Shown: one piece after another, positions 1 to 64,000 of the stretch
How the letters are laid out: each line of letters starts with the position of its first letter
How positions within the stretch are numbered: the first letter of the stretch is position 1
NCBI GenBank assembly: GCA_026874595.1
Contig: CM049318.1
Span: 61,414,250 to 61,478,249, forward strand
Direction: 5' to 3'
Source of the DNA: Sipunculus nudus
Lineage: Eukaryota; Annelida; Sipuncula; Golfingiida; Sipunculidae
DNA length: 64,000 bases
Notes under the pieces: model-generated
What the model was told of the DNA's origin: nothing
The model's input: only the letters and a program-made list of their open reading frames with translations
Database searches by the model: none
Made by a program: the position numbers and the translations under genes

Positions 1-130
1 TGGTTTCTGTGTAGCCATGATGGGGGCAAAGTTATACTATATTAGGTGAACTGATTAAACTTTTGAAGTATTTCTAGGATCACTTGATATATTTAATTAC
101 ATGACCAGTCACTTGATATCTTTAAGAAAG
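1..130. repeat. Copy of a roughly 145-bp repeat, cut by the window edge
   Basis: TGGTTTCTGTGTAGCCATGA, TATTAGGTGAACTGATTAA and TATTTCTAGGATCACTTGAT match monomers in the array at 1080-1600. Isolated from that array by about 950 bp of other sequence. Confidence 0.75.
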
Positions 131-234
131 TTAAATCAATTACCTTAATCAAGATCTTTCTTTTTCCTTCCATTTTTCAAACTAATGGCATTACATTGAT
201 TAATTCAAGATAGTAATATAAAAAAATAAATAAA

Positions 235-450
235 AATTAAGCAACTGAAATGATCTTTATTTCTCAACACTTCATGTAGTATTCAGATGAAGTAGTATAA
301 TAAGCACTTGTGTGTGAAACAGGCCAAACATAATAAGTAAATAAGTATTAATTAAGCAACTGAAATCACCTTTATTTTTTTACACTTTTGTAGTATTCAA
401 ATAAGTAGTTTAATAGGCATGAGTGGCTGTGAAACAGTAAAAGTACTAAC
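235..450. repeat. 115-bp tandem duplication
   Basis: Two units starting ATTAAGCAACTGAAAT (about 235 and 351), each with CTTTATTT, ACACTT, GTAGTATTCA and GTGAAACAG in the same order. Moderately diverged. Confidence 0.85.
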
Positions 451-1079
451 ATTGATGTAAGTGGTGAAACATCCACGTAAATTGTGCAATTCTTGCTAAC
501 CCCAATTAAACAATGCATGTATGTCTTCTGATACCATATACCACCCTGATTTTACTCTTTTGGTTGATGGATCTCTGTGTTTGAAAGTAATTGAACTGAC
601 AGTTGACAGTTTTGAAAGCTTTTCAAGTGTCATATTTCACTTTCAATAATAAGTTTTTATTTAAACACTGATGAATCTTAAAATTTAAAAAAATAAAAAC
701 ACTGTGCAAGATAAAACTGTTAAATCAGACCGTTTTTACTTAATCATCCTAATGTGTTTGTTTTAATGGTATAATATCCTAAACAACAAGCCTATGCAAA
801 TATTTAAAAAAAAATGAGAGGAAAATAAAAAAAAAATAAATTTTTTTAAAATAATAACTTAAATATATTTAACTATATATGTATTGTTTAAGCTATATTC
901 TTCATATCTAAACGATCATGGATGTGTATCATGTATTGCCAGTTTCCTAAATATAACATTTACTTGTCAAATGGACAAGGAAAAGGTCATGATTTTTTTG
1001 TAGCAGGTCCTGAAAAAGTCATGATAAAATCATGAAAATTTGATTTACCCAAAGTGTATGAACCCTGTTTGATGTATGT
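451..1079. other. AT-rich sequence without recognisable features
   Basis: Low-complexity A/T runs at 800-880; no exon, element end or repeat that I can support. Confidence 0.5.
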
Positions 1080-1600
1080 CCAGGATTCCTTGATGTTTCT
1101 AATTTCTTGACAAGACCTTTTTTGTTCGTGCTGGGTATAAAAATTTGCTCTTGGTTTTCTCAGAGTGTCCCTTGTGTTGGTTAGGGAATGATGTCATGCT
1201 GTATTAGATGAACTGATTTAACTTTTGAAATATTTCTAGGAGTTCTTGATATTTCTCATTACCTGAGAGGACTTGTCGCGTTCATGCTGGGTGTACTTGC
1301 TGTTGGGTTTCTGTGTAGCTGTGGTGGTGTCAAAGTTATACTAAATTAGATGAACTGATTTCACTATTGAAGGATTTCTAGGGTTGCTTGATATATTAAA
1401 TTACATTACCAGACCGGTAGTTCATGCTGAGTATATTTGCCTTTGGCTTTCTCTGTGTAGCCCTGGTGTTGCTGAGCTATACTGTATTAGGTGAACTGAT
1501 TACATTTTTGAAGGTGTTTCCAGAATCTCTTGATGTTTCTCATTACATGACTAAACGCAAAGTTCATGCTGGGTACACTCACTCTTGGTTGTCTCTAGCC
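1080..1600. repeat. Diverged tandem repeat, period about 145 bp
   Basis: About 3.5 units, each with TTCATGCTGGGTA (near 1131, 1280, 1422, 1562), TTTCTCTGTGTAGCC and GATGAACTGATT. Substitutions and indels in every unit indicate age. Confidence 0.85.
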
Positions 1601-3579
1601 TAATTAAATCCCCTTTGTTCATCTTTGACAGTGATGGAACAAAGGTTGTTCGTGTGAGTTAACCTGAATTCCAATAACTCAGCAAATCATTAGTATGTAC
1701 ACTGCATTATGAGTTAGTTTCATCAAATAGGAACTAGCTGACTCACTTATAGCCTCTGGTCTGAGTCTGTGTCAACTTTGAAAAGTCATGTGACTGAATA
1801 TTGAATATTTTGGAGAGTATATTAATTACATATCGTGTTCATATATTCCTTCAACTCAATTATATAACAAAGAAAAATATAAATAAAATATATGAAAAAT
1901 TTTTCTCATTGTTTCATTTTCTTATAAATGATAACAATTCATTTAAATCCAAACAATTAACCTTTGTTCCTGTATGTACATATTTTATTTTGGCTCAGAA
2001 GTTGCCAGACACTGTTGAAATAAATCCATTTACCAAGTATATAAATCTCTGAGATATATAACCCATTGTATGCAGTCAGAAATTCAAGAAATGAAAAGAT
2101 AGATTAACCAGTATGCTGAATTATTAGCTGATTCTTTTTCACATATGCTGGGTATTGTCTGAATTAATAAACCTAACTATATTATGGTTGATTTGATTTA
2201 TTAAATTTATTTAAAATTACAACACCTCCCCCCAAGAGGTATTGTCAAAAATAACAAAAAAATGTATGTTTCTCCAATCAGTTTTCAGTATGATTTAAAT
2301 AAGACCTTAAAGAATGCCCTATCACCTACCATTTGAAAAAGAACTTATATGATTTCTGGCTTCCTCTGTGTATATATTAAAGATCTAAGGATAATTTTGG
2401 TTTGGAAAAGTTTGTATAAGGCCTTCATGAAGGATGTTTGAAATTGCTTATCAATATGTTTGTAAACACAGCAATATTAAAAAAAACAGGAAAAACATGT
2501 ACCCGGTTGCATAATTGCGGAGGTAGAAATATCACTTGTTGCAAAACACCATTTGCTAAGCTCTAGCTCATCTGATGTGCTGCCAGATGCCATTGATGAA
2601 TTTTGTTTGTTTAATTTTTAGTTGGCCTCCACATATTATAAACACATTGATATAAACAAAACAAGCAGCCTGTGTGCAGTGATATCCAGGTTTATGGCCT
2701 ATTTTTATAAAAGCTCCAAGGGATTACCTAAAGTTTTTAAGCTGCCAGGATTGACCAGTAATGATGGACCTAGACACCAGTTTGCAGGTCGGTGTCTGCT
2801 GAAGAACATTGTGCGTATGATGTGACTAGCAGCCAATCAAATGCCAGTTAACAAACACTCAACAGGCAGCATGGCTGCACCCATTGCTGCGCTTTAAGCA
2901 CCTCTTGATCAAGTTGATGGCATGCAGTTTATGGTATTTTTCAAAACTGTGCAATCATTTTTGTTGCGCTCTTGACTGTTATTAATTAGCAAACATTGTA
3001 GGTTTTCCGGACCACTAATGAACACGCCCTGATAATAATGCAGATCCTTGTTGCGTCAGTTGTTTCAGCCAGTCATAGAGGATGTTACTTCCAGCGCTAG
3101 GTCTCATCTGATTGGTCCAGCATATAGTGCTCCCCTCTTGTGTAGCGACCGAGAAAAACCGGGCCTAAACAAACAGCACTTGAGATATAGGCAGAAGGCC
3201 TACAGGTATTTAGCGCTGTGAAAAGAGCCTAAAGGTGCAAATCTTCTGCAATCTGCACAGGTGTCTGAAGGTCTCTAATATTTGGTCTTTGACCTGTACA
3301 CTTGGTCTGAGTGGAGCAGCAAAGGTACCACTAGCCATCACATGCAGATGATCATGAGCTTCAGTCGCATCCAATTTCTGTAGCGCAGCCATCTGGAGCA
3401 TCTCCTTAAATTATACACAGTGGCTGGTCGGGTGTCCTTCCCTGTCTATTGTGCTTTACTGTGATTCCCAGCATTTTAACAGTGTACACATTGAGACAGC
3501 ATGCACCAGCACAAGCATTACTGAGTGGTCAATGCCATGCAAATAAATAGCTGTCACCTTTTTTCCCATTAACATTTTA
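1601..3579. other. Intergenic or far-upstream intronic DNA
   Basis: No gene recognised. 2500-3450 is less AT-rich and holds short open frames on both strands, but I see no domain, splice-supported exon or repeat family. Confidence 0.45.
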
Positions 3580-4055
3580 GAAGCAAGGCAGTCAGCAGTG
3601 TGTCCATTAAGACTGCAGAAACAAAAGCAATCAGTTGTTTGTCCATTAAAACTGCAGAAGCAAAAGCAGTAACTTGTTTGTCCTTTAAGACTGAAATCCT
3701 CAAAACCGTTTGCTAGTAAGACTTCAGGATAGCAAAGGCTGAGTGACAGTTAAGACTTAATACCTCAAAAGAAGTCAGCTGTTTGTCCATTTAGAATTAA
3801 GACCTCAAATGCAGTCAACTGTTTGTCTATTAAGACCTCAAATGCAGTCAGTTGATTGTCTGATAAGACTTCAAATGCACTAAGACTTCAGAAGCCAAAG
3901 CAATCAATTATTTGTCAGTTAAGACCTAAAACCTTAAAAACAGTCAACTGTTTGTTTATTAAGACTTCAGACGCAAGAGCAGTCAACTGTTTTGCTTATT
4001 AAAACCTCAGAAGCAACAGAAGTCCATAATTTGTCCATTTATTTAGACCTCATAA
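3580..4055. repeat. Minisatellite, units about 45-65 bp, left part
   Basis: Eight or more degenerate units with GCAGTCAACTGTTTGTCCAT followed by TAAGACTTCAGAAGCAAAAG. Interrupted at 4056 by the Harbinger-like element; continues at 5132. Confidence 0.85.
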
Positions 4056-4430
4056 TGCTACGGTCACAATGTGAAACTGCTGCCTGCCAATTTTTAGACA
4101 TCGGCGGATTCTTAAAGTTACATGCTGCCGGCCGATTTTTTGCAAATCGGTGCGAGTGGTCATAAATAACTGCCAGTAAAAGGTCGCCTGATGGGCTCCG
4201 GGTGGCCCAAGGCAGTGTCTAAGTTCGAGGGGGTGTGTGACGTCATCAGGGTGTTGGCCGGTGGCAGTTAGGCGACAGGCCGGCAGCCGTCAGATTTTAC
4301 CTGCCACCTCCTGGTGACCTGGCGGACACCCGCCATTTACACCTGCCACGGGCCAACGATCGGGCGTTCTAATTGCCACCGGCCGGCGCCCGCCCGATAA
4401 TCTGACGGCGGCAGTCTGGTTCCCGGTTGG

Positions 4431-4438
4431 ATATATAA
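4431..4438 (+). promoter_or_regulatory. TATA box-like element inside the Harbinger-like element
   Basis: ATATATAAAC about 105 bp upstream of the ATG at 4538, in otherwise GC-rich DNA. Between them lie four ATCAACCAT-type repeats. Plausible remnant core promoter of a transposon gene; function not shown. Confidence 0.4.
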
Positions 4439-4537
4439 ACCTAGATTGCTCTCATATCACTACAAAGTGTACCATCAACCATTTATTATCAACCATTTTC
4501 CATCAACCATTATTATCAACCATTTCCTTCCAACAAG

Positions 4538-4732
4538 ATGCCCCCTAAAGGCAAGGGAAAGGACAAGGCGCCAGCCCCAAAGCGAGTATGTTGTATGGTG
4601 GATGGCCTCGGATTTATATTCAGGGGTCCGGGAGTCTGCAATCGGCAGATCGCCGTCCTGCCACCTACCAACACCGACAGCTGCCTCCCAGCTGGCTTTC
4701 AATCTCCGCCCTGCCGCCGGCAGATATTTTGA
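4538..4732 (+). pseudogene. Short basic ORF, possible relic of a transposon gene
   Basis: A 64-codon frame starting MPPKGKGKDKAPAPKR, preceded by a TATA-like box and a purine at -3 (AACAAG ATG). The first 16 residues look designed (Lys/Pro-rich); the rest has no recognisable domain and is probably frameshifted or deleted. I cannot assign it to the Myb-like or nuclease protein of Harbinger elements. Confidence 0.3.
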
Positions 4733-5131
4733 AATCGTACGGTGGCATGTCGGTAGCATAACGGCAGCAGGCCGGATGCTAGAGAGTGGCAGTTAGATCC
4801 TACCGATCGCCGGCAGAAGTTTGAAGGACCTCGAGCCCCACAACCGAATAAAAATCACGCTGCTGCCAGCCTGCCCCTTGATAGCCACCGCGCGACTTTG
4901 AAATGCGCCCGGCCGGTGACCTGACGACTGGCATAATTGGAAAAAATCGGCTGGTGGCAGACAGAATTTTAACTTTTCTTAAAATTTCAGCGGCGTCCTA
5001 GCCGCGTCTAAAATGCCAACTGCCGCCTGCCGATTGTGCCTGCCACCGAGCTGCCACCTGACGAATTTTAGTGAAAACTGGCAGTTACCACACCGGCAGG
5101 CCGCATTTAGTGATTTGTGACCGTAGCATAA

Positions 5132-5335
5132 GCAATCACTTCAAAAGCAAAAGCAGTCAAACGTTTATCAAGACATAAGTAATGAAAGCAGTCAGTTGTT
5201 TATCATTGAAACTTCAAAAGCGAAAGTAGTTAACTGTATGTCCATTATAGCTTCTGAAGCAAAAGCAATCAACTGTTTTTCCATTAAAACTTCAGAAGTA
5301 AAACCAGTCATCTCTTTGTCCATGGAGACTTCAGA
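5132..5335. repeat. Minisatellite, right part
   Basis: Resumes the 3580-4055 array directly after the TAA duplication (GCAATCACTTCAAAAGCAAA and further CAGTCA...TTTGTCCAT units). Confidence 0.85.
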
Positions 5336-8300
5336 AAAGTATAAAAGAAGTAAAAATTTATGCAGATTGATTACAGACCTGAGTTGTAAACAAAATGTGG
5401 ATTTGAAGACAGTAAAACAGTCTTTAATGTTGTTTTTGAGGAACTGGGGTGTACTAATGAAGAACAAAATTTCTTGTTGAGTTCTAGACATGTCTGTCAG
5501 CTAGTGGTAGGGGTGCTCTGGTTGCAGCATCAAATAGCCATGGCTGCTGTTGCTCTCTGGACTCCTGCCACCCCTCCCCCCCCCCCTCTGCCCCACGATT
5601 TCTCTGGCTCCCAACTGGGCAGTCTTGTCTTATTTCTTTTTTTTGTGCAGGACAAGTAGTGGCCTTATCAATTTTTAGCTGTAAGCTATCTCAGCTGTAT
5701 CTTTTCAAATATTTTCTTTAATTCTAGTCACTATAAACATGCACCCAGGGTGCATGGCTGAGCTCGGTATTCAACCCAGTGCAACAGTGCAACTGGGGCG
5801 CCATCAATCCCTTGTTTAATTAAATTATTTAGAATATGCATGTATACTGCAATCATGGCTGAATGAGTTCTGCCATAAGTGTTGTGGATTTTATGTGAAC
5901 AGTGGAGGAAATAAATGCTGGGTCAATAACCTCCGTGTAGCTGACCTCTGTTGAGCTTGTGACTAACATAGGTCTGTAGTCCAGAAACTAACAATCAGAA
6001 TGTATTAAGTAAGGTATGTCCTAACAGTCCCCTGTTGTTCAATATGGTTGACAAAGCTAATTGAGTTTATATTAAATGGAAGTTTTCAAACCTATCTGTG
6101 TTTTCTTATTGAACATGGTTATGACTCTCCATGTAAATTTGGCTAAAAACATTATTTTGGAAACCATTTACAGTTGGTGTGTGGGAGTGGTATAAAGTAT
6201 TAACTGTGATGAATTTCCGGCAGTCTCTTGCAGAAGCTAGTGTGGTTTAATCATTCTTCACAGAGGGAGTGAATGGGCAAATTGTCACTGATATATATAT
6301 ATATAGATATGTATATTTAGAAATGATACATTATTGATTGACACTATACAGCATGAGTATAATGATATGTTAATAAGTGTAATTTTATGTCCTTTCTGTG
6401 CCTTCTGGAAATATAGATTCCCTTTATTTGGGTATCTTTAGCTGATATTATTTGTCTGTTGGTGTCAGAGATCTTAATATGATGTGACGATGTAAGAGGT
6501 GGAGATGCCCTAGTCAAACAGTGTATCCGGTTAATCACCACAGTATAATGTTAGTATGACCATGTGATGTAAACAGCACAGGTGGTCAGTCAGAGGCTCA
6601 TTGGTCCAGCCAGAGAGTTACTGTATTAACAGTGATGTCTTAATGCTATGATGGAAATGTTTCCCCGTGGGCTGAATTATGAAGCCACTGGTCTGGTTAT
6701 GTGGCAGAAGACCAACAAGTGGGCCTTCAAGGACGAAGCAAGCTCAGTATGCATTAATTAACAAGGCCAGGTTTATGTATATGGACTGGCCACCACTGGC
6801 TGGTTGATATGTGAACTTTATTCACCCAGCCAGTGCACCAAGGCCATGTGAAGACCGGCAACCTTTCACGGCACTTGCACATGTTCTGCAATAACAGGGG
6901 CTCAGTATCGAGTGGTCATCTGGTTACGCAGGGACGGCTTATCCATTTCTTAACCAACTGGTTGTTGTGCTGTATGTGAACAAAAATATCGGTGACAGCT
7001 GACTAATATTGTAAACAAGGACTTAAAATTCCTTATCAGAAGGGAGTGAAATCCAGCTGAGGAGTGTGCAGGGATGTTATCCATTTACTAGAATGAAGTG
7101 GCAAATTTTTACTCGCCGGGCCAACGCAGGTGAGCTAAACCATTGATTGTGTAATTGATTCCCCCCTCCCTCCCCAAGGAGCAGGAGTTTGTTAATCTTT
7201 AATGGGCTTATCTAATCAAAACAGAACAGATGCACTGACCAAACCAGATGAGTCCACGGTGAAATTTTACTCTATCAAAATCACAGGGACTCACAGTTCC
7301 TAATTTTAATATATTTTGTGGTTAACTAAAGCAGGGTTTATTTACTTACACTTTAACTATATTTTTAAAGCTTAAGGAACTCATTAACAAACTTATTAAT
7401 TTATTAATTAAACTCAAGGAAGGTCGACATAGCCAGGTTTTGCTGTACCTTTATCATACAGCAATTGTTCAGGTGACATATCTGAATACATAGAATTCTT
7501 TTAAATATATATTTAGGTATTATCAGATTTGATAATTATTCAAATTATTCTTTTTTAATTTTCAAATGTTCATTCACTTAAAATGTGGAGGTTTGTAAGG
7601 TTAATCAGTGCTCTGTATTACAAGAAAGATTCACCGACTGAAAGGCACTAGCCCTCATACGAAACCAGTTTTTTTCAGTTTATTCATATACTTTCTCTTC
7701 AAACTTTAGTCACGTCAGTATTAAGTTTGCCAATAACTTTGAATCATATTACTATTAATATAGATTAAGTTCATGCATTTGAAGATTAAGAACAGTAGGA
7801 AAAACATCAAATTCAGTGTTTGTCAAATTCATTTACTTTTTGTTAAATTAACAAGAATTAAATCTAGAAAACCCCTTCAATAATTTTTATATATTATAAT
7901 ATCCCAGGGGTTTTCTTTGACATATTTGTATTTGTTTGGCAGGAAGATTTCTGAAAACAAGTCCATGAATGCAATTGTAAAGACTGATGCAGTTAACTGC
8001 ATTAAGTCTAAATGAAATGAAATAAAATCTACAGTGCATAGCTTTTCAAACAATAGCACTGAAAATGTTTCAATAAAATTGATTAGAATTTAATTTTAAA
8101 ATATTTAATTTGAATTGAAATAATTAAAAAATAAACATTTCTCATAAACACTGAAACTTGCCAAAAATGTGTGAATGAAGAAAAAAATCCTTATTTTTAT
8201 AACACCTGTCTTATGGACAGATTGTATTGTGGTAAACGCTGCTTCAATTTGTCAGTATGTCCATCTGTCTAATAACGTTGTATATTACCATTGTAACTGC

Positions 8301-9216
8301 ACAGGGGTTTGATAGATTTTCATTAACTCAATATGAATATTTACCAGTGAAATATAACACCTGAGTATGATTTTTAGCAAAACATGTCTCTATTTAAATA
8401 GGTCAAAGGTCACCAGACTTCATAGTAGTGTTGCCATAATAACTTTCAGGTCATAAGACTTACAACGGGTATTATGTTGAACTTATGATTATGTTTTTTG
8501 CAGTGCTTATTTTATTCTTTTCCAAGGGAAGATAGCTTGTATGATGTGTATTTTATAACCATCTGTTAAATGACAAGAAGTGTGTGACAATAAATCAAAC
8601 CTGAGTTACTGTCATGATTTAAATGTACATTTTACCTGAATATGTAAATTATATGTGATTCATTATCAGGATCTATGTCCAGTTTTCAAATCCTTGTGGA
8701 TGGCTTGTAATTAGTTCTATATTATTTTAAATAAATTAAAATTAAAGCACACATCAGACTGCTACAAACACTACAAAGGTCAAAGGTTAGTCTGAATTAG
8801 ACATCTGCCTTGAATTAATTAATTAAAAAACAGCGAGCTGCTGACTTGTACTGATAAATAAAAAAAATTAGCATGTATTATGAAAGGGAAAATATGACTT
8901 CCCAGTGATATAAAAGGATTTAAACAGATGAGATTGGTTTTGAAGGAAACGTGCAGATCAGGTTAGCAGGACTTAATTACCATGCGTATATTATCCTATA
9001 GAAAAGCCCACTGCAAGAAAGGGTCATGGGGTACATTCATATAATTGTTTCACCATAGGCCTTGATACTCTTCCTTATATTATTTCAATAAATATCATTT
9101 TAAGGGAGTTCATTGCCTGGTTAGGACCTATGTTCAAACCTGACAAATATGTACAGCTGACACTTGTCATTATAATTGCAAATTTTCATGCCCATGTTTG
9201 AGTTTCCCATGCTCAT
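5336..9216. other. Intergenic or upstream intronic DNA
   Basis: No gene supported. Small features: C-rich run near 5573-5588; a short TA run near 6293-6305; a degraded repeat-like block at 8215-8480 (TGTCCATCTGTCTAAT and a direct half-site repeat AGGTCAAAGGTCA at 8400-8412) that resembles the interiors of the Helitron-like families; AAAGGTCAAAGG near 8777. Confidence 0.5.
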
Positions 9217-9298
9217 ATTTTAGCTCAGCTGACTGAATCTCACCTGAGCTGTAGCAATGCCCCCTTGTCTGTCATCCATGAATCATAACTGTTGGACC

Positions 9299-10823
9299 TA
9301 GAAAATTCTAATATAGGATCTAGGGGGCTCTCATGAAAAATCACCTGGGAAGCCAAAAATTAAGTCACAGTAATCTAAATTCAGCAGTCTTCATGGCGAA
9401 ACCATGATTTTTATCTCATTAAAAGGCCAGCTTATCTCAGTCTTCAAGGCTGCTGAACAAATGTTTTGCATAGCTATGAACACCTAAGTTTACAGGCATA
9501 TTGATTCATTGATGTACTTGTATGTCAGTGTAAGCTTCAGATGATGTTGGCCTACTTCCTGTAAGCTGAAATGAACTTTTCCACCTCTTCCTTATCAGAA
9601 AAGAAAAAAACAAGCCCTTGAGCTTTTACTCCAAGGTTGCTGTTCCTAGAGCAGCTCTGTAGGACTTTAGGACAAGTTTTGCTTATTGAGGTACCAGATG
9701 ATTTCTGTCTTTGATAATAAAATATAATCTTTGATATCAAGTGTAATATGACTTAATTGCATTTGTGTATGAGCAACAGGTGCCTCCTTTATGTTCACCT
9801 GTTTTTGCCAACAAGAATAGTACATACTGTGGTTGCCTTTTTATTCACAACTATTTCAAATTCGTGAAAGGGAATAGATAAAAACTTCATTAATAATATG
9901 CCCAATCTACATAGGTCAAAATCCTTTATACCACAGCCTTATTGGCATCACATGTACGTTATCTATTTAGTTGAAAGACTGGTATTATAAATAGGAACAT
10001 ACAGTTCATGTTATCTGTAAAGTAAAGACTGATATTATAAATAATATCAGATCTTTTGTATTATCTGCCAGTAATGAACAAGTATTTCCATACCTTATGT
10101 TTTCCATGTTCTCTAATTTTTTTAACAAATCAATATGATTTTGCGATATTATATTATTCATATATTAATGGAAATAATCTGTTTAGATACTGTTTGGCAA
10201 AATGGGGAAAATGGAACCTTTGCAAAAACACTGAAAAGATGAAAACTGCAAAAAGTTAACCCCTTGTATGTGAAGCTAACCACAGTATATCAATTTTTAG
10301 TGTAGCTGACTGAAAGTGATCAACCTTTGTCTGTTGCCAGTCTGTCTGTCTGTCTGTCTGTCTGTCCATCTGTTAACCAGGCACAAATTGTATTCACTAT
10401 ACCTTGAATCTTCTTATTTGACACCTAGGGAGGCCATGAAAAATCTCCTTTGAAATTTGAAATTAGGTCTCTGTTTTCCATATCCTCAAAGCTATGGGGC
10501 TCAGAAGTACCCCCAGAATGATTAAAAATTTGATACACAAGCTCCAGTATCTGAACAACTAATGCATTCTCACGATGATTCTTTGTATGCGTATAGATCA
10601 TGGAGTGTTTCATCAGTTCCTGCAGACAAATAGTGCCCCCTGGATTTAAAAAAAAATTTAAGCATTATTTTTTTCTATTTTTGAGACCTTTAAAGATGCA
10701 GTCGTCCATTAACAGGGCAAAAATCGTAACCACTGGACCTAGAATATTCTAACTTGTCATCCTGGGAGGTCCATGAAAAGTGTCCTTTGAAACCTGAAAC
10801 TAGGTCTCTGCTACCCATTTTCT
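9299..10823. repeat. 1.5-kb tandem duplication, unit 1
   Basis: Nearly identical to 10829-12354 with only scattered substitutions and 1-bp indels, for example CAGTCTTCAAGG versus CAGTCTGTCAGG. Joined to unit 2 by a 7-bp stretch (ATTATTA). Contains (TCTG)n at about 10340. Confidence 0.95.
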
Positions 10824-10828
10824 ATTAT

Positions 10829-12354
10829 TAGAAAATTCTAATATAGGATCTAGGGGGCTCTCATGAAAAATCACCTGGGAAGCCAAAAATTAAGTCACAG
10901 TAATCTAAATTCAGCAGTCTTCATGGCGAAACCATGATTTTTATCTCATTAAAAGGCCAGCTTATCTCAGTCTGTCAGGCTGCTGAACAAATGTTTTGCA
11001 TAGCTATGAACACCTAAGTTTACAGGCATATTGATTCATTGATGTACTTGTATGTCAGTGTAAGCTTCAGATGATGTTGGCCTACTTCCTGTGAGCTAAA
11101 TTGAACTTTTCCACCTCTTCCTTATCAGAAAAGAAAAAAACAAGCCCTTGAGCTTTTACTCCAAGGTTGCTGTTCCTAGAGCAGCTCTGTAGGACTTTAG
11201 GACAAGTTTTGCTTATTGAGGTACCAGATGATTTCTGTCTTTGGTAATAAAATATAATCTTTGATATCAAGTGTAATATGACTTAATTGCATTTGTATAT
11301 GAGCAACAGGTGCCTCCTTTATGTTCACCTATTTTCTGCCAACAAGAATAGTACATACTGTTGTTGCCTTTTTATTCACAACTATTTCAAATTCGTGAAA
11401 GGGAATAGATAAAAACTTCATTAATAATATGCCCAATCTACATAGGTCAAAATCCTTTATACCACAGCCTTATTGGCATCACATGTACGTTATCTATTTA
11501 GTTGAAAGACTGGTATTATAAATAGGAACATACAGTTCATGTTATCTGTAAAGTAAAGACTGATATTATAAATAATATCAGATCTTTTGTATTATCTGCC
11601 AGTAATGAACAAGTATTTCCATACCTTATGTTTTCCATGTTCTCTAATTTTTTTAACAAATCAATATGATTTTGCGATATTATATTATTCATATATTAAT
11701 GGAAATAATCTGTTTAGATACTGTTTGGCAAAATGGGGAAAATGGAACCTTTGCAAAAACACTGAAAAGATGAAAACTGCAAAAAGTTAACCCCTTGTAT
11801 GTGAAGCCAACCACAGTATATCAATTTTTAGTGTAGCTGACTGAAAGTGATCAACCTTTGTCTGTTGCCAGTCTGTCTGTCTGTCTGTCTGTCTGTCCAT
11901 CTGTTAACCAGGCACAAATTGTATTCACTATACCTTGAATCTTCTTATTTGACACCTAGGGAGGCCATGAAAAATCTCCTTTGAAATTTGAAATTAGGTC
12001 TCTATTTTCCATATCCTCAAAGCTATGGGGCTCAGAAGTACCCCCAGAATGATTAAAAATTTGATACACAAGCTCCAGTATCTGAACAACTAATGCATTC
12101 TCACGATGATTCTTTGTATGCGTATAGATCATGGAGTGTTTCATCAGTTCCTGCAGACAAATAGTGCCCCCTGGATTTAAAAAAAAATTTAAGCATTATT
12201 TTTTTCTATTTTTGAGACCTTTAAAGATGCAGTCGTCCATTAACAGGGCAAAAATCGTAACCACTGGACCTAGAATATTCTAACTTGTCATCCTGGGAGG
12301 TCCATGAAAAGTGTCCTTTGAAACCTGAAACTAGGTCTCTGCTACCCATTTTCT
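10829..12354. repeat. 1.5-kb tandem duplication, unit 2
   Basis: Second copy, offset about 1530 bp. The duplication ends at CCCATTTTCT, after which sequence continues as single-copy family B interior, including a C(14) run near 12378. Near-identity indicates a recent event, or a collapsed/expanded assembly artefact. Confidence 0.95.
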
Positions 12355-12765
12355 CCAAGCTATTGGGCTCATAAGTACCCCCCCCCCCCCCCAGAATAAT
12401 TGAAAATTTGATACCAAAGCAGGGCACAAATCATAACCATTGGACCTCGAATCTTCTAACATGACATCCTGAAAGTTCCTCAAAAGTTCTCCTCAGAAAC
12501 CTGAAATTATGTCACTGTGACCTAAATTCTCCAAGTTATGGGGCATAATTTCCGGAAATAATACAAAATACACACATAATGCCAGATTCCTTAGGAACAG
12601 CTAAATGGATTGTCATCAAATTTCGTGTGCTTATGGGTCTTGTTGAACTCAAGCTTAGATATGCATGAACAATCATGCCACCTACATTATCTTAATTGAT
12701 TGCCTGTGCCAGGACATTTTGTCAACATGTCAGTCAGCAGAGCATCATGACCCATGGGTCACTAG

Positions 12766-14459
12766 TTAAAATTTTCAGTTTCGTTGTATTATTTGAAATT
12801 TATTTAATTTTTCCCACTACCATGCAAAGGTTTAAAGTTATCAGTGTGATGCTTAGCTGGGCCTATAAACCACAAAGGAGGTCACCTAGAACCATATTTA
12901 CTACTGTGACGTATCCTTCATTAGTGTGTCCCAATCTAGTGCACTTCATGGGCCACAGGTGAACTATGCTTAAACCTGATTTAATGTGAAAACCATGAAA
13001 TAAATAAATCCACAATCAGCTTTTAGGACACAACCTCAGAAATTTCAATCCTGAATCCACATTTTGTTACCACATTAATGTCTTTGTGACTTCCCATAGA
13101 ATGTATAAAAAAAGTTTGTAGTAAATTTATGCTTATTTTTTGTTTATAATATGCAAATAAAAGCACAAAACCCATGTGCACACATATGCTAATGTCATAT
13201 GCATAAAAAATTGCTTCAAACATATGTGTGCATTAAAACTGGCAGATAACTGTGTGGTACAGTGAGTACGTGGATCTGGTAGTCAGTCCTTCACAAATGA
13301 CACTTACCAGCATAATTTGTCAGGAAACTGTAAGTTTACGTGCACCCAATGTGTGAAAATCATTCTTTGTGTGATTTAAACAAACATGTATATACTCTTT
13401 TGGACACATATTTAATTTACACACTTTACAGACTAATATGATTGATGTCACAGACACATGCAAGCATACTGATGTTTTCATGCACATGTATTTTGACTAT
13501 AATTAAATATCATTTAATTAAAAAAACTTTTATCTCTTTTTGATTATGAGATAGTGTAGCTGTCTAGTTGAGCACAGCCATCATGTCACCATTTGAACCC
13601 TTTACTATGGTCCAGCAACTGGTCATGTTGGCCTGGGTTGTATGGTAGAAGGCACTTTGCGTTACCGGTCGGTAATTTAGCGTCATCTCTGGCCATAAAT
13701 CATTCTTGAAAATTGAATTCCTAATGTGATACAGAGCCTGGTTGTTTACTTGGATTCACACGACCGGAGCCGTGCACCCTGCCTGCCTGTTCTGTTATTA
13801 TTCATCGGGCAAGTTCTAAACATATTTTCTATAGTCCATTCTGCGTGTGGGTGCCCGTTGAAGTTTGATGACTGCATGTTCTCTCAATTGTTATTATTAC
13901 TACACAGTGTTGCTCTAAACTAGATGAGAGACAAAAGCTGTATAGGGTATGAAAATCTTGATTACAAAGAACTACATCTATATAAATTATATTTAACAAC
14001 TTTCCTGATTCTTCTGAGTCTACAAGTCAAGCAATGTAATGTCTCCCATAGGTCTTTCTATCCCACATTGCTAGCTACATTTTTATTGATACACTAAAAA
14101 ACATACTTCTAAACAAACTGCACTCTGCTAACACTTAATACACTAAAGACAGAAGCTCTTGAATTTAGTAATTAATGCCTGTGACTAATAACCTTAACCA
14201 TTGGTAATTTTACAGGAATGTTGTAAAAATGAGACTACTTTCTTATGATAATGATTTTTTGGTATTTCTAAAACAAATGGAAGATATTTTTGAGATACAT
14301 CTTATTAGTAATATCGAGATAGTAATAACAAAGGGGCCCAATCACCTATAAAACATGTTTACTGGAAAAATAGCTTCTTCCCATTAAAATAAATCAGTAC
14401 CTGCCAAAATATTGCCTTGAAAACTTTGCTTGCTCTGTAAATAAGTGTTAAAAACAATG
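12766..14459. other. Intergenic or upstream intronic DNA
   Basis: No gene, element end or tandem repeat that I can support. Mostly AT-rich with short spurious frames. Confidence 0.5.
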
Positions 14460-14467
14460 GTCCGGGC

Positions 14468-15050
14468 TAGTGGTGGGAGTCGGTTCCTTTTTCATAATTG
14501 ATCATCCGTTTGAGCAAACCGATCGATGATCAATTAATAATTGGTTCAGGCAAATTTAAAGAAACATGCAGTTTTCTGTGAAACTGGACTTTCTTAACCT
14601 TGCCCGCATGTCTTAGTAATTCTATCTTAAGAAAAGAAGTTTTTGCTTTTTTTATATTTTCCTGTTATTAGTAAAATTTGCTTATAAAAAGTTTTATTTT
14701 AATTATTTATAATAATCAAGAATTTAACTACAATCCAGGACATCTACTTGCTGCATAGACCCGGAGAATTTATGGAGCATTTTAATGACATACTGCCTAT
14801 ATTGTGCAATGTACATCTCGTTACAAAACTCTCCCCTTATTCTGCAGCTCTGCCAGTTCACAGAGGTTTATTACGTCCTCTGTTCTCGCATCTACCCTGA
14901 TAAACTCAGTTACATACGGAAGTAATTTGGAAACAAAGACTCATTATCATGATTATGATGTAATCGATAGTTGCCTTTGGTAATCGAGCACCTGAAAGTG
15001 GCAGCAAACCGACTGACTTTCGATAAAACTTGATGATCGGCCCAACACTA
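14468..15050. mobile_element. hAT-type non-autonomous element
   Basis: Ends TAGTGGTGGG and CCCAACACTA (inverted, one mismatch), flanked by the perfect 8-bp direct repeat GTCCGGGC (14460-14467, 15051-15058), the duplication length of hAT transposons. Subterminal GATCATC/GATGATC words repeat at both ends. 583 bp with no coding capacity. Confidence 0.9.
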
Positions 15051-15647
15051 GTCCGGGCACAAGCAAAGGTGTCAACATAAACGAAGTGCATGGGGCCCTG
15101 TGCAGCGCACAGCCACAACACGTGTCAATCAGGAGATGCCCTGGCTGAATTGACCCAAAAAATGTAATACATGTTCCCGCTGGCTAAAACAACTAGCTAA
15201 ACAACACGTGTTGCCCCTCATAATTGGATCCACTGGTCATGCGGCCTTGTCATGGTAAACAGGACACAAATTGACTGTGTTTACCAACATGCAGACCCAT
15301 AACAAGGTGTTAAACAGCCATATGGGAGGAACTGAGACTATGTGCTGGGATGGTTTTGCTGGGAAACCTATGTGTAAAGCAAAACTGAACTGATAGTGTT
15401 AAAGAATAGGCATAATATTGCTCCTGTTAATATCCCTTTAAAATATGTCTCTATATATATACTGTCTTTGATATAGGCGTGTTTGATATGTTTTGTAATT
15501 TGATATGTATCAGTGTGTGATATATTCTGTATATTGATATGAATCAGTGCTGTTGTGCTGTATATTATTTGAAGCATTCTCTGCTTTGCTTCTCTGTGAT
15601 GTCTACTGCAATCAGATTTGGTCTGTGTAGAGGAATACAATACAGTC

Positions 15648-15911
15648 CAGGGCTCAACATTAGCAGTTAACAGCTTGCCCGGGGCAAGTGAAAGTTCCAA
15701 AAAATAGTGGGAGGGCAACTAAAAGTCACCTCCTACTTGCCCAGTTGGTCCAACATAAACCTTTATTCAAAGGCCTGAAAAAGGATGATTGTATTCTTAA
15801 ATACTAGCAATGATTTTTGTAGGGCAAGTAAAAATTCATGTAGGGCAAGTTAAAGCTAGATGTTATTTGCCTGACTGAGCAAGTACTTTCAAAAGTTAAC
15901 ATCGAGCCCTG
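15648..15911. mobile_element. Small terminal-inverted-repeat element (MITE)
   Basis: Ends CAGGGCTCAACATTA and TTAACATCGAGCCCTG, flanked by a 5-bp direct repeat CAGTC (15643-15647, 15912-15916). The interior is rich in TTGCCC/GGGCAAGT words in both orientations. The termini resemble some hAT MITEs but the duplication is not the usual 8 bp, so class is uncertain. Confidence 0.7.
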
Positions 15912-16039
15912 CAGTCATATAATATCATACAATAGTGCATCGTTGCCATACTAAACATGGAAAAAAACAGGACCAAAATTGACTGAACTCTCTCTCTTGT
16001 GTAATGAGAAAAAAAGTTACATAACATGCACTAATATAT

Positions 16040-16172
16040 TAGGGAGAGACAGAGACAGAAGGAGAGAGAGAGAGAGATAAAATAAAGAAAAAAAAGGAGA
16101 AGAGACAGATGGAGACAGACAAACAAGAAATGAGAACACAAATGAGAAAGAATAAGAATGAGCTCTAGAGAA

Positions 16173-16203
<31 letters not shown>

Positions 16204-16320
16204 AAGGAAAAGAAAAAAGAAAGAGAGAAAGAAGGAAGAGAAATAGAGAAAATAAAAATGAGAAGAAGAGAGAAAAAAGAAAAAGAAAGAATGGGACACT
16301 ACACACACAAATAGAGAAAA
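16040..16320. repeat. Purine-rich (GA) low-complexity tract
   Basis: About 280 bp almost entirely A and G on the + strand (GAGAGAG, GAAAAAG runs) with few pyrimidines. The minus-strand frame of Phe/Leu/Ser across it is a composition artefact. Confidence 0.9.
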
Positions 16321-16330
16321 CAAAACCCAC

Positions 16331-17473
16331 TGTATGATGGTATTGGATCAGATCTTGATGTGGAATGAGTAACTGAAGTCTTTATGGAATTCTGTCCTTT
16401 CATAGGAAGAAATTTATATCAGTAAACTGTAAACAGTCTGGCTTTTCCTAATACCTTTTTATAATAATATGGTTAGACTCTAGTGTAGATATTGTAGCTC
16501 ATTCTATAAAATGTCATTGTACAAACCTTTAGGTGTCTGACTAAATGCACCAGTCAGGCCTTGGTTCACATGAAGTCATAACCCCAGGTTAGCATGTGCT
16601 GCCCTGTAGTGGAGAACTATTGTACTATTATGTCAAGTTCACTGACATCCTATACATACATCATCACTTGCTGCAGTAAAATGCAGTTAAATTCTGCTGT
16701 TATTGTTTTTTTTTGTGAATTTTCCATGAAATTAATTTTCCTTCAGAATTATAATGTAGTTTTCAGACAATCACAGATGTTTCACTGATAAGCACTACTA
16801 CAAGCAATAAGTTAAAATAACCCAGAATCAAAACAATCCAGATTTTTTTTTTAACTTTTAGGAATAGGAGTTGATGTATATAACTTGACCAATTAAGGAT
16901 GTATATACATACTGGCAAGCCCCTTTCTGTGTTATATTGGCCACATGAAAAACACTTTTTATTTACTTTTATTTATTTTCTGTTCCCAGACTTTTTGGTA
17001 AAGATAATACTTGCACAAATTGACCCTAAAATTTCAATTATAAACTGAACCACCATAAGCAAAGGAGATATTTCACTCTTTCCATACTGTGGATATCTTT
17101 TCTTTCATGAAGGTTTCATGCTATATTTGAGAAAGTGAAATTATAGAGAAAATAAATTTAAATGATTAAGATGCTCAATTTGTACCATTGAATAGTCTGT
17201 TATACATAAACTGTTCCATTAGCATCTCATACACACTTGCTATGCCTGTTTTGTTGAATTAAGAGGCAGATAGATAAATGTAATAAATAAGATTGGATCT
17301 ATTATATAGTGTCTGTCAGCAATTAATGACAACAGTTTTTACTTGCTTAATTTTCTATTGGATTCTCTTTATACATTCATGTAGGTTTTCTATATGGTGA
17401 TATTGCAAAACTCGAACTCTCACCAAACACTGACTATATGAAAATCGTAAACATTATTCATGGAATTATATAA
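16331..17473. other. Sequence without recognisable features
   Basis: AT-rich; no exon or repeat family that I can support. Confidence 0.5.
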
Positions 17474-17550
17474 GTGGTGTGCCAATTAATTAATTAAATC
17501 AATGATTGGTCATTTTCTTTCAAAATCGATTAAATCATTTGCTATATATA
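17474..17550. repeat. Dispersed duplicate of 19538-19607
   Basis: GTGGTGTGCCAATTAATTAA then TGATTGGTCATTTTCTTTCA aligns with 19538-19607. The copies diverge exactly where the family B element starts in the second, so this may represent the pre-insertion sequence. Confidence 0.7.
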
Positions 17551-17855
17551 ATCAGTTATTATGTTAACGATTATGTATGCACATACAAAGAATCTTACAT
17601 TAGTGTGTCAGAGATATACCAACACAAAGTAATGAACAGCGTCAAAACAGAACCTTGCGCAGCCAACGATCATCGGACAGCATGTTGACCTTGGATGTGG
17701 GTGGATTAAGGGTTTCATTATGAAAATCAATGTACATGTCAGAATACGTGGTCAGTATTTTATTTTCAAACATTGATTATGATTTTAAAACCAATACCTA
17801 CCACTATATAATATAAAGTCAACCAAAGTATATTTCCTGTCTTTGTACCCAGATT

Positions 17856-18066
17856 CCAGGGGTGAAACCAGGAATTATGAAAGGGGGGGTTTCAACCCAG
17901 AAGGACTAATGACAAAGGCTGAGAAAGGTCCTCATGTCCGGAAAAGGGGGTCCAAGTGGAGAAAATTTGGCTGAAACCCTTTAAAAAAGGTTGTGGCAGC
18001 TGAAAAAGGGGTAGAGGGGTTCTGGAACCCCCCCCCCCCCCCCCCCCCCCCCGGGTCCACCTCTGG
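17856..18066. mobile_element. Small terminal-inverted-repeat element with poly-C
   Basis: Ends CCAGGGGTGAAACCAGG and CCGGGTCCACCTCTGG are imperfect inverse copies over about 16 bp. Contains GGGGGGG and C(22+) homopolymers. No clear target duplication. Confidence 0.55.
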
Positions 18067-18227
18067 GTTCACCAATGTCTTGTGTTTGGCCATGAAATAA
18101 CTGGGACATTCACTTAGATTATGTAGGTTTTAGTACTGTCCCTGTTTGTTCAAATGCATTATTCAATTGAAGTTACCTGTTCAGGAACACAACTTGACTT
18201 ACTCAATGTACACATATATATAAACAG

Positions 18228-19280
18228 AACCTTGAACTGTGGAGAACATTCTGGTCAACAAGTTTAGTACCAGTGAAGCAAGGTGAATGTAAATAGCACA
18301 TTTCTTATGTACATATCAAACAGATTTATCTCATGTACTTTACAGTTTTTATACATCCATCTATGATGAGGACATATTATAGTATAAACCCACAGTATGT
18401 CCGTCCGTTAACTTTTAAGTGTTGGCATGATAACTTACCAATACTTCAGGGGCCTTTTGGCAAAACTCACCATAACTACTGACATATAGATTATCTCATC
18501 CAAGTTTGATTATAGGGTTCAGAGGTCACTAGGCTACTTTTCAGTGTTGTCACAATATTTCAACAGGAATATGATGGATATTTATAAAACTCAACAGAAG
18601 TATTAATTAATAGAACTGTAAGTTCAATTTCCAGCAAAATCCATGAATATTTAAAGAGGTCAGAGGGGATCAGACTTTGGTGGCACTGTGATGACTTATA
18701 AAAATCTGATGATTATTAATGAAACTCATTATAAATATTAATATATTATAAATATTAATCCATACAGTTTCTCACCTGAATTTAATTCTTTGCAAATTTC
18801 ATGCATTTTTAATAAGACCACAGGTCACAAGACATAAGACCAGCATATCATGCAAGTTTGCGTTCTCTTGTGTATCTCCTGGTTAATCCTGTGGTGTGCC
18901 AGATATTAAATTACTTTCAGTGAAGGGTTCATGACAAAAAGACACAATATGTAACATTGCTGATAATTATATGAGTGTTAAAGGTTATTATAACAAGTGA
19001 ATCAGAGATGTATGGTTAGAAACCATGGGTTGATCACTGAAGATAGCCAGGTTTAAGTCTTAAACCTGTATATATGGGAGAAAATTGTTCAACATAGGAT
19101 ATGGGAGAAAGCTTCAAATCCTATGTGTATGTGTGTATGTATGAAACAGCCCAGGTTCAAGCAGCAGTGTGTCACTTGTTGATCAATTCAGACAGAACCT
19201 TGAACTTTGGAGAACCATTTGGTTTACAAGTTTTTACCAGTGAAGCCAGATAAAGTGATTTTCATTTTTTGTATGTACAT
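18228..19280. repeat. Old duplication pair and degraded repeat interior
   Basis: 18228-18310 and 19195-19280 share CAGAACCTTGAACT, GGAGAAC, CCAGTGAAGC and GTACATAT. Between them, 18350-18990 holds TGTCCGTCCGTTAAC and AGAGGTCA blocks like those of Helitron-like interiors, without recognisable ends. Confidence 0.55.
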
Positions 19281-19607
19281 ATATTTAGCTCAGCTGACAT
19301 GTTCTGTGGTGTGCGGGTTATTAATTACCTAATTACAGAGTCCAGGACAAAAAGATTGTGGCCGCATATCAGTGTTGTGTTATTGCAGATATAAGAATGT
19401 GCGTCAAATGTTCTAATAACACGTGAATGTAAGTAAGCAGCTGTTGCCTGATCACTGAAGAGAGTGAGGGTCAAGGGTTGAGTTGGGCTCCTTGCAGCCA
19501 TGAAGCTAAAATTGAATTTCTGTGCATATAAATAATTGTGGTGTGCCGATTAAGCAAATAAATTGATGATTGGTCCTTTTCTTTCAAAATCATTTAAATC
19601 AATTGCA

Positions 19608-20330
19608 TTTTTAGCTCAGCTGACTAAAAGTCATCTGAGCTATAGCCGTGGTCCATTTTCTGTCCATCTGTCAATCCATCTGTCGTGCCATCCATCCGTC
19701 CGTAGATGTGTCACGTTTTGAAACTGTAAGACCTAGGAATCCAAAATTCTGCATAATGTTAGATGTCCCCAAGATCTCCTACCAAGCCGAAAACTGGGTC
19801 TTTGCGACTTTGTTCCTTTGAGAAATTAAGGAAAAACCACAAATTTTTATTAAAAACCTATTTTCACACTTCAGGACTGCCTGATATCAAAACTACTCAT
19901 CTGTTTTTCTTCATATTCCAATAAATATTCCTCTGTATTGTTCCTATGTACATGCCAGAAATTAAGTCTGTTAAGTATCATTTCTTTAAGTTATGGGCCC
20001 AAACATAATGGACTTTGTAAAAAATCAGGAAAATATTTACTCACTAAACATGAAAACTTTTGAAACTTGTGTCTGTTTTCCCAAGTATATAACTATGTTT
20101 AATTAAGATTCAATTTTTTACCCAAAATTAGATCTAAATTTTGTAAATTTTAAAGTTATTAGCATAAAAATAAAATCAGTACCTTAAATTATGCCCAACT
20201 TTGACCATGGCATTTTTTTTCTGTAAGTACCATCAATTTAATTTTCACAGCATGTAAACATAAGTATTTAATTTGTTTTAATATGAAATTTGAAAATAAA
20301 AGCCTAAAAAATTAGGCTAGTTATTGATTT
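19608..20330 (+). mobile_element. Family B Helitron-like element, 3' end not found
   Basis: Left hairpin TAGCTCAGCTGAC / GTCATCTGAGCTA (one mismatch), then GTGGTCCATT, a TCCATCCGTCCGT pyrimidine run and interior blocks (ACGTTTTGAAACTGT, TTCCTTTGAGA) shared with 23047. The left boundary is supported by a related sequence at 17474-17550 that shares the flank and diverges where the element begins. No terminal palindrome follows. Confidence 0.75.
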
Positions 20331-20624
20331 TTTTTCTTGAGGCTCTATTGTAGTCATTTACTTTGATTACAGATTACAGATGCAGGGTCCCACTCAAGGT
20401 CACTGGAAGTCAGCTTTGCCAGGGTTTCTGATTTGTTACAGTCACTAGGGGAGATCCCCTGCTGTGACAGGTGTACAGTTATTCTCAAATCACCACCCCA
20501 ATCCCCCCCCCTGCAAACCAAACCCACCAAGTGTTATGCAGTGATTGATATTGTTTCAACTGTATCTCCTTGATTGAAATGCTGTTTCCACTCCAGTATA
20601 CAAAAACTCTGCTTGAAAAAGTAA

Positions 20625-22974
20625 TTGTATCCCCAGACAAAGTCGGGGGATACTATGTTTTCATACCGGTCCCCCCGCCGCCGCCGCCACCGCCGCCGCA
20701 TATGAATCTTGTTGGCACGATAACCCAAAAAATATTTCATGGAACTTTACCAAACTTGGTATATGTATAGATATGTGTAAGAGGACGACGCCTATTCAAA
20801 ATGAGGTCATGACCTTTACTAGGAGAGTGTCCTTGACCTTGAATAGGTCCAATTTTGGGGAAAATCCCACAAATTCTTTAATATCTCAAGAAATCTTGCA
20901 TGAATTTATCCCAAAATCAAGTTGATGGAAGATCATGGATAGGGTTGTCATGTTCCAGAAACTGGTGGCGCCACCTATTATTCTTTACTTGTTTTCGTGC
21001 CGTTTAATACCCCCAAAATTCCCACCTTACAGCATTGTGAGCATTATAAGTCAAAAACTAATGGACAGATTTCTTTTATATTATGCATATACATAGGTAT
21101 GGGTTATGGGATGATGCTTATTTAAATTGGGGTCATGACCTTTCCTATGATAGTGGCCTTGACCTTGAATATTGCCATATATGGTGAAAATCACACACCT
21201 CTTATGATATCTCCAGTGTTGATAGCCATATGGATTTCAAACATGACTTATGTATGGCCCACCACTAAAGTAAGAACCCTATAGTTTCTAGGGTCATGAG
21301 GTCAAAGGTCAAGGTCACTGGACTGGCCTTTTAAAAGATACTGTGGATGCATTTTAAGCCAAACTTTCATCCCAGGTCTTCCATCTTGAATATATAGCTC
21401 ACTTGCCAATAGTGGATGATCCATATAAATTTTGGGGTCACAAGGTCAAAGGTCAAGGCCACAGGAGCTATCTGTCCAAAAATTAGTTTCTGGATGATAA
21501 TTCCTGCTTTTATTGATGTACTGATTTCAAACTTGACTTATATATGTCCCATTGAAAAAGCAAGACTCCAATTGATTTTGGGGTCATGAGGTCAAAGGTC
21601 AAGGTCACAGGACATCTTTAAAAAGATTGTGGATGCATTTTCAGACAAACAATTCATCTCAGAACTTTCATCTTGCACATATAAGTCATCTGCCAATAGA
21701 GGAAGACCCCTATCAGTTTTGAGGTCACAAGGTCAAAGGTGAAGGTCACAGGAGCCATCTGTCCAAAAATTAGTTTCTGGATGATAATTCCTGCTTTTAT
21801 TGATGTATGGATTTCAAACTTGACTTATATATGTCCCATTGGAAAAGCAAGACCCAAATTGATTTTGGGGTCATGAGGTCAAAGGTCAAGGTCACATCTT
21901 TAAAAAGATGTGGATGCATTTTCAGCCAAACATTACATCTCAGATCTTTCATCTTGCATATATAGTTAACCTGCCAAGAGAGGAAGAACCCTATCAATTT
22001 TGAGGTCACAAGGTCAAAGGTGAAAGTCACAGGAGCCATCTGTCCAAAAATTAGTTTCTGGATGAAAATTCCTTCTTTTACTGATGTATGGATTTCAAAC
22101 TTGGCTTTGTTATTGACCCATTAGAAAAGCAAGACCCAAATTGATTTTGGGGTCATGAGGTCAAAGGTCAAGGTCACAGGAAACCTCTTTAAAAAGATTG
22201 TGGATGCATTTTCAGCCAAACAATTCATCTCAGATCTTTCCTCTTGCACATATAGTTCACCTGCCAAGAGTGGAAGACCCCTATCAATTTTGAGGTCACA
22301 AGGTCAAAGATGAAGGTCACAGGAGCCATATGTCCAAAAATAAGTTTCTGGATGATAATTCCTGCTTTTATTGATGTATGGATTTCTAACTTGACTTGTA
22401 TATGTCCCATTGGAAAAGTAAGACCAAAATTGATTTTGGGGTTATGAGATCAAAGGTCAAGGTCAAAGGACACATCTGTAAAAAGGTCAAGGTCACAGGA
22501 CACATCTTTAAAAAGATGTGGATGCATTTTTTCAGCCAAACATTTCATCTCATATCTTTCATCTTGCACATATAGTTCTCCTGCCAAGAGAGGAAGAACA
22601 CTATCAATTTTGAGGTCACAAGGTCAAAGGTGAAGGTCACAGGAGCCATCTGTTCAAAAATAAGTTTCTGGATGATAATTCCTGCTTTATTGATGTATAG
22701 ATTTCAAACTTGACTTGCATATGTCCCATTGGAAAAGCAAGACCCAAATTGATTTTGGGGTTATGAGATCAAAGGTCAGGGTCACAGGACACATCTGTAA
22801 AAAGATCAAGGTCACAGGACCAACATCTTCAACAAGATTGTGGATCGTTAGATGGAATAAACAATAAATATGCCAAGTGTCAGTATATGCTGCTAAAAAT
22901 GGGGGTCTGTTCTTGTAGGAGGGGGGCCTACGCTGGGGATAAGCTGGCACCTGCGGTGCCAAGAAATGTCTAGT
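20625..22974 (+). mobile_element. Family A Helitron-like element, second long copy
   Basis: Left end and first 1.3 kb nearly identical to the copy at 39080, as is the last 300 bp. It has about five satellite monomers rather than nine. The inverse motif at the right is damaged (CGCTGGGGATAAGC) but the hairpin (about 22945-22961) and CTAG|TT remain. The CCG run is shorter and interrupted by CCA. Flanked on both sides by family B elements (19608, 23047). Confidence 0.9.
20804..20815. promoter_or_regulatory. Inverted half-site palindrome AGGTCATGACCT in family A element
   Basis: A perfect 12-bp palindrome of AGGTCA with no spacer, the sequence known as the idealised palindromic thyroid hormone response element (TREpal). 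It is followed 14 bp later by TTGACCTTGA, two abutting half-sites on the other strand. The same arrangement is in the copies at 39080 and 46612. Motif match only; no evidence of use. Confidence 0.5.
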
Positions 22975-23046
22975 TCAAGGTGTAATCCAGAAGATGCAAT
23001 GTTGTATTAATGTAGCATTTTTAAAGAAATCAGTTTTCTTTTAAAT

Positions 23047-23745
23047 GATTTTTTAGCTCAGCTGACTATAAGTCATCTGAGCTATAGTCGTGGTCCATTG
23101 TCCGTCGTCCGGCCGTCCGGCCGTTAACAGGGCACGTTTTGAAACTGTTGGACCTACAATTCCAAAATTTTTCATATTATTAGATGTCCCAATAGTCTCC
23201 TCCCATACCGAAAATTGGGTCATTAGGACTTCGTTCCTTTGAGACATTAAGGAAAAACCTCCGTTTTCCATAAAAAAGCCATTGTTATACACTTCAAGGC
23301 TGTCTAATATCAAAACCACTGATCTGTTTTTGATCATATTTTGTATTTATATTCTTCCATACGTTTTCTATGAACATACAAAAAAATTAGATCAGTGTTG
23401 GGTATTATTTTGAAGTTATGGGCCAAAATATAATGCAATTTTTAAAAAATCAGGAAATATATTTACTCACCTAACATGAGAATTACTGAAGCTAGAGACT
23501 TTTTTTCAGGAATATAACTTTATTTAATCAAGATTTCTTGTTTTGACCCAAAATTAGATCTGAATTTTTAATTTTTTTCAAGTTATTAGCATAAATAAAA
23601 AATCAATACCTTACATTTTGTCTAACTTTGGCAATGGAACGTTTTTTCCCTGTAAGCACTGTTGATTTAATTTTCACAGCATATATACACAAGGATTTAA
23701 TCTTTAAAAATCTGAAATTTCAAAGGAATTGATTGAAAAGAGTAG
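23047..23745 (+). mobile_element. Family B Helitron-like element, 3' end not found
   Basis: Left hairpin as at 19608, with a GTCC/GGCCGTCC run at 23100-23125. Aligns with 19608-20330 along most of its length, including TCAAAACCACTGATCTGTTT. Starts about 70 bp after the right end of the family A element. Confidence 0.75.
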
Positions 23746-24376
23746 CTTTTATTTAAGTTTTCATACACCATGTCAAGTGTTGTTTACATCTAGCCCACCT
23801 AGTAGTACAGCCTTCACTTGCATTATGTAACCCACCCCAGGCAGCTTGCCTTTGCTTAGCTTGGCCACTACCAGCAGACTTCCCCTCTGCCCTGCACCCC
23901 CCCCCCCGATGGTGCATAAACTTGATGACTGTAATTATTATCTGTATTTGATTCATTCTTATTCTAGGCTATGCTACATTTTAGATTTTGTATTGTACCA
24001 CCAGGGTTACAATGATTAAAGTGCACATTTAATTGTGTCCATAAAGTGGTGTATTGCTATGAAAGTGTGGATGTTCATCAGATAAGTAATTCCTTACTTC
24101 AGAAGAGTAAAAACTTCACCAGGTGTGAAATTGACTATTAATTCCAGTAATAAATTAAAGCTGAGATAGTAATTAGCACAGTGATATTTTTTGTCGATCA
24201 TTCAACCAACAGTGTGTATACTTTATTTTAAAAAAAATGTTTGATTTTATCAAATTTACTGAATCTTTTATTTTATCTTGGTGAATGAAATTAAGCATAT
24301 ACTGAAAACTCCAATGTGCAAAATTTTTTAATAGTGATTCAAGGAATAATCTTGTAGATGCCATGTTGGGACATTA

Positions 24377-25700
24377 TTGTATCCCCAGACAAAGTCGGGA
24401 TACTATGGTTTCACGACGGTCCTGCCGCCGCCGCAGAAAAACCTTGTGAGCGGGATAACTCAAAAAATATTTCACTGATCTTTTTCAAACTTTACATTTG
24501 TATAGATATAGGTAAGGGGACGAAGCCTATTTAAAATGGGGTCATGACCTATGCTAGGAGAGTGACCTTGACCTTGAATAGGTCCATTTTTGCTGAAAAT
24601 AACACAAATTCTTAAATATCTCAAGTTAGCTTGCATAGACTGGTCCAAAAATCAAGGTGACCGAAGATCTTGGATAGCCTTGTGATATACCGGAAACAGG
24701 TGGCACCACCTGTTATCCTTTTCTTGTTTTTACACCTTTTAATACCCCCATAATTGCCACTTGACAGTACTGTAAGCATTATAAGTCAAAAACTAATGGA
24801 CAGATTTCTTTCATATTATGCACATGTAGAGAGATGGGTTATGGGATGAGGTCTATTTACATTTGGGTCATGACCTTTACCATGAGAGTGGCCTTGACCT
24901 TTAATGTGTCCATATTTGGTGAAAATCACACACCTCTTATGATATCTCCAGTGTTGATAGCCATATGGATTTCAAACATGACTTATGTATGGCCCACCAT
25001 TAAAGTAAGAACCCTATAGGTTCTAGGGTCATGAGGTCAAAAGTCAAGGTCACTGGACCTGCATCTTAAAAGATACTGTGGATGCATTTTAAGCCAAACT
25101 TTCATCCCAGGTCTTCCATCTTGAATATAATGCTCACTTGCCAATAGTGGATGATTTTAGGGTCACAAGGTCAAAGGTCAAGGCCACAGGAGCTATCTGT
25201 CCAAAAATTAGTTTCTGGATGATAATTCCTGCTTTTATTGATGTAGACTCCAGTTGATTTTGGGGTCATGAGGTCAAAGGTCAAGGTCACAGGACACATC
25301 TTTAAAAAAGATTGAGGATGCATTTTCAGCCAAACATTTCATCTCAGACCTTTCATCTTGCACATTCATCTGCGAATAGAGGAAGTCCCCTATCAATTTA
25401 GAGGTCACAAGGTCGAAGGTGAAGGTCACAGGAGCCATCTGTCCAAAAATTAGTTTCTGGATGATAATTCCTGCTTTTATTGAAAAAGCAAGACCCCAAT
25501 TGATTTTGGGGTCATGAGGTCAAAGGTCATGGTCACAGGACCAACATCTTCAAAAAGATTGTGGATTGATAGATGGAAGAAACAGTAATTGCTTGCCAAG
25601 TGTCAGTATATGCTCCTAAAAATGGGGGCCTATTCTTAAAGGGGGGGCCGTACTATGTCTGGGGATTCTCTGGCACCTGCGGTGCAAAGAAATGTCTAGT
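24377..25700 (+). mobile_element. Family A Helitron-like element, short diverged copy
   Basis: Left TTGTATCCCCAGAC, CCG run of about three, 5' region more diverged than in the other two upstream copies, about two full satellite monomers plus partial ones with internal deletions. Inverse motif GTCTGGGGATTC, hairpin partly broken (GGCACC...GGTGCA), terminus CTAG|TT. Confidence 0.88.
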
Positions 25701-25791
25701 TTTCTTTTAAATTCAGCTTAAACATTTGTGATTTAAAAATAACAAAAATATATGTGTATGCATAATATGACCCAATATGAGCTACACTCTC

Positions 25792-25931
25792 GATATATAA
25801 TGATTGCAACTTTTGCAACAATTCTAATATTTTAACTTATATTTTCTGTTTTTTTACTCTGGATATATAATGATTGCAACTTTTGCAACAATTCTAATAT
25901 TTTAACTTATATTATCAGTTTTTTTTATTAA
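25792..25931. repeat. 70-bp tandem duplication, nearly perfect
   Basis: Two units of GATATATAATGATTGCAACT followed by TTTGCAACAATTCTAATATT, offset 70 bp, with differences only near the unit end. Confidence 0.93.
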
Positions 25932-27117
25932 ATATTTATAAAACTTGTTAATAAAAAAAATGATTCAGATAAAAACTTTTAATGGAAAAAGTGGAAATGT
26001 TAAAAAAATAGGCTTATATATAAACTTAAATGCATTATTCCCTTGAAAGTGAAATAAAGGTATTAGTCCATTCTGTCCACTTGCCTGTCCATCTGTAAAT
26101 TTCATATGCATCACAGTATCTCAAAACTTTTTTTTTCTTCATGACAGTCTTGTCAGAGTATTAGTTTGCAATCATATATTTAGAACTTTACTATAACCAA
26201 GTAGGAGGGCCCCTTTCCTCTTAGCTTCTCATATTCTTATATAAAAGAAAAACATTACAATAGAATATTTTGCATATTTTGCATTCTCAAAAATTTCAAA
26301 CTTCAGCTGAGCGCCGTGACCCATGGGTCCCTTGTAACAAATATAATTAAACCCATCAGTATGCTTAAATTTATAAAATATGAAGCACATTATGGATAAA
26401 TTAAGACACAATTTAAAATTGTGAAATCTAAATCAAGTATTATTTTTATATTTATTGTTTTACAGGTTTAAAAGATATATTTTTTTGTGTTAAAAATAAA
26501 TAAACATTATTATGCAAGATGTGGTGTTATCTGACAAGATGGAGATTTTTGATGATGCAATTGAGAATTATGAATCAACTTTTATATTCAGATATGTATG
26601 TTATATTGGAAATGTATAGAAAGACAAACTTATAATAAAAAAAACTGATGTGATGAAAAAATGAGGACCTAATACAAACATTTGTTCATTCTTTTCCTGC
26701 CTCAGCAGAATTGGAGATCAGGCTTTGTTTGCCCTGTATGTATGTTGTTAATTAGTTATTTTTCAACTGTATACATTTCATTAAATAAAAAAAAAATACA
26801 TATAGATTCAATAATGTATATTATACAAAAAAAAAAGATTCAATTGAACAAATGTGTAAACTACTAAAATGTCAACAGTTAATCAAAAAGCCAACTAATG
26901 ATCATGGTAATAGTACAGATTATTTGTTCACAAACTGCTCACATGCTTCAATTTCAACATTGGAAACACATGGTCAGGTCTCAAAATATTATTTGCAACA
27001 ATTTCTTGCTCATCAATACAAACCAATCACATAAACCAACCATGGCCTATATTACCTCTTCCTCTAACACTTTATCTCCATTTGATATTATTTTAGATTT
27101 TTACCTTCAAGGTCAAC
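25932..27117. other. AT-rich sequence with one family B remnant
   Basis: Apart from 26302-26336 no feature supported; long A/T homopolymers. Confidence 0.45.
26302..26336 (+). mobile_element. Family B 3' end remnant
   Basis: TTCAGCTGAGCGCCG, then palindrome GACCCATGGGTC, then CCTTGT. Inverse motif plus terminal palindrome of family B. A short TCTGTCC-rich segment at about 26072-26095 may be the rest of a degraded copy. Confidence 0.65.
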
Positions 27118-27151
27118 TTCAGCTGAGCACAGTGACCCATGGGTCCCTTGT
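27118..27151 (+). mobile_element. Family B 3' end remnant
   Basis: TTCAGCTGAGCACAGT, palindrome GACCCATGGGTC, CCTTG|TT. No recognisable left end within 800 bp. Confidence 0.65.
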
Positions 27152-27296
27152 TGTATAATGAATAAAAATACAATCAGTCTGCACATACAAAAAAATCTAA
27201 TCCTTTTAGAGATATAAAAACGCAAAGTAACAAACAGATTCAGAATGGAACCTTCCACAGCTTTTTCAGGCGATAGGGCATACACTAGCTGGCTTT

Positions 27297-27446
27297 GGAT
27301 AAGTTGTGCTTGGAACTGGTTGGTTCTGTAGGATTTGTGCTAGGAACTGGTTAGTTTTGTAGTTATACAAGGGACTAACCCATATTCTAGGAGTTGTGCC
27401 AGAACTTATTTTTGGTAGGAGTTGTACCAGGGATTAGCTAGGATTT
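27297..27446. repeat. Minisatellite, about 45-bp degenerate units
   Basis: Three to four units of GTTGTGCTTGGAACTGGTT and variants (TTTGTGCTAGGAACTGGTT, GTTGTACCAGGGATTAGCT). Confidence 0.8.
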
Positions 27447-29490
27447 TAGGTCCTGTTTGCTTCAGTTCTCTTAAAATAATTTTTACATTTCGAGTTCATC
27501 ATTTATAAGTGACACAATACAAAAAAATCAATACTGGTACTTGGACTTACTTGATCATGATTTAATCATGATTTGTTTGATTCTTAGATTTATAAAAAAA
27601 AGATATTTCATCTTTGACATGACTATTACACATGTGACATTAAATATGTCAAAAACTCAGTACTCAAATCCAATTCTAATTAACAGGTTTTGGTGTCTTT
27701 GGATTTCCTCACCTGATTAGGTTTTGGGAAAATTCCCAGTTCACTTCATAAATATTTTATGAATTCTACATGAGATACTTTTGTCAAATTTTGGATGGTA
27801 TATCATAAGCCAAAGTACACATCTCCTACATTCCCACCCAGGACAACCATTCTTGTTGCAGTGATAATGGTCACATGCTTCATTCAGGGCTAGTGTACAC
27901 TACTGTGTACACAATAAGATTGGGACATTTCAATACGGACATATGAGTTACATACATTGCGCTAGTTCTATGACATATTGGTGAAATATAATAAGTATGG
28001 TAAATAGTACTTGTTGATCAATATATTTATATGTATCGCTGTTGTAGGCTATTGAACTACCCATTATGCCTGTGCATTAATTTACTTGAGTCTTTGTACC
28101 TTGAGTGTCCTTGTATATATTTTATATAATTTGCCAATACAAGAATGCTTAAAATTTGTGCCCATTTAGAGACCAGCCCAGGGCCTTAAGATTTTGTTGC
28201 CATGTTAAAGTAGCATTCTGGACTTGGGCTGTTCTTCTATATGAGCATGGCATGAACCGGAAGACCTGTTGCTCTAGATCTAGTGCAGAAAAGGCAAAGT
28301 GTGACCATGACATGTTTCCTATATAGACACTTGTGATATCTTGTAAGCTAATCAATGCAAGTACCGCAGAGTCACAGAAGGGGACTGCCAGAATTTGTTT
28401 GCTTGCTTCACCAAGACTAGGGGGACATTTGGATGACATCATAAGTGGCCTCACATGGACTTTATCGCAGAAATAATTCAGACAGAATAAGAAACAGAGC
28501 AGACAGTGCTAGCATCATGGGTAACACAGGCTCAGTGTAAGGAAGAGCCTCAGTTTGGTTAGCTTATTTGCATGGTTGCCGTGGGAATGATCCATTCTTG
28601 TACCAGTGATATTGACTAGTGACATTAGCTGTTGGGTTGTAGCAGTTTCCTGGCAGAGTACAGGGGCATGCATTGCCTCATGAACTTAAAGGACTCATGC
28701 ATACTGCCAGACGATTGAACTAGTGACCCAGGAGAGTCCTTGACCTTTGTCCTGCTTAGGTCGGCCTTGTTTCTGACTGCAGCTGCACTGGTAACTAGTT
28801 CCCAGTATGAATTGTCATGGATCTATGCACAAGCTAGTGAGTGAGTAATAATACCTGACATGGTTTCCTCCGGTGCACTGGGGGCCATTGGAATGGGATG
28901 ACATATATTTGAAGCTGCATGGTTGTTCTTGAGTCAGAATTTCTTGCTGCTGGACACACTGTACCAACTATTGGAAAAAAATGTGTTAGCGTTCAGTGAT
29001 CATTGGAGATAGATATATGGATGTGTATTGGATTTACATATTGTATACAATGGTTCACAGCCAAATGAAGCAGGGCCTGCCTGAGAGGTGAGCGTATGTC
29101 CTTGTTTATGTGTTTAGTAGGAACTCCACATGTTGACTTGTTGTTTTGGTGCTACTTCTGTATAGTGAACAATTAGGCTTAGCATTTTTTTTCCATTTTT
29201 TTTTCAGTGAATTGTTTTGGCTTTATAAATTCAACTCTCAGGAGCAAATATGCCAGGAAACATGCAGGACTACCTGATGTCAGCTAAAATTAAATGATTT
29301 TGGTGTTGTATCAAGGTGAATAATATATTCTTACAAATCTGTTATTAAGCTCAAGAAAAAATCCTTAAAGTTATTGTTGTTTGAAGTTTACCCCGAATTA
29401 CCCGCACTACTGTACTCCATATATTTTAATTCAAGTCATTACAAAGTTGATTACATATACAACTTTCAAACCTGATGGGCGTTAGATTGA
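27447..29490. other. Sequence without recognisable features
   Basis: 28140-29120 is less AT-rich and includes an open minus-strand frame at 28149-28454 with no recognisable domain. No exon call is justified. Confidence 0.45.
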
Positions 29491-29495
29491 TATTA

Positions 29496-29497
<2 letters not shown>

Positions 29498-29553
<56 letters not shown>

Positions 29554-29569
29554 CATATATATATATTAA
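29498..29569. repeat. (TA)n microsatellite
   Basis: About 70 bp of TA with a few C interruptions. Confidence 0.95.
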
Positions 29570-30030
29570 TTTTAATGATTTACCTGATTTTACTTTCTTT
29601 TTGTCTGTGTGTAGGGGGTTAGCACGTCAAAACTTATGTTACAATAAATTGGGGCTTTGCAAGTATTGTGGCTCTACTATTACAAAATCAGCAAAAAGAT
29701 TCATTAATTTGCAAGTTCGATTTGTAAATTCTCAGAGTTTTATGAATCTGAGATTTTAAACATCCCTAGACTGCCAATGATTTTTGTAGAAATTATTTTT
29801 TGTTTAAAGTAATCAGCCACAACTTAAGATCAACATCCTTTAATGTTGAAATCAATCAGAGTTTTTTTCATTATTTTTTCCTCTCAGTTTCAGAAACTGA
29901 TATTTCCAGCTGTAGTTTGCTGTGAGCCTTGAAAATTTGATTATTTTTTTTGGCCAGTTTAGAAATGTGTATAAGTGTATCTAAATAGCATAGGTGTGAT
30001 TTGCTAAAATATTAAAATTTCTCATATATG

Positions 30031-30150
30031 TAAGTAGTGATTGGCCGATCATCAAGTTTTATCGAAAGTCAGTGGCTTTGCTGCAACTTTCAAGCAGTCG
30101 ATTACCAAAGGCAACTATCAATTTCATCATAATCATGATATAGGCCTATG
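30031..30150. mobile_element. Truncated hAT-type element fragment, related to 14468-15050
   Basis: Aligns in reverse complement with the right end of the element at 14468-15050: GATCATCAAGTTTTATCGAA, GATTACCAAAGGCAACTATC, CATCATAATCATGATA. The terminal TAGTGTTGGGC is partly lost (AGTGATTGGCC) and the other end is absent. Confidence 0.8.
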
Positions 30151-30813
30151 TATGCATGTCGGCAGTCTTCGTAATCGTTATACAGAACAAACACTTGATG
30201 GAAGCATTCTCTTGTACAAGTAGGCCTAGGGTGTGTCTTTCATATCATTTTATTTTACAATATTTGTTGATTTGTTAGTATTGTAACTTTGAAACCACCA
30301 CAGATATAAAGCTAGAAACGGTGGAGACCTAATTAACCAGGAATCAGGGACAATACTGAATTCCTCTAAATTTAAAGTTACTTTTCAGTTTTACTGGTAG
30401 TTAATAAAAAGGTTTGTCATGAACAGAAAGATAGCATATTTTATATTATATTTATATAAGTAAGTGGGCTGACAAAACATTAAAAATAACGATCATAGGA
30501 ATTTTACAGTTTCTGTCAATTCCACAAAGGCAAGTTTCCTTCCAGGTCTCGCATAGCCAGCAACTATTTACTAATCTGGCTCTTCTTCTTTCTCAGTGAC
30601 ATATATAAGAATTTTTACACAGCAATTACCAAGATGATGTTGTGCTCACAGTTCCTGGTGGTATAAATTGGGTGAACCTGAATTGGACCCAGCCAGTTCT
30701 GTGTCCCAGATAACATAGGAGACATTTCATGATAAGCTGATTGCAGGCTGGCAAAAAGTGTGCACTTGGTGGGCGTGACTTCATTGGTGGTATAGAAGAT
30801 GTAAACAACCTAA

Positions 30814-30842
30814 GGTACATATATATATATATATATATATAC
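30814..30842. repeat. (TA)n microsatellite
   Basis: About 14 TA units. Surrounding 30150-32729 otherwise holds only a family D fragment (31218), a G run (31271-31284) and short unexplained frames. Confidence 0.9.
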
Positions 30843-31217
30843 ATAAATTAAAAATTAATAAATGTCACAAACAGAACCTAGAATTAAGGGACCATGTGCA
30901 TGAATAAACGGAATTGGTTCTCCAGAGTATTAAATAAGTCGCACACAGTAGCATAATTTGATTATCATACACAACTGTATTAGCAGAGACCTTCGCTTAT
31001 TGCCCGACAGGTAGGTGAGACATGGGTCAGTGACCACTGTGTCATTAACTGACCTGTTTCAGTGCACCTTTCTTAAGAGCTGTGCTACTTCTGTTTGTTG
31101 ACCAAAACTGAAATAAGGATTTGAATGTATTTTTATCAGTATACATTAAAAAAAGGGTAAGATGAAGTTTGTTTGTATGTTTCAGGATCTGTGTGTATAA
31201 TTATTATTATTGGGTCA

Positions 31218-31395
31218 TATAAAAAGGTTGGTTTCTCAGGCACTTTTTTCAATAAATCATATGTGTATGTGGGGGGGGGGGGGGTGTGATTTTTTTCTAC
31301 CGTTTTATAACCTTACTTTTCTTTAATAAAAATTCAAATGATCAGGAGACGGACAGCATGATATTAACAGAATTTTTTTGCTGAACAAGTACACA
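31218..31395. mobile_element. Family D MITE fragment
   Basis: TAAAAAGGTTGGTTTCTCAG and GCACTTTTTTCAATAAATCA match the D left end, and AAATGATCAGGAG with TTAACAGAATTTTTTTGC match its interior. A G(14+) run interrupts it and the right end is missing. Confidence 0.6.
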
Positions 31396-32729
31396 CACAG
31401 CAAAAAATGACTTTGTTTATAGTGGCCAAGGGTCACTTAACAGGTATATGGAACCACCTTTGTGCCAGTCAGCACAGCTTACCTGTGATGCAGTCATGGA
31501 GTTGGTAAACTGACACTTATTTTGCTGTTCAGCATACACTAAGATTATTAAGGACCTTCGCCGAGGTATTCTAACCAAGTTTGTGTGTTGTTGCTTGATC
31601 AGCGCTTAGGTTTGGGGGTCAACTACAGGATAGTCGACAACTTAGTGATATGACATTCTTTATTTCTGACTTGTGTACAAGCTTGTGTTGCCAGTTACTG
31701 GGTGCAAGTCTCCGAGTGTCCCATGTCTCCCTTTATTATGTTTTATACATTTACTTATATACATTAATATGAAAATGACCAATAACATTACGGCTTACAA
31801 ATTAGGATTACTAAAGTATCAATTCACACAAAGAGTAAATCTGGACAGCCTATAGTATTTAATTCACACATCATGACGTGCTTGACTGCCCATGCCTGTT
31901 CTAGAAACCACTTCTGGCAGCCAGTTGTTAATTAATTAAGATGATACCATGAATCAGAGATACCATGCATGTCAGGCCAGAAAAGCACATTAATTATAAC
32001 AGCAAATTATTGAGGTTATTCATCAGATCTGGAGGTTTTAAGAAATGCACTTGTATCTGCTAGACAAATCAACATCAGTTCGAAACTTGTTGACACCTGA
32101 TGGACACAAAATTATACACTTATATACTAAGACCTGGTTTTGTAACTTTGTAACTCTCCCTTTTGTTACAAAGACAAACTGCTCAGGGGAAAATATCTGG
32201 CCGATCCGGGATTCCAACCCATGTCTGTGACGCACATGTCTGGCGTTTCAACTGCTTCAACAGAAAAACAAGCTTCACTTGCGAGACAGTTTGGTCCGCT
32301 TTTATGTCACCCTGTAACACCTGATTGACTTCCAGTATAATACATGAACAGACATTATAAAATAATAATTACAATTACATATTACTGTTAATTAAAATTA
32401 TATCGCCAGTTTCACTTGGTGACACTATGTAATCTCAGACTGTTTTCCTAGTTGATTCAGTGTGTACAAGACCACATTCACTGGAAACTTGATGGGTTTA
32501 CCATCCTTTTATTAAATCATCAGATTGAAGTATTACAAGAGCGTTTATTTAAAACAGCAACAGATTTGTTTTCACTGTTGCGTAAAAAAATTTACAAGGC
32601 ATTTTATTGGTTTAGTTGCCATGTTCATATTCATAAAATATCAAGCGCTCAATAAGCAAGGTCTCTGGAAGCGTACAAAAAATGGATGCATCATGAAGGG
32701 TCATGACATTCAAATACGGACACATATTT

Positions 32730-34745
32730 AGGGCCCCACTTCATTAGAAGTGGGTTCCCTATAGTAATCACCCTGTCCGTCTAGCTTTCCATCTGTCCAT
32801 CTTAGCGTCTGTCCATCCACAAATTCATTTCTGGATGATAACCAAAGTTTTGATTCACATATGGATTTCAGACTTCACATATGAATGGCCCAATACTGAA
32901 GCAAGAACCCTATTGATTTTGGGGTCATTAGGTCAAAGGTGAAGGTCTCACTTTTTTATCCCTCAGCCCTTAGGCTTATGGGCTATTGTCGTCACCCAAG
33001 CTGTCTGTCCATCCGTCCGTCCGTCCAGCGGCCGTTAACTTTTACCTTGTGAGCGGGATATCTGAAAAAGGATTCACCGTCAGAATTTTATTTCCTCGGT
33101 AAAGATGTATATCGACAAAATCTAGGTCAAGTTCGAAGATGGGTGACCTTGACCTATTTCTCTACATTTTAGAGCAGATTATAGAAAAACACTTAGATGC
33201 TTATTTCTCAGAAACTATTTGGTGGATTTTCACAAAACTTACTATGATTATTGAGACTGATAGTCTGTACCTGCTACACAAGTTTGGTGGCGCCACCTAC
33301 AATTTCTGATTTTTAATGAATTTTTATCGGATTTTTCAACTTTGGGCTTGTGAGCGGGATATCTCTTAAAGGATTCACCTTAGGAATTTTATTTTTTTCT
33401 GTGAAGATGTATATTGGCAAAATCTCAGTCAAGTTCGAAGATGGGTGACCTTGACTAATTTTTCTTCGTTTTAGAGCTGATTATAAAAAAAAAACATGTA
33501 GAAGATTATTTCTCAGGAACCATTGGGTGGATTTTCACAATACTTACTATGATCATAGGGACTGATGGTCTGTAACTGCTGCACAAGTTTGGGGGCACCA
33601 CCTACAATTTCTGATTTTTAATGAAATTTTCTTGGATTTTTCAACTTTGGCCTTGTGAGCGGGATATCTCTAAAAGGGTTCACAATAGGAATTTTATTTC
33701 TTTGGTGAAGATGTATATCGACAAAATCTTGGTCAAGTTCGAAGATGGGTGACCATGACCTACTTTTTAAGGTCACAGAGCTTATAATAGAATAAAACTT
33801 AGAAGCTTATTTTTCAGGAAGCATTTGGTGGATTGTTATGAATCATGGTACATACCTCTCCATTTTAAATTTATAACTGAGACATGTACAGATATAAGTG
33901 AGAACAGATATTTAGTACTTGTTGCTGTTACCACCTTTAAACACTGTTCTTTTGGCTGAGGGCTTTTGTCAGCTTCTGCTGATATTCTAGTTAAAACTTT
34001 TTGGATGCATTTTAAGCCACACTTGCCATGCCAGTCTTTCCATCTTACATATAGGATACCTGCCAACAGGGAAACATCTCTATCAATCTTTGGGTCACAA
34101 GTTCAAAGGTCAAGGTCACATGAGCCATCTTTCCACAAATTCATTTCCAGATGATAACTACATTTTGGATTCACATATGGATTTCAAACTTTACTTTTAT
34201 ATGCCCCAACACTAAAAATATATCCTTTTTAATTTTTGGTCATGAGGTCAAAGGTCAAGGTCACAGTCCCCACTCTTCTAAAAGATTGTGGATGCATTAT
34301 AAGCAAAACCTTTCATACCAGAGGTTCCATCTTATACTCATACAGTTCACCTGCCAGTAGGCAAATACCCCTTTCCCTATTGGGGTCACAAGTTAAAAGA
34401 TCATAGGAGTCATCTGTCCATGCAGTGATTTTCAAAGCCTTTCATATCTGCTTTTTGGATTCACACATGGATACATGGATATGACAAAGCAAGAACCCTA
34501 TTGATTTAGGGTTATGAGGTCAGAGGTCAAGGTCACAGGACTCACAATTCTAAAATGTTATAAATGCCTTTTAAGCCAAACTTTTCTTGCCAGTCTTTCT
34601 ATCTTGCTTCAGTGTTTAAATACAGTTTTTGGTCAGTTTCCTCTGTCTCTGCCTTTTAATCAGGTCTTTTACTTTTCACTCAGCCCACACTAGAAGTCTA
34701 TGGGGCTTTAGTGGGGCCCTTCCTGACCTGTCAGTATTCCCCTTG
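32730..34745 (+). mobile_element. Family C Helitron-like element with a nested insertion
   Basis: Left AGGGCCCCACT (32730-32740) and inverse AGTGGGGCCCT (34710-34720) match over 11 bp, followed by hairpin CTGAC-CT-GTCAG (34723-34734) and CCTTG|TT at about 34741. A pyrimidine run (CTGTCC...) follows the left end. The core is made of satellite monomers with AGGTCA clusters homologous to family A monomers (GGATGCATTTTAAGCC at about 34000, AGGTCAAAGGTCAAGGTCAC at about 34244). Interrupted at 32956-33991 by another element. Confidence 0.75.
32956..33991 (+). mobile_element. Nested Helitron-like element with its own 303-bp satellite
   Basis: Left TTATCCCTCAGCCC, then GTCC run (33001-33030). Right: GGCTGAGGG (about 33954-33962, inverse of the left motif), hairpin TCAGC-TTCT-GCTGA (33969-33982), then CTAG|TT (33987-33992). 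The core has three tandem units of about 303 bp marked by TTGTGAGCGGGATATCT (about 33047, 33348, 33653). Inserted within a family C satellite monomer. Confidence 0.85.
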
Positions 34746-36820
34746 TTTATTTTTAAATCACAATGCGGTCTCCCAGGTGAGTTAATCAAGACAAATGTTG
34801 ATTTAACAGGATATGTGTGGCTTAAACAAGTTAAGATTAATTGTGATGGCTAAGGGTAAGTCCAGGTGTTGCAGAATTAAAATAAATAACTAGTTTGTTT
34901 GTGTGGTTTATGGAACCATGGAATGGTCCAAGGGTGGACAGATTTTAAATTAACTTCTCTACATCTGTCTCTTTTGATGAGGCAACATATGGACCAACTC
35001 TCCCCGGACACTCTGGTTTATGTCTATTGATCATGCTTGCTTTTTATACTTATGTTCCACCATGTTTTATACTTTGAATACCATGGCTTTGGGCTATACA
35101 ATGATTCTGGTGTTGTTTAATATATGCAGGATACTGTTTTGCTTGGATTTGATTATAGTTTGCCAGGATATTTTGTCAATCAGCACATTCAGTTCTCAAG
35201 TATTTTAATAATGAATTGTGTTTGCAAAAATGGATTGGATTTAAAACAAATACATCATAAAACCAGGTGTTGGAATTAAGTATATTTAAAAAATTGGTGT
35301 TGAAATTCATGAAGCTGAAAAATATTTTAACATATGTACCACAGGTTACTTGAAATGGTTTGAAGCCAAATGGTTTTGTAGTTTATTAAGATTTTGATAT
35401 GTATAATTATTTCATAAATCATCTGTATCAGCCATTGCATCAGTGACCAAGCTTTCAAACTATTGAACATAGAAATTTTTGTGCAGAAACAATTTTAGGT
35501 CTAGTTAAGTTTTTTCCCAATATAGATGTTGGTCTTATAGTAAAATGATAAGATCCTTCTTTTACTACATATATATCTATGTTCTACAGTTCAAGTATAT
35601 AAAAGTTAAAGAGGTTATTTCTCTTTATGAAATAGCTCATTTTGGTCAATTAGGTGTGTTGTCTCTGTGATGTTTGTATGATTAAGGCTCCAATAGTAAA
35701 GTATTAAGATAAATTAGTGTAGCAGTCTAGTAGTTAATATATCATGCATTTATAGGTGTTCTGGCATTTCACTTTATTCTGTAAAGCTTAGAGCTCGCTA
35801 GGTTAATATTTGTGATTGAGGCTGCACAGAGAGAGAAACCAAAACCAGTCAGTATCTTAAACTAATTAGTGTCTTGACACATTATCTTTTGACAGCTAAA
35901 ATAACAACCAACAATTTTCCTTTCCAATCTACTTATGAATGAAATAATTTTTATCTCTTAATGTAATAGCAAGCAGCCGTTGTGTAAAAAAATAAAAGAG
36001 TGACATTCGGACAATTTTGTGACAAGATGATACAAATGTATTACTTGTCATTGACAATGAAATGAACAGTATCTGACATGGCACGATAATGAGGCTTTCT
36101 GTAGTACTTGTTTGAGGTGGTTAGCCCACATTTTGATAATAAAGCTCATTATTACAGTGTGGTTGACCCACTTTTTTTGTGGTGAACCCACAATTGGTGT
36201 ACCTGTCACTGGCATCATATGATCCACTGTATTTATTAAGTAAAATAAGTCACAAAGCAACCACCATTTTTACATACCCATATATGGCAGGACTTATTTT
36301 GGGAAACCCGCAATCCATCCATCAGTACATGCATCTGTTGGTCATCTGTCTAGCCATTTAGCTTTTAATTAGTATCACCAAGAGAACTTCACACTGGGTT
36401 TTGCTGGATTTTCAGAAAAACTCTTTGTTACCACTTACCAATAGATTATCTTGCCTGACTTTGATTGTAGGCAAAATCCACACATTTTTAATGAGGTCCG
36501 AAGAAAGATGGTAAAATATCAGTATAATTTATATACATATTTGATAGTCTGTTATAAAGCATTGAACCTACACTTTGTGGTAGGAAAATATTGGTTCACT
36601 TTATGTTCTAGCCATCTTAGGTTGATCCCTGGACAATTCAACTGAACCAGCTGATATGTTTGAAAAAAAAAGTATGTCAAGGCAACCTATGAAAGACAAG
36701 CAGGGAATAAATCATAGTCTTTGTTACACATACAGATGATGTTGTAGATGCCCTTGGACTCCCGGCTAGATAGCATTATGTTCATGCTATTGTTATTCAA
36801 GATCCCAACACAGTGTCAAT
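34746..36820. other. Sequence without recognisable features
   Basis: AT-rich, no exon supported. 36300-36500 has TCCATCCATCAG and ATCTGTTGGTCATCTG words suggesting a degraded Helitron-like interior. Confidence 0.45.
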
Positions 36821-36830
36821 GTTTGCACAT

Positions 36831-37240
36831 GCAGCTAGTAAAAATTCCACAGTATAATTTACAGATGTTGCATGTTCAGAAATATTTGCTATATTATATA
36901 TAATATATTCCATTATGAAAAATAATAAAAATTCCAATATAAGTGTTGCTTTTGAAAAACAACCTGTAAATTAATTATAATGACTTCCCTCCTTATTTAA
37001 CAGTAAGATTTAAGGTTAGGTTTTACAAACTTGTCTAATATGTCTGTACAGCTAATAGAAATTCCACTGCATTGTATACAGTTCAGAAAATTCAGTGTAG
37101 AAAATTCAGCTTATAAATTCATGGTTATTGTCAGAGAGCTGTAAATTAATTGTAATTACTCCTGTCATTATTCAACATTAAGATTCAAAAGCAGGATTTG
37201 CAATCTTGTCTAAAATTATATGATTTGGTTTTAGATGCCG
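36831..37240. repeat. Diverged 217-bp tandem duplication
   Basis: Units begin at about 36831 (GCAGCTAGTAAAAATTCCAC) and 37048 (ACAGCTAATAGAAATTCCAC) and share CTGTAAATTAATT, TTATTTAACAGTAAGATT-like and CTTGTCTAA blocks. Confidence 0.8.
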
Positions 37241-38209
37241 ACTCAGTGGTAATGCATAAAAATTGTATTCACTGTTATTATTGTAAATCCAACAGTAGAC
37301 ATTGACATAAATTTAGGGCACATATGCAATAAAGAGCTTCAACAAATAGCTAGTCCAATTTCAGAGCTCACAGAGGACTTCAGGATGGTACATGGAAAAA
37401 AATTATAATAATCAAAATGAAACAATTGAGAGGTTAATAATAAATTACAATTTAACTAAGGGCTTGTAATTAAATGCATCGATTCTTCTGTGCATAGTCC
37501 CACCCCTAGGTTCAAGCATTCAGTTACTCAAAAGGGCCCCTAATGGTGGTAGATATTGGTTGTAAAGTCTTATTAGAATATCTGCTGTCCAGAATTATAC
37601 TTAAAATATATATATCGACTAAGTAAATTAAGACTGACTTGTACATCAAGATGAAAAAGTCAAGGAAATGGCCAGGGTTGTTGACATTTGTTTGCCGCAC
37701 AAGGTTAAGTTGTAATGCAGTCCCCTATTTCATCCTGTCTTTCTCATTTTCTCTGACACACATAAAATATTTATCTGGATAATATACAACTTCTTGGTAT
37801 TTGCATATATATTATTCATTCATGATTGATTTTACAAATTTGAAACTAATTTAATTGATTATGAAAGAAAATTATCAGTCATTAATCAATTAATTTGACA
37901 CACAATTATGAACCAATAAAATGTGCATATGAAGTAAATACATATATAAGCCTAAAAGTTTACAATTATGACCTATGTTGCAGAAAATCCTGATTTTGGA
38001 TAAGGGTGCATGCCTGTCCCAATGGGCACTATAGGGTACATATTCATTTGCAATAGTATGTGTATCATTTTATGTTATTAGCTTATTGTAGCTGAATGTA
38101 AAATTTTCCAAGCAAAATTATCACGACACTTGGGCTTAATATCTCCAGTTCACCTGTTTTATAAGTTGTTTTGGTTCTTTGTGAGTCAAAAAGTCTGTTT
38201 ACCAAATGA

Positions 38210-38792
38210 GAGCCTGGAGCCATGTTACCCATACAAATGTGACTGGCCTGGACAAAAAAGACAATTGACTTCAGCAGAAAGCCGAGTTTTGATGTTCAAC
38301 TCGGCTTGAAAAATGTCTGCTGGCTTAAACTGACCTGAAAGCCTATTCATTTGGTGATGCATTTTACAAAGTACCTGTTTTATTTTCACAAGCTATCTGT
38401 ATGACATGTGACATAATGCATCCGATTTACATTTAACTAGTGTTTGATTAGATATCAAGTATAATTTACTCTGGTGGTTTCATAAGCCAACACTTACATA
38501 ATTAAACAATCATGTCATGATTTTTACAAATTTTGTTCTCCAGTTAAGAGTCTTGAAATATTAGCTTTATACAACAACAAAAGTAACTTTGTATTAGTCT
38601 GTATACGTTTTGTGCACTTTTAATTTAAAAGATTTATCTTTTCTTATTAATGTTTTTCTCAAGCCAAATTGAGCTGAACAAAATCAGCTCACTTTGGCTG
38701 AATGAAATATCGACCGCATATCCTGATAAACTCGGCTCAGCTTGATCTTAACTCGGCTGACGGCAGCGCAAAATGGTGGTGGCACCAGGCTC
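38210..38792. mobile_element. Possible terminal-inverted-repeat element, 0.58 kb
   Basis: GAGCCTGGAGCCATG at the left and GTGGCACCAGGCTC at the right are imperfect inverse copies (about 12 of 15). Inside are several CGAGTT/AACTCG words, including a perfect 10-bp inverted repeat AAGCCGAGTT (38279-38288) / AACTCGGCTT (38298-38307). Target duplication unclear (CCAAA on both sides, not aligned exactly). Confidence 0.5.
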
Positions 38793-39127
38793 CAAACCAT
38801 ACAACAAGAATGCATTCCCAGAAGTCTGATCTTGGGTATGCATGACAATTTCCAAACAAGGAGAAAAAACTAAATACACAAATGAAACACTGGTTGGAAG
38901 CATGAAAAATCTCGATTTGTGAAGTTTCTTGTTACAGCCACCAGGTGACATGTATGCTGTGTTTGTTTTATGCCACTGATCGCACCTTTCTTTCACTTGT
39001 GTACAGAAGTAAGCAAACAGTTTTAGAACAAAATATAAACAGATACCAAAATATTAAAGAGAAAACAACATACTCAATAATTGTATCCCCAGACAAAGTC
39101 GGGGGATACTATGTTTTCATACCGGTC

Positions 39128-39179
<52 letters not shown>
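39128..39179. repeat. (CCG)17-like microsatellite inside family A element
   Basis: About 52 bp of pure CCG. The same position has about 9 units (interrupted) in the copy at 20625, about 5 at 46612 and about 3 at 24377, so it is length-variable. Confidence 0.97.
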
Positions 39180-39749
39180 ATATGAATCTTGTTGGCGCGA
39201 TAACCCAAAAAATATTTCACGGAACTTTACCAAAATTGGTATATGTATAGATATGGGTAAGAGGACGACGCCTATTTAAAATGAGGTCATGACCTTTACT
39301 AGGAGAGTGTCCTTGACCTTGAATAGGTCCAATTTCGGGGAAAATCACACAAATTCTTTAATATCTCAAGAAATTTTGCATGGATTTATCCCAAAATCAA
39401 GTTGATGGAAGATCATGGATAGGGTTGTCATGTTCCAGAAACTGGTGGCGCCACCTATTATTCTTTACTTGTTTTCGTGCCGTTTAATACCCCCTAAATT
39501 GCCACCTTACAGCACTGTGAGCATTATAAGTCAAAAACTAATGGACAGATTTCTTTTATATTATGCATATACATAGGTATGGGTTATGGGATGATGCTTA
39601 TTTAAATTGGGGTCATGACCTTTCCTATGATAGTGGCCTTGACCTTGAATATTGCCATATATGGTGAAAATCACACACCTCTTATGATATCTCCAGTGTT
39701 GATAGCCATATGGATTTCAAACATGACTTATGTATGGCCAACCACTAAA

Positions 39750-42400
39750 GTAAGAACCCTATAGGTTCTAGGGTCATGAGGTCAAAGGTCAAGGTCACTG
39801 GACTGGCATTTTAAAAGATACTGTGGATGCATTTTAAGCCAAACTTTCATCCCAGGTCTTCCATCTTGAATATATAGCTCACTTGCCAATAATGGATGAT
39901 CCATATAAATTTTGGGGTCACAAGGTCAAAGGTCAAGGCCACAGGAGCTATCTGTCCAAAAATTAGTTTCTGGATGATAATTCCTGCTTTTATTGATGTA
40001 TGGATTTCAAACTTGACTTATATATGTCCCATTGGAAAAGCAAGACCCAAATTGATTTTGGGGTCATGAGGTCAAAGGTCAAGGTCACAGGAAACCTCTT
40101 TAAAAAGATTGTGGATGCATTTTCAGCCAAACAATTCATCTCAGATCTTTCATCTTGCACATATAGTTCACCTGCCAAGAGTGGAAGACCCCTATCAATT
40201 TTGAGGTCACAAGGTCAAAGGTGAAGGTCACAGGAGCCATATGTCCAAAAATTAGTTTCTGGATGATAATTCCTGCTTTTATTGATGTATGGATTTCAAA
40301 CTTGACTTATATATGTCCCATTGGAAAAGCAAGACCCAAATTTATTTTGGGGTAATGAGGTCAAAGGTCAAGGTCACAGGACACATCTTTAAAAAGATGT
40401 GGATGCATTTTCAGCCAAACATTTCATCTCAGATCTTTCATCTTGCACATTTAGTTCACCTGCCAAGAGAGGAAGAACCCTATCAATTTTGAGGTCACAA
40501 GGTCAAAGGTGAAGGTCACAGGAGCCATCTGTCCAAAAATTAGTTTCTGGATGATAATTCCTTCTTTTATTGATGTTTGGATTTCAAACTTGACTTGTAT
40601 TTGACCCATTGGAAAAGCAAGACCGGAATTGAATTTGGGGTCATAAGGTCAAAGGTCAAGGTCACAGGAAACCTCTATAAAAAAATTGTGGATGCATTTT
40701 CAGCCAAACAATTCATCTCAGATCTTTCATCTTGCACATATAGTTCACCTGCCAAGAGTGGAAGACCCCTATCAATTTTGAGGTCACAAGGTCAAAGGTG
40801 AAGGTCACAGGAGCCATATGTCCAAAAATTAGTTTCTGGATGATAATTCCTGCTTTTATTGATGTATGGATTTCAAACTTGACTTATATATGTCCCATTG
40901 GAAAAGCAAGACCCAAATTGATTTTGGGGTCATGAGGTCAAAGGTCAAGGTCACATCTTTAAAAAGATGTGGATGCATTTTCAGCCAAACATTTCTTCTC
41001 AGGTCTTTCATCTTGCACATTTAGTTCACATGCCAAGAGAGGAAGAACCCTATCAGTTTTGAGGTCACAAGGTCAGAGGTGAAGGTCACAGGAGCCATCT
41101 GTCCAAAAATTAGTTTCTGGATGATAATTCCTTCTTTTATTGATGTTTGGATTTCAAACTTGACTTGTATTTGACCCATTGGAAAAGCAAGACCGGAATT
41201 GAATTTGGGGTCATAAGGTCAAAGGTCAAGGTCACAGGATTAATCTATAAAAAGATTGTGGATGCATTTTCAGCCAAACAATTCATCTCAGATCTTTCAT
41301 CTTGCACATATAGTTCACCTGCCAAGAGTGGAAGACCCCTATCAATTTTGAGGTCACAAGGTCAAAGGTGAAGGTCACAGGAGCCATATGTCCAAAAATT
41401 AGTTTCTGGATGATAATTCCTGCTTTTATTGATGTATGGATTTCAAACTTGACTTATATATGTCCCATTGGAAAAGCAAGACCCAAATTGATTTTGGGGT
41501 CATGAGGTCAAAGGTCAAGGTCACATCTTTAAAAAGATGTGGATGCATTTTCAGCCAAACATTTCATCTCAGGTCTTTCATCTTGCACATATAGTTCACC
41601 TGCCAAGAGAGGAAGACCCCTATCAATTTTGAGGTCACAAGGTCAAAGGTGAAGGTCACAGGAGCCATATGTCCAAAAATTAGTTTCTGGATTTTAATTC
41701 CATCTTTTACTGATGTATGGATTTCAAACTTGGCTTTGTTATTGACCCATTAGAAAAGCAAGACCCAAATTGATTTTGGGGTCATGAGGTCAAAGGTCAA
41801 GGTCACAGGAAACCTCTTTAAAAAGATTGTGGATGCATTTTCAGCCAAAAAAATTCATCTCAGATCTTTCATCTTGCACATATAGTTCACCTGCCAAGAG
41901 TGGAAGACCCCTATCAATTTTGAGGTCACAAGGTCAAAGATGAAGGTCACAGGAGCCATATGTCCAAAAATTAGTTTCTGGATGATAATTCCTGCTTTTA
42001 TTGATGTATGGATTTCAAACTTGACTTGTATATGTCCCATTGGAAAAGTAAGACCAAAATTGATTTTGGGGTCATGAGGTCAAAGGTCAAGGTCACAGGA
42101 CACATCTTTAAAAAGATGTGGATGCATTTTCAGCCAAACATTTCATCTCATATCTTTCATCTTGCACATATAGTTCTCCTGCCAAGAGAGGAAGAACACT
42201 ATCAATTTTGAGGTCACAAGGTCAAAGGTGAAGGTCACAGGAGCCATCTGTCCAAAAATAAGTTTCTGGATGATAATTCCTGCTTTATTGATGTATAGAT
42301 TTCAAACTTGACTTGCATATGTCCCATTGGAAAAGCAAGACCCAAATTGATTTTGGGGTTATGAGATCAAAGGTCAAGGTCACAGGACACATCTTTTAAA
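39750..42400. repeat. About 285-bp satellite array with nuclear-receptor half-sites
   Basis: Nine tandem monomers within the family A element. Each has two half-site clusters. Example one: GGGTCA 40061-40066, AGGTCA 40069-40074, AGGTCA 40076-40081, AGGTCA 40082-40087 (spacings 2, 1, 0). Example two: AGGTCA 40204-40209, AGGTCA 40212-40217, AGGTGA 40219-40224, AGGTCA 40225-40230. Similar monomers form the core of the copies at 20625 (about five), 24377 (about two) and the unrelated-end element at 32730. Confidence 0.93.
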
Positions 42401-42577
42401 AGATCAAGGTCACAGGACCAACATCTTCAACAAGATTGTGGAATCGTTAGATGGAATAAACAATAAATATGCCAAGTGTCAGTATATGCTGCTAAAAATG
42501 GGGGTCTGTTCTTGTAGGAGGGGGGCCTACTATGTCTGGGGATACTCTGGCACCTGCGGTGCCAAGAAATGTCTAGT

Positions 42578-45008
42578 TATTTAATGCTCCTGGTATCTTC
42601 ATAGACCCCTTAATTTTAGGGGTGGAGTTTGGCCTTACACTGTGCGTGTAAACCTGTGACCATTGACCCTGAAATGAATGATCTATCCATGCTCCACACT
42701 CCAATGCAGGGAGATTGAAGCACAAAAGACTTTCACCTTGAGACAAGTATATCAGATGCCCGAGTACTTGAGTACTCCCCATGGAACAGTTTACATGACC
42801 GGATTAGTAACTCTCGCATGTATGTCCCAGTACAAGCAGTAGCAGGCTATGTTTTACAGTTACATGACAGGTGATGGCTCTGATAGTGTTTTTCACCTTT
42901 GATAATAACATCAGGCAGAGACCTGGAGAGTGTAAGAATGATGTTTTGAGACCTGACATTTATGCAAGTTAGGTTAGAGTTATGGTGGGACTGGTACCCT
43001 AGATTTAGCAGTAGCATTTATAAATTTGTCATTCTTCTGCTTTTTTCATCTGAATGTAGTTTGCTGCATCTGTGCCTGACAGAATCATAAAACCGTTGTT
43101 TTATCTTTGCAGGTGTAATAAATTTTGATTTTACAGTAATTACAACCACATTTAAGTCATCCTGTAAAGTAGACAGAGGAGTTAATAACTCTAGCTATAA
43201 AAACAATAACAGTCTCTTGGATCATATGCACACTATATATTGTTTCTGCAACTCAGACATTTGGGCTCACGAGGTCATATGCTGGGGCATTTATTTTCTC
43301 AAGGTTTATATACTATAGGGTGTCATTCTTCAAGGCTTTCCCCCACAGACATATTTACTGTTTTTTGTTACTGTCTAGGAATATTTCCTCTTAGTTCATA
43401 TATATATATTCAATGCTGGCTGATGTCATTCCCTATGGTAACTATTTCCTTAGAGAATCTATTAAATTTTCAGAAGTAATTTGGAACAACATAATATGTC
43501 CTCGTTTAAATGGTCCATTACCATTGCAAAGATTGGGCAATATGTTATCATTCACTTGAATTCAGGGGGGGGTGGGGAGGGTGCAATTTTGCTTTGGAGG
43601 GCAGAGCTTACAATATGTGAACTAACCATCAAATTGTTGAACCAAAATACATGAATTTTTCTTTCCTTGCATTCATATATTACATGCACTGATATAATAC
43701 ATTCTATTCAATATGTATATCCATACACTAGCAATGGGTTGGGCAGCCTCCTTTTTCTGCTGTGCAGAGCTGACATGGGAAACAACCATCAAAAAGGATG
43801 AACCATGATGCATGCATTTCTCTTTCCTAGCATTCATATAATACATGCACTGATATAACACACACTGTGCAGTACATCTCTTACTGAGTGACTCCTGCAC
43901 TTCTGGATTCACGGCTGGTTTCCTCCTTGTTCACTGAGGTAAAAGGTGATAATGAAATGAGGACCTCCCTGAGAGATTAATTTACATCCGGTGGCAGGAT
44001 TATCCTCACTAGTTCTGGACCTGCCCATGGAACCTGCTTAAATTAAATTAAAACAACAATAAAATGTCAGAGTAAGGTGATTCGGGTCACAAGCTCTGTG
44101 GGGTGAGTGATATAATTCATACAGTAAGACTAGGGTTTAAACTCTGTGTATTGTGAATGATTTACCAAGTAAAATATTTGCCCTAAGGTGAGAGCCATTA
44201 GAACAGACAACTCTCATACAGGCCCTTGCAGGCATCACATTACTTAATCAAAAGCTGTAATCTTATATTGAAACGAATGGTGTCCGTGCATTAGTTGATT
44301 AGTAGTGTCTCATCATCAAAGAATCGGGATACAGGTAAGGCAATAATATCATTATATTCACCAGGTATTTTTATATTAAATGTGTTTAAAGAGTACACTG
44401 CCATGGGTGTGTCTCTTAGCTAGTTTCTGTCTGCCATGTTGCAGAGATTTGTTTTCCACAGGAGCCATGTTAAAGTTTAGGTATGTGACGTCATGTGTCA
44501 CTGCATTAGTCATTTGTGGGTCATATTTATTTTGTTTAATATCTGTTCATCTTCATACCCCAGCTTTGGTTTTGCTGTGGTTAGTTGTTTGAAACCCCAT
44601 TCATAGAGTTAGGAACAGATTTTGATGATATCTTTGATGAAAACCCATGGAACAATGAATTTTTTTGGTGAATTGGGGTCACCATTATATGTAATATGTT
44701 ATTAACTATAAATTCTTTTCCTTTATTTCACAATAAAAGTTCCCCCCATATGCACACACAAGTCTTACCTAATTGCACATGTCTTTGTTATGGCAGACAG
44801 AACTGACCTGTGATGCAACTATTAGAGTTGCTGAACTGTGACTCATATATTTCTGCTTTATTTGCTTTCTTATCATGCACTTGCATACTTTGCCAACATT
44901 TGAACAGGAATCAGGCAATATTCTGGATTTGCAGATCTGGAATGTTGGCACAGATATAAACTTTATTTATTTTACATGGATTGTTCAACTAGTTATAATA
45001 ACTAATAA
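42578..45008. other. Region upstream of EcR exons, no gene seen
   Basis: Contains a diverged 161-bp duplication (about 43604-43725 and 43765-43900, sharing AACCATCAAA, CTTTCCT, GCATTCATATA, TACATGCACTGATATAA). An upstream EcR exon may lie here or further left; none could be recognised because the A/B domain is poorly conserved. Confidence 0.45.
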
Positions 45009-45198
45009 GAGGCACTCTCCATGGCTCGGATGTTGGTGCTCAGTAGTCAGTAAGGGTGGAGGAAACCGGAGGGCCCATAAAATACCACCGACCTTGGACA
45101 GGCAACTACAACCCACTCTCATAGCCACACCAGGAATCGAACCCGGGTCCTAGGTGGAGAAGGCTGAGCATTTTACCACTCAGCTGTCCAGGTCCCTA
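45009..45198 (-). mobile_element. tRNA-derived SINE
   Basis: Read on the minus strand, the head has a pol III A-box-like stretch (AGCTGAGTGGTAAAATGCTC) and a B-box (GGTTCGATTCC) at tRNA-like spacing. A body follows whose + strand reads GGTGGAGGAAACCGGAGGGC, resembling a conserved central block found in some metazoan SINEs. The tail and target duplication are unclear. It is not a tRNA gene, since the acceptor arm does not pair. About 540 bp upstream of the first visible EcR exon, opposite strand. Confidence 0.75.
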
Positions 45199-45534
45199 AC
45201 AGACATAATTTAGTTAAAACCTCAAATATCAAGTGAGGCCTCAAATATCAAACTGATTTGGGCACCATATACCCAGTTTTTCATCAGCAGCAGAATTTTG
45301 CTAGTCACAGCTGTCTTCCTCATGGATATTGTATCTTGTAAATGAATACAGTACATTATGATTAATATAAAACAGATGGTTGATAGATATTAAAATGTGA
45401 CTGTATAAGTACCTACTGATGGTAGATACTTATTTTATGATAGCTGATGATAGATACATTTATCTTGGCTTTTAAATTACCTCATAGTGAATACATATGT
45501 TATAATATGGCTGTATATATATGTGTGTGTGTGT

Positions 45535-45577
45535 GTACATATGTAAATATATTATATATATATATATATATATATAA
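45535..45577. repeat. TA/GT-rich microsatellite
   Basis: A GTGTGT stretch near 45522-45535 followed by a (TA)n run around 45551-45577, about 160 bp upstream of the first visible EcR exon. Confidence 0.85.
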
Positions 45578-45736
45578 TGTCTTACTTATTTCTACATAAG
45601 AATATTTTTTTTAATGTCTAAAATATAAGTACATGACTGTGAAAAAAAGCCTATATGCAAAAATCCTTCTTAAACCACACCTGTATTATTACCTGTGTTA
45701 CCAATTATTGAATGTCTCTTGTGTTTTGTGTTCCAG

Positions 45737-46102
45737 TAGTCAGTGAGGCCAACTCGTCTACGGAAGAGGAGATGGTATTGATGCCAGCCAATGAGGGCAC
45801 CACAAATAATGGCACCGATTCCGACGACCATGGCTCCCAGTCGCTGACGGCAGTCACTGGCGTCAACTCAATGCAAAATAAGTTTGCCGAAATGACATTC
45901 ATTCCTGAAGGAACGGGAACCATGGGTCACCAGACGAACACGATTTTGCCAAGCTCAAGTGTCAACAATAACATGCTGGATCAGAAAAAACGTAAAGGGG
46001 TAGGGATTGCTGGGAAGAGCATTGAGGAAGAACTGTGCTTGATATGTGGTGACCGGGCATCGGGGTATCATTATAATGCCCTCAGCTGTGAAGGGTGCAA
46101 AG
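45737..46102 (+). CDS. EcR: EcR exon: A/B region and first zinc finger
   Basis: The first two bases complete a codon begun upstream; the frame then reads 121 residues plus one base. The A/B part is rich in Ser, Thr, Asn, Glu and Asp, as expected for an AF-1 region. A basic patch (QKKRKG, residues 82-87) precedes the first finger, whose zinc ligands are Cys100, Cys103, Cys117 and Cys120. The exon ends in the Gly codon of CEGCKG, a classical nuclear-receptor splice position, with donor gtaagc. An in-frame ATG at 45712 lies in the upstream polypyrimidine stretch; it could serve only if this exon is not spliced, which I think unlikely. Confidence 0.93.
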
Positions 46103-47058
46103 GTAAGCAACAGTTTTAGCTTAGCAGACTGTACATGGTCTGAGCTATAGAGATGACCCATTACCATCATCTGTCCATCACAAAACGCAGGGCGCAAATC
46201 AAAACCCTCCAGTTGTGAAGGTTGCAGAGGGGCCATAGCTAAGGGTTTAGCTAAGATGACTAGACACTGTCTTTGTCTGTCATCTGTCCATCATTGATCA
46301 TAGGGCACAAAAGGTTAAAGCTACATTTTCCAAATTCAAAATGATGTAAATTTTTTAATGATGGACTTGGAACTAGGTCACTGTCACCTAATTGCCTTGA
46401 GAAACTTGGCAAATTAATTGTAATTATTTAATTGTTTAATTATTTTATTAATAATTGTAATTATTTAATATGTAAATTTCAAAACACACTGACCCATAGT
46501 TAGGTGTAAGATTTCCTTTTAACACATAAATAAATATAAGTACATATAATGTACATCAAAATAATGACTCATTCTGTTTAAAATATAAAAATGTCAGCCT
46601 GCATTTATTTATTGTATCCCCAGACAAAGTCGGGGGATACTATGTTTTCATACCTGTCCCGCCGCCGCCGCCGCATATAAATCTTGTTGGTGCGATAACC
46701 CAAAAAATATTTCACGGAACTTTACCAAACTTGGTATATGTATAGATGGGTAAGAGGACGATGCCTATTTAAAATGAGGTCATGACCTTTACTAGGAGAG
46801 TGTCCTTGACCTTGAATAGGTCCGATTTTGGAGAAAATCACACAAATTCTTAAATATCTCAAGAAATCTTTCATGGATTGATCCCAAAATCAAGTTGATC
46901 GAAGATCTTTTCAATGGCTAGGTCAAATTTGAACATGGATGACCTTGATACATTTTTCAAGGTCACAGCAGCGATACAGTTTAAGTGTGTACACCTTTAA
47001 GTAAAGGGGTTATAAAAAATGAGGCATAATGAAGATGTTTGTAATTTTACTAGAGATT

Positions 47059-47096
<38 letters not shown>

Positions 47097-50000
47097 GGCC
47101 CAGATCCTGATCAGCGATTGGTCCAGACCAAATCCCTATCAGTATTCAGTCCTTATCAGTGGACCAGATCCCGATTTGGGTTTAGGCCGGACTGAATCCT
47201 GATCAGGATTTGGTCTGGACCAATCACCTACAGGTCCAGATTGGGATCCTGGCCTTGACATATATATGACTGTGTGTGTGTATATATATGTTTGCCCAAA
47301 AAAAGGTTTCTTTCTCAGGCACTCTTCCTCAGTATTGACTATTGCATCAAAAACTATATCATTATGCCAAAGAAATTAAAGGTATGGTTCTCAAGCACAG
47401 CCCGCGTCAATTTTAACACCCCGCATTAAACATATTTTATTTTGATTTTCATCTTTCAAGAAGATAAAATACGATTTCTTTTGTTATGTAGTACTATTAC
47501 CTGTTCAGCAAAAACGCCCTGTTATTTTCTTGCTTTCCATGGTCATATGACATTTTTATCAAAACATCTAAAAAAAGTGATTTCTGAAAAAAAGTGTCTG
47601 AGAACCATACCTTTTTATTTTTTTGGCCTTAAAGCTATTAAGTTCAATTGATTTTGAGTAGAAATATATCAATTTTGAGCTCCAGCGGCTTGGAAATTAC
47701 TTTCTAATGAAAATAATAAATTTTTGATCAGATTTTGTTTTGTAATAATGTGCTTTTAATTCTTCTACAAACCAATTTCGATTTTATGTTTTCCCCTGTT
47801 GTATGAATTTTTATATAACAAAAAATTTATAATAAAAAATGAGAAAGAAACCATACTGATTTATGAAAAAAAATGCCAGAGAACTCAGCCTTTATTTTGG
47901 CTGTATTGATATAAATAAATCTAAATATGTTTACACACTTCTGAAATTATTGACATTTAATCTTTTTGCAGGTTTCTTCAGGAGAAGTATTACTCGTAGT
48001 GCAGTATATCAATGTAAATATGGTGGCAACTGTGAGATGGACATGTGGATGCGGAGGAAATGTCAGGCGTGTCGTCTCCGCCGTTGTCGAGAAGTTGGCA
48101 TGAAAGAAGAATGTGAGTAGATCTGTTGAATAATTCATGACACCCCACCTATTATAATCAACTGGGACTAGATGTCATTGAACATTATAATACAATTTAC
48201 TTCTTTACGTGACTCAGGTGCCATGTTACATCACACAAGCTCTTTACTTTTTTTTGATGAAATATTTATGTTAGTTCTGTATAAGGTATTACAACCAGCA
48301 AACCAGAGAGTAATTTTGAAAGTCTGTTAAAGGTAAATCTATTAATTCTTAAGTTCTGCACATGGTGTTACTACTGAAACCATTGAGTATTCTTAAAGGT
48401 TTAAAGTTTGTTACATTATAACAGATATCATGGTAAATTTTTTAGAATATAAAATTTCACTCTATTTACTGTGATTCAGGTTAGCAAAAATGTTTCAATA
48501 TGTTGCCATCATTTAGACACTAAAGAAGCTAGTAGCATGCACAACCAGTTCCCATAGAAACTGTATTATTCCTCTGGGGATAACCTTGTGCAACACTTGC
48601 ATCAGTTAATCTTATCTCTTTATTGGCTTCTGTCACAGAAGGAAAAATATTTTTGTAACCTCTTCTAGCAAGTCAATACATGACATGGAATGTGTAAACA
48701 GGAAATGCCATTATTTGTAAACTTACCACATATCCAAGTTATGTCATATATGGATGTAAAGCCTTAAATCATCATCTTGCAGATGAGGCGATAAAGGGAT
48801 ATAAAAAGAAAAAAGTAGTCATATCTGCTAGAAGTGCCAGGGTTACCATGGCAATAAAATTTAGGCTGCTAAACAGACTGTTACTTGAGGGATAATAAAA
48901 ATTCCCCCTAAGACCAATCTGAACGATCTCCTGACAATGAAAACCTGCAGTCCCCCTTCCCATAACCCCCTTCCTCCAAGTAAAAAAAAGTACAGTAAAA
49001 CAGGACAATGACCACCTCAATTTAGCAACAACCTCAACAAAATGACAAACTGTTCATGGTCAAGATTATTTTTTTGGGCCTTTTTATAAGACCCTGCTTA
49101 GACGAACACCTTGGAAAAATATAACCAGTTGGACAAGGTCCTGTTTGTGGTAATAGTTTCTGTTTTAAAGATGTATAGGCTTGGAGCACTACTATTTGTA
49201 GGGATCAAAAACTTAGAAAATCCTCAGAATCAAACCCAACATGAAATTCTGTATTCTCAACAAATCTGTATTTCAGGCTTATTATCAGAAGAACAGTGTA
49301 AAGCACGTGATGCGCGGCGGAAAGCACGCATGGAATTAAAGCGTAAACAGCATGGCGATGAGGTGGTTCAACAACACAGTCCTGACAGTCAGAACTCTGA
49401 GCCACCACCGCCGCCAGCCCCAGACAAGGCCAGCCTCGTACTGGCTAGCAATCCCATGGATTATATTTCCTCAGACGAAAGGGAACTTGTCGAAAAAATT
49501 GTTATGTATCAAGATGAATTTGAGCTCCCCAAAGAGGATGACTTGCAGAAATTGACAGTGAGTAAAATTCATGTACATTCACATTTAAAGTGATTAGTCA
49601 TAGGTAAAAAATGATTTTAATGGCATTGTGATTGACCAATTGTTTGGAAATAAATTACTCCCTTATATGTTTTATATTAAGGTGAACTGTCACTGGTCTC
49701 ACATATATTGTGTCAGTAGTATAAATGTCAGCATACATTTAATGTTTCTCAAATTTCAGAGACTTTTAACTAAAAATATCAATTCATTATCTTTTGTATA
49801 TCTGCCATTATTGCATGAAACATTTTCACCATTTCGAAGTCCCTATAGCTTCTCTTACAATTGATTAAAATTTTCGTGAATATTTTATGTGATTGCTATG
49901 ATAATGGTTATGTACATTATATTAGTTACTGTACAGCAGAATTATGAAAATGAAAACCTGGCAAAACACTGGAGAAGTGAAAATGTTAACATTTAACCTT

Positions 50001-53000
50001 GTGTATATGATGCCACCCATAGTACATACCAAGACCAGAATGTTGATACCTTTGGCAAGTGGCATGATTGTGTGGTTGGCTTCATATACTCTAGGTTTAA
50101 GGCCCAAAAAAAAAGTACAGTTCTTAGGCATCACCCATGATGCATCAGTTTTCACCTCCCGCATCAAAATTTTTATATTGATTTTCCTCTTTTAAAGAAG
50201 ATAAAATAATAAAACTTTGATCAGGTTTCCTTTTGTTATGTAGTGCTTTAACCTGTTTAGCAAAAAAAATCTGTTCTTATCATGCTTTTCCCTGATCATT
50301 TGACATTTTTATCGAAACATACAAAAAAGGTAAAAAAAATCGGTAGCCCGCACTGAGTACTGAAAAAAGTGCCTGAGAACCATACCTTTTTTTCTTCCAT
50401 AATTTTTGCGATTCTCATATCTTTAGTGTTTCGTGAGGGTTTAATTTTCGCGATTTACCATACAGCAACTACACAATGTAAATAACCATCATTATATCAC
50501 TCACCTAATTTGCAAGCAAAATCTTAACAATTGCATAAGAAGATTAGGGACCAGGTTGAAAGTTTTCATGTAATTGTGGCAGATATGTTAAAGGATTGAT
50601 ACTAATCAAATCATGAATCTTTGAAACGACAGTGTTATAAAATAGCATGCTTATATTGACACTACCTGCACACTATACATGAGATGGCATTGAAGCAATA
50701 GAAAAAATTTCTGTTTGCATGTACAGAGGAGGTGTCTTATTTACAAAGGTTTTATTTTGGCGAAAATTGCGAAATTTGAAACCTTGGCGAACAAAAAGCC
50801 AACCAGAGTATGTATTACCCTTGGTTGGTGACACATTTCCTGTGTGGCTGTGTACACAGCGAGGTTTGATCAAGACCCTGGTGGTGGTTTGTAGTCTCTG
50901 ACTGCTTGTCTCTTTATTTTGTCTCTCCTCCCATGGGTGAGACTATAGTGTTTGGTCGTCTATGTCATTTCTTGTGAACCGGTTAACTTTTGAAATTTTA
51001 ATTGTGTCTTCTGATATCTCAGAAAAGTTCAAAAACTGACACTGACCTTCATTGTAAAGGTCAAACAGGCCAAAATTTTAATGAATTTTTTAACCTCATA
51101 ACTTTTAAAGCAGCACATATTTTTCCCCTCAAATTTAAAAACACTAATTGTTTTAACCAAGATCTTTGACAAATTAAAAAACAGTGACCCTTACCTTCAT
51201 TTTCAAGGTCAAATCAGCAAGAATAGAAATTATTTGTGAATGCTGTGACTTTTGAGGCCCATAGGGAGGGGAAACATATATTGGTTTTTGCATTGCAAAA
51301 ACCTACCTGATTCTTGTTTTAAATAACGTATAGCTGCTACATTTGCAACAATTAATGTTTTACAGTTCGTTCAATATCACTTTAGATCTTTGAGTGCCAG
51401 ACCCCTCTGGTGAACAGCCTCCTTAAAAGTTTTATTGCAGTACTAAAAATCTGCATGGGCTGTTCTTTATCTTATCAACAGCTGGCTTGATCTCACCAAA
51501 AACATGTATTCATAAGAAAGGAACCAATATTTTGAACTTAGTGTCTTTTATACTATACAGAATAGTGTGCATTCAATGAATGTTCAACGTTAGATCTCCT
51601 ATATCATTCACTGGAACTTTTGTGCTGTCAGTTGGAACTCCATAAGTGACAATTGGAAATCCTGTAGAATCAGAACTCTATTATGATCAGTCGATTTCTC
51701 CAAGATTTGGCAGTTTTAGCCATATTTTAGGTCAATTTCACATACCTGAATATGATGGAGACATTCTGTATGCCATATCATATGTTCAAGCAGTTATTAA
51801 AATAATTATAAAACATGTACATTGTTTTTAGTCCAGTCATCTGTTGTCCATATCTCTTCTTGTAAATGCAGATTTTTCTTTAAAAAAATTACAATTAGAA
51901 ATTTTTTCTACAAAAATCAGATGAGTCTGAAAAACTGGTGACCTTTACCTTGATCTTCAAGGTAAAATCAGCTAAAATATCACATTTTTGGAACCTCATA
52001 ACTGCAAAGTTAAGTATTGCAAAATTTCCCCATTAAATTTAATGCACTAGTTTCAACCAAGTTCTTGGATGAGCTTGAAAACTGGTGACCTTTGCTTGGC
52101 CACTTGTGTAAAAAAATGTCAAGAAGCTTGACAGGAAACATACTTTATGCATATAACACACAGATTATATTAAAAAGGTCATGATATTAATCTGTAATCA
52201 ACCTGTATCCCTCACAATGATATGTCATTGTTTCATTCTGTACTAGGTTCTCTGCTTTCCTGGAAATCAGGGAAAACCATGAAAATGGGGAAAAGCCATC
52301 CTGAAAGTCAAGAACCTTGAGAGAAATTTATGTCTGAAATCAGGGAAAAATTAAGGAATGTGAGCTAAATACTTGAAATTATTGAAATGTCAGGTAAAAT
52401 GTTTCAAATCATGTCAAAAGTCATCATAATTCTGGGTGAACTGCTTCAAATTTGGAAAAAGTCAGAGATTTCAGCAAAGGTGAAAAATTAGATTATCCAA
52501 GGGAAAATTGGTGATATTGATTTCTGTCATGTTCAAACAGAGAATCCATTTGATAATTGGTTGAAATGGCTTTTTAGTGTTGAAATTCCTTAAATAAGTT
52601 AAGATAATTATCCTTAATTCACTGGCATTTTTAAAATTCACCATTGAAAGGTCATGGAATTTTGTATTCATGACATGCTGGGAACCCTGCTGTATGTCAG
52701 TTCACATTTGTATAATTATACAATATACCTAAGGCAAAAAAAAATAAAAGGTATGGTTCTCAGGCACTTTTTTTAAGAAATCAGTGCAGGTCAGCAATAT
52801 TTTATTTTTACCTTTTGTTGTATGTCTTGTTAAAAATGCCATATGATCAGGGAAAAACATGAAAATAACAGAATTTTTTTACAAAACAGGTCAAAGTTCT
52901 TCATGAAAAGGGAAATCTGATCAAAATTGTATTATTTTATCTTCTTGAAAGATGAAAATCAAAATAAAAATTTTTGAAGCGGGGGGGTTTAAATTGACAT

Positions 53001-56000
53001 GGGCTGTGCCAGAGAACCATACCTTCACCTAAAATGTTGCATGCAGCTTGTTTTCATGGCTATGTCAAGTCCATCTGTCATCCTTACATTGCCACAACCT
53101 CTGATTTTTGTTTTTGATTTACAGGAGATCAAATTCAGCTCTGCCAGTAAACCGAAAGATTTGTCCGAGACCATATTCACACAAATGGCTGAGATCACGG
53201 TGGTCGTGACTCAGTTGATAGTGGAGTTCGCAAAGCGAATCCCTGGCTTCACAGACCTTCAAAAGGAAGACCAGATCATTTTATTAAAGGTAATTATGAT
53301 GATTCACAGTCGCTGGTGGTAAGGTTGGGCTTCATCCATCAGCCAGTCTGTTTTATACAGCACAACCCTGTAATTCAGCTTTTAATCACCTTATCTCCTG
53401 CAAGACCCAAGCAGGAAGTTAACCTGAAGGGCTGATAATTCCGGCTCAAAATGAATTTGACCTTCTAGACGCACAGTTGACATGCAGACTTATATTTTAC
53501 CATTGAGGCTTCTTAGAAAATGAAAAAGCTATCCATCAACCACAAATAATTTGATTGCTGAGACTTGGCTTTTTGAATAGGCAACTAAAGATTGTATTGC
53601 TTGGAATTCCAATTATTTTCTTGAAACTTGCTGGTCTCTGTAGTAATAGACCCTTGCAGTTTGTAGTTTTTTTTTTTGCAAGATATGTTTTTGCTCTCAG
53701 ATCATGAATGGATATTTCATTAACTCATTTACCATAAGCTAGATCACTGTTCCAGACTTAAAACAGTATACAACTCGTGGGACTAATTTTAATGAAGTGG
53801 TTTTTGCGGGGGATGCTTCTTGACATTTGTTAATCAAATAATCACACACGACTTCCAAAAACAAAACGGTTTGAGCAACACAGATAAATCAAGAGTTATT
53901 CAAAACAGTATCATACTTTTACACAGGCAGAATGTTAAATTGCTTGGTCGGTGGCACTGAACAATATCCCTGTATGTTGCAGCCAAAAAAACATAGCACA
54001 GTCATTTTATAAACAGAGAAAGCAAGCGTAGTCTGCAAAACCACAGTGGTCGACTTTGTGATGAAGCCACAGTTTTTTGTGTTTTTTATATGTACCAACA
54101 AATTCTGAACCCACCTCCTTTTGGGGGACTTTGTCATCTTAAAACTAGCTTGCTTTAACCTGGTGTTTATCCTTCTTTAGTAAGGCCAAAAAAATAAAAA
54201 GATATGGTTCTCATGCACTTTTTGTCAGAAATCAGTGCGGGTGGGCGGTATTTTATTTTTGACCTTTTTTTGTATGTTTCCATAAAAATGTCATATGATC
54301 AGGGAAAAACATGAAAATAACATTTTTTTCCCACTAAACAGGTTAAAAACCCCACACAACAAAGGAAATTGTATCAAAATTGTATTATTTTATCTTCTTG
54401 TAGGATGAAAACCAAAATAAAAACGTTTGATGCGGGGGGTTAAAATTGATGCGGGCGGTGCCTGAGAACCATACCTTTTATTTTTTTTGGCCTAATAAGA
54501 ATTTTTTACTAAATTAAATTAATGAAAATTCCTTCAAGACAAAGACCATTAGAAAGAAATACTGTGCTAGGTTAAAAATTCTTAATGGGATATTGTCTGA
54601 GTTCAAGACAACTGAGAGACTGATTTTAAGTGGATGGATTTTGTTAGGGATGCTATCTGGGCACAGATGTGTATGGTTTGATATGTATATTCAGAAAACT
54701 TTCAATTGCAGTATAAATGCAGAGAATGTTTTGTAAGCGGTTTCTAAATGTTTGCAAAAGGATTTTGTGCAAGGAAAACAACATAATTACTCATTACTCC
54801 ACCAAAAAGAAAGACATTGATTAACAAAAATATGAACACCAGTTTTGAAGAACATATACTTTTGGTATTGCCTTAACATGATGACTAGGTTTCATCTAAC
54901 AAAAACAGCTAATAATTAATCTTCTAAAGAATTTTCTTCTTTTTCTTCAGGGTTCAGCTTGTGAGGTGATGATGCTGCGTACTGCCCGGAGATATGATGT
55001 GGACAGTGACACCATTGTGTTTGCTAATGGCATGCCGTACACGAAAGAAAACCTAAGATTTGCGGGTCTCAATGATTACGTGGAAAGCATGTTCCAGTTC
55101 TGTCGAGGCATGGGTCGCCTTCATGTTGATAATGCAGAGTATGCCCTGCTCACTGCTGTTTGTATTTTCTCAGGTATGCTGTTTTCATGCTTCCTGGTGA
55201 TAATTTACCTGTTTGTGTTCATCATTTCTCATGTGTGTACATGTGAAAAATTATACTTTGTACCAAAACCCCTTTTCACCTTTTTTTACGTGATATTTCT
55301 TTCAAATATATTTTTGTTTACCACTACAAATTAGCTTTTATCAAAGTGAGAAATGTGGCATTTTATGATGAATAACATAAGCATGAAAAAAATAAATTTA
55401 TTTCTGTTTTGAAAGAGCTGCAAAAATGATAGCACCCATTCAAGTGGCCATATCTGATTGTATCGCCAGACAAAGTCTGGAGATACTATGGTTTAAGCAC
55501 ATTTGCAATGTCTCCGCTGCCACCGCAGAGATTTCGTTTGGACGCGATAACTCAAAAAATATTTAACAAATTTTTACCAAACTTGACAAATGCATAGATA
55601 TGGGCGAGAGGACAAAGCCTATTTAAAAAGGGTCATGACCTTTACAAGAAGGTGACCTTGACCTGGAATAAGTCAATTTTGGGGGAAAATCACTCAAATT
55701 CTTAAATATCTCAAGAAATCTTGCATGGATTGATCCAGAAATCAACTTGACTGAAGATCTTGGATAGTGTTGTCATTTACCGGAAACTTGTGGCACCACC
55801 TGTTATCCTTTTCTTGTTTTCATGCCGTTTAATACCCCCTTCATTGCCACTTAACAATAGTGTGAGCATTTTAAGTCAAAAACTAATGAACAGATTTCTT
55901 TCATATTATGCATATACATAAACATGGGTTATAGGATGATGTATTTTTAAATTGGGGTCATGACCTTTCCTGTGAGAGAGGCCTTGACCTTGAATATGCG

Positions 56001-58289
56001 ATATATGGTGAAAATCTCACAAAATCATAAATATCTCAATAAGAGATGCATGGATTGGTCCAAAAATCAAATTGACGGAAGATCTTGAATAGCTTTGTCT
56101 TTTGCGGAAGACAGGTGGCACAACCTATATCTGTCCTTCTCCTGTTTTCTTGCCTTTAAATACCCCATCATTGCCACTTGACAGTACTGTGAGCATTAAA
56201 AGAGTAAAACTTATTAACAGATTAGGCTGAAATTGTGCATGTACATTGATCTTGGATACCTCCATCTTGTATTGAAGACTGGTGGCTCTATCTGCAATTA
56301 TTAGCCATGGTGTCCATCGGTACATATGTGCTTTGGGTGAAAATTGCTCATATCTCCGGAGTGGTTCAAGGTATTGGTCTGAAATTTGACATGTCCATCC
56401 ATCTTGGAAAGTTTTCTCATAAACCAGACAGGTGGCGCCACCTACCTTCCCATTTATGTTGAATAAATTAATGCCCTTTTCTGAGGAGTGATTTTCCCTA
56501 TTGGCCTGATATTGTGCCTATCTATAGATCTTGCACTACTGCATCTTTTACTCAAGACTGGTTGTGCCATCTGCATCGTTTTGCCGTGGTGTCCATTTAT
56601 ACATGTGTTTCTTGTGAAAATTGCTTATAACTCTGGATTCCGGGGGGATTAATTGTCTGGCAATACTATGGCACCTGCAGTGCCAAAAAATATCTCGTTA
56701 TTGATGTAGTGTATCTGTGATGCAACAAACATATGATGTACAAATACCACTGTGACATGATCACTATGAATCGTCAAGTGGATGTAATTTTACTCCATGT
56801 TCTTAGGTCGTCACTAATATGATGCACACCTTACATCTGTTCAGTCATATTTCTTTCTGAAGTAATCATATGGAATCCATGCATGGGAGAGTATTATTTT
56901 GCTGTTAGGTAATCTACACATTTGTCTGATTTGCCTCTGGGGTAAATAAACTTAAGTTTTAGTGCATTGTATAAAAATTATCACAAAAATGAGGTGGACA
57001 GGGGTGGTGGAATATAGTATAGCTGTGTTTCCATATGTGTGTATATGCAATTACTGGCAGGATTATATAGCTTTACAGTGTATCTAGCATGTCATCCAAA
57101 CAAAAAGACGCCGGAGCAACATCATTTTACCTGAACCTTCTGAGTTCAAAAAGACCTTATTGCTCATATGAATATATGGAAATACAACAATAACAAAATC
57201 AATTGTTCATGTATATATGCATGCACAGGTGCACAGATTTATAAGTAAGGTTATTATCGAAAGAAATGTTATATACAGTAAGTGGCCTGAGTTTGCCTTT
57301 CAACTATCAGTGAAATTATAGCTTGCTTTCTTGTTTTCCAAAAAAAAATTTCTTGAAAATCCTTTATTCCAACGTCATCAGTACCTGGAAGGCAAAATGG
57401 TGAAATCTTAATAAAACCTCAGAGATTTGCTCTAAAATCTTAAGGACATGTTACAACTTCTGGATTATTCCTAACCCTGCGCATATTAAACTTGATATCT
57501 GTAAGGCCTAATGATAAAGTATCATTCTTGTCATATCATTACCTTCATCCTCATTTGATAGGCAGCACAACCTACTGGTCATGAGCCTGTCCTATAAAAG
57601 AACTTCATATAAGATATAAATACTTAATACCTGAACTATATGTCATTGTGTTTATGATATGTACAGTTTGCCTTTTAATGTTGAGCCTGATGTTAACTGA
57701 TTTTGTGCACATCCATCATATACTTTTATCTGGTTTTAAGTGTTCATAATATTCCCAGCAAAAGCACTAAGTACAAAAGTCAGTAGGTGTTAAGTCCATT
57801 GTTCTTAAATATCAGAAGTAGGTCATTGTGTTTGTAATATACAGTTTTCCTTTTGATGTTGAGCCTGTACTTATCTGATTTTGTGTATGTCCATTGTTTA
57901 TTTTTTATCTGGTTTTAAATATTCATAATATTCTCAGCTAAAGCTCCAACTGCAAAAGTAAAAGTCAGTAGGTGCTCAGTCCATTATTCATTGACAACAT
58001 AGCTGTATTGTTATAATAGTTGTTTTAAAGCAATTTTTCTCAAACTTCAGACCGCCCAGGCCTTCAGAAACCAGAGCAAGTAGAGAAATTACAGGAAGTG
58101 TACGTGCGTACGCTACAACAATATGACTATTATCGACGTCCAAAACATGTGCAGTTTTTTGCGAAACTGATAATGAAGCTCGTAGAACTGCGGACCCTCA
58201 GTGCAGAACACTCTGACGTCATGTTTGCGCTCAAAGTTGAAAAAGGATCTCTACCACCGTTGTTGTGTGAATATTTTGACGTCAGTTAA
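45737..58289 (+). CDS. EcR: Ecdysone receptor homologue (NR1H), six 3' coding exons, 5' incomplete
   Basis: Joined exons 45737-46102, 47972-48112, 49277-49557, 53125-53289, 54951-55173 and 58051-58289 (TAA at 58287-58289) give 470 residues in an unbroken frame. All introns are GT-AG and phases match at every junction. Order: acidic/Ser-Thr-rich A/B region (1-95), two-zinc-finger DNA-binding domain (about 100-169, P-box CEGCKG), basic extension and Pro-rich hinge (170-230), ligand-binding domain (about 235-470) ending in the AF-2 helix LLCEYF. EcR proteins are nuclear ligand-dependent transcription factors that pair with RXR/USP and bind AGGTCA-type repeats; that role is taken from the family. 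The finger phrase [13 protein letters not shown] and the LBD phrases QLIVEFAK and LRTARRYD are EcR-like rather than LXR- or FXR-like. The first exon begins mid-codon after a good acceptor (ttttgtgttccag), so the start codon lies in an upstream exon I could not find. There is almost no F domain after AF-2. Confidence 0.95.
46113..46400 (+). mobile_element. Family B Helitron-like 5' fragments in EcR intron
   Basis: Begins TTTTAGCTTAGCAGACT, followed by GTCTGAGCTATAG, matching the family B left-end hairpin (compare 19608 and 23047), then the CATCTGTCCATC pyrimidine stretch. A second left-end-like motif (TTTAGCTAAGATGACTAG) starts near 46240 and is again followed by TGTCTGTCATCTGTCC, so two fragments appear nested or duplicated. 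The left end lies about 10 bp beyond the EcR exon ending at 46102 and leaves donor gtaagc intact. No 3' hairpin seen. Confidence 0.65.
46612..46985 (+). mobile_element. Family A Helitron-like element, 5' end only
   Basis: Shares the family A left end (TTGTATCCCCAGAC), a short CCG run (about five units) and the unique 5' region with the copies at 20625 and 39080. Identity fades near 46910, before any satellite monomer. No hairpin or CTAGTT end follows. It lies inside the first EcR intron of this window, same orientation as the gene. Confidence 0.85.
47065..47094. repeat. (TG)n microsatellite
   Basis: About 15 uninterrupted TG units in the EcR intron, immediately before the palindrome at 47096-47255. 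Confidence 0.95.
47096..47255. repeat. Long inverted repeat (foldback) in EcR intron
   Basis: Arms 47118-47152 and 47189-47223 are complementary over 35 bp with about four mismatches, separated by 36 bp. Weaker complementarity extends outward to GGCC at both ends. The arms are themselves built of related words (GATCC, TGATCAG, GGTCCAGA). TG/TA microsatellite lies on both sides. Class unknown; it could be a foldback element or a MITE. Confidence 0.85.
47362..47642. mobile_element. Family D MITE, copy 1
   Basis: Terminal inverted repeats: left TTAAAGGTATGGTTCTCAAG, right GTCTGAGAACCATACC followed by TTTTTGGCCTTAA. The middle contains ATTTTGATTTTCATC and GAAGATAAAAT, shared with copies 50098, 52730 and 54181. 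A more diverged pair of similar ends (AAAGGTTTCTTTCTCAGGCA near 47298; GCCAGAGAACTCAGCC near 47875) suggests it sits inside an older relative. Confidence 0.85.
47972..48112 (+). CDS. EcR: EcR exon: second zinc finger
   Basis: Acceptor tctttttgcag precedes GFFRRS, continuing the P-box helix. The exon covers residues 122-168 plus one base: the FFRRS helix, second-finger cysteines 136, 142, 152 and 155, and the [12 protein letters not shown] motif. The D-box region CKYGGNC resembles that of insect EcR. The donor is gtgagt at 48113. Frame continues T|GC into the next exon, making the Cys of KEEC, also seen at the end of insect EcR DNA-binding domains. High confidence. Confidence 0.94.
49277..49557 (+). 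CDS. EcR: EcR exon: hinge and LBD helix 1
   Basis: Acceptor ctgtatttcag. Encodes a basic T/A-box-like extension ([20 protein letters not shown]), a Gln/Ser/Pro hinge with five consecutive prolines (residues 211-215), then LBD helix 1 ([17 protein letters not shown]). Glu251 aligns with the helix 1 Glu of insect EcR that contacts ecdysteroids (Glu309 in Heliothis numbering). The exon ends on a complete codon before gtgagt. Confidence 0.92.
50098..50400. mobile_element. Family D MITE, copy 2 (degenerate left end)
   Basis: Left end TAAGGCCCAAAAAA then AGTTCTTAGGCA; right end AAGTGCCTGAGAACCATACC. Internal AAGAAGATAAAATAATAAAA and the CATTTGACATTTTTATCGAAA block match the other D copies. In the EcR intron between exons 49277-49557 and 53125-53289. 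Confidence 0.85.
50921..51317 (+). mobile_element. Family F Helitron-like element
   Basis: Left GTCTCTCCTCCCATGGG; near the right end CCCATAGGGAGGGGAAAC is its imperfect inverse. It is followed by a 9-bp-stem hairpin (51283-51303, GGTTTTTGC/GCAAAAACC) and CTTG|TT at about 51313-51318. The interior carries AAGGTCAAA half-sites. This is the same terminal plan as families A, B and the nested element, with different sequence. A related degenerate interior (GGTGACCTTTACCTTGATC) occurs near 51930-52110. Confidence 0.75.
52730..53032. mobile_element. Family D MITE, copy 3, just upstream of an EcR exon
   Basis: Left end TAAGGCAAAAAAAAATAAAA then GGTATGGTTCTCAGGCAC; right end GTGCCAGAGAACCATACCTT. 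About 300 bp. Contains CATATGATCAGGGAAAAACA as in copy 4. Ends about 90 bp before the exon at 53125. Confidence 0.9.
53125..53289 (+). CDS. EcR: EcR exon: LBD helix 3 and signature
   Basis: Phase-0 exon of 55 codons (acceptor gatttacag, donor gtaatt). Encodes the helix 3 to helix 5 core, including [11 protein letters not shown] and DQIILLK, which is the nuclear-receptor LBD signature region and forms one side of the coactivator groove. Compared with insect EcR, the helix 3 pocket positions read Ile286, Thr287 and Val290 in place of Met, Thr and Thr. A family D MITE ends about 90 bp upstream of the acceptor. Confidence 0.93.
54181..54495. mobile_element. Family D MITE, copy 4
   Basis: Best-preserved copy: left TAAGGCCAAAAAAATAAAAA, right ending TTTTTTTTGGCCTAA, with the GGTTCTCA/TGAGAACC inner repeat. 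Internal sequence closely matches copy 3. A TAA/TTA-type target is possible but the duplication is ambiguous. Confidence 0.92.
54951..55173 (+). CDS. EcR: EcR exon: LBD helices 5-8
   Basis: Acceptor ttttcttcag; 74 codons plus one base; donor gtatgc. Contains [10 protein letters not shown] (helix 5, with the pocket Arg327), the beta-sheet stretch [15 protein letters not shown] and the helix 7-8 segment ending [11 protein letters not shown]. Arg327 and Ala342 match insect EcR. The beta-sheet/helix 6 Tyr that contacts ecdysteroids in insects (Tyr408) is Leu352 here. Confidence 0.94.
55458..56698 (+). mobile_element. Family A Helitron-like element, old copy in last EcR intron
   Basis: Left TTGTATCGCCAGAC, inverse GTCTGGCAATAC near 56656, hairpin TGGCACC...GTGCCA with loop TGCA region (about 56669-56686), terminus CTCG|TT. 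The 5' region matches the other A copies with many substitutions. The interior lacks the 285-bp satellite and instead has loosely repeated blocks (GGTGGCACCACCTGT, GGTGGCGCCACCTACC). Older and structurally distinct from 20625 and 39080. Confidence 0.85.
57641..57991. repeat. Diverged 180-bp tandem duplication
   Basis: Units 57641-57804 and 57821-57991 align throughout, sharing GTCATTGTGTTT, ATGTTGAGCCTG, TTATCTGGTTTTAA, AAAAGTCAGTAGGTG. In the last EcR intron, about 60 bp before the terminal exon. No known element recognised. Confidence 0.85.
58051..58289 (+). CDS. EcR: EcR terminal exon: LBD helices 9-12 and stop
   Basis: Acceptor caaacttcag; the first two bases complete Asp392 of the FSDRPGL motif, which is highly typical of EcR. 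Helices 9-11 follow (VELRTLS), then helix 12 with the activation core LLCEYF. The protein stops three residues later (DVS, TAA). The last pocket positions differ from insects: His445 replaces Asn504 and Phe467 replaces Trp526. A 3' UTR of unknown length follows. Confidence 0.94.
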
Positions 58290-58613
58290 ACAACGTTTCT
58301 CATATGATATATGAGTGATACTTCAATGTGAAAGAAATATGGGTCTATGGGATTTTCACAGTTTCCTGTCCAAATCTTGCCTCTGTGAGAAAAGTACCCG
58401 GTAAATATGTAGTATTAAGGAAAAGAAAAATACTGACACCACTTGCATCTGACAGTGAGCATTAGTTTGAATTTTTAAGAACACAAGAAGACATTTGTAT
58501 TTTGAAAATTGAATTGAGATGGCTGTGCTATGTCTGTTGTTAACCACAAATTGCTCATGAGAAGAAGTAAGAGCGAACAGTTAGACCTCCAAGAGGAAAG
58601 GAAAGGATGTTTC
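58290..58613 (+). other. Probable proximal 3' UTR of EcR
   Basis: Sequence directly after the EcR stop with no recognisable exon or repeat. I could not fix a polyadenylation site: AATAAA hexamers occur only further down (for example near 60257 in an AT-rich tract), and nothing in the sequence chooses between them. Confidence 0.45.
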
Positions 58614-59040
58614 ATCCAGTTTATGGAGATAATGGATCATTCCATCACGTTTTATGAAGCCAGAGAATTGTGCCACAGTATTATTGAGGAAATCTGATTG
58701 TTCCTCCATCTGCATGAAGGAAGTGGATAGTTCTGTCTTATACATAAAAGAATCGGATTGTTCCGTTATGCTTAAGAGGGAAATGGATTCTTGCATCATA
58801 TTTATGAAGCTAATGGATCATTCCATCTTATTGTGAAGGAAATGGACAGTCTCAATGTGAATGGTGTGAATGAAGGAAATAGATTCTTCCATCATGCCTA
58901 TGAAAGAAATGGATTCTTCCATAGTGCCTATGAAGGAAATGGATTCTTCCATCATGCCTATGAAGGAAATGGATTCTTCCATAGTGCCTATGAAAGAAAT
59001 GGATTCTTCCATAGTGCCTATGAAGGAAATGAATTCTTCC
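58614..59040 (+). repeat. Minisatellite downstream of EcR stop, 30-bp units
   Basis: The core (about 58865-59035) is five to six near-perfect 30-bp units built on GAAATGGATTCTTCC and CAT/AGTGCCTATGAA. Looser, longer related units run back to about 58614. Because the unit length is a multiple of three and lacks stops, several frames on both strands stay open; these are not treated as genes. It probably lies within the EcR 3' UTR. Confidence 0.85.
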
Positions 59041-59409
59041 TACAATGCTTGATTGTGTTTAAAAATGGAAGAACCTTATATTAAGTTATAAGAAAGTTGT
59101 GTTACAGAGTTAACATCAGGGAGTACATCTGGGTTAAAACTGTATCCACGAGTCAAACTCACGGGATGACACCATCTGAGATTTATCAAAATGTGTATGT
59201 TCAGCTCTTGGAGATCTTGTGTTAAGTCTGACAAAGATATGTGCAATATAGGTAGAATATGAGAGATAGTAGTTGACAATTGCTCAATACGTGCCATAAG
59301 GGGGATAATGCTACAGATGTGAGTAGAGGGATCAAGAAAAATGGAAAATCGCTGTTCAGAATGCTCAAACGAAATGATCGAACGGTCACCAGATGCACAG
59401 TTCTACGGG

Positions 59410-59605
59410 AGAAGCTGTCAGTAGTTGCACAGTTATAAGGGTGTTGAGCTTCAGTAGCTGCACAGTTACATGGATGAAACTGTCAATAGCAGCTGTATGG
59501 ATGAAACTGTCAGTAGCTGCAGTTATATGCATGAAACTGTCTTTGGTTGCACAGTTATGTGGTTGAAGCTGTCAGTAACTGCATAGTTATGCAAGACGGC
59601 AAGGT
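59410..59605. repeat. Diverged minisatellite, about 40-bp units
   Basis: Four to five imperfect repeats of a unit containing GCACAGTTAT followed by GGATGAAACTGTCAGTAGCT. Units differ by small indels. May still be within the EcR 3' UTR or just downstream. Confidence 0.75.
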
Positions 59606-62600
59606 GCATGCTTAAATTACAGATGATTTTCATTGAAAATGATTGAAAATGTAATGTTACATTTAAAGTTTAGAAAACATGAAATGTCAGTACCCTTCAA
59701 AAGAAAGTGCAAGAGAAGGTCAGTAATATATATGGTGATAACATTTTACTACTTTTTTCATAGAAACTCATTTTATGCAGTGCTAAACAGACCAAACATA
59801 CGGGTGTTTGTTACCAGTCATTGCAGTCAGGGCCTCACATGTTAAAAAAACACACACATACATATAAATGTTTGTCATATCAGTAGATTTTAGTGTTATT
59901 TTATTTCAGATTATACATTTTGTTTCTCATGAAGAGGCCAAACTTGATCTGCTGATGTTTAGCTTGACTTAAAAAATATTGATCATTACGGTGAAAAATT
60001 AGAGAGCACTCAAAGAGCACATACCCCCGCCAACATCTTGATCTTTAGGTTAATTTAAAAGATCTGCTCAAAAACAATTTTTTTTATTTGACCAATAGTC
60101 TTCACTTCTCCAAATTTAATTGAAATTCATTGAGTTATTGGCAACAAACAATTTAGAACCAGAGTGGACTGCCATGTCGAGTTTTGAAAGCTCACAGCCA
60201 GATAGCTTGTTTTTAATTACTGAAAAAATAACAGGAAAACAAAAATATATATAAATATATAATAAATATAAATATATCATAAATTCTTTTATCTATCATT
60301 ATGATATCCTCACAATGATGTCATTGCTGTTATTACACTGCACTTCCATTATGACGACGTCTCTGAAATGATGTCATTACCTCACTTTGGGCTGCTGATG
60401 GTGTAATACTCTTCCCGTTTTGTTTGTTTGTCCACACAGTATCTCAAAAAGTACTATAGGGTGGAACAAACGAACTGCAAGCAAAAGAAAGGAGAAACTT
60501 GCTGAATCCAGGTTCATCCTTAAATTTCATTAATTAATCCTAAAATTATAGATTTTGGTCCATGGTCCACCTTTATGCAGAATTTCAGTGAAAATCATAG
60601 TGAAATTTTGGAAATATTGTTATTGCTTACAAACAAAACAGTGCTGATTGCATGACCTAAGCCACCTTAATTTGCTGAAGTAATTAGCTTGTGGCAATAG
60701 TGGCCCATTAAAGACCTGGTTTAATCTGGTATGTTAATTAAAGATGAAAATGTGTAAGGTTGATAATACCCTTGCCACTGATTGATAACGCTTAATTTAT
60801 CAAAGTATATACACTTCACACTGGTACTATTAAATTGTATCAAATGGGCATTTTCTAGGGATAATCAGGACTGGCAAGTTTATCAATTAAAACAGTGTAT
60901 CAGCGTATATATTTAATATTGACATATTTGGGTGTCCTTGATGTAGATTATTAGTGATAAATACAAGTGAGGCAGGAACACTGTTCCAGGTTTGGATCTC
61001 TAAAGTTTTATTTTGTATGAGGTAGATTTTAACACAGGGGCTAAGCTAGGGAACGTCCTATCACTAATATATCATACATATACATTATATACTCATGTCA
61101 AGCTGTCAATGAAACGGGCGTAGGTAAAGCCTTAGATGTATCTAGCTGTATTTTCTTGTGTAGAATCATTCCAGACGTTAACATATATGTATATTGTGTC
61201 TCCGTGTAATTATTATTATTCTCCTCACTCGAGAGGAGTCACTTAAGTGCCATTTATAATACCACTGTGCTTATGTAAGTTAGTGTACATATTATGTACC
61301 AAGAGTTATTGCAGCTCTCTAGTACTTATTGAAAGTGTTTGTCAAACGCGAAATGCTGATCTGAATTCACATACAAGTGTGTGTACAGATGTGGTTGCTA
61401 TCCTGACAGGTTTTACACACACACACATACACACACACACATGGGTTGTAATGATACATAAGAACACAGGATGACACACATATATCACAACACATAAAGT
61501 ATCATATAGTTAAGTGTCCAAAACCCCTTTCACACATGAAATCGGTTTAAGACATTTTTGGCCGTGTGATTTAATCAGATCTACTGCTATCAGTTTCAAG
61601 CGGTATTGTGGATTAACTAAGACATCTAGCTCAGAGGCAGGTGTATGTTTTATATGTCAAACAACATGCTGCCACAAGCGCTTGTGCTTTGAGATACTTT
61701 CTGCTTCAATACTCAAAAGTAGGTCTAAACCGTTTTTTAGGCAAATAGAGTGTTCACATGTTACTTTTCAAAGTGGGTTACATGATTTGCATTGGAGCAG
61801 GATTCAAACAGTTTTGGTCAAAATAAATATAAATTGCATTGGTTTTCTGCTGCGTCTGGTTCACATGGATAAGGGTTTCACCGTTTTCCGTTTGTCTTAT
61901 GAAAGGGTTATTAGTGGGTGAACTTCATTCTTTGATGAAAGATAAACAAGCTTCATCTAAGAAAAAATCATTTCCAAAACCTCAAGAAAATTCATTTCTT
62001 TTTATGCTTATGTCTATTCACTGAATTAGTCATCAGTCTGAAATGGCTTCTTCTGTTGGTTGAATCATGAGCCAATGAGAAGCAAATGATTCTCCTGTTC
62101 GACCAATGATATGTCACCTTACATACCATATTAAACTGTTTCAGGATGAACAACAGTAAGCCTATGTATTGTTACAGCCCTGACACACTGGAACACATAC
62201 ACACAGTGACACACACCTAAATCAGTGCAATTATTGTCTAACATTGTATCAATAATATGCTGATTACATATCCATTTTGTTGCTGTGTTTTGTTTTAAAT
62301 TAGAAATATTAATTAGAAAATTAGAATATTAATTTTGATTGAAGATAGGGAAACCAAGCTGAGCTTTCTAATGGTAGAGCCAGCTCTGCTCAGATTCATA
62401 TAAACGGAAATGGTTTGGTTTGTTAGTGAAGTAACTGCATCACAGTCAAGCTTAAAAACCCATGTGCACTTATATGCATGAAAATTTGCTCGTAGGATTT
62501 TCTGTGTTAAAACCAATGTGTCCATCTGTTAATAAGTGTTTGTGTACATATGCCTGAAAGTCAACCCATAAGGGATTCTCATGCAAAAGGTTCGTGCATA

Positions 62601-64000
62601 CATGTATCTAAAAATGCGAACATGGGTTTTGAAGCATTTTTTCCTGCATGTGGTTGCATGAAGGTTTTATTTAAGCTTATTGACAATAATAATGCACAGA
62701 AAATCAATATGTGATATATTTCAAGTGTTACAAGTCCCACGGCCCTGACAAAAGCATAAAACATGTCATGGAACATGTTGAAAGTAACATATATTGTTAA
62801 GACTCAAGCTGAACTAGAGGAATGTGTCAAGGACATGATTTTTTTTATAGTTTTACTGTAAGGTACAAGTAAAGACTCTCTCAGGAAGAGTTCCGCTAAA
62901 ATCAGGAACTTAAAAAAATCAGGGCATCATTACAATTAACATAATGTCTTTTTGAATGTTCATTGCTGTTGTATTATAACCACTTATGTACTTTGTGTGG
63001 TTCTTAAACCATCACAGTGCTATTTTGACTGTTTGTTTGTTGAAGATGAGAAATATTAATTAAGCTCACAGATGTGCACTAAAATATGGTCTCCTGAAAT
63101 ACCGGAAACAGCAATATTTTGGGAAGAAGTACCTATGACAAAACACCCACTTAACATCAATTTAAAGTCAGCTATCTTCATGAAGCAAACAACTGGTGTC
63201 ATTAGATAAATAATCAAATACTGAATAGATCTGTGCATTACTGTAATATGATCACTTGGACTTGTGTTAAACGCGTGTTTTGTGTTGCATTTCGGACCAG
63301 CAAACATTTGCAGCCATTCATGTTGCTTGCGATGCTGCTGGGGTCACCAGGTGCTATTGAGGTTCAAACTTGAAATGTTGTTTCATGTGAATAAAACATG
63401 TTTTGGATTTATTTATAATTCATGGCACCATATTGCATTGGCTTTATTAATGTGATTATTTATCATTTTAGCAAGTTTTGACTTCAAAATAGATGCTAAG
63501 TTAGTGTTTTGTGGTGTTTCGTCACAGCTAGATACCCAAAACACTGTATTTTGAGTCTTTCAGGGGACCCTAACAAATAACACATCTTAGCCCTTTTATT
63601 AATTGTTATACCACAAAGTGCTTAGACTAATTTTTAGATATGCATCTTTGGTTGTTAATCACTCGTTTAATAGAGACTAGGGATAAGATCTACTTTTGTT
63701 TTTCATTTCCTTTTCTTAACTTGAAAAGGATTTACTAACAGTGTTTTTTAGAATAGTGTTGAGAATGGGCATTTTTATTATAAGGAATAATTTACATGAT
63801 GTTAAGTTATTTAAACTCTATCCCTGAGTGACTGGCCATATATGATCATGATATTAATATCATATAATGCTGAATATACCAGCTCAGATTGAAATTTCTA
63901 GTTCTAATATGTGTCTGTCTGTCCAAGCTAGCTGGCCTAGAGCCTTCAGTGTTTATTTAACGGAGGTAGTGTGGATATGTATTTGTTCCAATTAACCTTA
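59606..64000. other. Downstream intergenic DNA
   Basis: No further gene recognised. AT-rich with an AATAAA-containing tract at 60240-60290. 61510-61890 is slightly less AT-rich with a 135-codon open frame on the + strand (61514-61921) lacking any recognisable domain; it could be a repeat. Confidence 0.45.
61405..61441. repeat. (CA)n microsatellite
   Basis: Interrupted CA repeat (ACACACACACATACACACAC). Confidence 0.9.

Follow-up and report, generated by a model that had tools for sequence, protein, structure and literature searches.

A 3.5-kb element in the genome of Sipunculus nudus is a non-autonomous Helentron (HINE) with a satellite core that has spread to thousands of copies. Its nuclear-receptor-type half-sites change little between subfamilies, and private variants, those found in one copy only, are as common at these half-sites as elsewhere in the element. 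Judged from its sequence, the lineage quite possibly retains predicted docking sites for a host protein that binds AGGTCA, a nuclear receptor being the likeliest candidate, and we infer that the sites would matter to propagation of the element because the host protein binds them. The window, the whole 64,000-nucleotide stretch analysed (positions 61,414,250 to 61,478,249 of contig CM049318.1, GenBank assembly GCA_026874595.1), contains several copies of this element, here called family A, one copy of a related family B, and a receptor gene (Table 1).

Several hallmarks of a HINE are present at 39078-42578: subterminal inverted repeats (subTIRs) with a 5' inverted repeat, a 3' palindrome, a 5' microsatellite and central tandem repeats. 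At the 5' end of family A, GTATCCCCAGAC is paired with GTCGGGGGATAC, and the 3' end has GTCTGGGGATAC, so that subterminal inverted repeats are present. The central array has a period of 289 bp, 9.4 copies and 90% matches, with monomers that span 281-291 bp, and the monomers inside one array resemble each other. The longest stop-to-stop frame overlapping the element is 114 amino acids, and by frame length coding capacity is absent. The first-pass annotation had described the element as Helitron-like; this description holds and is more exactly that of a HINE, as given by the subTIRs, the palindrome GGCACCTGCGGTGCC and the satellite core. The same anatomical plan is reported for Cg_HINE of Crassostrea gigas, in which a 5' subTIR with a complementary inverted repeat is followed by a microsatellite, a satellite core, a 3' subTIR and a palindrome, and T-rich insertion sites are reported (PMC7492417). 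This likeness is one of anatomy, not of monomer sequence, and the main text of that paper contains none of the terms "nuclear receptor", "transcription factor" and "GGTCA". DINE-1/HINE elements and Helentrons, for which T-rich insertion is described, are likewise similar in their subTIRs, 3' palindrome and central repeats, but no receptor half-sites are described in the accessible text of that report (PMC4067079).

Table 1. Positions in the window of the family A element at 39078-42578 and its parts, related copies and the neighbouring receptor gene
Feature	Position	Strand	Basis
Complete family A HINE element, 3.5 kb, non-coding	39078-42578	+	self-BLAST against 20622-22975; ends read
5' subTIR GTATCCCCAGAC and inverted repeat GTATCCCCAGACAAAGTCGGGGGATAC	39083-39109	+	read; genome-wide pattern count
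(CCG)n microsatellite, 17 units	39128-39179	+	repeat scan
Left flank, two units: inverted RGGTCA-TGACCT pair (spacing 0) and opposite-strand extended TTCAAGGTCA	39240-39696	+	
Central satellite of 289-bp monomers; full monomers have two half-site clusters each (10 cluster-1 and 9 cluster-2 places)	39709-42404	+	
Cluster 1 example: GGGTCA tg AGGTCA a AGGTCA AGGTCA	40061-40087	+	
Cluster 2 example: AGGTCA ca AGGTCA a AGGTGA AGGTCA	40204-40230	+	
3' end: subTIR GTCTGGGGATAC, palindrome GGCACCTGCGGTGCC, terminus CTAGTT	42528-42578	+	
Second complete family A element	20622-22975	+	self-BLAST, parts search
Third family A element, more diverged, short array	24374-25701	+	self-BLAST, parts search
Family A 5' fragment, between first two recognised receptor exon pieces	46609-46909	+	self-BLAST
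Old relative; both ends, left-flank units and half-sites present, 289-bp monomer match absent; between receptor exon pieces	55457-56699	+	
Family B element: subTIRs GGGCCCCACT/AGTGGGGCCC, related monomers, four half-site clusters, interrupted	32730-34725	+	
EcR/FXR-like (NR1H) receptor gene, five recognised exon pieces	45712-58286	+	Pfam zf-C4, Hormone_recep; PDB matches

Each full monomer holds two clusters of four half-sites at spacings of 2, 1 and 0, as had been noted at first reading, and in both example clusters of Table 1 one half-site deviates from AGGTCA. The arrangement was borne out by reading of the clusters and by a fuzzy scan, which found 42 cluster places across four array stretches, 3 of the 42 being poor partial repeats with 8-9 mismatches. 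Within 39078-42578, RGGTSA occurs 74 times on the plus strand and 13 times on the minus strand. RGKTSA half-sites stand there at receptor spacings, with 17 each of DR0, DR1 and DR2 and no DR3-DR5 arrangement, alongside 13 extended TCAAGGTCA sites and two IR0. The extended monomeric site TCAAGGTCA is that of ERR/FTZ-F1-type receptors, and DR1, DR0 and DR2 are dimer sites of the HNF4, RXR and COUP-TF types.

A chance origin of the half-sites was ruled out by Markov comparison, by the contrast in density and by the absence of triplets in the reversed control. AGGTCA occurs 181 times in the window, compared with Markov means of 32 (order-1), 47 (order-2) and 96 (order-3), and 124 of these occurrences fall inside the four array stretches. 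The density of RGGTCA was 23.8/kb in monomers and 2.27/kb outside them (244 kb), and the exact DR1-DR0 triplet AGGTCAAAGGTCAAGGTCA was found 22,468 times genome-wide and never in the reversed control. Outside family A (173 kb with the family masked), AGGTCA was mildly enriched (175 versus 107 expected) and TCAAGGTCA occurred 9 times versus 2.1 expected; the reversed control gave 101 versus 111. A viral or bacterial origin was rejected, the 26-bp array pattern having no exact match in viral_contigs or genome_contigs.

Self-BLAST and a parts search confirmed the same arrays at 20625-22974 and 24377-25700, where the first-pass annotation had placed them. That annotation had also proposed an array with different ends at 32730-34745. 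The ends are indeed other (GGGCCCCACT/AGTGGGGCCC, plus strand), but the array comprises just four clusters and is interrupted at approximately 32958-33960 by a third element. This third, HINE-like element is nested in family B, and its repeats of about 305 bp also bear GGTCA and TGACCTTGACC motifs. Elsewhere in the window, positions 9299-12354 form a direct tandem duplication of about 1.53 kb with 99.1% identity, apparently recent.

A search of the genome (1.43 Gb in 153 contigs) recovered 3,143 family A five-prime ends (at most 3 mismatches; none in the reversed control) and 20,723 monomer anchors (at most 2 mismatches; 17 in the reversed control). Among the first 100 of the 22,468 AGGTCAAAGGTCAAGGTCA places, 63 had an exact monomer anchor no more than 1.5 kb away; the 37 that did not may be diverged monomers or other repeats. 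At G000:C1:291422-308421, successive exact triplets are mostly 1,262-1,341 bp apart and lie away from exact monomer anchors, perhaps as another tandem repeat bearing the same sites. Along the initial 15.3 Mb of contig 1, an exact monomer anchor was found within 4 kb of 24 of 31 exact 5' ends and was absent from the other 7; the array is therefore normally present in the element, though perhaps not always. Of 20 fetched loci, which had been selected for containing an exact monomer anchor, 18 had the left flank, the monomers and the right flank, and loci L037 and L045 were without one or more of these parts. Scanning of the window and loci (244 kb) for the subTIR gave 52 places, comprising 29 five-prime ends and 23 others, mostly three-prime subTIRs on the opposite strand. 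The five-prime subTIRs were preceded by ATT in 27 of 29 cases and by GTT and TTT in the remaining two. A fuzzy scan of the same 244 kb for the palindrome GGCACCTGCGGTGCC found 22 three-prime ends, 20 of them followed by CTAGTT. At L039-L040 (G000:C1:1402500-1422300), six family A elements stand in a row about 2.6-2.9 kb apart and five share an upstream flank, which indicates tandem duplication of an inserted element together with its surroundings.

The claim that variation is lower at half-sites than in the remainder of the monomer was borne out in the monomers, the left flank and family B. The window and loci contained 192 monomer matches, of which the 146 covering more than 200 columns were used. 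Non-consensus bases made up 0.027 of half-site positions and 0.073 of the rest, a 2.7-fold reduction that was equalled by 8 of 288 circular shifts. Since the monomers had been sampled through a 21-bp anchor, the anchor columns were dropped from later counts. The 14 in-window monomers gave 0.027 versus 0.068, with 15 of 288 shifts as good, or 31 of 287 when near-identical copies were removed (11 left). When the monomers were binned by divergence, the least diverged bin had a ratio of half-sites to rest of 0.64 and the remaining six had ratios of 0.27-0.43, the values in the deepest of these being 0.076 and 0.270 (n=10). The consensus of the first monomer type (23 matches) differed from that of the others at 3 of 48 half-site columns and 40 of 214 other columns. 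In the left flank, for which sampling did not depend on the flank's own sequence (40 matches, 34 covering more than 300 columns), half-sites stood at 0.023 and the rest at 0.057; 1 of 517 shifts was as good, or 2 of 517 without near-identical copies, and a rank test on substitutions gave p=0.05-0.06. The four monomer pieces of family B, summed, had changes at 10 of 113 half-site and 121 of 462 other positions. RGKTSA was kept in 776 of 855 hexamers (91%), compared with 71% of control hexamers at equal degeneracy. Spacer columns were as conserved as half-sites (0.0267 and 0.0270 in the 146 monomers), and among 27-bp windows cluster 1 was in the lowest 1% for divergence and cluster 2 in the lowest 16% only.

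To separate variants by their spread among copies, near-identical copies were removed, leaving 110 monomers and 30 flanks, and a variant was scored as shared when present in at least five monomer or three flank copies and as private when present in one. Shared variants were fewer at half-sites (7 per 84 half-site columns versus 184 per 696 others, pooled), while private variants were equally frequent (39 of 84 versus 333 of 696), a difference with an odds ratio of 3.1 by pooled Fisher test (p=0.005). In the monomer, private variants occupied 28 of 48 half-site and 157 of 214 other columns, and shared variants 6 of 48 and 84 of 214. The corresponding counts in the flank were 11 of 36 and 176 of 482 (private), and 1 of 36 and 100 of 482 (shared). 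Monomers alone gave p=0.03 (0.05 without near-identical copies and 0.04 at a lower threshold). The left flank alone gave p=0.06, a threshold-sensitive value that rose to p=0.31 when shared meant at least two copies. For shared variants, 5-6 of 267 circular mask shifts were as good in the monomer and 1 of 517 in the flank, or 4 of 517 without near-identical copies. The longest monomer run free of shared variants was TCAAAGGTCAAGGTCAC, and half-site blocks made up 4 of the 10 longest such runs in the left flank, of which the two longest (47 and 37 bp) hold no half-sites and are equally constrained. A preference for RGKTSA among shared over private half-site variants was set aside for small numbers (3 of 6, or 3 of 10 at the lower threshold, versus 5 of 28).

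A deficit in shared variants together with equality in private ones suggests constraint during propagation of the element rather than host conservation of copies, and the equal frequency of private variants makes inserted copies look close to neutral. In a tree-based count, terminal-branch changes were lower at half-sites (1.42 versus 2.46 per column; p=0.0003 by permutation). This count was not taken as main evidence, because half-site columns were left out when the tree was made and a bias results; the reduced terminal changes weaken the claim that inserted copies decay fully neutrally, but the private-variant count is trusted more. Collectively, these data suggest, with partial dissent from the tree-based count, that the sites are preserved as the element diversifies, as expected if they serve the element rather than the host.

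Because spacers and blocks without half-sites are equally conserved, the view stays alive that the half-sites are functionless, an old part of the repeat that is carried passively and persists through tandem duplication, gene conversion and a small number of source copies. The likeness of monomers within arrays and the moderate statistics also fit this explanation. We consider it rather unlikely, however, as the deficit of shared variants appears in both core and left flank and mask shifts seldom did as well. A typical element has just two copies of the flank unit, and array homogenisation should consequently be weak there; among the self-BLAST matches listed (E 1e-10) none of at least 60 bp joined the flank at 39078-39708 to the monomers.

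Constraint at the level of the lineage with near-neutral copies would fit equally well if the half-site blocks were read by the element's own Rep/helicase or by RPA, as happens with iterons in other rolling-circle replicons, and their resemblance to receptor sites were coincidental. Recurrence of the motif as short direct and inverted repeats in flank, core and family B agrees with such a role, as does conservation of the spacers. Receptors fit the degeneracy and the extension of the sites, but the same pattern would be expected from binding of Rep or RPA. Nevertheless, the sites retain RGKTSA, the longest variant-free monomer run keeps the TCA extension of receptor sites, and the motif is common to family B despite differing terminal repeats. 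Recognition by the element's own machinery seems unlikely to us.

The genome contains at least 143 Helitron_like_N matches, and seven of those listed lie in stop-free open frames of 2,229-2,426 amino acids, so rolling-circle transposition may be recent. An autonomous Rep locus bearing family A ends was not found in the four regions examined: the family A subTIR was absent from three Rep loci (L051-L053, 3.4-3.6 kb each) and from two 3-kb pieces near a fourth. These two 3-kb stretches had no match to family A elements and only two AGGTCA, which would count against reading by the element's own machinery if this Rep were the partner of family A; its frame runs on through the upstream piece, so that the 5' end of that element lies beyond it.

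The arrays had been reported to lie upstream of an EcR coding region, and this was upheld: the first recognised frame of an EcR/FXR-like gene starts at 45712, 3.3 kb past the array. The best PDB matches of its DNA-binding domain were to the bile acid receptor (1.4e-36) and the ecdysone receptor (8.2e-36). Directly past the last recognised exon piece, a 30-bp tandem repeat at 58772-59040 forms an open frame of MKEMDSS repeats. The further suggestion that the arrays are ready-made receptor enhancers kept by the host and feeding back on EcR is very improbable. Three complete elements, the old relative and the 5' fragment all lie in or upstream of the gene on the same strand, their density in the window is well in excess of the genomic average (4 five-prime ends versus 0.14 expected, and 18 monomer anchors versus 0.93), and terminal-branch changes at half-sites were reduced in one count. 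However, private half-site variants are not depleted and thousands of further copies exist; with 3,143 five-prime ends genome-wide, finding one copy close to a receptor gene is in itself unremarkable. EcR prefers the IR1 arrangement, and feedback through it was rejected, as the five window elements contain no IR1 site, strict or loose. Proximity to the receptor gene is a local cluster of a very common element.

Constraint between lineages with little or none in private changes fits selection on propagation and not host use of many copies. If retained docking sites underlie this pattern, the likeliest binder would be a nuclear receptor using the extended monomeric TCAAGGTCA (ERR/FTZ-F1 type) or DR1/DR0/DR2 (HNF4, RXR or COUP-TF type). 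A receptor bound in germ cells or early embryos would make chromatin accessible or draw the element into active regions, and either effect would make copying by an autonomous Helentron more likely; effects on nearby genes, EcR included, would be by-products. It is possible, though doubtful, that the lineage has been selected to keep receptor-site arrays for its own spread, with a germ-cell or early-embryo receptor acting as landing or activation signal and the genome-wide load (22,468 AGGTCAAAGGTCAAGGTCA and, by extrapolation, perhaps 150,000 half-sites) also forming a competing sink. GCNF/NR6 was dropped as a candidate DR0 binder on evidence from oyster, which is not final for Sipunculus: the NR6 group has no reported member in the oyster genome (PMC4070562).

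Selection on propagation is favoured by the half-site deficit in monomers, left flank and family B, by the 22,468 triplets and by a precedent in Caenorhabditis, where Helitrons carry clustered HSF-1 sites and HSF-1 association and heat-shock induction are reported (PMC6927752). Against it stand the constrained blocks without half-sites, the conserved spacers, the moderate significance and the reduced terminal-branch changes, as well as the array-less relative at 55457-56699, the 7 of 31 5' ends without an anchor and the lack of a linked autonomous partner in the regions examined. The Caenorhabditis elements resemble family A in the rolling-circle spread of dense predicted sites for one class of host factor, but the factor differs, and the family A sites, predicted from sequence, form satellites in a Helentron-type element. 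In Alu, DR2 retinoic acid response elements are said to have arisen mainly from CpG deamination and are bound by RAR in cells (PMC1785376). There too direct-repeat receptor sites were multiplied by a transposon, as DR2 motifs, whereas each family A monomer has two arrays with four half-sites apiece. No description of receptor half-sites in satellites of HINEs was found in the titles and abstracts searched, a body of literature with most subscription journals outside its scope, and the array sequence itself had no occurrence there.

For regulatory sites spread by transposons, it is usually hard to tell benefit to the host from benefit to the transposon. In family A, shared and private variants point opposite ways, favouring benefit to the element. 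Should receptor binding be confirmed, HINE satellites would offer a tractable example of how a selfish element exploits hormone-receptor biology, and the large decoy pool of receptor sites would matter for endocrine studies of this animal and its relatives.
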